From Schizochytrium sp. TIO01 (lineage: Eukaryota; Sar; Bigyra; Thraustochytrida; Thraustochytriidae), in assembly GCA_004764695.1 (NCBI GenBank), contig SMSO01000031.1, forward strand, positions 4,139,048 through 4,203,047: 64,000 nucleotides of DNA. The letters are read 5' to 3'. Of this stretch, positions 1 to 64,000 are shown in pieces (the first letter of the stretch is position 1; every line of letters starts with the position of its first letter). The notes beneath the pieces were generated by a model that did no database searches, was not told where the DNA came from, and saw only the letters and a program-made list of their open reading frames with translations. Made by a program: the position numbers and the translations under genes.

Positions 1-1408
1 CGTAACCCATCTGCTGGTTTTCGGTATCCACATCTGTGCCACGACCTCTTGCGACAGCTCCAGTGTTACCTGCTGCGACAGTTCGGCGAGAACTGCGGCG
101 AGTTACTGGTCGGTTGCTTGCTGGATTAGAATCTGGACCAGGAGCTCCGCCGTCTGGACCTGGAGTGTTAGTTGTCCCACCAGACACCGGTTCAACAGGC
201 TCCCCGTCTTTGCAGAATCGAAGGTAATTGAGATCTTCAGAAGAGTTTATGCAAAGCTCCTGACCATCGGCGAGAGTTGGATTCGGGTGCCATGGAAACC
301 TTGTTGTTCGGCGCAAGCTAAAACCAGTACCAACTAAGGCTGACTGGATTCCTCGTACTACGCCTGGTACCGTCCTACTCCGTGAGCGTGAACGAGTGCG
401 TGCCCCAAATCCTGCTGCATTGTTTGTACCCGAATCATCCGTGGATGCAGACCCGTCACTTGAAGATAGACGCAAAGATGACACATATGAGATTCCTGAT
501 AAAAGCTCGTTAGTAGAGCTTTCGAGAGGAACAGGAATTGGCGCTGGGTCATCAAAACCTTGATCATTCAATGTCTCCACTTGTCTACGTGACGGTTCTC
601 TTCGCCCCCTCCGATGGGGCGTTGGGGTGTGACCACCCGCATTTTCCTCATCTACAAGATCCATATCCTTGTTATCTCCATCCTCATCTTCACTTCCTGA
701 TAGTAGCTCAAGGTCATCCTCGTCAGAAAATGCCTCCTCGTCTTTAACAGCCTGTGGGTTAGTTTCCCAGGTCAAGACATTACGACTCGAATCAAATTGT
801 AATGGAGTACGTCCAAAGAAACTTTCTGGCGGTACATCCACACCGAGCTTGCATAAATGTTCATAGGCGTCCCACAGAAATGGATCGAGTCTAAGGGCCA
901 GTGCGAAGTATGAGATAGCATGCTCTCTACGATTATCCCTCTCGCAAATTAATCCAAGAAGATAAAGACCAGCTGCACCGTTGGGAATTTGTACCTTGCC
1001 CCGCAAAATATCATCTTCCATTCGTTGTGGACCTTGCTGCGCCAGCAGAGTACCTTTTATCAAAGCTGACTCTGCTTCTCGAGTGTGACCTAACATCAGA
1101 CAAGCCTTCGCAAGCAGGTATCGGTTTTGCATAAGCATAGGGTCATCAAGACCCATAGCCTCGACAACATCCATACTCCGTGTAAGAGCACCGTATGCTC
1201 TCTGCGGGGCATTGGATCGCAGGTAGCATGTGGCTAGCAGATTCAGGTTCACAGAGCTCTCAGACTGCGCATAAAGCCTCTCAGCAAGAAACGTAGCATT
1301 TTCATACAGATATTGCTGCAGGTACTTTGTCACTAATTTGCGTAGTGTGTTCTCCAATGCCGAGTCCCAGCGGCCTTCCGACATCATTGCCAAGCTTTCC
1401 ATAACCAT
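1..1408 (-). CDS. CDC27: Anaphase-promoting complex subunit 3 (CDC27), N-terminal part, runs off the left edge
   Basis: Translating the minus strand from the ATG at 1408-1406 gives 469 codons without a stop to the window edge. An in-frame TAA lies just upstream of that ATG, so the start is well supported. Residues about 20-190 match the APC3/CDC27 N-terminal TPR region: a segment reading YENATFLAERLYAQ, then NLLATCYLRS, and later GLYLLGLICERD followed by ALRLDPFLWDAYEHLCKLG, the typical last N-terminal TPR of CDC27. A long acidic, Ser/Arg-rich, disordered linker follows, as in other CDC27 proteins before the C-terminal TPR array, which must lie outside the window. In the family this is a scaffold TPR subunit of the APC/C ubiquitin ligase that binds co-activator IR tails and drives mitotic exit. 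The identification is firm; only the C-terminal half is unseen. Confidence 0.9.
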   Translation of the reverse strand, partial: MVMESLAMMSEGRWDSALENTLRKLVTKYLQQYLYENATFLAERLYAQSESSVNLNLLATCYLRSNAPQRAYGALTRSMDVVEAMGLDDPMLMQNRYLLAKACLMLGHTREAESALIKGTLLAQQGPQRMEDDILRGKVQIPNGAAGLYLLGLICERDNRREHAISYFALALRLDPFLWDAYEHLCKLGVDVPPESFFGRTPLQFDSSRNVLTWETNPQAVKDEEAFSDEDDLELLSGSEDEDGDNKDMDLVDEENAGGHTPTPHRRGRREPSRRQVETLNDQGFDDPAPIPVPLESSTNELLSGISYVSSLRLSSSDGSASTDDSGTNNAAGFGARTRSRSRSRTVPGVVRGIQSALVGTGFSLRRTTRFPWHPNPTLADGQELCINSSEDLNYLRFCKDGEPVEPVSGGTTNTPGPDGGAPGPDSNPASNRPVTRRSSRRTVAAGNTGAVARGRGTDVDTENQQMGY

Positions 1409-2454
1409 GATCTCCTCAGTAAATGATTAGTCTATTCAATTTTTGCTGTCTTGAAACGGGTCCCAAGTCACCTAGGGGTCCTGCAACTTCACACGACAAT
1501 TTCCAGTTACAGATTCAAGAGAGTCACCCAATTACTTTGGAAAGCCTGCGTCAATAATCCAAACAAGAGGCACTTGAGTTTGCTTTTTGCCTGCGCTTTG
1601 GAAGAGCGGTTGCAAAGGCAGCAGGGCTCGCTGCAGGAAAGTCGATGCACCAAGCCCACCTCTGACCAGCCTCAAGAGCCGTCGAGGTCCGACCTACGAG
1701 CAGGCAGATAAGATTGGTCTCCAAACAGACCACAAACCGCAAGCGGACTGGGGCGGTCTGTTGTGAGATAAAGTATTGTGCTTCGTCAGCGAGCTTCTCC
1801 CCGTCGTTGTGCTTTTCCTTTTAGTAGCGTATATTTGCATAGTATTTACTAGTAGTATGTGATAGGCGTAGCATGAGAAAGCGTTATACATTTTAAAAAT
1901 ACTTGTAATATGCCTTTTATAGCTATTAGCACGAGAAATGGAAAAAAATCGAGAGAGCAGGTACCTCTATACTATTCTGACAGGTACATTCGGAGGAACT
2001 ACATCTAGCTCCTTATAGTGCGAATGAAGAAGACGAAAGCAAAGAAAGGCGACCTATCTAATGTAGTTTTCAAATTTGAGTTGCTTCCAATGGCTCATAT
2101 ACTCAGGTTAAAGATTATAATGATTTTGCAGAAGTAGCTTGCCTACCTCAGAAAAGCCAGGTAGTCTAGCGTTACTTTAATTAAGAATTATTAAATGAAA
2201 GAGAGAATGAAAATGAGAAGTTTATATTGAGAGTGTTGTAACTTTAAGCATGAAGAATAATTTGTGACAAACAAAAATTCATCTGTTCACCATAGTTTGT
2301 TTTTATACATGAATATAATTTTCAAGTACCGTATTTTAAAATTTACAATCAGTAGCCGAATCATTGAAGCAAAGCAATGTCTCAATAGCAGTTTAGCAAA
2401 ACTTAAATACGCCAATCCTTGTTGGATGCAAATAATTATGCTTGAGTTTACAAC
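1409..2454. other. Intergenic region, no gene seen
   Basis: About 1 kb between the 5' end of the APC3 gene and the 3' end of the next minus-strand gene. It is AT-rich from 1800 onward and has only short chance frames. It must hold the promoter of APC3 (just above 1408) and the terminator of the gene ending at 2455, but no distinctive motif was recognised. Confidence 0.6.
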
Positions 2455-5400
2455 CTAGCAGTCATCTGTAAACACAATCTTGCTAGAGTACAGTGGAGGT
2501 ATTTTGGGAGGTGTCGGTTGAGCCGCAGATTTAGGCAATCCCTTTTGAGAAGTTTCTGTCTTTGCTTTGTGGACCTTTCGGCCAACTTTGGCAGGATCGT
2601 GAGCTTGATGCTCCCGGCGTTGTTGTAAAACACGCAAAAGTTTCGTCTCACGAGCCTCTTTGATCAGTCGCTCTCGTTCTTTTACATATTCTCGCCAAGC
2701 TTGTTTCTGTCTTTGAAGCACGTCCCGCATTTCACGAATAAGGGGGATCTGCAAATGATCATTTGCAACATTGAATTGCTTAGGTGTATATGGCACTTCA
2801 GGTACAGGAGGCGGCAGTTGGTCCGGTCGAAAAAGTAACTCGAATTTGATCGCTTTAAGCATTTCGGCATTTAGTCGTGGAATCTTCTTTTGGGCCCCAG
2901 GCCCCCCAGCAAGAATATCATTAGCCTCTTTTGCGTTTGAGATTCGCATGGCATTGATTCGGGTTTTGATAGAAACGCTCGATGTTTTGTCCTCCTCGAA
3001 TTTGCTTTTCCGTACTCGAGTTGGTACTTCACTCTCTTGGCGCTCAGAATCTTCCATACTTTCGAAATCAAGCTTCCGTGCAAGGTTTACATTTGCAGCA
3101 ATGTAATTAAACACAATTCCCCCCGCAGCAGGGTAGTACAGATCTTTGATTTGAAAGAGGCAGATCTCACCATCTTTTTTATTCATACCATACTGTTCTA
3201 GCGTTAACGTGCCAGGTTCAAAAGCGCAATTCATTTCATCTTGTATTTGCCTAGTATCATCTAGGCACATAAGGCCACTCATGAGAGGCATAAGGAGCCA
3301 AAAGTCAGGCAGGCAAGCAACTTCGCGTCGAGCGTTGGATCGATATAAAAAGTACAAATCTCGGACTGTTCTAGACGTCTCCATTTGAAGACGAGTCACT
3401 TCACCTGTGGGAAGGCTCTTTATGTAAATTGTAGTGTAAGTGGCTTTGGTCCTCCTGTATAAATCGATATCAGCACAAGAAATCAAGCGAACGTTTGCCA
3501 TTAGAGCTTCACGAGCTGCCATCTTCAGCTTAAATCGTTTCGCTCGCTTCTCTTTACTTGCCTTGCCATCTATTAACCCCTTCTTTCTGTTCGCGCCTTC
3601 TGCGTTTCGCTTGGGACTATGGGCTGGGGAGCGCTGCAATCTGCTCCGATTGAGGATTGGATCTTTCATTATTGCCTGCGTAATCTCACCAGCAGCATCA
3701 TCAATCTTCGATTGACCTCCCGAAGCTTCCCACTTATCTGGTACCCAACATCGAGGACAACCTTCGGAATTTTCCCCAAAACAAACCACACATAGGGGTA
3801 CATACTTCTTTACCGGATTTGATGTAAGGCTTTCAAGAAAGAGTTTACGCTTTGCCATTAGATCGTTACCTTCGATTGGAGGTTCATAGCGCGGTCCTTT
3901 ATGAAGTGAGAGCCCATGAAAGATCGGGTTGAGAACTTTGGAAGCACTATTAGTGAATAGATTTGGTTCTTGTGAAGCAAGTTCATAACCCACACATGCA
4001 GGATGAACGACATGAGTTACAGGATAATCCTCAAGGATTTGCTCACTCCCTGTCGAGTATCCAAAGCAACTTGGGTGGATTCGCTGAGCGGCATCAGATG
4101 CAAAAATTGGAACTTTACGATTTTTGTAGCCGCGTATTGCAGGGTGTAAATTACGCTTTTTGGTAGCCTCCACCCATTTTCGAATTCTTTCTTCTTCATC
4201 ATCGTCTTTTTTCACTCGAGAAGACCTTTGATTTCTTCTAGCGAGCATTCGCACAAATGCTTCGTCTGCATCCGCCTCGGCCTCTTCAGAAGCTAAGCGC
4301 CGAAGTTCAGATTCATGGTCAAGTTGATTATAGTCTCCTCCACATCGATAGTAGCCTAGGAACATTGGGTTTGCAACTTTTGGATTACTATTGATGGGTG
4401 GCGCATGCGGTTGAATTTCGGCATGGAGAACGTCAGATTCCTTCACATAGTCTCGTTCATCTGCAGAAAATGCCAAATGATGTATTTTGCCTTTTAGTTT
4501 TGACAGTTCTGGAGTGAAAGACTGAACCGTAGGGCACGACCATTGTCCCCAGAAAATTGGGTTTACCTTGCGTACGTCTGGACGTAAGTGCTCAATTCTT
4601 CGGTCCCAAAATGCTGGATGAATGAATCTGCTTTTGTGACTGTCAACGCCTTCAAAATCTTGGCGGTGGTTCACAAGGTTCACATCATTGTCTTGCAGCG
4701 TGGTTCCCGTAGCAATAAGTTTACAAGACTGGAATAAGAGGCGTCGTGCATATGACCGACGCCCTCGAGGGGTATCAGATACGAGGGCATAATTTTCTGT
4801 ATTCTTTTCTTTGTGTGGGCTGGGGATGTGATTGTGGGTCAAAGAGAATGCCTTTTTGCAGTTGTGAGTATCTCGCACACGCATTTGTAAGGTTCCACCT
4901 AGTAGAGAATGGCTTAGAGCCTTGGCTACTCTCTGTGCCTTTTCTGCTTCTTTATGCGTTATATCTAAAGTGATAAGTCTTCTGACTGACGAGGTTTCTG
5001 GTGGTGGATAAGGTTGCAAATACCGTCCTTTTATTTCTGCAGCTTCCGCCGTTGCTGGTGTGAATATCTTTGTTTTTACATTAATGACACCGCCATCTTC
5101 CCGAACCAGATTTTCAAGGTGCTCTCGAAAAGTGCTTACCATCTTTGCGCGGCGGTCTACTTTCTCTGCAACCCGTCGGAGATTTTCACCTGAAATTTCC
5201 TGAACCTGGACAACCGAAACTGCACATCTTGGGACAGCACACCCAGAGGGAATTTCAGCCCATACGGCTTGTTCAAATTTTTCGCAGAGGGCTTCGGACC
5301 AATCCTCCTCTAATAGACCAAAGATTTTTATATCAAGAATAACACTGTAGAAGGTGTTTTTCTGTCAGTAATTTGTTTCCTGAATTCATTGTCACAATAA

Positions 5401-6163
5401 TATAGGAATTATTAGAAAACATTCCACAATTGCAAAGCAGGAGATCTGCATATACTTACCACGTGCTGTTTGCTTTTTGCTGAGCAGCTAGCCCAAAGAA
5501 ACTGTTGTTGAAAATCAAAGGCAATAAAAAATAAAAAGATAAAAAAAATAGTCAGCTTCGTAGTCTCTCCAAGATACAACGACCTTCAACGAGTAAAGCA
5601 CAATTGATCTATTTGGCTAATCCTCGGTGATGCTTTCTCTCGTTCGTCAGTTGAGGCTAAAGGGTATATCTTAGTAAAACTTACATGGGGTTTTCAACTT
5701 TCGGGTTCCATTGGCGAGGGACAGGCTGCAAAGCGTATCCACTGACTGCGGGGTGTTCAATACGTTCCGAGGATCCTTTCGCACGATCAGGATTTAAATC
5801 CTCCCAAATAACCTTACGTTCTTCAATGAAAGACTTCATTTCTAGTGCCTTTATTGTTTTTATTGAAGGGGTTTTATCTAGCGCAGTTAATGTCTGGCGA
5901 CGTTCGCGGAGCGATTTCCTCTGTGCACGAGTAATACGGCGATCCTTTTTACGTTGCTTGTTGCCTCCACTGCTCGACTCAGATATTCTAGATGACATGA
6001 AGGAAGACTTCGTTCTTGCTGCTACAGCAAAAGACTCTGGAACCCCTCTTCGTAAAAATTTTAGTGCCTGAGAGCCGCGGCTAATCCGCGTGGTCTTCTG
6101 AAGCTGGACCGCCGGGAGGTCATCATCTTCCTCGAACACTCTCGTGGATGGAGCTTTCAACAT
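2455..6163 (-). CDS. Unrecognised three-exon gene with repeated HP/NP-G motifs and a Cys4 cluster
   Basis: I propose exon 1 at 6163-5685, a 42-nt exon 2 at 5501-5460 and exon 3 at 5344-2455, giving 1,136 aa. Both introns start GTAAGT and end CAG, and the reading frame is preserved: the split codon at the first junction completes an NPIFFG motif, matching NPIFWG, NPMFLG and NPIFHG in exon 3. The protein carries about eight short motifs of the form [H/N]P-x-x-x-G (for example HPAVSGY, HPAFWD, HPAIRGY, HPSCFGY, HPACVGY), usually in HP...NP pairs. A CVVC...CPRC cluster near residue 690 could bind zinc. The C-terminal third is basic and probably helical. I do not recognise the family and assign no function. 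The coding call is strong because of the 895-codon open frame of exon 3 from its first Met; the splice model rests on motif continuity. Confidence 0.8.
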
Positions 6164-6588
6164 AACGCAACAGGCTTGCTAGTCTGTACTGGTCTTTTTT
6201 TGCTTTTCGCTTTAGCGCTTCCACAGCACGACCAGGGGCTTTCTGGTCATCACCAAGGCCCCGGTTTCTTGCAGCAAGTGCTCTATCAACTTTTCTTATA
6301 TGGGTCCAACTTTATTTCATGTATAAGCGAACAAAATGTATTATTATACTCTCTCACCCAGCTGAGAAGAGCGGCATTGTCTCAGGTCATCTTGGCTAGA
6401 CCCTTCTCAAAGACCACCTCTCTCAGCAGCTGTATGAGTGTCCGTTTCGTCAGGTGTCCCCGCGCTGCGCACCCTTCTCTCTAGTAGTACTAATAATGAA
6501 TAGAAAGGTCATAAGTGACTTTTCTCACTTCTGCCTTGTTGTGTTTTTACTTTTTGCCTGAGTATTTGTGTAGTTTATATTTTTTTCT
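6164..6588. other. Intergenic region, nothing recognised
   Basis: This 425-nt stretch lies between two minus-strand genes and should contain the promoter of the HP/NP-motif gene and the 3' UTR of the SET-domain gene. No repeat or RNA gene was seen. Confidence 0.5.
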
Positions 6589-7713
6589 TTACTTGTTTCC
6601 TTCTTGAATTTTTGCGAGGGCACGCTGAATGCTCTTCTTCTCGCCAAGTCTAACACGTACAGCATCAACACACTCACGGGGAGGGTTGGGGGCACTGGCA
6701 AGGAATTTTTCATCATCACTAGCTGATGTTCCATAGGCATTGAGAGCTTCCATCAGGGTTCGCTGCAAGGTCAGGGAATCGATTCGGGGAGAATCATCTG
6801 CAAACTCAATGGAGCCATCAACTGAACAATGCACACGCGTAGGACCTGTAGGACCTGGCGCGAAAACATCCACACTGTCATTAGGGTTGTTTTCAATGGT
6901 AAAGCCATAGAGACGTAAGAGATCAGCGTTTGGGAGGTTTCCGTAAGAAATAAAAAGCTGGGTTCCAGGCTCTACATCTTGCTTTGGGGCTACAATGAAG
7001 GACGCATTAGGGTGGTCGAACCAGTGCTGGCACATGCCGTGGTTCTCTTCGCGAGGTGCGACAATTGTGTGGTTCATCATGTCAAGAACAGGCGGGAGTG
7101 CGAAAGGCATTCGCGACTTGAGGTCAGAGAGTGCGCGGGAAAGTAGCAGAGACCAAGCAAAGCTAAAGTTTGACGGAGTCAAGTTTGCCTCGGGCATGTT
7201 CTTTTGGTGTGGAGCAATGGCATTCTCGTAAATGCTGTCAATGAGCTGCCTCCTTTCCGTGATTTTATGTATCAAAGGCGAAGATTGCAAGAACTCCATT
7301 TGCTGATTGCCCCAAAACAGTGGCACTGATACCGATTTGGGCATGGACTCGAGATGTAAAGCGGCCATTTCTGAAGGGTTTGCAAACTCTTTGAGCAAAT
7401 GCACCACAAAGCTTACAGATCCAACAAGGAGCAGCCGAGCCTGCATTGAGATGTCCTGTCGCTGTGCAAAGTACATAATCTCCTCCAAAAATGCCGGGTG
7501 TTTGTCACGGAGCTGGACATACGCCTCATCTGCAGAGAGAGGGCGCCACACCTTTTCCGGGATCGTCAGAAAGGGTCTTCCCGCCTGGAGCTTTTTCGTG
7601 GCAACCAGACCAAGGCCCATCTCACCCATGCTCTCGATCGCCACAGGGCCTATCTGCGCGCCATGTTTGCGAGCATGCTCTATGAGCTTTTTCCCTACCA
7701 GAGCTGTCGCCAT
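6589..7713 (-). CDS. SET-domain protein methyltransferase, SETD3/Rubisco-LSMT type
   Basis: A 374-aa protein. I chose the ATG at 7713 because the open frame above it has no earlier ATG and the context (ACAATGG) is good. Early residues GEMGLGLVATKKLQAG form the first SET strand pair. A central helical insertion (iSET) follows, as in LSMT and SETD3. The catalytic core is seen in LDMMNHT (the NH motif that contacts S-adenosylmethionine) and in ISYGNLPNADLLRLYGF, which carries the conserved SET tyrosine and continues into the Rubisco-LSMT substrate-binding region. Enzymes of this class methylate lysine (LSMT, SETD6) or actin histidine (SETD3). The substrate here cannot be told from sequence. The C-terminal substrate domain is shorter than in SETD3 and ends with a charged helix. 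Confidence 0.85.
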   Translation of the reverse strand: MATALVGKKLIEHARKHGAQIGPVAIESMGEMGLGLVATKKLQAGRPFLTIPEKVWRPLSADEAYVQLRDKHPAFLEEIMYFAQRQDISMQARLLLVGSVSFVVHLLKEFANPSEMAALHLESMPKSVSVPLFWGNQQMEFLQSSPLIHKITERRQLIDSIYENAIAPHQKNMPEANLTPSNFSFAWSLLLSRALSDLKSRMPFALPPVLDMMNHTIVAPREENHGMCQHWFDHPNASFIVAPKQDVEPGTQLFISYGNLPNADLLRLYGFTIENNPNDSVDVFAPGPTGPTRVHCSVDGSIEFADDSPRIDSLTLQRTLMEALNAYGTSASDDEKFLASAPNPPRECVDAVRVRLGEKKSIQRALAKIQEGNK

Positions 7714-8479
7714 TGTAAGCTTCCCACGAAATGAGTTCTTGTTTGCCAATCAAACCTCGCGCACTCACGTGTTTGATTGATCGATGAAAAATATATACAT
7801 CTGTGGCAGCAGTGATGCAAGCAAGCTATCAGTAGCAAAAAGTCTTATTGTTTTAGATAGAAGAAACAATACAGTTGGCCAGCACTAAATATAAAGATAG
7901 GCAGCATGAGCTTTCGTCCAAGCTCAAGTGCAAAAGAACGTATGACATTTTGCAAATAGTACTATCTAATATCTAAGCAATTTGTTATTGTGTTTTCTTG
8001 ACTTCGTGATCTCTGAGTCTCGGAGCACTGGGAGAATACTCTCCATGTGCCCCATGGGAAGTAATAATAATTGATAATAATTGATATTGTGAGAGACAAA
8101 TCGTCAAATCATGCATGTTTGTAGGCGGCGATTAGATGAGACAAAAAAAAAAAGGTAAAGAAAGAGGGAGCAAGGAAGGGGTAGAGCTTGTGTCTGTTGG
8201 ATTGAGCCTTCAAGTTACAGTATAGATTAGGTGAATATAATATTTCTTTAAAATCTATAGATTACTTTGACTTTATTATTAAACAATTTTCACACAAGGA
8301 TTGTTGAACTGTGAAGTGATAAAAAGATGGTACATGGCGCAGCCAATCGAACGAGTGTAGTTGGTACTGAGCTAACATTTTGACTCCTCGGCAAATAGGA
8401 GTTGCTTGGAAAATACAGTGAGACGAATCGAGGCATATCTTGCTTGCGCCACTTAAGAAGTTGAGACTGGGTTAAAACT
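7714..8479. other. Intergenic region, AT-rich, no gene seen
   Basis: Between the SET gene 5' end and the 3' end of the membrane-protein gene. It contains short poly-A and an AATAATTGATAATAATTGAT duplication near 8065, but no coding frame that looks real. Confidence 0.5.
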
Positions 8480-9517
8480 CTAAGACGAGAAGAACTCTCG
8501 CGTGTGTGTTTCTGGCTGTGCATAAGGTGAATATAATAGATAACCATCTTCTTCGGGTGACAAATTCATGCCTGACGAGCGCCAGGTAGTATGCCAAATA
8601 ACAGATTTCAATACATTGAGAAGCTCACGTCCCCAGAGAAGGAGATCATGCCAGTGAAAGAAAAGCATGATAACATTAAGAATAAGTGCAATTGTGCCAA
8701 TGATTACAACCGTACCCAAGAGTAGACGCATTGCCCATGCTCGATGGAGTTGTGACTCGATAAGGGTCACAAAAGCAAGGCTTGCACCAGCTACAAAGGC
8801 AAGCAAAATGGGATGTCTACGAAAGCAGCAAATAGATTCTTGGTCTCGGGTGTTAACCTTGAGGATCAAAGTTATGATAGTTCCTGCAATTGCACTAAGG
8901 ACGAGTTGCATGGAGAAGCACGCCCAGGAGTGTATTTGGGATCCAGGGTCGTAGCCTCGTGTTTCTGCCAGTCTTTCACCTGTAATAAGCTGCGTCACAG
9001 CCACTAGAACAGATGCCAGGCTCGCAGGGTATGCTATAACGGCGCATATTTGAAGGGTAGCCCACCAGTTATTTTGCTTAAATCGCAACCCTCCGTCAGG
9101 CATATCTAGCAGTCTTGACCTCCTTGTAGCCAAGTTTGTGGGCACTTCTGGAACAGTGTCAAGTTTGAGCGACTTGAATCTCGAAGGCATGATCTTCGAG
9201 GGGGAGGTCTGTAGAGGTTTTGGTTTCCTCGTTTGTACTTCTGAGCAATCGTCTCGCTTTCCTTCTCGATGCGGATCTTGAATGCATAAACTTTTGGTTT
9301 TCAACGCCTTCAAGGAGTGGGGACTTTGCACTGAGGTCCTCGCATCTCCCAACCCTCTCGCGTCCACACTCTCCGCCAGAGTTCTCCAGCCCGCACGCCC
9401 AGGTCTTTCCTCGACGCAGGACCGGGCGCTCAAAACCGCGATCCTCTGTGCGCTCGGCGTCGTCTCGAAGCTCGTTCTCCGCAAAGAAGGCGAGCAGTGC
9501 ATTTGTTGATGCTCCAT
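8480..9517 (-). CDS. Membrane protein with four predicted transmembrane helices, family not recognised
   Basis: The frame gives 345 aa from the ATG at 9517. A second in-frame ATG at 9190 (residue 110) would give 236 aa and is a reasonable alternative, because residues 1-109 look like low-complexity basic sequence. From about residue 140 there are four hydrophobic segments: LQICAVIAYPASLASVLVAV, FSMQLVLSAIAGTIITLIL, HPILLAFVAGASLAFVTLI and LLLGTVVIIGTIALILNVIM. A short basic loop with two adjacent cysteines separates helices 2 and 3. The tail is hydrophilic and ends near residue 345. There is no cleavable signal peptide at the first Met. I cannot name the family. The frame is probably real because hydrophobic and polar residues are organised in clear helices. 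Confidence 0.65.
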   Translation of the reverse strand: MEHQQMHCSPSLRRTSFETTPSAQRIAVLSARSCVEERPGRAGWRTLAESVDARGLGDARTSVQSPHSLKALKTKSLCIQDPHREGKRDDCSEVQTRKPKPLQTSPSKIMPSRFKSLKLDTVPEVPTNLATRRSRLLDMPDGGLRFKQNNWWATLQICAVIAYPASLASVLVAVTQLITGERLAETRGYDPGSQIHSWACFSMQLVLSAIAGTIITLILKVNTRDQESICCFRRHPILLAFVAGASLAFVTLIESQLHRAWAMRLLLGTVVIIGTIALILNVIMLFFHWHDLLLWGRELLNVLKSVIWHTTWRSSGMNLSPEEDGYLLYSPYAQPETHTREFFSS

Positions 9518-10580
9518 TGAGTTCTGTCTTCGTGCTTTCCTTCGTCTGTTTCTCTTCCTCTCCTTTCTTTCCTTTTCCGTAGCTTAGGGATATTATTAAA
9601 AAATATATATAATAAAATATAAAATAAAATAACAATAAAACTCTGTAGGAAGAAAACACCTGCTGCCTAATACTAGTACCCACACTAGTACCAGATTCTA
9701 AAAAGAAACAAATGAAGAAGAAAGAGTAATGAAAACGATATTAATACTAACACTGCTTTTACAGTGGATTGATTGCCAAATAAGTAAATAAATAAAATTG
9801 AAACAAAAATGTTAATTTAAAAGAGAAAACAGCTCAGGCATTATTTAGTTTAGGCCTCTCCACGAATCCATAAAATGCGTATCTCATAAGTCGAGACCCC
9901 GCTTGGACTGGAGTCGTAGGCAGGAGGTTCTCGATTCCGGTTTCCCAAATTGACTTGCGGCCCTTCCGCGACCAAGTTCCATCAGCTTTCCTTCGCCTTG
10001 GACCTCCCACGCCAACGCGGAAGCTGGCCAGAGAGAGATAGATGTGCTGCAGCGCTCGACCGATCAATCGCTGATCGCCGTCACTCCTTTGCAAAGGGAG
10101 GAAACCGGAACGAAGCCAAAAGGAAAGCACTGAGAACCCAGGACAAGCCAAGCCGAGCCGAGCCGAGCCGAGCCGAGCCGAAGCCATGGCAGCAGGCAGC
10201 AGCAGCGGCAGCGCTTGGCGCTGGCCGCGAGCCTCCTCCGGTGGCGCCATCTCGCGTCTCCGCCCTGGCTTTGGTTGAGGTGCAGGCAGGCATTGACTGC
10301 ATTGCAATCGCTGCGGAGGACCGGGAAGAACCCTGGTTCTCGATCCAAGCCAGCCAACTTGCAATTCCATACCGTCAGGGCCTCCGCCGATTCCGCGTTC
10401 AGGCCGCCAGCTGCGCAAGAACGAGCTGTTCAAGTCCACTGCCGCGCAGCCACCCACGGCGTGCGAAGCATCGTGGCGCTTCTGCCTCCTCCCCGATGCG
10501 GGCTTCGTGGCTGCGGCTGTTTCTGGTGCTTTTCGCCTTCGTTTTGGGCTTCTTTTCTGTACGAACTGCGTGAATCTCGA
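9518..10580. other. Gene-free region, AT-rich then GC-rich
   Basis: 9518-9835 is AT-rich and holds nothing recognisable. 9840-10580 is GC-rich, with ORFs of about 200 codons open on both strands. They share no recognisable domain and include a (GAGCC)n run at 10151-10181, so I treat them as non-coding. Confidence 0.45.
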
Positions 10581-10630
10581 GTACTTAGTTGCGCCTGCTT
10601 GGGCTTGGTTTTGGGCTTATTCAGAGCTTG

Positions 10631-10721
10631 GTCTTGATCTTGATCTTGATCTTAATCTTGGTCTTGATCTTGATGTTGATCTTGATCTTGATCTTGATAT
10701 TGATCTTGATATTGATCTTGA
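10631..10721. repeat. (CTTGAT)n hexanucleotide repeat, imperfect
   Basis: About 15 imperfect copies of CTTGAT with scattered substitutions (CTTAAT, GTTGAT, ATTGAT). It lies just before a second, purine-rich array. Confidence 0.9.
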
Positions 10722-10783
10722 GCTCCGATCATCTCAAGTGAGCGGGTTTGAGAAAGGAAAGCGACGAAGAAACAAGAACGAAG

Positions 10784-10979
10784 AGAAACAAAGAAACAAA
10801 GAGACAAAGAAACAAAGAGAGAAACAAAGAGAGAAACAAAGAAACAAAGAGAGAAACAAAGAGAGAAACAAAGAGAGAAACAAAGAGAGAAACAAAGAGA
10901 GAAACAAAGAGAGAAACAAAGAGAGAAACAAACAAACAAAGAGAGAAACAAAGAAAGAAAGAGAGAAGCAAATAAAGAA
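10784..10979. repeat. Purine-rich GAGAAACAAA tandem array
   Basis: Nearly 200 nt made of GAGAAACAAA and GACAAAGAAACAAA units, all A/G/C with no T on the plus strand until the end. It produces spurious Lys/Arg/Glu-rich frames on one strand and Phe/Leu/Ser-rich frames on the other. Confidence 0.9.
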
Positions 10980-11252
10980 AGTAAGTGCGCTCCATCGCCC
11001 TCGTGGCTGCTCGCTCTCTCACGGTAGAGCGTCCGCGAGGAAGCGGGTTCCCCCGACGCCGCAGAGTGTGGTTTCCGCTACCTTTTACACTATCTGCGCC
11101 CGCTAAAGGAGGACTCTGCCGGTCGGTCTCCACTGGGAGGGCGCGCAGTCCCTTTCGAGGTGACCAACTGGAGACGTCCAGTGCCGGCAGATGAGACTTT
11201 GTGCTAGTGCCTGGTTGGCCAAGAAATTCTTTTCGTTCATTGGTCCCTTCTT

Positions 11253-11265
11253 TCTGTCTGTCTGC

Positions 11266-11311
<46 letters not shown>
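11253..11311. repeat. (CTGT)n microsatellite
   Basis: Tetranucleotide run of about 14 copies, interrupted once near the start. Confidence 0.9.
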
Positions 11312-11312
<1 letters not shown>

Positions 11313-11624
11313 AGCAGGAGCTGGTTTCTGGCCACCCACCTCTTCGCTCATTGCCCGCGAGGTATTATGGATGGACGCGCTTGAACGCCCGCAGTGCCTG
11401 TCTGTCATCAGCATATATATCTTACCATTTATTCAAGTTATCATCGTCCCAGTAAATGAATAACCGAAAAACTGGAAAACCGAAAGACTTCTCTTCCTTT
11501 TTATCTTTACTATTATTCTTATCTTTATCTTTATCTTTATTTTATAATATTTTTATTTTTTTAATTTAAAAAATAAAAATTAAGTTTCATAAAATAGTAG
11601 CTTTCTACATACAGTAGTGAAGCG

Positions 11625-11800
11625 AAAGTAAAGTAAAGTAAAGTAAAGTAAAGTAAAGTAAAGTAAAGTAAAGTAAAGTAAAGTAAAGTAAAGTAAAGTA
11701 AAGTAAAGTAAAGTAAAGTAAAGTAAAGTAAAGTAAAGTAAAGTAAAGTAAAGTAAAGTAAAGTAAAGTAAAGTAAAGTAAAGTAAAGTAAAGTAAAGTA
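11625..11800. repeat. (AAAGT)35 pentanucleotide array
   Basis: An uninterrupted perfect run of the 5-mer AAAGT, about 176 nt or 35 copies, the longest perfect tandem array in the window. All six frames through it are open and give meaningless repeats such as YFTLL. Confidence 0.95.
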
Positions 11801-11971
11801 AACACCTGACCTTCTCCACTCCTAGCAACTGCTACGCCTCTCGCTAACCGCCAGAGGGGGTGAGTGAGAAGAAAGAAGTTAGAAGAAGAGAGCGCCAGGC
11901 CTCGTGGAAGCCGAGGAGAACAGCGACTCAGCTCCTTCGTGGCCACAGAAAACCAACCGCCTCACTGCGGT

Positions 11972-11973
<2 letters not shown>

Positions 11974-12012
<39 letters not shown>
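11974..12012. repeat. (CTG)13 trinucleotide repeat
   Basis: Perfect CTG run. It would encode poly-Leu on the plus strand or poly-Gln on the minus strand, but the surrounding frames are short and unsupported. Confidence 0.9.
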
Positions 12013-12015
<3 letters not shown>

Positions 12016-13777
12016 TGCCGCGCGGCCGCTGCGCTGACTCCTCGAACGGAGCGCATTACGTTCGTGACTGACTGAGGTCGATGCAGCTGTCTGCATGCCT
12101 AAGTGTCTGTCTGCTTGAGCTTGCTTGCTTGCTTGTAAAATTACCATACCCGGCCATATTAGGCATAATAAATGGGTACACACCTTATGTTTTCCGCCTT
12201 TTTAGTCTAAGCGAAGAAGGCCTGCGTCGAAAGAGGCTGTAATAGATGCGTGAGAGCACAGCAGAACTCGCGAGACCTGGGCTCCCGTTCGAGCGAGATC
12301 GACGCCATTCTGCACGAGTCGCCCGCGAAACCGCCTCTTGCTGCATGCAGCTGGCTTTAGTTCCATTGTCGTTGTCATTGTCGCTGCCATTGTCATTGTT
12401 ATTGAGATAGATGGCCATCCCTGATGCCCCTCGACCTAGCAGAAGCGATGAGTCAGGTATCAACAGCTGAAGAACCGCCGGTTCTGCGCTCTGAGCTGCT
12501 TACATGCATGCGTACACACATATCCACACGCTCCCAAAGGAATCAATCAACAAATCAATCAACAAATCAATCAACAAAAAAATCAACACATAAATCAACA
12601 AATTAACAAATCAACAACAAATCAATAAATCAATAAATAAATCAATGCAAACGGGCTCGCTTACAGCACGAAGCGCGCCTGAATCGTGTCGGTCGGGCCT
12701 CTTCCCAAGACCTTGAGGTTTCTCCAGCTTCGCCTGGGCCCGGCCCGCGTGTCTTCAGGGTACGGGGGAAGATGGCAAAGGCGCTGGCTTGGCGCGAGGG
12801 AGCAGCAGTACTTCGTTTGCCTCGCTCGCTCCGTAGCTCTTCCGCGGAATCTCGGGCACCTCCTTGAACCCGACGAGCGTCCCTCAGTGCACGGAACCCC
12901 AACAGAACGTTTGGGGCACTGGGCCTGAAAATGCGTTCTGCCGAAACCACCAAAACAAAAAAACAAAAACAAACAAATAAATAAAAGGCGCGTAGCGAAG
13001 CGACCGAGAAAGAGCAGAACCCTCTTTGAGGAGAACGATCCTCCAGCGCAGGTTTTTGCTCTCCGGGAAGAGGAAGCTCTCAGAAGTTGCGGCGAACTTG
13101 AGCCCGCGTCGAGACGAGTGAGTTCAAGCCGTTGTTCTCCAGGATATTATGTTATGTTATCCCTGAGGAAATGTGCAGCACTGATCTGGGTCAAAGCGGC
13201 CACGCACACGTACGCACACGAAATCCGATGTCCCAATTATCCACTTATCCCGGTGTCCATATCAACAACATTGGACTCGGAAAATGGAACATGCCAAAGT
13301 TTGCCATCACTGTGGCTCACTGGAACTTTTGAGTGGCAGTATGGTGAGAGGGAAAAGAGGGTTTTATTGGTAATGGGCCTCAGAGTACTCGAAGGAGTCT
13401 CCTCACACGAAAACACTCTATGCCATGCAAATTTATTTATATACACCCAGTGTTCTTTAAAGATAATGTCGGAATCCAGGAAATCAAAGAACGACGGGGG
13501 TACAAAAGAACTTTTACTGTTTAGAGGTTGACTCTGTGGCAAAAAGTTTGCTGTAGTGGAGAGGTTCTCAAGTTCTGGGTCTCGGCATAGATGAACTTTG
13601 GCGAGAGAGTGTTATTGTCTTTTCCCAGCTTCGGAAAACGTAGTGCTAGAACTTCTTTGGCCCTGCGCTTTGTGTCAGACTTATCAGTAAAAATTGGTTG
13701 GCAAAGCCTTTGTCACTTGGCACAGGGATCTCACGTTGAACTCACGTTGGCACCCTTTGGCGTGCGAGGAAAGAAAC
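12013..13777. other. Gene-free region with AT-rich simple repeats
   Basis: Contains an imperfect CAAAT/CAAT repeat at 12541-12646, then 700 nt of mixed GC-rich sequence with unrelated frames open on both strands. The upstream region of the RING-CH gene follows (13100-13777). No RNA gene or domain was recognised. Confidence 0.5.
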
Positions 13778-14833
13778 ATGGTCCTTGCGCAAACTGGTCT
13801 GCAACAGGCCATCATGAGATCTCTGAACGAGGTGCAGAGACAGATGCCGCTGCGCCAAAGGATTGCCTGGAAACTACGTATGCAGCGATATAAATGCTCT
13901 AGGAAATGGAGAAATTTATTGCACAAGACCAAGCGTGCAAAACCTGTGAAGAGTAAGGAAGAAGAACTTCTACCTGATCAAGAAAGTGGAACTAAAAAGA
14001 CAAGCAGGAAGCATTCTCTTACAAAGTATCTATGGCCAAGCCAGGACAATTCACAAGCTATTAAAAAAGAGAAAAGCGATAACGAAGCCTCTTCAGTTGG
14101 TGATAATCAATTCGGTCGTAAGCAACGCATTGGAGAATGCGATGGAGAAGATGAAAACACCAAAATCTGCAAGTTTTGTCACTCGGGCGAGGAGGATGTC
14201 AACTCAGCTGGCGACCTTATTGCGCCATGCAAATGCTCGGGTAGCTGCAAATGGGTTCATAGAAACTGCTTGGATGATTGGAGGAAGTTAGCCCGAAATC
14301 AAGATGCCATGACAACCTGTTCTGTTTGTAAAGAGGAATTTGTTATGGAAGGTGTTCTGGGACCCTCCTGGCTGCAGATAAAACTCGAGGTCTTCTTTGG
14401 CCGCACGTGCGCTCATCTTGGAGCGGATTCAAGTATTGTAGGGGTAATAGCTCTTATTGCTACATCGATAAATTGGTCGGCGCTGTTGCTGGGATTTTTC
14501 ACGCTTTTAGTACAATTGGTAGGTATCATAGGAATGATATGCCTTGTTGCGGCATGGTGTCACCAATTTACTTATGAGCGAGATATGATAATTATTCTTG
14601 CTATCCATGCCCTAACACTTCTTCGTATGGTCCAGCTTATTGGTGGAGGTAGTAGCCCGAGCGTCAGTATTGCAGTGTGGGCTAGCATTGAGTCTCTTGG
14701 CTTTTGTTTACTATTCTTCCTTCTCATGAGCCAACGCAAGAATTTAATCAAGCTCTTTGCAAAATCATCCAAGCCTCGACCTAAGCCTACTGAAGGCTTA
14801 CCACGTATTAAATGTCTTGCAGCTGCTGCATAA
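13778..14833 (+). CDS. RING-CH (MARCH-type) transmembrane E3 ubiquitin ligase
   Basis: A 351-aa protein. The frame is open further upstream, but the first ATG is at 13778 with a good context (AAACATGG). Residues about 131-188 form a RING-CH domain in C4HC3 order: CKFC, then PCKCSGSCKWVHRNCLDDW, then CSVC. The His in the fourth position and the Trp before the last Cys pair mark the RING-CH class rather than a classical RING. After it come four hydrophobic segments (for example VGVIALIATSINWSALLLGF, and LLVQLVGIIGMICLVAAW), so the ligase is membrane-anchored with a cytosolic RING-CH. The N-terminus is very basic. Family members ubiquitinate membrane proteins for trafficking or degradation. The substrate is unknown. 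Confidence 0.88.
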   Translation: MVLAQTGLQQAIMRSLNEVQRQMPLRQRIAWKLRMQRYKCSRKWRNLLHKTKRAKPVKSKEEELLPDQESGTKKTSRKHSLTKYLWPSQDNSQAIKKEKSDNEASSVGDNQFGRKQRIGECDGEDENTKICKFCHSGEEDVNSAGDLIAPCKCSGSCKWVHRNCLDDWRKLARNQDAMTTCSVCKEEFVMEGVLGPSWLQIKLEVFFGRTCAHLGADSSIVGVIALIATSINWSALLLGFFTLLVQLVGIIGMICLVAAWCHQFTYERDMIIILAIHALTLLRMVQLIGGGSSPSVSIAVWASIESLGFCLLFFLLMSQRKNLIKLFAKSSKPRPKPTEGLPRIKCLAAAA

Positions 14834-15690
14834 GACCTCCTACTATCAGACAACAGCAATTTACTGGATCCTCCAAACCTTACTACAAAGTCCTATCGTT
14901 TAGCAAAACGGACATTCCGCCGGCGAGCTAAGCTTGCTTAACTGCATAAAGCCCTAGGCTATTGAATGGTAATCCACAAGCGTACATAGTTGCCCCATGG
15001 GACCATAGCCTCTGCAGAAATACCAATCTCAAAGGGATCGATTCTTTGGTTTCTTTAGATTTTCCTGATTCGTAATTCCAAAGGAATGACGATATTTTCG
15101 CCCAAACCGGAGATTAAACAATCGGACAAGCAGAATGATCTCGTGTTGTGTGAAATCCAATGTTTTCAAATCTAGAATCGCTTGAAGGGCTGAGAGATAC
15201 AGAACTTGGCTTCAAATTGAAGTGTTGTGGGGGCCTACATCTCTCAAACGTTGTTCAATTTTTGCGGGGCACATTCCCTCATTTAATAAGTACTATATCA
15301 ATACACATTGATATTTACTGTTAAGGAGATGGGCGCGTCGCTGGCAAGCCCAATATGTACTTGTATACTCGACTGATAATCCAAGCTGCCACGCTCCAGG
15401 CGGACATTTTTTAAAATTGCGAAACGTTTAGTTCTTCAACTATCCATTCGCCCTTGAAGCTCTACTCTTTGGTCATGATAGTACAATGCAGATGTCTCTC
15501 AATGACACTGCTCGGTAAGACCGTTATAAACTCAATTCCCTTTGAGGAGGTAGGAGTGGAATCGGTTATCTGTCGATCCTGACTATGTGGTTTTTGCGAA
15601 GCCAGCGGCAATGTTGAGACAGACAGTGATGGCCTGTCTATGCTGCTTTCTAAAATGGTATGCTCCATTATTGCATGGGTCTAGCGCATC
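14834..15690. other. Intergenic region, nothing recognised
   Basis: About 0.9 kb downstream of the RING-CH gene with many stops in all frames. No repeat array or RNA gene was seen. Confidence 0.5.
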
Positions 15691-15840
15691 CAACTGGGTC
15701 TCACGCATTGTTGCAAATATCGTCCTATGTGTCGAGAAGATGGCTGAAGGAAAAGTATACTATCTCGGAATGTCAGAACTCACATAAGAAGAAGGATGCA
15801 TATACTTCTTCTGCTTGCTTGCAGGTTTGCAAGTTGTAGA
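15691..15840 (+). pseudogene. Possible aldo/keto reductase fragment
   Basis: On the plus strand a short open stretch reads VEKMAEGKVYYLGMSEL before a stop. It resembles the conserved aldo/keto reductase segment (L-x-EGKVRYLGLSE) near the middle of that family. No other conserved block, such as the N-terminal catalytic Tyr region or the cofactor site, was found around it. If real it is a decayed fragment. The match is short and could be chance. Confidence 0.35.
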
Positions 15841-16530
15841 GGAAGAAATGTCAAATTGTAGCCCTTTGAAGCTCCACCAGGTAAGTTACACAAGGGACAT
15901 AAAATATTTGAGGTGATAGACTATGTTTTCCATCCTTCGTTAAATAAAAGGAAAGGATCAACGATTTCTTCTCCTGAACCGTCCAAAATGGTGACTAATA
16001 AAAAGGCTGCGGAGAAATCAATCAGTTAAGGTGAAACGCTGTTATTTGACCCCTGGTAATGTAAATTGCGTGGTCCACTAGCACGGATTTGTGTTGGGGT
16101 ATACCTATATGTGGTATGCCGTGACGCTGTTGATTTTGGTACCTAGAAACGCGGGTGTGTAATAATCTAAACGACACACAAAGCAAGCTCATTGCGATAC
16201 ACTCCGATGATTAACCATGCATTTGCATTCCAATGCTTCCCTCCTGCACTTTACTATTTAAAAAGAATAGACTGATAATTATACGTACCCGTTTCCCTTG
16301 ATTAGTTTTAATCTGCGTGTGTTGACCAAGAAAAATCAACTGACTCATCCTCTTTGTCGAAGTCCTCGACATGACCTCATAATAGCCTAATACCTACCGT
16401 CCACTCTCGTAAAAGACATTCGTCCCACGCGCACAAATGAAAGGTCAGTGAATAAAAACTATGGAATGCTTTGCACCAAGCAAAAGTAGTACAAAGCTGC
16501 TATCTAATCGAAGAGAAATATGTAAACTAT

Positions 16531-16808
16531 GGTACTCCCAATCCACAATACAATGTCCATCAGGCTGAAATACGAACTTTCAATTGTCCAAGGCTTCTTT
16601 TTCAGCATGATCCTGAAGTTCCTCGTCAACTCCTTTATAATTTACATCGATTCTGCTGTTAGACTCGGGCGGACCTTGCAGCTGCAGAGCTACGATTAAA
16701 GCACATCTACCAAGTGAATGATGCTCCTGCCGCTTTTGTGTTGGGCTTCACATTGCAAACTGGCCACGATGAGCCCTCCAGGATCCAGGCTATCAAGATG
16801 ACAGGCTG
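16531..16808 (+). pseudogene. Probable ribosomal protein S24 (eS24) fragment
   Basis: The frame ending at 16808 reads TRADLAAAELRLKHIYQVND and then FVLGFTLQTGHDEPS before a stop. This follows the central eS24 block (HPGRAxxxxxELREKLAxxYK-xxD-xxxFVFGFRTQFGGGKS). A little upstream a different frame reads IRTFNCPRLLFQ, which is like the eS24 N-terminus (TIRTRKFxxNxLL). The key lysines and the glycine-rich loop are lost and the frames are broken, so this is a decayed copy, not an active gene. The functional copy must lie elsewhere. Confidence 0.5.
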
Positions 16809-18008
16809 ACGAGGCTCAGAAGAATCCCAAGCTTCCTTCTTTTCTCTCTCTCTTTTTTTTTTTTAATGCTACTTTACTACGATTTTGTAATGTTGCAGTC
16901 GGTCAATTCAATCTCTTGCGCAAGAACCATTTGCAAGCCTATCCTGTTGAGGCTACAACTCCGTGAAGTGGACAAGCTATCGTGGAGGACAGGTACTAGC
17001 AAAAGGAGCTCAACGTGCGGACCGAAGACCGGCTAGCACCGATCTTCTTCAAGCGTTTGGATTTACAGTAATAGGTACATACGACCTGCTCGCAGTTGCG
17101 CCTCTTTCTTTAGCCACTGGAGGGCCGACTTGTTGCCGAAGATTGTTCACCTCTGCGCCGCCGATTGACTGATCGTAAGGACGGGCTGAACTGAGTTGAG
17201 TGCAGAGTTTGGCTATGGTTAGTACACTGGCAAGTGCCAACCAAGTGATTTTGGCCGACTGCATAACAGTTGTCATTCAAGTTGCCAAAGATGAGATGCA
17301 CTAGGAGTTCCTACCTGGCAGGTAAGTATCGAGTTCTTTTCTTTCCTACTGTAATTCCTCCACTCTGTATGAGAAGTGGGGACAAGTGAAAGGTAGGCGA
17401 ATAGGTCTTTGATTACAATGTCCAGGAGGCGCAGAACTGGCAACTCGATGACAACGAAGAAGCAATCTGAATTACCGCTGCTTGCTTGGCGGAGATCCCC
17501 AGAAAACGTTCTCGTAGCTGACAGCTTGGTTGAACATAAGAATATCAAGCGGGTGGGATCTGGTATAGTTTGGAGTGGTATAGCAAGGTGGGTAGTATTT
17601 GGTATGCATGCCACCAGGTTGATCTACAATTCCAAAGTGGCTAGAGTTCCGGCCGGATCATAGTTTCTATGGATTTTCGTAACGAAGGCTTATAGCAAAC
17701 CCAGTGGGAAGCTCCACGTTCTTCCATCTTTCTTTGAATACTAAGACGAAGTCAAGATGAGCGCTCCATACTCACCGCCCCCAAGAGGGTAGCCAAATTC
17801 CTAGCTTCGAGTAAGCGCAAAGGCAAACGAAAAAAATTCTGATAACCTGCTTACGCAAATTGTTCTTAATGGTCAGTCAATAAACTAGGCAAGAAGTCAG
17901 CCAACCCAAACACTCGTCCAAGACGGTGAGCAAACTCGCAAGCCGCAGCACACCTGCAAACGCATTTCCAAAGCAAGTCGCTTGCGCTCCTATCCTTTGT
18001 TAAGCACA
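16809..18008. other. Intergenic region before coronin
   Basis: No convincing coding frame. A poly-T run lies at about 16852-16864. The coronin promoter and 5' UTR are in the last few hundred bases. Confidence 0.5.
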
Positions 18009-19358
18009 ATGAGTCGCTTCGTTCGCGCAAGTAAGGTCAGGCACGTCTACTGCGAGCCTGCCAAGCAGGAATTTCAATACCATGGTCTTCGTACCAGCTC
18101 GGCCACAGGTGATCACAACTACATCAAGGCCAACACTGTTTTTATGGCTTATGCCGTGACAACAGGAGGTGGCGCTCTTACTGTTGTTCCTCTCGAGGAT
18201 TGCGGAAAGCTCAACCCATGCCTCCCGGTTCTTGATGGTCACAAGGGTGCGGTTCTCGACTTTGACTTTAACCCTTTCAATGAGTACATGCTTGCCACGG
18301 GTGGTGATGACTGCACTGTCAAGGTTTGGGGAATTCCTCCCGGAGGGCTTAAGGATAACATTGTGGACCCTTTGGTGAATTTGGCTGAGCACCAGAAGAA
18401 GGTAACCGTTGTGCGCTATCATCCGAGTGCTGAAAACGTACTCGCTACAGGATCTGCCGATGCCACTGTAAAGATTTGGGATGTTCAACGTGGAGAGTGT
18501 GCCGCGACAAATGCTGACAGCACCCAACTTCTTCAAGATGTGGTTTGGAGCTACGATGGCTCGATGCTTGCTACTTCGGCGAAGGATAAGTACCTTCGCA
18601 TTGTCGACCCGCGCAACGGAGAGACAACCGCCAAAGTCATCGCTCATGACGGAGCTAAAACCTCTAAGCTCACCTTCCTCGGTAAGGATGGTCGTTTGTG
18701 TAGTGTAGGCTTCACTCGTAGCAGCAAGCGTCAGTTTAAGATCTGGGACCCTCGTCAGCTCTCTGCACCTATTGCTACTTGTGACATTGATCAAGCTGCT
18801 GGTGTAATCATGCCGTTTTACGACGAAGGCACCAACTTGCTCTACCTAGCCGGTAAAGGTGATGGCAACATTCGCTACTACGAAGTCACCGACGAGGCAC
18901 CGTACCAATACCACGTTGGGGACTACCGTGCCTCCTCGCCAGCCAAGGGTATGGCCATGGTCCCTAAACGTAGCTGCGATGTCGTCAAATGCGAGGTTGC
19001 GCGTTTCCTTAAGCTCACCAAGGACTCTGTTGAGCCCCTCTCATTTATTTGCCCGCGTAAGTCAGACGTCTTTCAGCCTGACCTTTATCCGGATGATTAC
19101 GCTGGCAAGGCTGCGATTTCTTCAGAGGAGTTTTTCGCTGGCAAGAACGCTGAGCCCATTCTTGCTTCTCTTGACCCTAAGGACCGCGCCACTCAGGAGG
19201 GAGTTGAGCCTGTTGCCACAACCTTTAAACCGCTCAAGTCTGCACGCGAGCTCGAGGCCGAGCTTACCTCTGCCAAGGAGTACATTGACACTCTCAAGGA
19301 TTGCCTCCAGAAACACGCCATTGACGTTCCGCATGCGCCTTCCACGCTCATGGCATAA
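18009..19358 (+). CDS. Coronin, short type I (actin-binding WD40 protein)
   Basis: A 449-aa protein. I place the start at 18009, where MSRFVRASKVRHVYCEPAKQ matches the canonical coronin N-terminus. The frame is open nine codons further up, but without an ATG. WD repeats fill residues 60-330, with clear blades such as HKGAVLDFDFNPFNEYMLAT (HxGxVxDxxxxPF), then VTVVRYHPSAENVLATGSAD, and then a segment ending KDKYLRIVDPR. The extension IRYYEVTDEAPY, the basic KGMAMVPKR segment and FLKLTKDSVEPLSFICPRKS are diagnostic of coronins. The last 35 residues (SARELEAELTSAKEYIDTLK) form the C-terminal coiled coil for oligomerisation. Length is typical. The protein bundles and regulates actin filaments in cell motility and endocytosis. 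Confidence 0.96.
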   Translation: MSRFVRASKVRHVYCEPAKQEFQYHGLRTSSATGDHNYIKANTVFMAYAVTTGGGALTVVPLEDCGKLNPCLPVLDGHKGAVLDFDFNPFNEYMLATGGDDCTVKVWGIPPGGLKDNIVDPLVNLAEHQKKVTVVRYHPSAENVLATGSADATVKIWDVQRGECAATNADSTQLLQDVVWSYDGSMLATSAKDKYLRIVDPRNGETTAKVIAHDGAKTSKLTFLGKDGRLCSVGFTRSSKRQFKIWDPRQLSAPIATCDIDQAAGVIMPFYDEGTNLLYLAGKGDGNIRYYEVTDEAPYQYHVGDYRASSPAKGMAMVPKRSCDVVKCEVARFLKLTKDSVEPLSFICPRKSDVFQPDLYPDDYAGKAAISSEEFFAGKNAEPILASLDPKDRATQEGVEPVATTFKPLKSARELEAELTSAKEYIDTLKDCLQKHAIDVPHAPSTLMA

Positions 19359-20079
19359 GCAAGCCAGCTTGTGCATGGTTTATAACCTTTGTTTTTACAC
19401 CATCAGATTCACTTCAGTAAGCGGATCAAAGCACATTGCTTGACCTTCTGCTCGAATTCTCGACGTTGTCATGCCAATTCCAGATCATTTTGCCCATACC
19501 TAAATCAAATGAATAGTCATTTTCCCCATCGTTTTAAGATTTAGAACCACGCATCATCTCATTCCACAGCAATTTCCTATCATCGGAATAAACTTGAACT
19601 AGCAATAAATCCTTCGAAATTCGTCCGAGTAAAGTTCTTTGTGAAACCAACTTAGGTCTCGCATATGGTTCTCCTCTGCTCGAATTCCGGTGCCTAATCA
19701 CATAACAGATGTATTTATTCCTTGCCTAGGACCAATATTTATCCTCTCCATTGTTTTATTTACTACCAAGTGTGGTCTTATTTAAGACATCAATTCCCGA
19801 ATTACTTCTGCTAAAAGCACAGAGAGGCAGAGGCAGCGCCGCAACCTAAATCGCTTGTAGCAATTTAACATCTCGAGCAATTCGGACTTGGTTCTAGCTC
19901 TGTCTAGCATAACGCTATACCATGAGTAAAGCAATTGAAGCAATTCATCTGATATTACCTAGGTATCCTATTAAGCCTATAGGTACTAGAGAGTGCCTCC
20001 TCTTCTCCTTCCTTTGTTCTTCGGCAGATCTCGAACTTGGACGGCCGAGACGGACGCTCTTCTTCAACGCGAGCAAATA
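19359..20079. other. Intergenic region, nothing recognised
   Basis: About 720 nt between the coronin 3' end and the glutaredoxin start. AT-rich and without repeats. It contains the promoter of the glutaredoxin gene. Confidence 0.5.
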
Positions 20080-21937
20080 ATGGAGGTTTCTAGCGCGGAC
20101 CAGCTCCGCGAGGCGCTGACTGCTAACACGGTACGTGGGTTCTTTTTGTCGACTTCCTTCGCGGCACCGACGAACTCTAGGGCCTGAGTCGAGGTGGGGT
20201 TGGATGGCTGCGGAGCCAGACTCCCTTTAGATGGAGTGGTGCCTGGGTAGTGCAAAGCATGCATTGTTGTTATTTGAGCAGGGAATGAAGGAAGTCTGCA
20301 TTGTTCAAAAGTGAAATGTGTTCTGGGTTTCAAGACGACGCTGGGGTTGTCCGGGTAATGCCTGGTGTTGATCGGACTACTTGGTGGTTGCGCTGACAAT
20401 ATCTTGTTGACAATTTATATGATCTTTAGATGATGGGTTGGTGACGTAGACTTGTAGACCTGTCAGCATTTGAGGAGCTGGTATGTGTATATGATGTAGT
20501 AGACAAAGACTGACCGTGTTATATATGAATTGGTAACTTGCAAATTACATGCATTATAATTTATGGATTCAATGTTCATAGAGCGCTTTGGTGGTGGTTT
20601 ACTTTTGGGCTGACTTCCATGAGGCCTGCAAGCCTGGTGGCCAGATGGACCAGGTGATTTCTCTGCTCCAAGGCCGCCACGGATCTGCAGTCAAGTTTCT
20701 CAAGGCCGAGGCCGAGAATGTTTACGAGGTTGCTGAGGGGCTTGGTGTCTCCATGGTCCCGTCATTTGTTCTCCTCGCAAAGGGCAAGAAAGTTGACATG
20801 GTTGAGGGCGCCAACCCGCAGAAGCTCCAAATGGCTATTGAGAAGAACTTGAGCCTTGCTAGCAAGCCTGCCGCTGGTGGCCCGGCTGCTGCTTCTCCTG
20901 GTTCTGGGAATGCGCCTGCTGGACTTCCCGCTGGTGCTGCAGCCCCGGCTGCCCCAGTTGGTGCTAATGAGGAGCTTGAGGCCCGCCTTCGTCGCCTTAC
21001 ACAGTCTGGCCCTGTGGTACTCTTCATGAAGGGTTCCCCGGCTGAACCGCGTTGTAAGTTTAGCCGCGCAATCGTGGAGCTTCTTAATGAGAAGCAGGTT
21101 CGCTTTGTATCCTTCGATATTCTTCAGGACCCGGCAGTTCGCGAGGGCCTCAAGGCTTTTGCCAACCACCAGACTTATCCCCAACTTTGGGTTGCTGGCA
21201 AGCTTGTTGGCGGTCTCGATGTCGTAAAGGAAATCGCTGCCAAGGACGATGGCAAGGGCCTCCAGGCACTCCTCGTGGAAGCTGCTAACGCTGAGGCTCC
21301 AAAGCGTAAGCCCGCCGCTCCGGCCCCTGTTGTTGATGACGAGTACCTTCGTAAGCTTACTTCATCTGCGCCGGTTCTTCTCTTCATGAAGGGTTCTCCG
21401 GACACTCCTCGTTGTGGTTTCAGTGCAAAGATCGTTGGTCTTTTGCAAGAACATGGCATCAAGTTTGATACTTTTGATATCCTGGAAAACGAGGATGTTC
21501 GTCAAAACCTCAAGACTTTTGCTAACTGGCGCACTTACCCGCAGCTCTGGGTGAATGGTTCTCTTGTTGGTGGCCTCGACATTGTTCAGGAAATGGCCGA
21601 GTCTACTGACGATCTTGCCGACGAGCTTGGCATTGTGCCTCTCGAGAAGCGCCTGGAGGCTCTTGTGAACCAGTCACCCAACATGCTCTTTATGAAGGGT
21701 GTTCCTGACGAGCCTCGCTGCGGTTTCTCTCGAAAGATTGTTGAGATCCTGAGAAACGAGGGTATTGCTTTTGAATCTTTTGATATTCTTGAGGATGAGG
21801 AGGTTCGCCAAGGTCTCAAGGACTTTGCCAACTGGCGCACCTTCCCCATGCTTTTTAGTAATGGCAAGCTTGTTGGCGGCCTTGACGTTGTGCGTGAGCT
21901 CCAGGAGGAGGGCGAGCTCAAGGACTCTGTCGCATAA
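20080..21937 (+). CDS. Multidomain monothiol glutaredoxin, Grx3/Grx4 (PICOT) type, Trx-Grx-Grx-Grx
   Basis: A two-exon gene: exon 1 at 20080-20130 (17 codons, starting [17 protein letters not shown]), an intron 20131-20581 with GTACGT donor and ATAG acceptor, exon 2 at 20582-21937. The total is 468 aa. The splice joins the exons in frame so that the Trx-like strand VVVYFWADF follows directly. The Trx domain (to about residue 120) has no CxxC and is non-catalytic, as in Grx3/4. An Ala/Pro/Gly linker leads to three monothiol Grx domains. Each has LFMKG, PRC-x-FS and TYPQLWV or TFPMLF followed by LVGGLDVV. Active sites are CKFS, CGFS and CGFS, so the first deviates from the family signature. Such proteins bind [2Fe-2S] clusters with glutathione in the cytosol and nucleus and serve in iron sensing and delivery. 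Confidence 0.93.
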
Positions 21938-22890
21938 AGGGATCCATTAATGCGATACACTCTTGTATGTTGGGAGGCTAGATGCAATTTCGCTCTTAAC
22001 CAAGCTCAGTCTCTTGAATAGATCTAAATTTTTGACACGCATGTTTCATTTTTCTTTTGCTTTTATATAATATATCGATTGTTGAATATTCTCAATGCAG
22101 GTTTTTTTTGCTCAACCATATTTGATAGCGCAAACCTTGGGGCATCATTCCTATAAAATTGTTTCTTCTTAACCAAAAAACATAATTTCTTAAATTCCTA
22201 TCATATTACACGGTATATCACAGCGGTTCCTTGGCACTTCAAGTCTTCCATTATGAAATTCGCGAGATGTCCTCTTCTTTCCTTGTGAACATGTTGCAAG
22301 ATGGCATCTCAGACAATCTCATATATGGTGAGCAAAGTCAGTGCTACCCTTTTGTATGTCAGTGCTATCATTTTGAAACATCACAGTGCAAGCCTGAACA
22401 GGCTATGATGACGTACTTACCCGTTGTGTTTCAATTGTTTTGTTGTGATTTCACTCTGCAATTATTAACAACACCTCCTAGTAGATCTTTGGGTTTACCT
22501 TTTATCGCCCTCGAGCTGCCTTTGCGCAATTCCGTGCAAAGGTGGCGAGCAACAAAGGTGGCATGGTTACGCTTGCAGGGGATCAACTAGCTTACTGGAA
22601 TTCCTAGAAGAGAACTGCTAACATTAGTACTAACTCAACTACTACACACCCACTCTTGACAAGAGAAAGATAATTGTTGAGGATTTCCTCAATCTTGGAT
22701 AACTTTTAAACAGGCAAGCAGCAATCACATAAAAACAAGTCTTCGGTAAATCGAAAAAAGACTCGAAGATTTGATCCAAAGCGACAAAGCGAGTTCGTAA
22801 AACGGCAACAACGAAACGTGTGAGACCTTTGCAAGCGCTTTTCAGGTTTAGCCTCGATCTGTGAGAACTTGAAAAGCAGAAGATACAACA
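21938..22890. other. Intergenic region, AT-rich
   Basis: No gene seen. It holds the 3' UTR of the glutaredoxin gene and the promoter of the aldehyde dehydrogenase gene. Confidence 0.5.
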
Positions 22891-24447
22891 ATGATGCACG
22901 CTAGTGTGCAGAGAGTTCGGGCTGCTACTGCCAGAGCTCCGGCGCGTTTGGTTGCTGCACAGTATGGAAATTGGAAACATGGTTATGCTGCCCCTGGTCG
23001 CTGCCTTAGCAGCTCACCTTCCTCAGTTCTTGAAGTTGATGATCCGTACACAGGTAAAACCTACTGCAAGGTGAACATGATGGGGGATGCTGCGGTGTCC
23101 AAGCTCATCGACAATGCTTCTTTGGCGCAAACAGAGTGGAAGCATTCTAGTCTCGAGGACCGCATTGCGATTATAAAGAAGTTCCTTGATTACTTTGAGA
23201 AGCATGAGGATGAAATTGTACAGGATATCACAGGGCAAATGGGCAAGCCCCTCGCTCATTCCAAAGGTGAAATTCGTGGCTTACGAGAGCGCACGATCGC
23301 CATGATGGACCTCGCGCCAAAAGCCTTAAACCCGTATATTCTCGGGGAGACCACAAACAATAAAGACACTGAGCACTTTAAGCGCTCAATTCATCGCGAG
23401 CCCGTTGGTATCGTCCTCACCTTAGCCCCGTACAACTACCCTCTGCTAACAGCTGTGAACTCCATCGTTCCGGCTGTTCTAGCTGGTAATGCAGTTGTTG
23501 TTAATCATGGTTTCCGCACGCCGCTAATCTCCGAGCACTTTGAACGGGCATTTGCTCACGCAGGCGCCCCTAAAGGCCTTGTAGCATCTCAAAAGTGCGA
23601 ATACGACGTACTTCACAAAAGTATCCGTGCCGGCCTGTACGATTTTGTAAGCTTCACAGGGTCTGTTGAAGGTGGCACGCTTGTACAAGCAAGTGTAGCT
23701 GCCTGCGCTCCCAAAAAGTTCATTGACTGCACCCTTGAGCTTGGAGGTAATGACGGTGCTTACGTCGCTGAGGATGCCGATCTCAATATCGCGGCTGCTA
23801 CTATTGTAGATGGTGGCCTCTTCAATGCTGGCCAGTCGTGTTGTGGTATGGAACGTGCTTTTGTGCATGAGAAGGTCTATGACAAGTTCATTGAGCTTGC
23901 TCGTGAAGAATACAAAACCGCTTACGGCAATGTTGGTGATCCTCGTGATGCGAGTACCGCGATGGGCCCAATGGCTCAGCCGCAGGCCATCCCACAACTT
24001 GCCAATCTTGTGGCAGATGCCAAAGCGAAGGGTGCAACTGTTGTTCTTGGTGGAAAGACTGACGAGTTTGCTGGGAAGTCTTCTCCACGGATTTTCAGCC
24101 CGACCCTCCTTGCGGATTGTGATGCGAGCATGAAGATCATGTTTGAAGAATCCTTTGGACCTGTCATTGCAGTTCAAAAGGTCAGCTCTATGGACGAGGC
24201 CATTGCGGGAGTGAATGCTTCAAAGTATGGACTCACCTCAGCCATCTTCACCAACAAGGAGTCAAAGGCTGAGCAGTATGCTAACGCAGTGGACGTTGGC
24301 ACGGTGTTCATGAATCGTGCGGACTACCTTGACCCCTACATGCCCTGGCAGGGTCGCAAAGCTACTGGTAAGGGCCTGTCGCTTTCTCATCTCGGATTCA
24401 ATGCGTTTACTCGTCTTAAAAACCACCACTTTAAACTCTTAAAGTAG
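22891..24447 (+). CDS. Aldehyde dehydrogenase family protein, probably mitochondrial
   Basis: A 518-aa protein with an ATG at 22891 in strong context (ACAACAATGATG). The first 45 residues are rich in Arg, Ala and Ser and lack acids, like a mitochondrial presequence, and end near CLSSSPSS. The ALDH fold follows: DPYTGK start, LAPYNYPLLTAVNSIVPAVLAGNAVVV (cofactor loop), FTGSVEGG (NAD(P) binding), LELGGND with the general-base Glu, GQSCCGMER with the catalytic Cys, and EESFGPVIAV near the C-terminus. Length and motif spacing are normal for the superfamily. It oxidises aldehydes to acids with NAD(P)+; the natural substrate is not evident. The last 17 nt overlap the 3' end of the convergent gene on the other strand. 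Confidence 0.92.
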   Translation: MMHASVQRVRAATARAPARLVAAQYGNWKHGYAAPGRCLSSSPSSVLEVDDPYTGKTYCKVNMMGDAAVSKLIDNASLAQTEWKHSSLEDRIAIIKKFLDYFEKHEDEIVQDITGQMGKPLAHSKGEIRGLRERTIAMMDLAPKALNPYILGETTNNKDTEHFKRSIHREPVGIVLTLAPYNYPLLTAVNSIVPAVLAGNAVVVNHGFRTPLISEHFERAFAHAGAPKGLVASQKCEYDVLHKSIRAGLYDFVSFTGSVEGGTLVQASVAACAPKKFIDCTLELGGNDGAYVAEDADLNIAAATIVDGGLFNAGQSCCGMERAFVHEKVYDKFIELAREEYKTAYGNVGDPRDASTAMGPMAQPQAIPQLANLVADAKAKGATVVLGGKTDEFAGKSSPRIFSPTLLADCDASMKIMFEESFGPVIAVQKVSSMDEAIAGVNASKYGLTSAIFTNKESKAEQYANAVDVGTVFMNRADYLDPYMPWQGRKATGKGLSLSHLGFNAFTRLKNHHFKLLK

Positions 24448-26461
24448 ATTTAGCTGAAAGCCGCTGTAACGAACAAGGGGCAAACCCGGTTTTCTTTCTC
24501 TTGTGTGTGATACGGTTTGAATCTCTTTTCTTGTGTGCGAGGTCTTGCGTTGACAGAAGTAGTCTTACATTGCTCACTACAGTAGTCCAAGAGTGCGGTG
24601 AAAGAAAGTGCAAGGAGTCTTCGGCGACGTCCCGAGTAAGTATCTTGCGTTTCTTGTTTGTTGATGTATGTCGCAGAAAGAGACCCTCAGGGCTTGCTCT
24701 ATGTGTAGGTTGAACTATATCGTAATTCATGTGAATACTATGAGCTTTACTTAAATGAGTTGTCTCTTGTGTGTCAGAGGGATATATCTCGACATCCTCA
24801 CGTTCCTTTTCGTCGTTGTCCTCAGGCAAGGTAGCACAGTCATCCAACTCTTCCCCGTTCTCATTTTCATTTTTGGCGGTTCCATGTACTGAATGATTCT
24901 CATCAGCATTCAGTGATGTATGAGCAGCAGGTATATCTTCACCGGCACCTCTGCTTACCCTACTTTCTTGATCTTGAACGAGTATTGCAGCACTTGTTAC
25001 CTCTGCGTAAAACTCGTCACCTTCTCCATTCAAATCATGCATTTGCTTTAGCGAATCAAGTGCAGAAACTTTAAACCTGATCGGAGATTCTTTATTAAAG
25101 CTTGGCGATAGAGTGAGTACTATGGAGGTGTTCTTTCTAGTAGGATCTATAGAGTCTTCTTTTACTTCGGTTGGGACAGATTTTCCGAATAGTGCCATAT
25201 CTGGCGAGTTTTTAGCCTCGAGTTGAACATTGCTGCGACTACTTACCTTACTTGTTTGCGCAGGCGCAGCAATGTTTTGACTTAATAGTGGGCATGACGT
25301 TGCTCCGATCTTGTCAGCAGCATCACTGTCCGAACTCCAAACGTCTGGATCATCGTCGTCTTCACTGCTGGTACTAATTAGTTCGACTTCGTTGTTCGTG
25401 ATAGATGAGTTTGCCTGATTTGGCTGCGGAGTAACTGGTGGACGATTTCCCAACCTTGAACCTTGTTGTTGTTCAGAATAATTATGTTGTGGATGTCTAG
25501 GATATTCAACTCTTGCGATCGATATGGCGCTAGACGTTCTACCTCCGTGTAAAGTAGATTGGTTGGACAAAGTTTGAGATTTAAGTTCACTATTTCTTTC
25601 ATGCCGACCTTCTGAACCATGTATGAATTTCTTTCCTTCGTAATCACCAAGTTGAGTGCGCTTGCTATCGTATGGCAAGTTTGAGGCAGACTCTGCACTT
25701 TCATTCAACACCGAAACAATATGAGAAATCACTGCCCCTCGAACATGCTCGATTTCTTCAACTCCTATCTCATCATCGTCTTCCTCAACCAAATCTTTGG
25801 ACTCCTCCATTTTACTTTTCCCATTCTCGCTTAGGACTGTCATGGCATCCGCATCAACATCTTTTAGCCTTTCGTTTGCGAGCTCTCGAAGATTCTCGTT
25901 ATTTTTCTGCAACAAATCTGTCGATGGGGAAACCAATGAAGAAGAAGAAGAAGATGTGCTGGAGTCTGAATCAGAACTGATGGAAAGGTCAGCAAATGAC
26001 AGAAGTTCATCATCCTGGCGTTTAAACTCATCTACAAGAGATACTACTGGAGGGGTTGCTAAATTGAGCGTTTCATTACGCTCGTGATGTATCTCATTGC
26101 TTGCACCAGTTTTGAAAAATGACGCAACTTGCAGCGATGCATTGAATCTCACAGATGGTGCACGAAGACTGCGGCCGTAGACGCGTTCTCCCGATTTCCG
26201 ATGAACCGTCCCAGCAAGCCTTGGAGCCACAAAGTCCTCATCTAGGTCACCTCGAGGCCTCCTTGCAGCATTGTGTAGACGAAGACTTTTGCGAGCAAGC
26301 TGTCGTCTCTGGCCTGACCCATGGCCTTGACTGTGGCGAAAGTGGGTAGAGGTGGCGGATGCATGCGCCTCTGCACGAGCCTGTAGGTCGGCTCCACGAG
26401 GTACCAAGCTTTCAATAAGTCTGGTTTTCTTTTGAAACCGTGACCCTTGAATCTTGCGCAT
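24431..26461 (-). CDS. Long, mostly disordered Ser/acidic protein of unknown function
   Basis: A 676-aa open frame from the ATG at 26461. The frame continues 20 codons upstream without an ATG. Residues 1-120 are basic (MRKIQGSRFQKKTR start, many Arg/His), probably for binding nucleic acid, membrane or microtubules. The rest is rich in Ser, Glu and Asp, with a poly-Ser tract near residue 185 (SSDSDSSTSSSSSS), an EEDDDEIGVEE stretch and SSEDDDDPDVWSSDSD. No folded domain was recognised. The 2-kb open frame cannot be chance, but the function is unknown. Its stop overlaps the 3' end of the ALDH gene, so the two transcripts must be complementary at their ends. Confidence 0.75.
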   Translation of the reverse strand: MRKIQGSRFQKKTRLIESLVPRGADLQARAEAHASATSTHFRHSQGHGSGQRRQLARKSLRLHNAARRPRGDLDEDFVAPRLAGTVHRKSGERVYGRSLRAPSVRFNASLQVASFFKTGASNEIHHERNETLNLATPPVVSLVDEFKRQDDELLSFADLSISSDSDSSTSSSSSSLVSPSTDLLQKNNENLRELANERLKDVDADAMTVLSENGKSKMEESKDLVEEDDDEIGVEEIEHVRGAVISHIVSVLNESAESASNLPYDSKRTQLGDYEGKKFIHGSEGRHERNSELKSQTLSNQSTLHGGRTSSAISIARVEYPRHPQHNYSEQQQGSRLGNRPPVTPQPNQANSSITNNEVELISTSSEDDDDPDVWSSDSDAADKIGATSCPLLSQNIAAPAQTSKVSSRSNVQLEAKNSPDMALFGKSVPTEVKEDSIDPTRKNTSIVLTLSPSFNKESPIRFKVSALDSLKQMHDLNGEGDEFYAEVTSAAILVQDQESRVSRGAGEDIPAAHTSLNADENHSVHGTAKNENENGEELDDCATLPEDNDEKEREDVEIYPSDTQETTHLSKAHSIHMNYDIVQPTHRASPEGLFLRHTSTNKKRKILTRDVAEDSLHFLSPHSWTTVVSNVRLLLSTQDLAHKKRDSNRITHKRKKTGFAPCSLQRLSAKSTLRV

Positions 26462-26927
26462 GATATTTTCAGTTTTAGATTTGAAATCCTCAGTTCTTCT
26501 ACTAAATTTGAAGAATTTCAAATTTCAAACTCCAAACTTGATCTTGGGAATTTGAAAACGGATTGCGCAATTTAGGCTCTAAATTCTAAAAGTAAAAGTA
26601 ACTTTGATAATGCAGCTTCATGAGTTTCTTAATTGCTAGATACTTAAGTATGATAGTCCGAATTTGTTGATTAGTCAAAGCGAACTGGGGATACCTACGT
26701 GCGTAGTGCTGAGAATATGATCGCAGGAGTAATCCTCCTAGCTAAACTGAATCTAAATTATCTTACACGGATGATTGATAAATTGTTATAAGAAAGGTCG
26801 AGTAAAGTGGCCACAAGAAGAAAGTCTTTCGTTCGCGCATGTTTTCCGGGAGATTTGTTCTGTTCTACTCTGCAGGGCATATTAAAAGTAAAAGTCATTA
26901 TAAGGGGGTCATTTCTTCTAAGAAGGC
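26462..26927. other. Intergenic region
   Basis: AT-rich 466 nt between two minus-strand genes. The upstream segment of the disordered-protein gene (26462-26600) has a repeated AAATTTGAA-like composition. Nothing else was recognised. Confidence 0.5.
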
Positions 26928-28454
26928 TCATTCGTTTGCAATTAAGAGACCTGAGGTAGACCCATCCGGTTCTCTAGTTTCGGGCGCATGTACAATTGAT
27001 TGACCTGCAAGCCCTGCCTGAGTAGCATCTCGAATAACGTCCCCGCTCTTGGCTTCAACAGCATTGATTTTTGCGAATAATAATCTGAGTACACGCTCTC
27101 GATCTGCCCAACTAAGATCACGAAGCTCAATATTAAAGCCATTGGGTATTGAGGAGTTTTGGTTGTCTAATACTGGAATAGAATTTAGCAAAGAGCGTTG
27201 GTTGTCAGAACGAATGGAAGGGAGCCGGGTGGATTTAGCTCTGGCTGAACTTGGAGGCGCGTTTGCTGCCATGCGAACTTGTTTTCTATACTCGGCATTC
27301 ATTCTTTGGTGTTCTTCTTCTCGTGCCCGTCTTGTTTCTCGCTTCACCTGCTCAAGTGCCTCAAGGAAAAATTGCTCAGTTTCTGTTCGTTGGTCTAAGA
27401 TAACTTGAGCCAGTTTTCTAATATTCTTGAGTTCCTTGTTCTTCAATTTAACCAGCTGCTTAAGACCAGCAACCTCAAGGTTCAAATCTTCTGTTTCTTT
27501 CGCAAATTTCGCTTCTAATTTGGCCTGGCGAAGCTCAGCATCTCGTACAGCTTGTGAAAGTGTCCTTTCGAGAGCTTTAATTTTTTGTCGTGCATTGTGC
27601 AATTCATTTTCTTTATAGTATCCCCGTGCAGCGTACTCCTCTTCTTTACCATTTGCGAGCTCAAGATTTCGTTTGAGTCGCTTGTTTTCGTCTACAAGGT
27701 CCTTTGCTTGGACTTGAAGCTCATCGCATGTTTGTAGTTGAAACTTGAGCTCCTCTCCCATACGCTTGTTGTCTGCGATAATCTTTCGAGTATCTGCATC
27801 GAGTCCCTGTTGAGCATCTTCTCGTGCCTTTTCCTTGATACTCTCAATCTGCATCTCCATTTCACGTTGCTTACGTGCGTTTTTCTCAATAAACTCGCGC
27901 TCCATTGCATGAACTGCGTCTTGATGCTCGCGGGCTTGGTCTGCAAACTGCCTTTCGGCAACTTCAAGGCGGGAGTTGAGCACGTCACGTTTATGCTTGT
28001 ACTCTGAGAGAAGTCCTAGCTCATCTTCGAGAACCAAAACTTTTGCTTCGAGAGCTGCTTTTGTTTCTTCAAGCTCTTTTTGTGCCTTTGATACGGCAAT
28101 ATCGCTGGCCTCCTTAGTTTCTTTAATTTCCTTTTCTGCTTCTGATTCTCGTCTTGAGAGTTCTTCAGAAAGCCTAGCAATGGTCGTGTCTTTTTTCTCA
28201 ATCTCTGTTTGAAAGTATGCCACAAATTCATGTGTATCCTTTTCACTCTTGGCAGCCCTATCCTTCAAGCTTAAATTTTCCTCACGCAAAGCCTCCACAC
28301 GAAGTTTCAGACCTTCCACCCTTGATTCAAGCGATTGTTGGTAAAGTGCATCTTCTGTGCTTCCACCTGGCAGCGCCGGTGTTGTAGATGCTGCTGCAGA
28401 GTCTGTCGCCATTTTCGCCGCTGATTTACCGCCGGCCTTCTTCTTTTTGGCCAT
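26928..28454 (-). CDS. Coiled-coil protein, basal body-orientation factor 1 (BBOF1)-like
   Basis: A 508-aa protein starting MAKKKKAGGKSAAK, a Lys-rich head typical of CCDC and BBOF1 axonemal proteins. From residue 45 to about 390 it is almost continuous coiled coil, with heptads rich in Glu, Lys and Leu and no proline. The segment LAQVILDQRTETEQFFLEALEQVKRE resembles the conserved QRTExEQFFLEAL block that I recall from BBOF1 (DUF4515) proteins; this recollection could not be checked. The C-terminal 100 residues are less structured (LRDLSWADRERVLRLLFAKIN). Family members sit at basal bodies or in motile axonemes. If right, it agrees with the RPGRIP1L gene in pointing to a flagellated cell. A generic coiled-coil protein is the alternative. 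Confidence 0.6.
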   Translation of the reverse strand: MAKKKKAGGKSAAKMATDSAAASTTPALPGGSTEDALYQQSLESRVEGLKLRVEALREENLSLKDRAAKSEKDTHEFVAYFQTEIEKKDTTIARLSEELSRRESEAEKEIKETKEASDIAVSKAQKELEETKAALEAKVLVLEDELGLLSEYKHKRDVLNSRLEVAERQFADQAREHQDAVHAMEREFIEKNARKQREMEMQIESIKEKAREDAQQGLDADTRKIIADNKRMGEELKFQLQTCDELQVQAKDLVDENKRLKRNLELANGKEEEYAARGYYKENELHNARQKIKALERTLSQAVRDAELRQAKLEAKFAKETEDLNLEVAGLKQLVKLKNKELKNIRKLAQVILDQRTETEQFFLEALEQVKRETRRAREEEHQRMNAEYRKQVRMAANAPPSSARAKSTRLPSIRSDNQRSLLNSIPVLDNQNSSIPNGFNIELRDLSWADRERVLRLLFAKINAVEAKSGDVIRDATQAGLAGQSIVHAPETREPDGSTSGLLIANE

Positions 28455-28814
28455 TGTTGTTTATGCAGGGCCAAGTTGTTAAAGCTCCTGGTTGCTTGCT
28501 TCTGTAAAGAGTATCACAATTACCACCAACCCAACTTGATGCTAGGCTTCCCCTTCTCGTTCGAGCTTGCACCCTCGCAAGCTGCAACAAGGGAGAGCCG
28601 TCTCTTGGCAAACTTTTGCCTCAAGCTTTTGCAAAATTCCACGGCGCGGTGCTACACGTAGCTTCTCGTATGCCATAATGCTCAATGCATTTTGTGTGAT
28701 TGCCTGTTCCAATTGAACGGATAGAAATGTATAATGGAGGTGTGTACCTTAATATTTATTAGTGTACCAACATCATTAAAAAGCGTAACTAGGGACTAGT
28801 AGTACATGGTTTCC
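28455..28814. other. Intergenic region upstream of the coiled-coil gene
   Basis: Promoter and 5' UTR of the minus-strand coiled-coil gene, then unannotated AT-rich sequence up to the transposon relic at 28818. Confidence 0.5.
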
Positions 28815-28817
28815 TTT

Positions 28818-29709
28818 CACTTTGAGTTTAACCTATAAAACTCGTAAAGCTTGCATTTCCTATGTCATGTGTGGCAAATGCCCAATTGCGGGTTAAATAA
28901 CTAATCTGGGACTCAAAGTCAATTTTAAAATCATTTCCTTGGAAAAGTATCGCAAAAGGATGCGGATATTGATATCAGGATCGGCTACGTATCTGCATTC
29001 TGGGCATTGTAAAATTTTGGTTGTTCCGAGCTTGTCGTGGATGGTACCACATTGATTGCATGTTTTTGAAGTGTAATTCCCTCAGCAAAGAACCTGATTA
29101 CTCCAAAGGAAAGCTTAGTTCTGGGAATGAGCGCTTGGCGGAAGCCAATAACTCATCATTCGAGCTGTTTTACTACGGATCTGTCTTGATAACTCGTTGA
29201 CCATCTAGGAGGTTTCAAATTTCGGCAAAACGATAACACGGTAGTTTTCACAAAGCCAAAGTGCAAATCTGAGTAGTCCACCCAATCGCGGCCTATTGAA
29301 GTTGACGCAGCAACCGATGTCTTTGTAGAGGACGGAGGCATCTGGACAGCCATGCCGGAGATTGCCAATCTGGCATTTGAAATTCTCTTTTGGCTAGGGG
29401 GAGGATTCTGGTGTAGATAAATATGGATGGTCTGTGCTGCGGGTACGCTCAACGTCGTCACTTTCGTACATCCGCTTGCTTCTGGGAAAGCGCCTGCAGT
29501 GCACTTGCTGAGACGCCAAACTTCTGGTTGAGGTACTTTGCTGGCTTGTACCGTAGGTTTGTTATACTTGTAGAATTTGGAGCTTAGTCATGCCATTTTC
29601 TAACCTAAGCTTCACTTCCTAACAAAGACGAAATTATTTTAATGTATTATTTACATGAATTAGACACTAGGTACCTACCGTTTGGAGGTTGTATACGCTC
29701 TAACGTTTC
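28818..29709 (-). mobile_element. Decayed IS607-type element, copy 1, with tnpA and tnpB/Fanzor remnants
   Basis: Read on the minus strand. The 5' leader starts at GAAACGTTA (29709) and shares blocks AACCTCCAAAYGG, GAAGTGAAG and AGAAAATGGCAYG with copy 3. It is followed by a tnpA N-terminal helix-turn-helix, by recombinase sequence and, with no gap, by TnpB C-terminal sequence. The 3' tail (28862-28818) matches the tail of copy 2: GAAATGCAAGCTTT, then TTTTATAGGTTAAA and TCAAAGTG. The element is about 0.9 kb, far shorter than a full tnpA-tnpB unit, so the middle has been deleted. Several stops and frameshifts show it is dead. Confidence 0.82.
28885..29596 (-). pseudogene. Fused remnant of IS607 serine recombinase (TnpA) and TnpB/Fanzor nuclease
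   Basis: From the ATG at 29596 the frames read, in order: an HTH (AKYLNQKFGVSASALQ, like the MerR-type HTH of IS607 TnpA), a linker (YLHQNPPPSQK), recombinase residues PDASVLYKDIG and NFNRPRLGGLL (family: DIGSGxNFxRxGLxxLL), then directly CENYRVIVLPKFETS and RQIRSKTARMM (the TnpB segment before RuvC-II), then in another frame VIGFRQALI and, back in the earlier frame, TSKTCNQCGTIHDKLG with CPEC and ADPDIN. The last is the TnpB/Fanzor zinc ribbon and RuvC-III region (family: DRDxNAAxN). All four zinc cysteines persist. The TnpA C-terminus and TnpB N-terminus are missing, and there are at least three in-frame stops. Confidence 0.8.
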
Positions 29710-30051
29710 TAGAAGTACAGAAGAGGAAGGAAAAGAAAAGAAAGTAGAACTGGCATTAGCAAACGATAATGAGGCGCAAAGCCAATCGTTAATAAGGTAG
29801 GTGCCTGATGTTATTCAATGCATGTGTTTGAGTCAAGAGAGGGGTGAAAGGCTAAATATTCCCATGATTTCTGGGAAAGTCTGTCACAGATGACATGATA
29901 TGAGAAAAGTACCAAAATAATTTACTGCGAACATTTTTCATTTCCACATCGTGCAAAGGTTCAGATGATAAAGAGAAGGTGCAATACAGTCAGGCGTCGA
30001 GGATGTTCAATTCTATGTATGACGCATATCCAGTTGAATATATATCTAGAT
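29710..30051. other. Intergenic region
   Basis: About 340 nt between the transposon relic and the 3' end of the Gln-rich gene. No gene seen. Confidence 0.5.
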
Positions 30052-31905
30052 TTATTGTTGCTGCTGCTGTTGATATTTTCGCTCCAGCCATTGGTGTAAC
30101 GCTATGAGCTGCTCCCGCGCATTATCCTCGTTATTCTGGGCAGTCTGTAGCTGTTGCATGATTGCTGGGGGGATTTTCTGTGCCTGTGCAACAATGTTAT
30201 GTCTAAGCTCAAGATCGTCTGTACGGCCTGCTTCGTTGAGAAGAAGGTTTTGATAGATGCTGAAGTTTTGTTGAGCTGCACTCTTTTGCATTTGCGCCTC
30301 TTGGATCTGCTGAAAGAGGTGGTCGCGAATCATGGCCTCGTCGGGTGTAAGCTCGAACCCCTTGTCCATGCCTGAGTGCATTGCAGCACTGGATGACTCG
30401 TCTTCCATAGAACGTTGTTGCTGCTGCAATTGTTGTTGTTGTTGTTGCTGCTGCTGCTGCTGTTGTTGTTGCTGCTGAAGAAGCTGCATCTGCTGTTGCA
30501 TCTGTTGCAGCTGCTGCTGCTGCTGCCGGTGATGTTGCATTTGCAATTGCTGCTGTTGCTGCTGCTGCTGCAATTGTTGTTGTTGTTGCTGTAGTGTCAT
30601 TGAGTTCATCTGAGCAGGCTTTACAGGCATAGCACCCTGTGGGCTTCCATTGGAGCTGCTACTGTTGCTACTGTTGTTGTTGCTACTGTTATTATTTGTA
30701 GTTGTACTCTCAGCTTTGACAATATCTTGCTGCGGCTTCTTATTCGGTTTGGCTTTGGCCTTGGGTTTTGCTGCCGTAGCTTTTGCGGCCGCGGTAGTTT
30801 TATTTGCGGACTTGCCTTTGTTTTCTTGGTTTTTAGTTTCAGGTGATTTATTTGGGGCGGCAGCAGCAGCCTTTGGCGCAGCTTTGGAAGTACCTTGAAT
30901 GGTTGTCGAGGAAGGCTGTACAGGTGCTGATTGATTTGTTGTATTCATTTGAGGTTTTGTGGAAGCTGGTGCCGCTGCTGGAGCTGGAGCAGGGTTGCTG
31001 GTAGTAGCGTTCTGTGCAGGAGGTGCGGCCTTAGCCTTCTTGTTCTTGGCCGCTGCTTTGCTTGCCGTTCCCGCCGGTTTATTTGCTGTTCCTGCAGGTT
31101 TATTTGTAACAGTAGTGGTCGCAGCAGGTGTGTTCGCCTTAGCAGAACTGTTGTTGTTCGCCTTTGCATTGACACCATTTCCACTGGCGGTCCCGTTAGT
31201 ATCAGCAGCATTTTTGGCTTTATCCTGCTTGGTGTTGGTGCGCTTTGTTGCCCTTTCCTTGGTGGCAGCACCCTGCTGAGCTTTGGTACGCTTCCTTTTG
31301 GGGGCTTGTGCAGGCGCGTTGGGAGCATCTGCAGCCTTGCCTGCTTGCTGGTCCTGGGTCGAGAGGGCCTCGATGGAAACGGCTACAAGAGCATCAAAGT
31401 CAAGCTGCTGCGTTGGGTCAGGTGGTTTTTGTGTGAGGATATTAGTATTGACGGCGGCAGCAGGAGCCTCTTGTCTTAATTTCTCCTCGAATTCAGTCTC
31501 TTGTCTCAAAAGTTGCATACGCAGGTTCATGATGGTTGCTTCTTGAGCTTTGAGAGTATCTTTTGTCTTTTGATGAGCGCTGCGCTCAGCCTTGAGTTGG
31601 TTTAGCATGTCTTCAAGTTGCGCCTCCAATTCTTTCTGGCGCTCCTTTGCCCCAACGAGCTCTGGAAGATCCTTTGCGAACTTGGCCTGCATTTCTGGAC
31701 TTGCAAGGTCGACCTGGGAGATGTCTTGGTTGGTGCCTTTGGTGGCTTTGGTCCTCTGAATAAAGTTCATAAAATCCTGCGCACTGGTGCTCTTGATATG
31801 GTTGCCATTTGCCTTGCTCGGGGTTTTGCCATTGCTGTACATTTCCTCGAAAGGCGCTTCTCCCGGATTTCTCGCATCCGCGAGTGGCGATGTAGTGTTC
31901 GACAT
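30052..31905 (-). CDS. Gln-rich nuclear-type protein with a C-terminal domain shared with the 50.4-53.0 kb gene
   Basis: A 617-aa protein from the ATG at 31905. Residues 75-150 form a coiled coil (ERQKELEAQLEDMLNQLKAE). Residues 190-400 are Ala/Pro/Lys/Asn-rich and disordered, with basic patches that could be nuclear localisation signals (PKRKRTKAQ). Residues 400-510 hold Asn/Ser and poly-Gln tracts coded by mixed CAG/CAA. The last 100 residues form a conserved helical domain: HLFQQIQEAQMQK, NFSIYQNLLLNEA, ELRHNIVAQAQK and IMQQLQTAQNNE. The same motif series ends the protein encoded at 50.4-53.0 kb. The Gln-rich architecture suggests a transcription co-regulator, but no DNA-binding or catalytic domain is visible. 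The function is not known. Confidence 0.82.
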   Translation of the reverse strand: MSNTTSPLADARNPGEAPFEEMYSNGKTPSKANGNHIKSTSAQDFMNFIQRTKATKGTNQDISQVDLASPEMQAKFAKDLPELVGAKERQKELEAQLEDMLNQLKAERSAHQKTKDTLKAQEATIMNLRMQLLRQETEFEEKLRQEAPAAAVNTNILTQKPPDPTQQLDFDALVAVSIEALSTQDQQAGKAADAPNAPAQAPKRKRTKAQQGAATKERATKRTNTKQDKAKNAADTNGTASGNGVNAKANNNSSAKANTPAATTTVTNKPAGTANKPAGTASKAAAKNKKAKAAPPAQNATTSNPAPAPAAAPASTKPQMNTTNQSAPVQPSSTTIQGTSKAAPKAAAAAPNKSPETKNQENKGKSANKTTAAAKATAAKPKAKAKPNKKPQQDIVKAESTTTNNNSSNNNSSNSSSSNGSPQGAMPVKPAQMNSMTLQQQQQQLQQQQQQQQLQMQHHRQQQQQLQQMQQQMQLLQQQQQQQQQQQQQQQQLQQQQRSMEDESSSAAMHSGMDKGFELTPDEAMIRDHLFQQIQEAQMQKSAAQQNFSIYQNLLLNEAGRTDDLELRHNIVAQAQKIPPAIMQQLQTAQNNEDNAREQLIALHQWLERKYQQQQQQ

Positions 31906-32580
31906 GCTGATCGTCAGCTTTCCTTCTAGTTCTAATGCTCCCTTTTACAGGCCAAGCACCTCTCGCTCTCTGAAGCACGAAATCCACAATGTACTGCTGT
32001 GACTACTGCACTAGGCGCACTTCTTCCACAACTCCTCTGTATTGACTACTCTAAGCAATTAGATAAGAATGACCACTTTAAAACGAACACAATTGTTCAA
32101 AGAACGAAATGAACGAATTGAGAAAGAAAAAAAAAAGGGAATAAGAAAAACTAAACAAACAAAGCGAAACGAGAGCAGAAAGGAGCTTGAAAGCAATCTA
32201 TATAGCGCTGCAAGTCTGCTGATCCTTGCCGCTCTTTGTCCAGGCCACTGACGGTCTGTACTGCTTTGCCTCAACTCTAGCCTCGGAGCTAAGAAAGCAG
32301 GTCGCTAGTTTTCTTGTGCTCTCTTAATCCTTCTACTACTACTGCTTCTGTTTCTTTGTCTCGGGTAATACTGCCGTCGCTCACTATTGAATTAATAAGT
32401 GCTGTGTCGCGGTGACTACGAAACGAAACCACGCTCGCGGTTGCGAGTCTTGCGTGCGTCCTGGCGTTGGGCTTCGGTATCCTCTAAGGCCCAGTATGCA
32501 AGCGCCAAGATATCCAATGCAAAGCAGGCTAGACTGCTGCGCAGGCGTGTGGGTGCTGTAGTTCGTGATGGTATTGACGA
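31906..32580. other. Upstream region of the Gln-rich gene and start of the gene-poor island
   Basis: Promoter and 5' UTR of the Gln-rich gene (31906-32100), then sequence without credible frames. Simple repeats begin at 32581. Confidence 0.5.
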
Positions 32581-32582
32581 CC

Positions 32583-32620
<38 letters not shown>

Positions 32621-33365
32621 AGTAGCACGCGCGATGGATGGGCCAATGGCAGCGAATGAGTCCGTGCGAAGCGGGTGGCGGGAGCCGGGCTGGGCACTAC
32701 GTGTCTTGCGAGGTTCTCGGTCCCAGCTGCGTGTGCGTACGAGCGACTGCAGAGAGCCCCTCGGCTCTTGCGCGTTGCTGTTTCCGGGCGAGCAGCGATT
32801 CTTGTCTGGTCTTCAGCCAGGACGCCCTCGCCCACAAACAGCGAAGAGAAAGAATAATAAGGAAAGTGAATAAAAGTAAACAGGAAATTCAAAGACAGAG
32901 GAAAAGAAGAAAGACTCTATTGCGACGGTACCTATGGAAGGAAGAAACATATTCAAAGTGAGGCGCTGTTTACTTGCATGTTCAAAGACCCTTCCAATTC
33001 AAATTAAATTTAATTAAATTTAATTAAAACTACAAATATCATCATCATTGTTCATGTATATATATATATATACATAATATATAATTAAATACAATCAATT
33101 CTCGCGTCGAAAACTGCTGTACGTACGTACGTACCCAGCTTTAAAAAAATTAAAATTAAAAAACAAAAAACAAAAAACAAAAAAACATTCTTTAAAAGTA
33201 GAGGTTGCTTGTATTTGAAGCATAATAGAGACACCACCCTTCGTAGTGAAACCTCAACTTGCGAGTTCTAAGAATTAGCATTACAAGAGGTCTAGCAGAA
33301 GCAAGTTGATCTCTGCCTGCACACCTCGCTCGTTTCCTTCAAGCTCACGCAAGCAAGCTAGCTAG

Positions 33366-33398
<33 letters not shown>

Positions 33399-33598
33399 AA
33401 GCCTTAAGCAGGAGCATCACTCGCTCTCAACCTCCTTGCGGGCACAGGCGCACAATCGAAAGCAGCGATTCCTCTGGATGCTCATGAGTGGTCCATCCAG
33501 AGTCTCTTCGCGCCATTACAATGAGGAGGCGAATCACAGGTAGGGAGCTATAGGCATCATCCATTCCTGCTTACTTAAAGGCTCCTTCTTTCTTTCTT

Positions 33599-33678
<80 letters not shown>

Positions 33679-34926
33679 TCGGGCGCTGCTCAGAAGAAAA
33701 GAAAGAGCGAAAGAGAGAGAGAAAGAAACCTTCTCGGTTAATCAACGAAGATGACCAATAGCCTGCTCCTCTGACTGGCCGTGGTCCCGTCGGCAGTAAA
33801 GGCTCCGGGCACATGGCTTATACGCAGCAGGCGAGCTTAAAGACAACGAATGGTCTGCCCATCAGGCAATCAGCAGGCAATCAGTCAATCAATCAATCAA
33901 TCGATCGCTTATTTAATTAAACAAGTACGCACTATTCCTCACCAAAGCTCCTGAAATGCTCGCTGCTTTTTCTTCAAAGTTTTCTCCTTTTTTCTTTCTT
34001 TCTGAATTAAAAAACAATAATTTTAAAAAGTCAGCCTGAGTTAGATTATTCTTTATCAAGTTTCGAGGAGTTGACTCTGAGTGTTAGAAAGAAAGGCACT
34101 TTGTTTCCTCCTCCCTGTGGGGCCTTTTTTCTTTTCTTTCTTTCTTTTCTCCTTCTCGTAACCATCGACAGACACTTGCTCCATGCTCATCAGAAGGGCG
34201 GCCAAGGCGATTAAACACGCATATAAAGGTGCGCAGAAGCTGGCAAGCCCGCAGAAACAGGCGTGTGCTGCGATTTCTTTTCCTACTTAACTGGTGGGCG
34301 CAGCGTTTAGTATAGATAGGTAGGTTCTCTCTCCCTACCTGGATATTCGTTTAGCAGCCTTTTAAAAAATCCGAGTGCTATGCATTTGTTGTTAATACTA
34401 CTAATAGTAGTATTTGCGTTCGTTCGTATCATAGCAATGATAAATATTTATGGATCTCTCCTATGATGGTTGGGTTTGAAAATTAAGAAAACAAACCCTT
34501 CTAAGGTCACGAACCTCTTTTTCATGCAAAAAGTAACACCATCCATACCTAAAGCTTAGTTTTTGACTTGCCAGCACAATCGATCCCTCACCAAAACAGG
34601 CGCGTACACATGTTAGGACTACCTCGGCACTACATACATACGTGGGCCCCTACCTTCGTCCAAGCAAAAGAAGGCAGCAAGAGCTCTCAGTCTTCGAATG
34701 CAATGAATCGCCCACCAATCCGCACCTCTGCACCGTAGTCCTTTTCCCTATGCGGCGAGGTCAGGTCAGCGCTTCAGGATGAGAACCGCTCAAGAACATG
34801 TGTTCAAACGATACTCAGTAAACCTAGCTAGCTATCTACCTATGTATGGCATGTATGTATGTTTTGTAGTTTATTATCTGGGATCGAACATGCACAGAGG
34901 AGGTCAGAGAGAGAGAATGAGATAAT

Positions 34927-34965
<39 letters not shown>

Positions 34966-35636
34966 TGATAAAGAAGCGAAGAAGCAGAAAACTCTTTCTT
35001 TGCGTCATCAATAATTAGTTAGTTAGGAGGAGTTAGTTTGAAGAGCCTCTTCACAGAAAGAAAGCTGTTGCGATCGCTGGACGGAGAGGCGGCCGAGGAG
35101 AAGGAGGGCGAAGAAGAGGACCAACGTGAGAGGGGGCAGCGCGTACGCAGAAGCCGTCCTGTTTGTTCTCCTCTTCGGCCGCCTCAAAGCTCTGTGCTCC
35201 GCCTGAAGGTTCTACTTATTGCATGTGTTATCTGTGTTGCCTGTGTGTTGTATGTATTCTCTCTGTATCCATCAAAACTCGTGCTTCCTCCTCTTTTTGA
35301 ACATTTGCCGCTCATTTTAACTCAACTCCTCCTTCCTTCCTTCCTTCCTTCCCTAAACAGTCTTCATTCCATTAAAAGATAAAATGGTATTTATAACTAA
35401 CTAAGCGCAAATAACTCGGCAAAATCTGTTTATTCGCTACTAGCTCAAAAAACAAAGGAGGAAAAAAGGAGGAAAAAGAGAGAAAAAAGGGAAAAACTTA
35501 CTTATCTTGAAACTAAGACGCCGAGAAGAAAAAACCTAACTCCATAGTGATTGTTAGGAGGACTGACCAAAGACAAAGAAGCAAGCGAACACTGCGATCG
35601 ATGCCAAGGCCAACAGCGCAGCAGCACGCCGGATCA

Positions 35637-35668
<32 letters not shown>

Positions 35669-35738
35669 AAAGCCGCAGCTGATTGGGGTATTCGCTCAGG
35701 CTTAGCGGCCGTCCTTCTCGCCGGGTCAGACTTCGCAG

Positions 35739-35771
<33 letters not shown>

Positions 35772-38740
35772 GCCTTGCGAGGCCTGGCTGGAGCCCCTTG
35801 TTCGCGGCTGTCGATCTGGCTAGGTCATCCATCTTATTTCCCCTCTTTCACTCAATTCCACTAAACCCTTCTTTCTCCTCTGAAAACCTTGCTTTCACCA
35901 CTTTGTTTCATTCCTTTTATCTGTTTATCTTTTTTTTTATCTTTTTTTTTTTTTTTTTAAATTAAAATTAAACTTGTAGCAAGCGAATAACGAACTAGAG
36001 TTTTGTTTTTCTTAGTCGAGCTGAAATAAGAAGAACTAGGTAGCAGTAGTCGAAGTTTTAAAGAATGCATTTTCGAGAGAGTTCGAGTTCATTTATTGTG
36101 GTTGGTTCTATTGCCTAACGATTCGGAGAGAGAGCACACTCTGTTTTCATTGTTTCTCTTTTTAGCTATGTATCTAGGTAGGCCTGTTCCAATTCATTTC
36201 TGCCTGGGGTTTCACCAACGTTTTAGAAGGCAACCACATGATAAAACGTGGGCATACTGTGTATGTATGTATGTATGTATGTATGTACGTACGCATGCAT
36301 ACATGCATGCATGCATGTATGTATGTGATTCTGTGCCGCCGCTCTCAGAGTTTCCTTCGCTCGCGCTTATTTGCCGTTTCTTTTTTCACTTCTCTTTGAT
36401 GGGTAGATTGGTTGGTCGGTCTGTTGCCCTTCACTCAGTATACATACATACATATACATTCATACATGCATGCATACATACATACATGCATGCATACTTA
36501 GCTGCTTACTTACAAACTTATGTATTTGCCTACCTATTATCATTGCGCCTCTCCGTGTTTTTGCGGATGTAGCTGAGAGAGAACCTGTAACAAACATCAT
36601 TATCTGATTGTTTCGTTTATTTGTTTTGCTTGCTGTCCCCCGTTCTTCCAAATGGTGCCTTCTATTTCTCCATTTTCTTTTCTCATCCTTCACCCTTTCA
36701 GCGGTCAAAGGTGTCGATTTGTTAACCACTGTGGCGCCGCTCTCTTTCTTTCGCTCACTCTCTCCTTCTTTTTCCTCTTTTCCCTCTTCTCCTATTTCCC
36801 CTTCATTTCTTTTTTCTTTTCTTTTTTCTTTCTCTTCTACCGAGCGATCTCGATTGCGGAAAGCCGGGAGAGATCCCTCTGCCTTCTCTCCTTCCTTCCT
36901 TACGCGGGGCCGCCCTCTGCTCTGCTCCCACTGCTCTAAGCAGACCAAAGTCCTGTGATGCTGTCTGTCTGTCTGCCTGTCTGCCTGCCTTCTTTCTGTC
37001 TGCCTTCTCTGCCCGTGAGGTGAGGTGAGAGTGAGTATGGTTTCACTTCTCTGGTGACTGCGTTTTATTCATTCTCTTCGAGTCACTCACTCACTCATTC
37101 GCCTTCCTTTAAATTAAAGAGGCGCCTGCCTGCTGGCCTTAATTAAAACTTTCATTCCTTCATCTCCTTTGCACAGCTTTGCATCGCTTCGCTTTCGTTT
37201 CGGCCTCCGTGGCTTGCGATTCGCTGTGTGCTCGCCCAGGCCCCTCCTGTCTGCTGCCGCACTGGCGGGCTTCGCTTCGGATGCCCGCGACGGTTCTGGC
37301 CTTTCTGCCTGTCTTTGAGCCCGAGGATCGAAGAATCGATCCAACCATGGAGATCTAATCTACATCACAGGCACAATAGAGTGAGGTGAGGTGAGTGTAG
37401 CGACACTGAGAGCATTAGGCGCCGCTACTGCGGTGGTAGTGAGTAGGGCTCTCTCTGTCACCCTTCTTATAAGTATCATTTCTTTCTTTTCTAACTTTGA
37501 TGTATTGTAAAAGTCATCATGAAAAGAGTAGCGAAAACAATCTTAAATGGAGCTGCTGGTACTAGAAGCTGTTATCCAGGTAGGTAGGTAGGTAGGTAGG
37601 TAGGTGGGTGGGTCCTACCTACTACTGCTGTGCTAGCTAGCTGGCTCGCTTCGTTCCCAGGAACCCGCACTCGCCACGCTGTGCTCGAGCCTTCTTGGGA
37701 AAAGACGTTCAAGATGGCTTCCGGTCGAATCCCTTGGATCTTCGACACCGACGCAAGCTCCTTTGCAAAGAACCACCAGCCCTGATCGTGTTCTGGCTGA
37801 TCCCGAGAAGATCGACTATCCTTCGCAGTCCCAGATCCTACTTCTTGAAACGACAAGAAAAGCACAGGAGCAATGATGGACAGACTTAAACACACACACA
37901 CACACAGCAAACTAGACTTCTGACATCCATCTCATGATACGTATCTCATGACCAGCTTTTTCATCGCCATGCAATCAAGAAGAACCCAGTCGATGCCCAA
38001 GTCTCTCGCAGTTCCTCATTCCTACTCTGTTCCAGCTTATGCGATTGATTCCCTGTAATAACGTGTGTCTGCTTCTTTGGTGCTATCGTTTTTCTCCATG
38101 CGAGCCGCTCAAGCGCTGGGCCCGAAGAGCTTAGAATGGAGAGAAGAACCTCCTCCAGAACGAAGTTTGTTTCATGAATTATTTGCCCCTCGCTTGCGCG
38201 ATGTACTTTCGCCTTGAAGTTTACCCGGTTAGAAAAATCTGTGCTTTGCACCATCATTTAGAATAAATAAAAAGTAAATATCAAAAAAATAAAAATAAAG
38301 ATAGATTGAGGGAGTGAGTGAAAGCAGAGGGGTTGCGGCGGGATACTGTGGAGGAAGAAAGAGGCGGGCAGGAAGGCCGAAGAAAGTCGGGTGCTCGTCC
38401 CTCATTGCCTCATTCTCTTTCTGGACGGACGGCTTTTCGTTCGAGGACGGCTTCGGGAACATCCTTCTATTCACCTCGAGGATCTCACTTCGCTTTATGG
38501 TCTTTCTGTCGGGATTGAGCTATAGCATGTCTGAGAGGTTGCCGGGCCAGTTTTATGTTTTAAAGCTAAATTTTCAAAATCAAGTTTCCCAGAGCTTTTC
38601 TTTTCTCTTCTTTTCTCCTCTTTTCAGTTGCAACAATAATGCGCCTGCTAAATGACGAACTGTGTTTCAGCCTCTATGGGGAACAGCCATTCCCACTTTT
38701 TTTTTCTCTTTCTTTTCTGTCGAAGTACTGAAGAAGCGGT

Positions 38741-38772
<32 letters not shown>

Positions 38773-39331
38773 TTTTCAGTTCTACCCGTATACCGTAAAA
38801 TTAGATTTCTTTAATTTATAAAATTATCACAAGTAAAAACAAATGATTAAAAAATGAATAAACAACAAACAGTATATATTAGAAATCGTAAAGAACAGTG
38901 ACTATTTTCTTGAGCCGCTTTTCTTTTACAAATATAAATATTGCAGTAGTCAAAAAGTACTCTCGAGCCTGGTTTGTCTTTTAATTAAACCTGCGCTGAT
39001 TGCAAAGCCCCGAAGTCCTCCTTACAGTGAATGAGTGTGAGTGAACGAGTGAACGAGTGAATGAGTGAATGAGTGAGTGAGAGAGTGGGCAGGCCTTCTC
39101 GAAGACCCCGCCCTTCTTTCGCCAGAGAGTTTCGGGTTTCCAAGGCTGCCTTATATGGCCCATGTGAAGCCGAAAGCCCTCGAGGCGTTCTCCTCAGTAA
39201 GTTAGTGAAGCGAGTGAGTGAGTGAGTGAGTGAGTAAGTCAGTCAGTAAGTCAGTCAGCCAGCTTTCTTTCTTTCTTTCTCTCCTTCTTTCCTTCTTTCC
39301 TTCTTTCCTTCTTTCTTTCTACGGAGTGAGT

Positions 39332-39393
<62 letters not shown>

Positions 39394-41059
39394 CCAATCA
39401 ATCTCCCTCTCCTTTCTTGAGTCAAGCTCCTTGCTTCCTCGCTTTGCTTCCTTCTTTCGGTCTTCTGATACACCCTCTCCTGTTGACTTGAATGGGCAAG
39501 CGGGTCGCCGTTCTCCGTAGAGTCGCCTTTCTTTCCCCATGTCGCAAATCCCCAAAAGTCCCAGCTTCTCCATCTCATTAAGGAAAAGAAATGAAAAGAC
39601 GTCTTTAATTCTTCCTCTGCTTCTTCTTCTTCTTATTGTTATCATTGATCTTGTTCTTGTTGTTCTTGTAAAGAAGCTGAAAGCTGTATAAACATAATTG
39701 GATTGAGGGATCATTAGCGGCAGGACAACATGGAAGTGTGAAGAGCGCGCTGCATTCCCTCCTCCCTCGTTCTCGAGAAGCTGACTGGCCCCGCAGAGGT
39801 GGACTACCCACCGTGTACCCACAGCCTGTGCAAGCGTCATGGATGGGAACGGTAAAACAGACGCTCTTCTGCCCTACAAGTCGTTCTCTTTTGCCCTTCT
39901 TGTGCGCGAGAATTAAGTCAGTCTCGTCATCGAAGTCCTTATTCCTGCTATTTCCCCCCGTTGCTGCTGATGATGCCCACACACCGGATTCTTATTGGTG
40001 CTGTTGTTGTCATCACAAAACCACAAACAAGCCATGAATGGACCACTCGTTGCGCTGGCAGAAGCCAGGAATGAAGGACCTTCGGCCCAGTTTCGTGCAT
40101 GCATTAACCATCTATGGTCTTGATTATTGCTGTTTCTCTGTTTCTTTTTTCTTTTCTTTTTTAATAGGAGACTTATTGTACTTTAAAAGTGAATCGTTAT
40201 TTTTAAAAGCAAGGGCAATAAATCATTAAAACTCTAATCAACTATACATATGGGGTTCTTCCAAGTATTTCTAAAACAACAAAGACTCTGTTTGAAGCAC
40301 TTGCGTTAGTTAGATCTTGTTTAGATCTCGTCGTCTCCAAGTCCGCACGTATTACGCCACAACAAGCAGTTAGTCAGTAGCTAGTCAGTTAGCTAGTTAG
40401 TTCACTAGTCGGATAAATAAGAGAGAGAGAGAGATAGTCAAAGGTCATAGGGCTGTAGTGAATTAATTGGCTGTAATTTGTGAAACCGCTTCTCTGTCAA
40501 CTTGGATATCCATGCGGATACTTATTTTGCTTGTCGAGACCTGCATCCACAAGCTGTGAGACTATTCTCGTTTTATCTCCTCCTCTTCTTCTTCTACTTC
40601 TCGTTGTTGGACGCGCCCATAATAATAAGTCCGCTAAACAGGCACTCTTGGCTAAACGAAGGACGGATGCCTCCGGTTTTCAAGAATAGACCACCTTCAA
40701 CGTTTAAATGTGAAGAGGCGTTCTCTCACTCTCACGAGTCAGGTAACTAACACTAACTACTCCACTTTATCAGGAGCACAAAGGTGAGTGAGCGAGACAG
40801 GGCTGGGCTCGTTCTAACAGGAAGATAGATACCTAGTGTCGTTAGGAATTTTAACTTATTAATAATTAATATAATATATAAATAAGTGCAAGCATAGCTT
40901 TCTTTCATTCCTTTCTCTTTTCTCTCTTTGTATTATTACTTCTGTTATTATTATTACATACGCATGTATTTAAGCTTTCGCGTCAAAGCCTGCCTTTCTT
41001 CTTCTATTCCAGCCATGAGGTCCTCTCTTAGTTACAAGGAAAGCATTCTCATTGGATCC

Positions 41060-41099
<40 letters not shown>

Positions 41100-43408
41100 C
41101 TTCCTTCCTTCCTTCCTTCACCCTTCCTTCCTCCCTTCCTTCCGTTAAAGCCTGCTATCCAGAACATTCACGAGAGCAGGCCCGAAGAACAGGCAGCACG
41201 TGGCCTCTCTCTCAGCCAGCTGTCGCTCTCTCTCCCTTAACCCCTCATCGTAGAGCCCACCTAGCCACCCATTGGTTCAATCCAGTTAGTTGTATTGCGA
41301 ATATTTCATACACGGTATTCATTCATCATACATGCATTCATGCATATAAACCATGCGGACGTACATATAAAGTTTGAGTGAGCACATACACACATACAGG
41401 CAGATAATTTGCTTATAGTCCTCTATTTTTTTATTTATTTTTTAAACAAAGTTTTAATCTTAATTTTTAAGTTTAATTTTTAAGTGAGTAGGCCTACTCT
41501 GATGCTTTAAAAATATATATTACAAAATAACTCAATCGATTAAAAAATGAGAAACAGGACGAATCCACCCCGGCCAGAAAAGAACGAGGAGGCCGGCGAG
41601 TAGCTAGGAGGGAAGCTCGTCGCAGCTAGCTTAGTGTTCTCTGGCCTCACGAAGGCAGCGTTATTCGCTCCCAAGCAGAGAGACTGTGGCGCCGCTGCTG
41701 CTCGAGCTATTTTTATTTTTGTTTTTGAAGTGCCTGAGCCCCAGCTTTGCAGCCTCACTCTCGAAAATATGGTTCACCTCAAGTTCTCAATCCCCATTAC
41801 CTAAAAGAAGCCTGAGCTGAGTTTTCTTACCCCGGCAGGTATCTATCTACCTAGCTAAAACCATAGAGGAAGCAAAGCAGCAAGCAAGCAGGCAAGCAAT
41901 CATCAGTTTGTTTCCATTTCACCCCCACACCTCCCCGCAGCGGCAGTACATGGAAAGCTGAGCAGCGCAGAACAATCTCCGGAAGGGTAACAGCCCTTCC
42001 TTCCCTTGCTCTTGCTATTTCGCTTTTGCTCTTCCGCTTTTGCTCTTCTGCTCGCTTTCGCCTGCCTTTGCTTGCGGAGGCCTCCCTTGGAGCTGCTAAA
42101 GTCTCCTCCGGCCGGGTCAAAGGCCTTCCCCCCCGGCTCCGAGAAGGCAATCGACGCAACGCGCGATGGATGCGACGCGGCTGTCGATCCGACGAGCCAG
42201 GCTCTAAAAGCACTAAGAAGGAGAAGAAAGAAAGGGGAACAGAGTGAGTGAACAAGTGAATAATAAGTGAGTGTGAGTGTGTGAGACTGAGTGGTGAGGG
42301 AGCGAATGAGTGAGGGAGCGAATGAGTGAGGGAGAGAATGAGTGAGTAAGAGTAAGTGGGTAACTAACTAGCTGAGTGGGGAGAGAAATGAAGACGGATG
42401 AATGAATGAATGAATGAATGAATGAATGAATGAATGAATGAATGAATGAATGGAAACAACTTCAGGAACACCAGTGATGCGAGCCAGACGGAATCACCGC
42501 TCAGGGTTAGTTAGCTAAAGTATGCAGGTACTCCTAGCTAGCTGTAGCTAAGCAAGCTAAAGGTATTTTTCCTTTTCTCTTTCTCGTTTTCTGGTTTTGA
42601 GTTCCTGTTCCAGTACCGGTCGCTTCCTTCTTTTGTTTCTTCTGCGGATAGACTCGTTTGATTAGAAAGCAAGTAAGCTAACAAGGAGGCAGGCAATAAA
42701 AGGAGGCAGGCAAACAGGCTGGCAGAACAAGCACGAGAACAGAACGGGGGGTAATCGTCTCTCCAAAAAGAGCAAGAAGGAGAGGAAGAAAGATAAAAGG
42801 CCTTTGCGTTCTCTCCCTTGATTCTATCAAGTGAGTCCCGTCGTTGCAAGTTTCCCACTGCGCTGCGCCTGTCGTCCATCTTTAAAGCACTAAAAGTAAA
42901 CAAAAACTGGTCTTCACGATAACATTAATCAATTAATTAATTAATTAATAATTTATTTATTTATTTATTATAGTTTATTATTATTATTATTATTATTATT
43001 TAATAATGAACAAAGTTTTTCACCAGATGAGCCGGGTAGGTAGGTCCCGCTAATACCCTGATACCGCCTTGTAACCAAAGAAGATCACGACATCGACGGC
43101 ACAGAACTGTGTCTCCTATTGTCGTCAAGAAAAAGTGCGCAGGAGGTAGTAGGAAGAAAGACCGCACCAGAGGAAGCATCGTGGAGCTGGCGGAAAGAAA
43201 GCATGCATACCTTCTTTCGTCTAGGTTTAGCACAGGCGGGCGATCCGAGCAGAGCAGGGACGCTCGAGGCCTTTCATTACCGTGGCCCTCTCTTGCTTCC
43301 TGTCGTTAATACTCTTCTTCTTCTCCGTCTTCTGCTTCTCCGCGGCGGCTGCTGCTGCTGCCTGTGCTGGTTGAGCGAGGAAGTTCTTCTAATAAATCTG
43401 TTTTTCTC

Positions 43409-43463
<55 letters not shown>

Positions 43464-44100
43464 CTCTGCTTTTCTCTCTCCTTTTCTCTTGTTGTGATAG
43501 GTATGCTTGTTTTCCCACGCCTCCACAGTGCCTTCTCGCGGCTTGTTCTTTTTGGTCTCTCCGTGCCTACAGAGAGCCTCTGCCAGACCTAGCCCGCCCT
43601 AACCCACATGACATACGTCCCCTCTCGCAGCTTTCACGGAAGTGAGGGGAGTGTGTTGCGGTCCGTCGTCGGCCTTTCTCCTGCAGGAGTGGCGGTCCTA
43701 CGTATGGGTAACACTAACCGTAAGAGTGCCCGGAATGCCTGCCCTACTGCCAATTCCCCTTTGTTTTATTTTAAAATATTAACATTTTTCAAATTATATA
43801 TACATAGCAAGAGTATAGTTTTTTTTTCTCTCTCTCTCTTAATCTCAGAAAAATAATCAGACAATAAATTGAAAAGACTGGGGCTAAAAAACAAAATGAA
43901 GCGCATTGAATAGAAAATTTTACATTTTTCTCTCTAAATAAAAGATTCTTCTGAGGATTTCAAAGGTTGTTTTGATTGCTGAGAAAATAAGGTCCGCTTG
44001 ACTGCTACAAACGTACTTTGGCCAGAAATTGTCTGCGCTGTGGCGGTCATTTTGAGTCTTTCCAGCTCCTCGCGAAGGCTTCGAGCTTTGCGTTCTTTCC
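32581..44100. repeat. Gene-free island dense in microsatellites of many different motifs
   Basis: No credible gene in 11.5 kb. Tandem runs seen include (CAA)n 32582-32619, (TA)n near 33060, (CTGC)n 33365-33397, (CTTT)n 33586-33680, (GA)n 34930-34957, (TTCC)n 35333-35352, (GGCA)n 35638-35667, (GTCT)n 35740-35767, (TATG)n 36260-36290 and related CATA/TGCA runs to 36500, (GGTA)n 37578-37606, (AC)n 37892-37906, (TTTC)n 38742-38771, (GAGT)n 39030-39085 and 39212-39235, (AATC)n 39332-39402, (AGC)n 41064-41097, (GAAT)n 42398-42452, (TTA)n 42973-43002 and (TTTC)n 43407-43464. Open frames across them are low-complexity artefacts. Confidence 0.85.
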
Positions 44101-44110
44101 TGCATTACCC

Positions 44111-44775
44111 ATGAAAACGTTACAACTTCTATCATGATAACCTCAAATGGTAGTGACTGTTCCAGATAAATGGTATACATATGATAATTCTATAAGAAGT
44201 ATAGGTTTCGTAAGAAAATGGGATGGCCAGGGAACCTGGCCACCAAATCCAAACCCTACAATGAAGCAAACATTTAATTCAAGATTTCTTGCATTCGGCT
44301 CTGCGTAAAGTACAGGGTTATCTTTTGCCTAAATGTGAAAGCTCAGCAAGTTAACAAGAAGCTAATGAGTTGGATCAAAAATCAAGACAGCTCGAATGAT
44401 GTGTTGTTTGTTGGCTTCCGACAAGCGCTCATTAAGAAAGCCGAGGATTCCCCCCTGCGACTGGTGTAAACTAATTATCTTCTGAGATGAGACGATTGCA
44501 CTTCAAAGCCATGCAATTAATGTGGTACCACCCACGACAACCTCGGAACATCCAAGGTTCTCAAATGTCATACCAAAAAATGCCAATACGTAGCCAATCT
44601 TGATATCTATATACGCTGCCAGAGGCATCAAGCTACGCTACCTATCCAAGGACATGGTTGAAGAGTTGTCTTTGAGTCGCGGGCTAAAAGCTAAGCCGCG
44701 ATTGGGCCTTCGACCTGCTTTGCAACCATATATGAAATGCAAGCTTTGCAATTTTTATAGGTTAAATTCAGAGTG
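44111..44775 (+). mobile_element. Decayed IS607-type element, copy 2, internally deleted
   Basis: The 5' leader begins ATGAAAACGTTACAACTTCT and ends in the tnpA start context GTAAGAAAATGG (ATG at 44219), as in the other copies. The tnpA body is almost absent. Sequence resumes in the TnpB C-terminal region at about 44340. The 3' tail at 44731-44775 (GAAATGCAAGCTTTGC, then TTTTTATAGGTTAAA and TTCAGAGTG) matches copy 1 base for base over most of its length. At about 0.67 kb it is the shortest of the three copies and looks like a non-autonomous derivative. Confidence 0.8.
44340..44662 (+). pseudogene. TnpB/Fanzor-type nuclease C-terminal remnant
   Basis: Frames on the plus strand read IKTARMM, then FRQALIKKAED (the TnpB helix after the conserved SKT motif), and after a frameshift TSKPCN, a stop in place of one residue, CGTTHDNLGTSKVLKC, KKCQYVANLDI. 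This is the zinc ribbon plus RuvC-III neighbourhood of TnpB/Fanzor. The spacing between the cysteine pairs is enlarged by two residues. Closely similar sequence in copy 1 (TSKTCNQCGTIHDKLG) shows they come from one family. At least two stops and one frameshift make it non-functional. Confidence 0.8.
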
Positions 44776-45810
44776 TTAAGTAGCAAAATGCGCCTCGGTA
44801 CTACCTTCCACTTTAAGATATGAGTTGTGTTACTCTCTACTTTATGTAGAAGAACGGTGCTTACAGCACATACGCTGAAAGTAGTTGTCTCGTTACAGTA
44901 CTTTGCTTGTTTGATTGTTTGATTGTTTGATTGTTTGATTGTTGCTGCTGCTGCTACTGCTATCGTATTAAAGAGATCCATGGCGGAGAAGGCGCCTGTA
45001 GGAGTCCTGGCTTTCAGAGACGATGGCGGTGGCGCTTTCCGTAGTCTGCAGAGGAAGAAGCCGCAGACGAAGTAGCTGCAAATGGCTATTGTGTAGCTGA
45101 CGGGGGGAGAAAGTCAACAATCAAAACGATTAATTTAAAAAAAGCTTGTTTCTTTAATTAAGCTTTTTGGTTTAAAAAAATTATTTATAATTAAAAAAAA
45201 AAAAAAAAACTCTCAACTACTGATCAATCTGCCTGTTGAAGAAAGTCAAGCAATTAACCACCTCGCCCAATCAGCCCAAGGACGAACGAAGGAACAGAGC
45301 GTACGAAAGGTGAAGAGAAGGTCAATTCGGACGAGTAAGAAAACTGAGGGATGCGATTTCCCGGCGGCGAGCTTCAACTTGGACCGCGCGAGCATCTTGC
45401 GGTGCCGATGTGCCATCATCGTAGAGATCTGTTTGTTGCTCTCCTTTCCTGCCTTCTTCTTACCTTCTTGACTTTATCTCGTTTCGAAAATTGGAAAATA
45501 TCTTCATCTATTGTTACTTTAACTCTTTTCTTTCTTGGCAGGTACTCGTAGGTAGTAGGTATAGGGGCCTGATTAATCCATTTTGAAATACGTTCTTGCT
45601 TACTTTCATTACGCAAAATGAACCCAACCTCGAGCACGTGCGCACAAAAACACTTTTGATTAATATTCTTAATTACCATTTAATATTTTTATAATCTATT
45701 TTTTTTAATACCCATATGATCATCGCGTTATCTCTCTCTCTCTTTTTATCCAAGGAAGCGATTTCATGAAAGTGGGTGGGTGGTAGGCAGCCCCTACATA
45801 CTACTACTAG

Positions 45811-45841
<31 letters not shown>

Positions 45842-46848
45842 GCTACGACGCAAAAAGAAAAAGAAAAAAAAGACTTCGAGGGCCTCGAGGGAAAAAAACG
45901 CAACCGCTCTGTGGCTTCTGCCGGCTTTCCTTCGAGCGGGCGGCCGGCGTGCGCCCTTGCCAGCGCCGCTGCCGGCCACGCCTTGGCCTCACGGCGAGGC
46001 GTCGCTGGTGCCGGCTCCAGAGGGATATTCGCGCTCTCCGAACATCTGGCCTCCACTCCGCAAGTACCGGCCCAGCGGAGCACCGCAGAGAAGAGCAGAG
46101 CAGAGCAGAGCAGAGCGATAAAAGAATGCCGCGTGAATGAAACCACGATTTTTCAATTGTTCCTTTTTTTTTTTTTTTTTTTTTTCTCCTTTTTTTCTCT
46201 CCTTTTTTTCAAGATTAAAAAACTGCAGGAAGAAGTTTAAACACTTTCTTCTTTCATTTCTTTTAATACTGTAGAAAGAAAATGAAGAAGAGTGGGGTTT
46301 TATTTAAAGGTAATTTTGAGCCTTCGCTGACTGTGGCGATGCAGTATAAAGATAGATAGGCCTACGCAGGGATAATAAGAGGAAGGAAAGGATTGGAAAC
46401 TTGAGGACAGATCGCAATAGGGAGGGCAACAAATAGGAGAAGAAGAGCTTTGCCGACTGACCGAACGGCGCTGCCTGCTGCCAGCGAGTAAGCCTTCGCG
46501 CAGACGGGGCGAGGAGTCTCAAGGCGAGAGCCTGAGGAGAAGAAGCCTCGAGGTCGCAGGTCCTCCTTAGCTAGCTAGCTAGCTAGCTAGCTAGCTTGAT
46601 TGAGATAGTCGCAGCCGGAGCTAGCTAGCTACTTTTAAAGTCAGCTTCAGACAATCGTCCATTGAAAGCTCGCTCTGGCAAGCAGAACGAAGAGGCCTTG
46701 GCAGTTCGTGCCGCATTGTAAGCGAGGCCCATTCTCTTCTTGCGTGCGTTTGTTGCTTGCTTGCTTACGTGCTTGCTTGCTTGCTTAGTTGGCATCTACT
46801 TTTCGTTGGGGCTGTCAAGCATGAGCGGATGAACCACGTGAGGTACCT
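44776..46848. other. Gene-poor stretch with simple repeats between two transposon relics
   Basis: Contains (GTTTGATT)4 at 44908-44941 followed by (GCT)n, poly-A near 45195, (TTC)n 45818-45842, (GAGCA)n 46096-46118, poly-T 46166-46187, (AGCT)n 46568-46598 and CTTG runs near 46752-46790. No believable gene. Confidence 0.7.
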
Positions 46849-46958
46849 ATGAAAACGTTGGAACTTAACCTCCAAATGGGACGTATGTTTCATAAAGCCT
46901 AAGTGATATATTATAATGACTTAGGCCTTTTGTTGAGAAGTGAAGGCGAGGTAAGAAA

Positions 46959-47575
46959 ATGGCACGCCGAAGGAATCACCAAGCTCCAAACACTACAAGT
47001 GAAGCAAACCTTCAACGCAGGCTAGGAGCAGCTCGATAAAAGCGTCGGTGTCTCGGCAAATACACTTCAGGTGCCCCCGGCAGAGACATGCGCATCACAT
47101 GTATTCGGGGGCCGCAATCAACGCTGCACTCATCGTACAATCATCTATGCCAGAGTGCCCTCTGCCAAGCAACAAGAAGGCTTCGAACGCCAGATTGATG
47201 ATCTTCAGAGTGCATATGCAGACGCATCCGCCGCCTACAAAGATATCGGTATCAGAGGCAACTTCCTGTAAGAGCGGCGGAGTTGGCCAGGTTGTGGTCA
47301 TGCACCGCAACCGACTTGCGCGAGTTGTCATCGACCTCCTTGAGCAGCTTGCCGAAGAAGAAAATGGCAAACTCGTGGTACACGGCCAAAATGTGTATGC
47401 CGACGACTCCGACACCTTTACAAGGGACCTCCTTGGAAATCACCACCGGCTTTCTGGCGTCGCAGCAGCATGGAAAACAAGCAGCGCAAACTATACGGCG
47501 TCAACGCAGCAAGGAAGAAGCGAGCGTGCGTGAAGGCACACAAGACGACCAAAAAGGAGTGCAATTTAGTTCGTG
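46959..47575 (+). pseudogene. IS607-type serine recombinase (tnpA) pseudogene
   Basis: Broken plus-strand frames give, in order: SVGVSANTLQ (HTH recognition region), FGGRNQRC (family: TPGGHRRY wing), TIIYARVPSAKQQ, FERQIDDLQSAYADASAAYKD and IGIRGNF (family: ARVSSxKQ...LERQ...DIGSGxNF), then in a second frame GGVGQVVVMHRNRLARVVID and LLEQLAEEENGKLVVHGQ (family: GDVxxVVVxxRDRLARF...ELIEQLFEEFGxKLVV), then in a third frame LASQQHGKQAAQ (family: F-x-SRxxGKRxxx). The catalytic Ser of the ARVS motif is replaced by Pro. At least two frameshifts and a stop are present. In living copies this enzyme excises and inserts the circular intermediate. Confidence 0.85.
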
Positions 47576-47677
47576 CATAGAGGATCCGCGTCTATCCAAC
47601 GTAAGGCCAGTGCAACTCACTCAGAAAGTGGTTTGGCGTTTCCAAAAGAGCTTACAACGTCGACGTTGCCTTTCATT

Positions 47678-47947
47678 ATGATTTGCAAAGGTAAAAATAA
47701 AGTCGTGGCCCTGTATCAAGATACATGCGTTAGGAAGGATCCTAAAACGCTTCAAATGCTGATAGACGAGAAAGGTGATCCTAAAATCTTCGGCGATAGC
47801 TATGGAGAAGTGAAAGTAGTACGCCTTAAAGAAGCTGTGATCGCTCCTGATTGGGTCTTCGAAGTACCACAAGCTGTGCGCAATCCAGAGATCGTTAATA
47901 TTTTTTCGAAGCTACCGATTTTGGTCAAGGCAAAAATGGGAATTTGA
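47678..47947 (+). CDS. Small ORF inside transposon copy 3, unknown
   Basis: An 89-codon frame from the ATG at 47678, open in frame from 47573. The peptide (for example KNKVVALYQDTC, GDSYGEVKVVRLKEAVIAPD) has ordinary globular-protein composition, unlike the repeat-derived frames around it. It does not look like TnpB or TnpA. It lies between the tnpA remnant and the 3' tail, where tnpB is expected. It may be cargo, a captured host-gene fragment or unrecognisable TnpB N-terminus. Whether it is expressed is unknown. Confidence 0.4.
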   Translation: MICKGKNKVVALYQDTCVRKDPKTLQMLIDEKGDPKIFGDSYGEVKVVRLKEAVIAPDWVFEVPQAVRNPEIVNIFSKLPILVKAKMGI

Positions 47948-48030
47948 TGTCCAAAAGGAAAGATGCCATTCGCTCTTCTCGCCCCACGTCAACATAGAAA
48001 TCTCAAGCGTTACAACTTCTATAGGTTAGT

Positions 48031-50408
48031 TACTAGGCAATTTACCTAGTAGGTACCTACTGGTGCATATTTCTTTTCAAGCACTAGTAAATTATACATA
48101 AAGAACTCCAAATAAAATGGCTTTGTATACCTCCACCTCATTCGTTTCATGCGGGTCCTGATAGCGAGGCAGTGAGTCCTTCGATTTGGCTTCAAAAGCA
48201 GCGCAGGACCGACCTCTGCAAAGGCCTGTCTGGGATGGAGTCGCGCTGCGCAGCTGAACGCGGATGCCTCGCGTGGAGCCATCGCTGATGATGTCTAGGA
48301 TTGCGAGAGAAAGGCCTTTTCTTCGCCCTCCTTCTTTCTTTGCTTTCTTTCTTTCTGCTTCTTTGGGCCTCATAATGATCCTCCTATCAATTAATCTTAA
48401 ATAAAGAAGTTGGCTTTTTGTTTTTGTTTTTGTTTGTTTTGCTTTTAACCTCTTCCTGTTTATTTTCATTATAAGTTAGTTTATAAAACAGTTTTGAACA
48501 ATAAATGGAAAGCTACACACCAACCACCTCCTTGATGAGTAGAACCAAAGCTTCAATTGACCAAGTTTTTTTATTTTAATAAATCAGCATAACTTCTTGA
48601 GCTTTGATCTCCGTTTCGGTGCTGTGCCAACAAGATTTTTATTTCCGTTCTGCATGCTCTTTCTACAGAAAGAATGAAGACACCTAGACCAAGATTCTAT
48701 CTTCTTTCACCTGAAAGTCAAAAGTGTTTTCTCCTTCAGAGGAAATCCCGAAAGATGGATCAGCACTACTTTTTCACTTTTCTCTTTCTTTCAGCCGCCG
48801 CTTTCCTCATCTTTTCTAATTTCCGTATTTGTGAAAGAACTTCCACAAAGTGTGTCTACTTTGAACTGAGGGTCCCCACAGGAGTCGGCGTGTGTACTGC
48901 GAAGTCACGGCTGGTTGCGGACCCCAGTGGGAACTCTCGCTCGCGCTTTTATCATTACTTTTTTTCTTTTTTTTAAGTACTTTATCCCTCTTGTCTTAAA
49001 ACAAAAATATAAAAAAAAAATATTAAAAAATCTGCTCTTTTCATTCCATAACTAACAATAATAACAACAACTGAAATAAATATTACGTGTTCACCACCTT
49101 GATAATTTACCAAATAAATAACAGAAACTATTTTTTTTGAAGTTAATTAAAATAATATCTACTGATAAAGTACTAAGAAGCATCAACGACTTTCAGAACA
49201 TTAGCGGCAGGCTCTCGACAGCCGAACGACGGTCTTTGTACAGAGCAGTGCGAGGAAATAGCAAATAGAAAGGGTCGAATGATAGGAGAGCCGTGGCGAG
49301 GAGAGTGCAGAGGCTCACATGATAGAGTAGAGAGTAATCTATCCTCTGTTTTCTTTCTTTTTTAGCCATCCATCCATCCATCCATCCATCATGACTCTTC
49401 TGCATGGGTACCTTACCTACCTAATTAATACCTAGCAGTGCCTAGTGACAAATAGAGTGAGCTCTTTCTTGGTGTTGTTGTTGTTGTTGTTGTTGTTGTT
49501 GTCTTCTCTCAAGCTAGAAGAACACAAAAAAAGGTTGTAGATAGGTAGGTGGTTACTACCTGGCCTAGCTTATGCTAGTTCTGCTGCTTGGAATTACGCT
49601 TTTGCTTATTGCGCGTTCTCATCATGCGAACCAGATCACACAGCCACCGAGTATTACAGTTAGTCAAGTTGTGTTTGGAAGGTCCTGAACCCTCGCATGG
49701 AGTGACTGTTTTGATCGACCACACTGTCATTGTCCTTTGGTCTTTGGACAATCAACAATTGCAAAATCAACCCTGTAAATCCCTTCAAAGTGATTGTTAC
49801 TGGCAATCACATACACAAAACCAAGTTGACGCTAGAGTTGAGTGAGATACGAAAGTGACAGTGAGACATCGTCTTAGACTCATTAAGATTCTCTTGGTCC
49901 ATTTTCAGCATAACGTAGACAAAAAAAATAACACCAGCAGGCCACAGAAAATAAACAGGGTCGGCAATTCAACACAGAACAGTCTCCTGCAAGTTTGTAT
50001 AATGAGTGCATTCAATTCTACAAGGTTCACCATCTTTAGATAATTTTTTTTTAAATTTGTTTATAATAGTAAGTTGTGTGACGTAAATTCTGGAGTGCAG
50101 TCATTCGAGTATATATACTTTCTACTACGCAGCCGCACATACATACATATATGCATGGGCGAAATCGGAATTTGGAATTTGGAATTTGGCCTTTCAACTT
50201 TCGGCTTTCAGCAGAAGATAGAGTAAAAAGGAATTAGGTAACGATTCATAAAAGTCTTTGTTTACTGCAGCAAATATCTTTCCTTGTACGCTGTCGCCCA
50301 CGTTTACACACCCAAACAAACTTTTGTTCAGAATGGTAGGTTGCGCAATGGCTTTTCATGACGACAATCAATGGTATACATATATATATTTGCCATTCTC
50401 AACATTAC
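48031..50408. other. Gene-free right end of the microsatellite island
   Basis: Holds CTTT runs near 48338, AT-rich sequence 48980-49160, (CATC)n 49366-49390, (TTG)n 49473-49502 and TAGGTAGG near 49540. No coding frame with recognisable features. The last 100 nt are the 3' UTR of the next minus-strand gene. Confidence 0.6.
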
Positions 50409-52984
50409 TCATGAAAGGTGGAGTTGGCGCTGCTGCATAATCAGTAATGCCTGTTGAGCATGCTCTTCACTCTGCTGCGCATTGTGCAGCTGCTGCATCA
50501 AAGACGGTGGAAGTTTTTTTGCCTGCTCAAGGAGGTTATGACGCAACTCAGCATCGGAAGCACGGCTTGCCTCACTGATCAACAAGCTTTGATAAATGTT
50601 AAAGTGCTGCTGGACGTTCACTTTCTGAACTTGAGCCTCGTGAATTTGCTTCAACAGGTGCTCCCGAAGTGCATGGTCGTCCATTCCAGATGCAATATTG
50701 CGAGCCAGCAAGGCTGCATTTGTGGAAAGAGCTGTCTGACTGTTGGAAATTGCATCGCTGCTGCCTTCACCTTGTGCAGGAGAATCAGAAGACGAGCTGG
50801 ATATCAAATTAGTGACACCACCCTGAAGCAACGGGCCATCCGGGGCACTTTCATTTTTGCCCTTGTCATCGCTCTTTTTCTTCCTTTTCTTGCCTGGGCT
50901 AGCACCTTGATCTTCATCGCCTGCCTCGCCTGACTCGCCTGCCGCCGCAGCCTTGCTAGGCTTTCTACCTCTCTTGCCCTTTGGCTTGGGCTTGCTGGCC
51001 TCATCTTCTCCACTTCCAATGCTGTCATCATTCTTCGCACTTGCTTCTTCTTTAGAAGCTGCTTTTTTGCCCTTTGCAGAGGACGACTGGAGTTCCGTCT
51101 GCATTGACTCGCTTCCGTGGCCTTCCTCGAGGATTTCCCGTTCCCCGCTGGCGCTTAGGCTTAGGCTTGGCAGTATCAGTGGCAGTGTCCTCTCCATTTG
51201 CCTCGGCATCAGCGGCTGTTGGATCCTCATCCTTCTCGCCATCAGAAGAAGACTTTGTATTTAGGTGACCCTCCATAATTGAAACCGACTTGGCCGCAGA
51301 TTTTCGGCGTGACTTACCAGCTTCGCGCTTACCATCTGAAGACTTTCGCCTCTCCTTGGCTGGCGACTTGCTCGAACCCGAGGCACGTCCACCTAAAGAT
51401 GAACGCTTATCGGAGGAAGTTCCTGCCAAAACATCTTTCATGCACGGTTCACAATGTGTAGCACGCTCGTTTTTACCCACAGTTGGCCTTTACATTCTTG
51501 CAACGCATGCACATGCGGTAGCCAAGCTCCATGCCGCTTTCCTTATGTTTAGCACAATAATCGCGGCGCCCATTGTGGCCATACGAAGCTGTCCTCGAGC
51601 AACTCACGTGCTTACAAAGACGTTTCGCCACTGTAACCATACCTGGCTTTCGGCAATTGTGGCAGTGTGTTTTATTCTTGTTGTTTGGCCAGCCATATGT
51701 TGGGGTGACTTTGTGACAGACTTTGCACAACGAAGGGGAAATTGTGCCCATTGTGACCGGTCGACAAGAGTTACAGTGGGTCTTAATCGTGCCATTACCG
51801 TATTGCGCAGTTTTGCAAGCCTCGCCTTCTCCGCGGAACAGCAAGTTGGCGCATCCGACGCATGCACGCTTCCACTCAGTCGAGGTTTTGCTTTGAGGTG
51901 TTTCAAAGCAATCTAGAGACGGGTTCCAACGAATGTAGTCAACCATAACATCAGCACTCTGGGGCCACCACGGACATTTTTCTTTTTCGTGCGGTGCCAT
52001 TACCGGTTGAAGTTCCTTCCTCTCACGATACAGGTCGTATTTACACATGATCTCAAAGCCATGTATTTTCAAGAAGACACCCAGATCTCGCATGATCACG
52101 CGTGAATCGGGGACGTGTTTTTTCGAGGATGATGAGACTTTGCCATCTTCGTTTAGTGCTAAGACAACAAAGTATGGGTCATCTTCAGTACCCCAGAGGC
52201 TATCCTCGGCATTTTCTTGCCCAGTTAGGGCTTCATCATCTGCATCAGCAGGAAGACCATCGATACTGTTAGACCCATCAGCCCCAGGTTCTTCCTCATC
52301 ATCTTCCTCCTCATCGCCAATATTCAGGTCTTCTTCCTCGCCTTCTTCCTCGTCGTCATCATCCTCAGCAGCGGAACGGACCTCAATCGGATCTTCTCCT
52401 TCTTCATCATCATCTTCCTCTTCATCGACGTCATCACCGTTCGCGTCAGATCTCTCTACTGCGCCCTTTTTGGTTGTAGACGATTTACTCGTTCCGTTCG
52501 ACGATACCTTCTTGCTAGACTTTTGTCCAACACTTTTACGGCCAGTACCCTTTCCTCCTGCACGTGAAAGTTTGGCGAGAGATGGCACAGAATCATCTGT
52601 TTTGCCTACTGCCTTCTTCCCGTTGCCATTTTCCTTCTTGTTTGCCTTGGCCTTCGATTTAGCTCTCGGGCCAACTTTCTTCGTCTTGGACTCTTTTTCA
52701 GTAGTGTTCTTTGCGGACGAAGAACCGTCTTCCCCAGCGGAGTCCAAGTTTACATCTTTGCTGTCAGATTCCTCGGCATTCTTGTCCTCGGTCTTCATTT
52801 TAGTCATAGCCTTGGGTTTGCCCCTGGCTCTACCTGTGGCTTTCACTTTGTCCTCAGCTTTGCTTTCTTCAACGTCATCACCAGCCTTACTATCTTCGTC
52901 CTTTTTGCTGTCATCGACATCCTTGTGCTCAGCCATGTTACCCTCGGCCTTGGCCTTGCCCTCCGTTTCCGCGTCAACACCCAT
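50409..52984 (-). CDS. EsV-1-7-like Cys-rich repeat protein with AT-hook and a C-terminal domain shared with the 30-32 kb gene; two frame breaks
   Basis: Three overlapping minus-strand frames form one protein of about 850 aa. Frame 1 runs from the ATG at 52984 (the frame is open above it without an ATG) to a stop at 51473; frame 2 covers 51480-51052; frame 3 covers 51242-50409. Each change needs one base skipped (+1). The N-terminal 200 residues are Lys/Glu/Ser-rich and acidic. Then come four Cys-rich repeats of the form C-x(2,4)-C-x5-YG-x6-8-C-x2-[C/H]-x3-GM, for example CKHVSCSRTASYG followed by YCAKHKESGM. This is the EsV-1-7 pattern, named from a brown-algal virus ORF and the Ectocarpus IMM regulator. 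The first break lies inside repeat 4, which is completed in frame 2 (THCEPCMKDV). An AT-hook (PRGRPRKR) and the helical C-terminal domain (HLLKQIHEAQVQK) follow. Probably a nuclear regulator. Confidence 0.75.
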
Positions 52985-53873
52985 CGCAAATAGTCTTCCT
53001 AAGTTCACTCACTACACGGAAAGATCGAGCTTTACTTCAACAAAGACTTGGTACCTTTGAATGTCGTCCAACAGACGTAAGAATCGAACTGTTTGCTTAT
53101 TATAGCCTGTTGCTACAAAAATAGACTCTGCACAAAGACGCTATACGAACCTGATGCAAAATATAGCTTAATTCAGGCTTCACCAAATCGTAGAACTCGA
53201 CCCCGTTGAGGGATGACACAACAGTTTTTCTTTGCCAGAGGAGAGGACTTTGCGAATACGAATCAACGACGAATGGATGAGTGTATACGCTACTGTTCGT
53301 GAATATTCGCGTAGATCTGTGTATATTAAAGTAGAACGTACTACGTCAAAATGTCCAAAGGGGTTTGAGGGTGCACAAATGAGCGGGCAGAGCTCTTGCT
53401 GTCGGAGCTTAGGCCTACCTTTGGATGCGTGCAAGGAAACCTTGCAGTAAGATGACGTGTATAATATAATGTCTTTTGAAAACCAAAAGGCCGCTAGCTT
53501 ATTTGAGAGGGAAGGAGCTCAAGCTAGCAAGAGGCGGCCGAAGCGGCGAATGCCGGTGCTGCCTGAAGTTGGGGGCGGTCTCTCCGGACTACAGCAGCCG
53601 GCGGGACCGCAGGATCCTCGAAGGAGCAGGCTCTCAGGCGCTCAGGCGACGCTGCCTGTGCCTGCTGCCTGCGGCCTGTCTTCGTTTGCTCTTTGTGGAT
53701 TGCTTGCCTCATTCATTCACTCTTATTGATTCCTTCCTTCATTCATTCAATCATTCATTCAATAATTCATTCATTCGTCCATCATTGCCGATGTTTTACA
53801 TATTATAGGTAAATAAATACCCTTCAGAGTCACATAGTAGGTACATAATAAACGAATAATAACGATAGATAAC
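52985..53873. other. Intergenic region upstream of the Cys-rich gene
   Basis: Promoter and 5' UTR of the Cys-rich gene near 53000-53100, then unrecognised sequence. (CATT)-like repeats lie at 53710-53775. Confidence 0.5.
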
Positions 53874-53951
53874 AACAAACAAACAAACAAACAAACAAAC
53901 AAACAAACAAACAAACAAACAAACAAACAAACAAACAACAAACAAACAAAC
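53874..53951. repeat. (CAAA)n microsatellite
   Basis: About 19 copies of the tetranucleotide with one short interruption near 53938. Confidence 0.9.
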
Positions 53952-54477
53952 ACATATAATCGATCAACAAATCAGAATCCATATTCGAACATCATGCAAT
54001 GAGTCAAGTCATGGTCATGACTGGCAGCCTCACGTTGATCTTCAGATGCATAGAGCATGTGGGGATGGTGCAAAAGCCTCTCGGACGACTTGTTAACGCG
54101 AGGTCTCGTTATTGATGTGGCTGTTGGCGCTGTTATCAACATTTCTGACTCTTTCTGTTTCCTCTCTTTCCGTAATCTCGGCCAAGTGGGTCCATTCCCC
54201 GCTTGCTTGAGGGTGCAAGTGGGTTTTACAGGATATGTAAGTGAGTTATACGGGAGCTGCAAGTGAGTTATACACGTCACAAGTCAGGTACAGGAGAGGG
54301 CTTATTGGAGTGGGAGCTGCTGGTTGCTTTCGTAACTATTGCAACTCCTAATAGTACTGGTAAGGACTGTTTTTTTTAATTCAGAAAAAGATAAACTTGT
54401 TTAGTTTAGGTCCTACTTAAGCACTTACTGTACCTAGCGGTATCTGTACCTAGCTTGATTACCATTCCTGTTGAATT

Positions 54478-54516
54478 GTTTGTTTGTTTGTTTGTTTGTT
54501 TGTTTGTTTGTTTGTT
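54478..54516. repeat. (GTTT)n microsatellite
   Basis: About nine copies of GTTT. It is the reverse complement type of the CAAA run 530 nt to the left, so the two could pair as an inverted repeat of about 35 nt. Confidence 0.9.
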
Positions 54517-56486
54517 CGTTTCTCAACAGGTATGAATAATACGTGTTATCATTTGCCATTTTTACTATTCTGTGTATGTGCCTGGAAATACACATCAAGA
54601 CCGCTCATGGTGGATTGCGAAGTGGTATAGACAGTGCAAGGCTGGAGTGACTAGCCAAGGGGGTCTCGCTTTGCTCAATTTCGCGCCTTCTGGCCTTGAG
54701 AAGGGGGTTTTCGCCAAGCTGTTGGCGTCAGCACTAGTGGCCTATTATGACTTACAGCTAACAATATCTGTTATCGATTGTTTCTATAAGGTAGTTCGTG
54801 TCAGCGATGTGTGAATAGGAAATAAATATAGAAATATAGGCCTACAAATCAATATGCTCAATTATTGTTCACTTGCTTAGACGTTGCACCTTTGCCGCTT
54901 CTTTGACTCGCCAGTAATCATATAGACTCGATGACCTTCCATTCCGCATTGGCAGATAGAGCACCTACATCTGACTTTTGATCTTGCGAGCATAAACCGA
55001 GCTTCTGGTTTAAAGCATTCTAGGTAATTCTCCTTGCATATTTTCTTACTAGTCGCAAGTCAAGGCTTATTAATGTTGTCGAACAGGGCTGATTGGAGCG
55101 AGGGATAGGGGTGGGAACTGCTTAAGATAAGGGCTTCGCCCAGCTGTTATAGGCAACCTCGTGGAGCGAAGTAGAGAATGAAGCTAGTAAAACACCAGAA
55201 TCTTGAGGTGGCCAAGGCACGAGCATCAGCAGCACGTACTTGATTCAGGGTCACAATGCCCTTTTTCTATCTCTTTCTTTTAGTTAAGAAAGGTATAGGA
55301 TAGGCCCATTCCGAATTCGCCATTCTACCATTCCATCCATGGTGCTGCTGCTGATAAGGAGATGCGTATCTTTTAGACTATATAATTCTTCGCCACTTTC
55401 ATAGCTTTGAGTGGATATTATTGATGATGATAATGACATTGTCAATGAGCAGGGATCAGGCTGTCTTCAATCTACACACCTAGGTACTCTAGCTAGTACC
55501 TAATAGAAAAGTGGGCTGAGTCTAAAGTCTAAATTGGCTCTATCTATTTACAACTCTACGAAAACGTTACATCAGCGCAAAGTCCTCAAATCAGGAACAC
55601 TGTCATGAATTTGAATAGTTTCATACGTAGTTCAAGACCTTTGGATTATAGTCGCCTTGCCGTTGAAGCGAATTTGAGGGCGTCAGAATGCGCTGTGGAA
55701 ACCTGTAGAAGCTTTATTTAAATTACAAACACCAAATACAAACACCAAATCATCTCAAATCGTTGTGGTCTTGCAGTAATCTTCGCCAGCCTCATGAAGG
55801 ATTTATTAGAAAGGAATGATAGACAAGTACCTCAACGAGATAACGTTTGAGGCTTCACTTATTGCACAACCCTTCCCACGCCTACGTGAGCCTCATGAGA
55901 TCAACTTTGTAGCGATATACAGTTTATCATAAAATCTCTCAACAAGATATTACACTGCTTTGACACTAAGACCATTTATTCTGACATTTTTTCGCGGTCC
56001 TCATTGAAAATCAAAAATTCATTGATGTTTCAAGATATTGTAGGAGTGTAGCTCTAAGCATTGCCAATAGGGCAATTATGGGATCAGTATCTGCTCTTTC
56101 CATGAAAGCAAACTAGAAGAGGAGCTTTCTTCAAAGACCTTGTCTGTCAAAGACCCTATTCAACTCACGAGAATGCACGATTAAATCGCGAACCTATTTC
56201 GTGATATATCATAGAAACTCAACACTGCGTATATGCTTCGAATATGAGCAATTGAAACGTGGTTTAGGTTGTGTTCGGTCAGAGTTCCTAACCTGGATGG
56301 AGACGACTCCACAAATTCTTTACCTCTGTTGAAGGATGATTCCTATGTAGTATCGATGTCTTGACCTTTTATTTCCAGTGCATTTTGATAGTCAAAATGC
56401 AAGAAAACGTGTTCGCAGTAATAACCTTGGACAAAAAACCAGCAATATTTATTTTTGCTTAACGACAGGGACTACGTTTGTTGCAC
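54517..56486. other. Gene-free region with weak internal similarity
   Basis: About 2 kb without a credible gene. GGCTTATTGGAGTGGGAGCTG near 54300 has a looser relative near 55085 (GGCTGATTGGAGCG then GTGGGAACTG), and TTCGCCAAGCTGTT near 54710 has one near 55135 (TTCGCCCAGCTGTT). This hints at an old duplicated element that I cannot name. The 3' end is the terminator region of the RPGRIP1L-like gene. Confidence 0.45.
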
Positions 56487-59400
56487 CTAGCGCTTTTGGA
56501 GCAGTTGGAGTAAATCTAAAGCCTTCACCGAAAGATTGATCTTAGCAATGACACGATCCTCGCGATCAAATATCTCTAGATCCTCTTTCTCAATGTCACG
56601 CATCTCCTCAAGAAGATCAACAAAATCAATACGAGTTTGACCGAGAGTTTTGGTACGCCCTGAAGGCTTAACACCAAGAAGTTCTACCTCGAGATATGCC
56701 TTGCCAGATTTTACTGCACTCTTCATCAGCTTGCGAGCACGAGATCCAGGAAGCATCTCCACATACTTGACTTGATCACATTTGACCGTTTGTCTCTTAT
56801 GCGTGCCAGAGCATGACGCAGCGGAGGTCCGCACGATTTCTTCCCCTGGAAAACGAAATTGAAGAAAGACACGTTCCAAATCTGTCTGCAACTTTCCTAA
56901 CTTGATTGTTTGTACATGTAATTTAATACTTGCCTCTGAACTTGGTTGCGATTCCTGGTGCTCTGAGGCCGCGTCTTTACCTCGTTTGCTACTCGCCTTA
57001 CTATCCTTGCTTCCGCTACGAGACTTCCTCGAGCCTCCAGCCTCGCTCTGTTTGCTTCCATCACCAGTTGCAAAATCTACAAATTCATCATAGGAAATGA
57101 ATCCGTCGCCGTCTTGATCAAACATGTCAATAATCAATCGAATTTCGGAATCACCCAAATCAAATTTTAGACGCTCCAAGCCTTTTTGAAACGCTCTTCC
57201 TGAAATCAAGCCATTCTCATCTTGATCAAAATGACGAAATGCCTTTCGTAGAGAAGCTACACGGCCTAGCATTCGACGGAACTTGTCTGCTACTTCCTCC
57301 GCCGTAGCTTCATCCTCTGGTGCAATCGCTCGCAAAAAGTCTCGATAACGTACGCGCATGTCTTTGCCTGCAAATCTCTCGATCAAGAGGCGCACGTGTT
57401 CTGGCTGAACATCAAAATTAAGCTGTTGTAGGCCTCGACGAAAGTCGTCCGCGTCAATAAAACCAGCGTAATGTGGATCGAAATGCTCAAACGCCTGACG
57501 GTACGCAACACCCTTTTTATGTGCTTTGCGAACTAGAGAGCGGAGTTCCTCGGCAATTTTATCTGCTTGTCGATCAATTTCTCGGCGTGCACCAGAGGGC
57601 AATACGGATGCATCCTCTCCCTGTGCAAACGAAATAAACTCTTCAAAGCTTATTCGACCATCGCCGTCAATATCAAACTTGTCCAGCAAGGCGCGAACTT
57701 CTGAATCGCTCAACTCAAACCTCAAGGCCTCAAGCCCAGAACGAAAGGCCTCTCGTGATACATAACCCTTTGCATCAGGCTCAAAGTGGCGAAATGTCTT
57801 TTGAAGACCTCCTCGACCATAGTGCAAGACGCGCTTTTGAATCTGCTCGCGAAGTTTTTCTGCGACCGTCTCTACATACGCAACGTCTGCGGGAACGCAT
57901 TCACGAAGAAAGCGGCGATACTTGATCGTTCGATGCTTTGAGCCTGCGAATCGCTTGAACATTTCTGTTAGTTGGCGCTTGTTTAACCTAAAATCAAGCT
58001 CCTCAAGACCTGTCTTGAAATCCTCATATGAGATTTGTCCTGAATAATCCTTATCAAAGTGTTCGAACGATGTTCGATAGTCCACACCTCGAAGATGGGC
58101 TTGATGAAGTAAATGTTGGAGCTTTACAATAAGTGCATCGATTGATTCGTCGCCAGCACCCTGCTCAGATACTTGCGTTCGTTCAGGTAACAGAGATCCA
58201 CTGTCCCTTGCACTATGGCTCTCCGCAACAGCGTTCGCCAAGCCTCCGGATATAAAATCAATACACTCTTGGACATCTACATTGCTGGCTGTACCAGCGA
58301 ATGTAAAACAGTCAGCCAGTAAATGAGCATCACGCTCGTCTATACCAAGTTGCGCCTCAATAAGTTGGTTAATAAACAATGACTTTGAGCAAACACCACC
58401 AACTCCTGGGGACAAAAGTTGTTGAAGCATAAGTGACCGAGCCTGTAGACCCTTGCGAAGTCGATCAGCAATGGTTACTGCCTGTCGCGCAAGCTTCACG
58501 CAATGTTCAAACCAATCGATCACATCGGAGAGCTTCGCGCTTCCTGCACCATCAGGGTCATAACGCACCACGATACGTGAAACGTCGTCTCGTCCTAACG
58601 GAAGGCCCATCTTCTTGCACGCGCTTCGCAGCCCATGGCGATCAATTGAACCTGTACCATCTTCGTCAAACTTCCGAATTTCCTTCTTTGGTTCCTTTGA
58701 CCACTCTCCAGTCAGAACGCTTGACATAATAAGCTTGCGGACCATACGCTCAAGTTGTGGCGCAAATTCTGGGTCCTGCATAAAGCTAGCAAACTCGCCG
58801 AAAGAGACTTTCCCATTCCCAGACACGTTGATGTATTGAAAAAGCGCAATAATGTCTTGATCTGTTGCCTCCAATGCCAAATCTTGAACAGCACGCTGCC
58901 ATGCAGCCAGGTCAAAGTGACCCTTGCGCCGACGATCGAAATGAGTAAACGGAACTCTAATATTACCTTGGAGACCAACTTGTTCAGCTACCATGGCCCG
59001 AACCTGCTCGCCAAGCGCAGCCACTGCTAGTGTATAAGTATTTTCCGCTTCGGCAACATGCATTACACGGGCAAACTCTATTGCTCCAGTGCTCTCAATA
59101 TCGAGAGCTGTGGCCAGATCCTCAAAATTGTCAAGCGGGATAGTGGGATCCACCTTATGCAAGGCGGCCAAAAATGGGTCTTTTCGAAGAGTTGTATCTT
59201 GAGGTTTGGCCCCATGGTGTGCAAAGAGTGCACGAAAGTTGACTCCACGACGACGTCCAGAGTAAACGAGACGCTTCATAAGCATAACCTGATGGTCTGT
59301 GAGCTGACGTTTTGCAGGTCTCGGAGTTGAAGAGGGTGATTGAGGGTCTCCCGGTCCCATGCTAGAGGTCTGCTGCTCAACCGCATGTACAAACTCCTCA

Positions 59401-59540
59401 TAAGAAATACGACCATCTGTATTTTGATCAAAGCGCTCAATAAGTGCATGGATTTCTGCGGGGCCAAGGTCAAACTGCAATGCTGCAAGGCCCTGCTCAA
59501 ATCCGTTAAACGTTAACGAGCCAGAATCAGCGTGTTCCTT
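56487..59540 (-). CDS. RPGRIP1L-like cilium transition-zone protein, C-terminal part: EF-hand array and RPGR-interacting domain
   Basis: The open frame runs to 56487 and extends upstream of its first ATG (59480) to about 59561, overlapping the end of the 5' part by some 20 nt in a different frame. Motifs continue across the break (EHFKEHADSGSLTF is an EF-hand start), so I read both parts as one gene. Residues 1-780 contain about eleven EF-hand loops. Some are canonical (DQNTDGRISYEEF, DKDYSGQISYEDF, DIDGDGRISFEEF, DQDGDGFISYDEF) and others have lost calcium ligands (DRRRKGHFDL). A Ser/Lys linker follows, then residues about 845-990 (IKLHVQTIKLG, KAYLEVELLGVKP, TRIDFVDLLEEM) form a C2-like domain matching the C-terminal RPGR-interacting domain of RPGRIP1/RPGRIP1L. 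The last domain call is the least certain part. Confidence 0.8.
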   Translation of the reverse strand, partial: KEHADSGSLTFNGFEQGLAALQFDLGPAEIHALIERFDQNTDGRISYEEFVHAVEQQTSSMGPGDPQSPSSTPRPAKRQLTDHQVMLMKRLVYSGRRRGVNFRALFAHHGAKPQDTTLRKDPFLAALHKVDPTIPLDNFEDLATALDIESTGAIEFARVMHVAEAENTYTLAVAALGEQVRAMVAEQVGLQGNIRVPFTHFDRRRKGHFDLAAWQRAVQDLALEATDQDIIALFQYINVSGNGKVSFGEFASFMQDPEFAPQLERMVRKLIMSSVLTGEWSKEPKKEIRKFDEDGTGSIDRHGLRSACKKMGLPLGRDDVSRIVVRYDPDGAGSAKLSDVIDWFEHCVKLARQAVTIADRLRKGLQARSLMLQQLLSPGVGGVCSKSLFINQLIEAQLGIDERDAHLLADCFTFAGTASNVDVQECIDFISGGLANAVAESHSARDSGSLLPERTQVSEQGAGDESIDALIVKLQHLLHQAHLRGVDYRTSFEHFDKDYSGQISYEDFKTGLEELDFRLNKRQLTEMFKRFAGSKHRTIKYRRFLRECVPADVAYVETVAEKLREQIQKRVLHYGRGGLQKTFRHFEPDAKGYVSREAFRSGLEALRFELSDSEVRALLDKFDIDGDGRISFEEFISFAQGEDASVLPSGARREIDRQADKIAEELRSLVRKAHKKGVAYRQAFEHFDPHYAGFIDADDFRRGLQQLNFDVQPEHVRLLIERFAGKDMRVRYRDFLRAIAPEDEATAEEVADKFRRMLGRVASLRKAFRHFDQDENGLISGRAFQKGLERLKFDLGDSEIRLIIDMFDQDGDGFISYDEFVDFATGDGSKQSEAGGSRKSRSGSKDSKASSKRGKDAASEHQESQPSSEASIKLHVQTIKLGKLQTDLERVFLQFRFPGEEIVRTSAASCSGTHKRQTVKCDQVKYVEMLPGSRARKLMKSAVKSGKAYLEVELLGVKPSGRTKTLGQTRIDFVDLLEEMRDIEKEDLEIFDREDRVIAKINLSVKALDLLQLLQKR

Positions 59541-62500
59541 AAAATGCTCGAAAGGAAGCTGTCATGTCTCCCTCTGCTGCGGCCGCACGGTTCATTATGA
59601 GTCGACACAACTTTCGAAATACAGCATCAACGTATTCCTGGTTGCCTTCCTGTTCTTGTAGGTATTTCCTATAGACTACAAAACCGTCGCTATCAAGAAT
59701 AGACTCGATCTTGCCATTATACTCGATACCAACTTGACCAAGAGCTGACTGAAAGGCATCTTGGGAAAGCCGTCCATTAAAATTAACATCGCGGGATTCT
59801 AGCGCATTTCGAAGAGTTCGCAATTCCTCACGAAGAAGAATTTCTTTGCCCGACGATGCAGACCGTCCAGAATCTCGAGGAGAGAGAGAAATATCTGGGG
59901 AATTCGCGTGAGTTGAGCTAGCACCTTCCTGTAACACCTTGGCAAATTCTAAATACTGGATGAACCCATCACCATCACGGTCAAACTGTTCAAACAGCGC
60001 AATAAGTTCTTCTCCATCTAGTTGCTCCATACCAAGTTGCCCCAATGCTGCTTGAAAGTCTTTGCGGGAAACTTCACCCTTCTTTGCAGGATCAAAATGC
60101 TGGAAAACAGTTGTGATGCGCGAATGTTGGCCCAGCTGACGTAACTTTTCAACCACATCCCGAGCCGCTGCGCGTTTCACGGTGCACCAATCAACAAATG
60201 ATCGGTAGTCAATATCGCTGCCTACAATGAATATATTTTGAATTGCGTGGATCTCTTCATATGTGAGAGGTAAACCTAGCATTGTACAGGACCGCTCAAA
60301 CATTCCCGGCGGGATCTTGCCCGTGCGCGTCCAATCATAATGCTCAAATGGCCCATGCAATGTAACACCAGCAGTAAGTGCGTTACGAACAATATTTTGA
60401 AGACGTTTTCGGGCGCCTAGTAACGTCTGTTGATCTACTGACAAATTCGGCGGGTTGGTAGCCTTGTCGCTATCAGGTTCTTGCATAAATTTGACAAAGT
60501 CTTTATACAATACACGCCCTTTTCGCTTAGGGTCAAATCGTGCAAATAGAGCACTTGCTTCTTTGTGATTAATATCAATCCGAAGGCTACGTAAGGTTTG
60601 AGAAAACTCAGACCTCGAGATCTCGCCATCATTATTTTTATCAAAATGTTGAAAAGCATCAGCGATGTTGATCCCAGATGCTACCAGACGGCGCAACAGA
60701 TCACGTAGGCGATTTTCCAAACTGCGAAGGGCTATAGCAATTGGCTGGCCCTGCGCAAATCTCACGAACGCCCGGTAATCCACTTCGCCATTGCTGTTCG
60801 TGTCAAATATATCTGTAAGCGTTTTGATATCATAGGAATTCAACGCCGCGATGTGCAAGCGTAGAGTTTTGGCAAAATCGCGACGCGATACCACACCTTG
60901 ACGAGAAAGGTCAGCTTCGTTGAATATGTGCTCTGATTGGACCTGAAGAAGCGCATTACAAACCTGAAAGGTCAAACCAGACACATTGCGTGCCTGAAAG
61001 CGGGCAAACCGAACAAACTCATTATAGTCGACTTGGGCACGCTGTTGCTGTATATCAGGGCTGCTGGCTGCATCCCTGCTTGTAGTTGCTGCATCCGGGT
61101 CAACAATAAAGTGTTTTGCAAGAGCCATCGCATGCGAAGTCATCAGGCCAAGATCGCATTCCATGATTCCACGGACAAAATGAGGAATTGAAACATACCC
61201 TGAGCGATTTTTATCACGGTTGGAGAATGCTAAGCGGATATCGAAACCACTTTGTTTCTGAGAAAGACCTTGTCGCAAAAGATCTTCGGCATCGACAAGA
61301 GCAACATTCTCCAAAAGCTTCTCTGGTTCCTTCTCCTTCATCAAAGCTCGAGTGCGGTAGCTACGGTATGTTGATTGAAGTTTGGTAGCTTGGGAATCTG
61401 CATTATTGCCATATAAGCTTTGAAGTGACTCATGCTCTGCCAAGGAGTAGCCATATACGGCATCGGTGGCCTGTGAAGCACGAGCTAGTCTCTCTTGAAA
61501 TTCTAGTTTCTTACGTTCATACTCCTGAATATGCGCTGGTTGTGTGGGCGAAGTAATTTCTTGTTCTTCATATCGCTTTTTTCGAGAACCTTCCTTTGCT
61601 CGATGCGTCTCGTCTGGCCCAACTCGTGTTGGCTCGTCAACACCAGTATCATCGCCATGGCCATTGTGTTCCAGAAAATCAGGTTCCTCACGTGGATCGC
61701 CTCCGAGCAACTCGTGTTCTTGAAGGCGGAAGCCAAGCTCGTGCAGAGCTCGACAGAAGTCGCGCTTGCTGAGCAGGCCTTCTACTTGACGACGCTTAAA
61801 GGGGTTTTCCAAATCAGTTTCCCTAGCAATAAGTGTGCGCAATGCTTTCACCGTCTTTTGCTCAGCAGCCGTAGGAGTTTCCATAGCACGAAGAAAGTCT
61901 TCGTAAGAGATCCGCCCTTGTCGGTTTTCATCGACAATAAGGAGAAATCTGTCAAAGTCTTCCTCCCGTAGAGAGAAGTCAAATTCCTCCAGCACGGAAC
62001 GAATATCTGCTGGCGCAATGAACCCGTCACTATTGCTATCCAAGTTCTGCATAGCCACTCGTAAATCAACACCACTATCTTCCGCCTTCTCTAGGATACG
62101 GTTAAGACGAACACGGATAGCTTGTACTCCATCATCTGCAAGTCGCAAAAATCGTCGCCAGTCTACAGCTCCTCCATGATCAAAGCGTTTCACGAGTGTT
62201 TGTACATGTTCCTCACTGAGAGACATGATGTCAGAAGTACCAGCTTGTTCGACAGTAACCAATGGTGAACGCCAGGCGATTCGAACTTGGAGACTTCCAG
62301 CATCTCTTCCATCTGCATCACGAAGCGGAAACTTTCCTGAAATAGCTTTGCCTTGAGCCAATTTAGCAAGAGGTACCACAGTCTTTCCAAGAAGTCCATC
62401 AAAACCATCCCCTTCAAAAGCATTGTCATCATCGTCGTCGTCATCGAGAACATTGATCTCAAGTTTCTCACGCTCAAGGTAGCGTAAGATCTTATCATCC

Positions 62501-64000
62501 ACTAATAAAGGAAACGGAGCTCGAAAGTCATAAACGGGATCAGATGTAGACTGAAGAATGGGAGTGAATGTGTCCGGAAATGAAAGAAGCTGAAAATGCA
62601 CGAACGGGCTTGGAAGTGCTCTATCTTTGGTTGGTAAACCTTCACATGCAATAACAGTAATTTCAAGCTGGTTTTGAGCCTTCGCACGAGCAATCGCGAC
62701 TTCTTCGTGTTCTTCCTCCACGGTTTTGAGCCTCTCAATTCGCTCACGTTCGCCAGGAACTTCGCGCAGGTATGTTTCAAAGAGTGTCTCGATAGGGAGG
62801 GCGAGACGAATACAAATCTTGAAAGTGCCAATCACTGATCCATCTCGTACACTGATGATTTGAGCGTCCTCCACTTGCCACTTGCCGTTGCCTTGCAACA
62901 AGGGACGCATCGATAGAGATGTTTGCCCTAAAAGCTCAAAATCTCCGTGGCGCGTGCGGTTAAGCTCCAGCGTGAGTGTTTCGCTTGCTAAATAACGAAG
63001 TAAAAAGTGATCAACGGTGACGCGGTACGTTGCGGCAAAGTTGAAATTCGGGTGCAACCCCGTAACCAAAGGAGATGTTTGTGTTTCGTAATCATAGAAA
63101 TCAAGCATCACGAATGTTGTCGCGCCATATTCAAGTTTGTGCTCATCTAAATTGGCTTGCTGGATCCAGATCTCAATGAGATTCTCGCCTGGTCCAAAAT
63201 CAGATGCAGATGCTGCGAGCGATGCAATGCTGATTGCATCATCACCAGTGTCAACAGAACGAGGCGAACCTGGTGCATCTCGAGAGATTTGCTGCTTCTT
63301 AGCCTTTTTGAGCAGTTGCTTGACCTGAGCTTCAAGAGCATGAATTTTCTGCAGCCTTCGGGCGCATAAATTTTCATAATCATCAAGTTTTCGCAGTAGC
63401 TCATTGTTACTACCCTTGAGTTTACGCTGCAGGTCCGTGATTTCATCGTTAAGGTCTCGGTTAATTGAGGTCTGGGCTTTGAGCATCCTCTCTGTCATTT
63501 CGAGCTCACGGCAAGTGTTAAGATGTGCGACTTGCAAATCTTGAAGCTTACGGTCACTAGTAGGTGCGGTTTCAAGAAAATCAACTTGACCCATAGATTC
63601 TTTGCTTCGTTTAATCATTGTTAGAGCGCGCTCAAGTTCACTAGAATCAACACCAGCCTCGCCGCTGTAAAGCCGCATTTTGTCTTCAAGGACACTCGAT
63701 CCCCGTTCGAGCTGCTCGAGCTTCAATTTAAGAGCATGATTCTCCTTTGCAAGCTGGTCCCGCTGATTGCAGAGTTGTTCCGAGCTAGATTTGAGAGCTA
63801 ATATTTCTGCGTGATGCATCTTTGCAGTTTCTTTGAGATGCTCGATCTGTACTTTTTGTTGCCGATCTGCTCGTTCTAGACCGAGTAGTTTATCGACTTT
63901 GGATCGAGACTCAAAGGCATCATTGATAAATGGACTCTCACATAATGCTGTAATACGATGCTCAAGGGTTTGTATTTCCTCTTTTGCTGCAGCAAGCTCC
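59539..64000 (-). CDS. RPGRIP1L-like cilium transition-zone protein, N-terminal part: coiled coil, two C2 domains, EF-hands; runs off the right edge
   Basis: The frame is open from the window edge at 64000 to a stop at 59539. The first Met in the window (63819) is internal, because about 60 coding residues precede it (CESPFINDAFESRSKVD, LLGLERADRQQKVQ), which resemble RPGRIP1L coiled coil. Numbering from 63819: coiled coil 1-180; first C2 domain about 212-342 (NLIEIWIQQANL, TTFVMLDFYDYETQTSPLV, the hallmark RPGRIP1/RPGRIP1L C2); second C2 about 382-530 (QLEITVIACEGLP, SPFVHFQLLSFPDT). From about 550 to the end come some ten EF-hand-like loops (DSNSDGFIAPAD, DENRQGRISYEDF, DTNSNGEVDYRAF, DKNNDGEISRSEF, DRDGDGFIQYLEF) and one IQ-like helix (LQSTYRSYRTRALM). 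In animals RPGRIP1L organises the ciliary transition zone. The EF-hand array is not part of the animal protein. Confidence 0.85.
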   Translation of the reverse strand, partial: ELAAAKEEIQTLEHRITALCESPFINDAFESRSKVDKLLGLERADRQQKVQIEHLKETAKMHHAEILALKSSSEQLCNQRDQLAKENHALKLKLEQLERGSSVLEDKMRLYSGEAGVDSSELERALTMIKRSKESMGQVDFLETAPTSDRKLQDLQVAHLNTCRELEMTERMLKAQTSINRDLNDEITDLQRKLKGSNNELLRKLDDYENLCARRLQKIHALEAQVKQLLKKAKKQQISRDAPGSPRSVDTGDDAISIASLAASASDFGPGENLIEIWIQQANLDEHKLEYGATTFVMLDFYDYETQTSPLVTGLHPNFNFAATYRVTVDHFLLRYLASETLTLELNRTRHGDFELLGQTSLSMRPLLQGNGKWQVEDAQIISVRDGSVIGTFKICIRLALPIETLFETYLREVPGERERIERLKTVEEEHEEVAIARAKAQNQLEITVIACEGLPTKDRALPSPFVHFQLLSFPDTFTPILQSTSDPVYDFRAPFPLLVDDKILRYLEREKLEINVLDDDDDDDNAFEGDGFDGLLGKTVVPLAKLAQGKAISGKFPLRDADGRDAGSLQVRIAWRSPLVTVEQAGTSDIMSLSEEHVQTLVKRFDHGGAVDWRRFLRLADDGVQAIRVRLNRILEKAEDSGVDLRVAMQNLDSNSDGFIAPADIRSVLEEFDFSLREEDFDRFLLIVDENRQGRISYEDFLRAMETPTAAEQKTVKALRTLIARETDLENPFKRRQVEGLLSKRDFCRALHELGFRLQEHELLGGDPREEPDFLEHNGHGDDTGVDEPTRVGPDETHRAKEGSRKKRYEEQEITSPTQPAHIQEYERKKLEFQERLARASQATDAVYGYSLAEHESLQSLYGNNADSQATKLQSTYRSYRTRALMKEKEPEKLLENVALVDAEDLLRQGLSQKQSGFDIRLAFSNRDKNRSGYVSIPHFVRGIMECDLGLMTSHAMALAKHFIVDPDAATTSRDAASSPDIQQQRAQVDYNEFVRFARFQARNVSGLTFQVCNALLQVQSEHIFNEADLSRQGVVSRRDFAKTLRLHIAALNSYDIKTLTDIFDTNSNGEVDYRAFVRFAQGQPIAIALRSLENRLRDLLRRLVASGINIADAFQHFDKNNDGEISRSEFSQTLRSLRIDINHKEASALFARFDPKRKGRVLYKDFVKFMQEPDSDKATNPPNLSVDQQTLLGARKRLQNIVRNALTAGVTLHGPFEHYDWTRTGKIPPGMFERSCTMLGLPLTYEEIHAIQNIFIVGSDIDYRSFVDWCTVKRAAARDVVEKLRQLGQHSRITTVFQHFDPAKKGEVSRKDFQAALGQLGMEQLDGEELIALFEQFDRDGDGFIQYLEFAKVLQEGASSTHANSPDISLSPRDSGRSASSGKEILLREELRTLRNALESRDVNFNGRLSQDAFQSALGQVGIEYNGKIESILDSDGFVVYRKYLQEQEGNQEYVDAVFRKLCRLIMNRAAAAEGDMTASFRAF

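Follow-up and report, generated by a model that had tools for sequence, protein, structure and literature searches.

Are three short intervals (A, B and C; Table 1) of a 64,000-nucleotide stretch of protist DNA, hereafter the window, copies of one transposon, and does that family still live elsewhere in the genome? A sequence-only reading had proposed relics of IS607-type elements, with pieces of the recombinase TnpA and of the nuclease TnpB/Fanzor, sharing a leader and a tail between unrelated flanks on both strands. We aligned the three intervals pairwise, with shuffles of two-base blocks as controls (200 per whole-locus pair and 500 per tail pair). All whole-locus local alignment scores exceeded the shuffle maxima, with 219 for A–B (maximum 29), 81 for A–C (30) and 55 for B–C (32), and so did those of the tails (69, 37 and 33, compared with maxima of 28, 26 and 22). 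The leader was shared by A and C (57; shuffle maximum 26), and that of B alone was borderline, as it scored 26 with A (28) and 29 with C (27). The short leader and tail motifs were weak as sole evidence: each had two exact matches, and with up to two mismatches the first gave three matches (1.5 by chance; equalled in 20/100 shuffles) and the second five (2.3 by chance; 6/100 shuffles). The claim of common ends therefore held for the tails of all pairs and for the leaders of A and C, and not firmly for the leader of B or the motifs. The flanks were unrelated as claimed, since all six comparisons of 300-bp flanks were no better than shuffles, with A on the minus strand and B and C on the plus strand.

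Table 1. Positions of the three loci and their parts in the window
Feature	Position	Strand	Basis
Locus A, IS607/Fanzor element with an internal deletion, member of the shared-deletion (N) group	28818..29717	-	tblastn, junction reading
A, TnpA residues ~20-144 joined to TnpB residues ~541-662	junction 29271/29270	-	junction reading
A, C-terminal part of TnpB/Fanzor, interrupted by three stops	28929..29270	-	tblastn E 8e-31
A, reRNA scaffold and right end (predicted RNA)	28818..28930	-	nhmmer 4.7e-19
Locus B, shortest relic: leader, TnpA-start scrap, TnpB residues ~546-662, right end	44111..44775	+	tblastn, alignment to A
B, reRNA scaffold and right end (predicted RNA)	44658..44775	+	nhmmer 1.1e-22
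Locus C, old relic: most of TnpA, TnpB to residue ~353, decayed right end	46848..48039	+	tblastn, nhmmer
C, relic of the serine recombinase TnpA, spread over several frames	46929..47561	+	tblastn, profile matches
C, TnpB N-terminal part	47446..47914	+	tblastn, layout

The coding relics were analysed using tblastn, with the TnpA and TnpB frames of young copies (see below) as queries. Matches were obtained in C (TnpA 2e-41, TnpB 8e-43), A (TnpA 4e-20, TnpB 8e-31) and B (TnpB 7e-13, with a TnpA scrap at 0.47), the best value of the reversed control queries being 0.016. Chance similarity of the three loci was ruled out by these E-values and the shuffle-controlled alignments. When low-complexity filtering was switched off, two further weak matches of the TnpB frame appeared elsewhere, at positions 52155 (6e-4) and 31194 (0.002). 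Profile searches of the window were run on stop-free pieces of A and C, those of B containing stops; PF07282 passed its cut-off of 26.3 bits in A (34.1 bits, positions 28929-29078), PF00239 passed its cut-off of 23.3 bits in C (23.8 bits), and NF033518 matched two pieces of C (1e-6 and 1.5e-6) under its whole-protein cut-off. The whole-genome family search for PF07282 listed A, and that for PF00239 listed no place in the window. The right-end search (nhmmer) gave 1e-22 for B, 5e-19 for A and 0.008 for C. The TnpA and TnpB/Fanzor relics named by the sequence-only reading were confirmed, and A, B and C are very probably dead copies of an IS607-type transposon carrying Fanzor2 in a protist nuclear genome. 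That reading is refined in two respects: the window copies are internal-deletion derivatives that retain both ends (in C, TnpB beyond residue ~353 is deleted), and by two markers the family is far larger than three, with at least 104 places.

The host genome (64 Mb), whose PUFA synthase marks it as thraustochytrid-like, contains a young IS607/Fanzor family of ~2.2 kb per copy, of which 18 copies were read, with 89.7–100% identity to one reference copy. Complete copies are arranged as TnpA, an overlapping TnpB frame and a structured right end; TnpA and TnpB were both intact in eight copies, TnpB alone in six, and TnpB was broken in four. Such complete, closely similar copies are consistent with the earlier guess that living copies may exist elsewhere. 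Assignment of TnpA was made on the protein of a young copy, the window relics being searched as pieces. NF033518 matched residues 38-221 with 144.7 bits (NCBI cut-off 110), PF00239 scored 72.3 bits (cut-off 23.3), and a sequence search matched the solved catalytic domains of ISC1926, ISC1904 and IS1535. The helix-turn-helix profiles HTH_17, MerR and MerR_1 gave E-values of 0.011–0.017, below their cut-offs, in a region within the NF033518 match. For TnpB, PF07282 (50.2 bits) and PF12323 (37.1 bits) were each above cut-off, and PF01385 (19.7 compared with 30.5) and the guided_TnpB profile NF040570 (94.4 compared with 100) were under it. The protein has DPG, 145 residues and then a glutamate six residues before CxxC; DPG with a glutamate displaced to six residues before the zinc finger is the Fanzor fingerprint in the relevant part of PMC10711439. 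The published Fanzor2 pattern with two CxxC pairs, which is a search pattern and not a definition, failed on the reference copy, whose second pair is Cx4C, and matched once Cx2-4C was allowed; the second pair is CxxC in A and in one old copy. We therefore assign, on profile and motif grounds, TnpA as an IS607 serine recombinase and TnpB, by DPG and the displaced glutamate, as Fanzor2.

Substitution counts were then compared between the two frames. In the TnpB region of 17 young copies, 69 changes were synonymous compared with 43.9 expected (0/1000 draws reached this), and one new stop was found compared with 6.8 expected (6/1000 draws had as few), which indicates purifying selection on TnpB. 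The same counts were not significant for TnpA (69/1000). A possible second product would come from a +1 frame across TnpA, which stays open in 116/20000 synonymous shuffles; substitutions showed no constraint in it, with 11 synonymous changes (12.4 expected) and no new stops (2.1 expected; 119/1000 draws as few). Splicing at a GTAAG upstream of the TnpA start was rejected, as the site is ATAAG in some young copies.

The right ends carried AG in 18/18 young-type copies and TG in 29/36 old ones. At old left ends, TG was found at one exact outside place in 14/28, compared with at most 4/28 at the other printed places; it lies directly outside the left end of A, and the half without it includes B (AT) and C (GG). 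Of 17 young left ends, 14 had a CAG no more than 12 nt away, compared with four for the 12 nt before that. A joined-flank search revealed two paralogous empty sites for 1/12 insertions tested. These are diverged paralogues, 79–84% identical, and they read AA where the insertion copy has AG, so that the dinucleotide of that target is deduced. The two empty sites and the ends fit a crossover at a matched dinucleotide without target duplication. Among close young copies, the bases between CAG and CAAAA differ in number and kind, and these variable bases are not explained by a strict dinucleotide model. The ends suggest that the right-end crossover dinucleotide and the left flank changed jointly, the dinucleotide from TG to AG.

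The right end was predicted to fold into three hairpins and a pseudoknot, like the published right-end RNA of IS607 TnpB and Fanzor2, the pairing here being a prediction. Pairing was found in 97.0% of 460 cells in 14 young rows (slid controls 34–48%) and in 83.3% of 359 cells in 14 old rows (30–52%), with the pseudoknot cells at 95.2% in young and at 76.9% and 84.6% in old rows; the structure was drawn from the sequences that were scored and is thereby favoured over the slid controls. The covariation score was equalled by 4/500 shuffles for the young rows and 48/500 for the 14 old rows. Of four old rows folded, none did clearly better than its own shuffles (z -0.6 to -1.7). A right-end RNA with a pseudoknot beside the guide, as is characteristic of Fanzor2, is predicted here.

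How might such an element spread? By serine-recombinase exchange at the dinucleotide (AG in young and TG in old copies), TnpA would excise the element as double-stranded DNA and insert it. TnpB would use the RNA of the right end, guided by the host flank, and cut those copies of the site that lost the element, beside a putative TAM that is CAG-like for young and CTG-like for old copies, so that repair would restore the element there. Copies without a working TnpA, namely an old shared-deletion group and a young group with a 294-bp insert, would have moved in trans. As a tentative proposal, less likely than not, IS607/Fanzor2 may be active now, with selection mainly on Fanzor and with TnpA-dead copies that retain an open Fanzor frame, the group with the 294-bp insert among them, spreading in trans, so that Fanzor would serve multiplication of the element through guided cutting of empty sites instead of being a passenger.

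The young group consists of five copies with one common 294-bp repeat inserted in TnpA, and for this reason TnpA-less copies seem to have moved in trans. The insert has matches at ~40 places including the five (40/130 candidates scored), and is not an intron, being without GT-AG boundaries. This shared insert, the six of 18 young copies that kept TnpB without a working TnpA and the selection signal, clear on TnpB and not on TnpA, could also mean that TnpB and not TnpA drives the young spread, with Fanzor cutting homologous sites and repair copying the element. We consider this improbable, because cut-and-copy requires an allelic or homologous site, whereas the flanks of the four tagged copies read (of five) differ on both sides for three and on the left side for the fourth, and a flank search with three tagged copies found nothing in common apart from fragments of other copies that are old relics. 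Insertion at unrelated sites needs a transposase, and the eight copies with intact TnpA could provide it in trans.

Movement in trans by TnpA is likewise our reading of the old group, in which one internal deletion is common to at least 28 places, including A, where an extra short deletion crosses the junction. Reading by hand shows that the junction keeps the open +1 frame and breaks that of TnpA. In 19 aligned N copies, identity was 0.735 in the RNA and right end and 0.76 in the interior, so that the copies have decayed evenly, as expected under neutral decay. A functional fusion was therefore rejected and no function is claimed for the junction. N copies might alternatively be kept as a working guide-RNA reservoir for Fanzor, as the genome has 88 or more right ends (counting the young), compared with open TnpB frames in 14 of the 18 young copies that were read, and A retains 4/5 pseudoknot pairs, one via a double change from A-U to U-A. 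The RNA and right end being no more alike than the interior, we hold such a reservoir to be very unlikely.

Adjacent right ends lay <5 kb apart in three cases (0.6 expected; 48/2000 draws), <25 kb apart in six (3.1; 178/2000) and <50 kb apart in 12 (5.9; 22/2000), a mild excess only, and strong clustering was rejected. Bacterial contamination or an integrated virus might be considered, since prokaryotes commonly carry IS607 and Fanzor2 elements occur in large DNA viruses (PMC3627910, in part). Compared with a resident nuclear transposon, either source is highly implausible, given that the 88 right ends are spread over 13 contigs of 1.1–9.8 Mb, that 5/10 large frames of the window belong to families including glutaredoxin, aldehyde dehydrogenase and EF-hand, and that young copies sit inside or beside old ones. 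Single-sequence patterns, which were poorly placed, found no relative in GTDB contigs or in IMG/VR, and alignment to IMG/VR found two TnpBs, whose signature is the ordinary one and not that of Fanzor; the IMG/VR scans may omit records near this genome.

The 2023 paper that showed Fanzor to be an RNA-guided nuclease describes its biological role as unknown (PMC10432273). Here complete, closely similar copies stand beside copies that have lost TnpA and kept Fanzor, there is a natural sequence tag, and the crossover rule can be read, so that the question of whether Fanzor retains or multiplies the element becomes testable in a native host. The genome also offers a nuclease for which both TAM and guide RNA are predicted. 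This protist is thus a promising place for studying what such nucleases do in eukaryotes.

The element belongs to a known kind, IS607/Fanzor2, here in a thraustochytrid-like host. Fanzor2 IS607-like elements of protists and giant viruses (ACa-1, ACa-2, CRv-1, ISvMimi_1, ISvMimi_2, ISvAR158_1 and ISvNY2A_1) were described by Bao and Jurka in 2013 (PMC3627910); in the portion of that text available, the word thraustochytrid is absent and the stramenopiles tabulated are Pythium, Nannochloropsis, Phytophthora, Albugo and Ectocarpus. As there described, those elements likewise combine a serine recombinase TnpA with Fanzor2 and have no TIRs and no TSDs, whereas here there are several complete similar copies, two TnpA-less classes at many sites, and ends of AG or TG instead of GG. 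In the relevant part of PMC10711439, ISXfa1 and the pro-Fanzor IS607 elements share TnpA, TnpB, the right-end RNA and a fixed right-flanking base, and the pro-Fanzors have DPG with the displaced glutamate as well; ISXfa1 has a GG crossover and a GGG motif, compared with a putative CAG-like or CTG-like motif here. The IS607 prototype similarly lacks terminal inverted repeats and target duplication and exchanges 2 identical bp (PMC6188088, in part), and its target GG was not found here as the crossover dinucleotide, which is AG (young) or TG (old); GG is described in these sources for IS607 and ISXfa1 and not shown there to define the whole family. Among solved structures, the best match of the young TnpB was the mimivirus TnpB-like L79 (PDB 9b0l; 2.5e-18), which is distant, with 28% identity in the C-terminal alignment, and resembles it in that its TnpB core likewise begins far from the start of the protein, near residue 114.

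The three window loci, the internally deleted IS607 relics A, B and C, aligned with one another better than shuffles did, and their 300-bp flanks showed no alignment beyond shuffles, in agreement with the sequence-only reading, which had described one related set with unrelated flanks as far as these were compared. Of the common leader (left-end stretch) and tail proposed there, B's leader was borderline on its own, and the short motifs named in that reading were too weak alone to establish kinship. In tblastn analysis with young-copy proteins as query, locus A showed aa 20–144 of TnpA (the serine recombinase) joined to aa 541–662 of TnpB (the Fanzor2-type predicted nuclease), locus B a leader, a TnpA scrap (E 0.47) and TnpB aa 546–662, and locus C a mostly kept TnpA, split over several frames, and TnpB up to aa 353. 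Profile searches bore out the claimed pieces of both genes: a stop-free piece of A passed PF07282 (TnpB), and one of C passed PF00239 (TnpA) only barely. Both element ends were retained at all three loci, the right end (3′ of the TnpB stop) being clear at A and B and decayed at C.

With locus C DNA as query, at least 71 pieces were found in the genome (among the best 40 of 135 candidates), and genome profile matches numbered 34 for PF07282 and 27 for PF00239. Eighteen of 19 joined stretches (>4.6 kb) contained copies 89.7–100% identical to a reference young copy, the 19th being an old copy at 68–80% identity. The element was spanned in 16 of these 18 young copies, the 5′ part being missing in one and the 3′ part in another; at least two more young-looking places lie beyond them, the fifth of the copies tagged by a shared 294-bp insert and a young-type right end (Table). 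TnpA (232 aa) and TnpB were both open with all signatures in eight of the 18, TnpB was open with TnpA truncated or absent in six, and TnpB was broken in four; neither frame was intact in two older copies examined alongside. With the ATG at 1613 taken as start (no earlier ATG lies in the scanned range), TnpB measures 549–570 aa; the true start may differ. In ten young copies the TnpB frame stays open over 661–682 codons, across the entire TnpA gene in its +1 frame; translation of this added part is at most hypothetical. An old relic harbours one young copy within its left-end leader (Table), and two further young copies adjoin old relics (L023; L032/L055).

Counting each change once per site and base (simple parsimony), the TnpB region of 17 young copies showed 156 changes, of which 69 were synonymous (43.9 expected) and one created a new stop (6.8 expected). 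For TnpA in the same copies, 18 of 43 changes were synonymous against 13.3 expected (69 of 1000 draws, not significant). Change density was lower in the TnpA region (43 in 616) than in the TnpB region (156 in 1273), synonymous changes included (18 versus 69).

Old right ends close with CTAAG-TG (final TG in 29 of 36) and young-type right ends with CTAAG-AG (final AG in 18 of 18, including one older relative). At the left end, TG occupied one exact position in 14 of 28 old copies, and other printed positions in at most 4 of 28; of the window loci, A has TG there, B AT and C GG. CAG lies within 12 nt of the young left end in 14 of 17 copies, and the spacer between CAG and CAAAA varies even in 99% identical copies. 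In young left ends such as L028, L016 and L021, upstream of CAAAAAACG, 3–8 varying bases separate CAG from the element core, perhaps through alternative AG crossovers taking up flank bases. Twelve joined flanks gave 26 matches, namely 24 own insertion flanks and two paralogous empty sites, both belonging to one insertion; the two flanks of that insertion align with them for 315 bp (84% identity) and 463 bp (79–80%). The empty site reads ACA-A-TAATATT and the insertion copy ACAG, the element, then TAACATT after CTAAGAG; therefore any repeat at the insertion is no longer than a dinucleotide.

Fifteen relics were picked by tblastn layout and then aligned, and a single deletion junction was common to 14; locus A has an extra small deletion spanning it. 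The junction was found at 28 genome places with up to three mismatches (reversed control, 0) and right-end cores at 73 (control, 0), and the combined searches gave at least 88 right ends and at least 104 places by junction or right-end marker (best 40 of 127 candidates included). A listed right end lay within 900 bp of 12 of the 28 junctions. Mean identity among 19 junction copies was 0.76 for the interior, 0.735 for the RNA region and 0.64 for the leader, and we read these copies as the probable product of one old burst, then even decay. Five young copies share one 294-bp insert in TnpA, as shown by spacing and five 100% matches, with four copies read. It belongs to a repeat family with copies often paired ~5.2 kb apart (Table), and we infer that the pairs resemble LTRs at LTR retrotransposon ends. 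Elsewhere, two right-end stretches stand back to back with ~40 bases between them, and a tRNA-Ile gene sits between the left ends of two head-to-head old copies (Table).

The fold predicted 3′ of the TnpB stop in young and old copies comprises two hairpins, a third hairpin and a loop-to-end pseudoknot, in which the loop CUUAG would pair with CUAAG at the right end. From 46 right ends at E <0.01, six short or weak ones and five duplicates were dropped, leaving 35 aligned, and pairing counts used 28, the seven most broken being left out. Pairing was seen in 97.0% of 460 cells in 14 young rows (slid versions, 34–48%) and in 83.3% of 359 cells in 14 old rows (30–52%), a comparison that favours the structure, since it was drawn from the same rows. 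The covariation score was matched by 3′-letter shuffles in 4 of 500 cases for young rows and 48 of 500 for old rows. Folded singly, two young rows were better than their own shuffles (z −3.6 and −5.3), and four old rows, among them those of A and B, were not clearly better (z −0.6 to −1.7).

The genome comprises 64 Mb in 37 contigs, and the window sits on one of 9.8 Mb. A Pfam family was found for five of the window's ten large frames, covering a tandem glutaredoxin, an aldehyde dehydrogenase, two EF-hand proteins and an EsV-1-7 motif; the thioredoxin–glutaredoxin frame (Table) is presumably PICOT-like. A PUFA synthase frame of PfaA type, its central segments repeated, also occurs in the genome (1157 bits against a cut-off of 1010). 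Among eukaryotes such genes are generally a mark of thraustochytrids, and this frame points to a thraustochytrid host.

Table. Positions of features in the window, in contigs C5, C7, C13 and C30 of genome G000 and in examined stretches (L-numbers)
Feature	Position	Strand
Thioredoxin and three glutaredoxin stretches, single frame	window 20588-21937	+
Insert-repeat pair	C30:2475451 and 2480607	
Insert-repeat pair	C5:1442679 and 1447873	
Insert-repeat pair	C7:1132787 and 1137982	
Young-type right end	C30:8395858	
Young copy in old leader (L025, L052)	C13:5817367-5822098	
Back-to-back right end (L081)	C13:5078933-5079023	-
Back-to-back right end (L081)	C13:5079063-5079184	+
tRNA-Ile (anticodon aat)	L038 2882-2955	-
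TnpA and TnpB, IMG/VR contig	L085 1802-3750	

Among the papers listed in the literature searched, none linked Fanzor or TnpB with thraustochytrids (Aurantiochytrium included), and no published report of this Fanzor2/IS607 family was found, which does not prove absence. On an IMG/VR contig (Table), an IS607-like TnpA was recognised by eye beside a TnpB whose active-site signature is the ordinary, non-Fanzor one. Fanzor2 within IS607 elements is already known, as described in PMC3627910 and PMC10711439.
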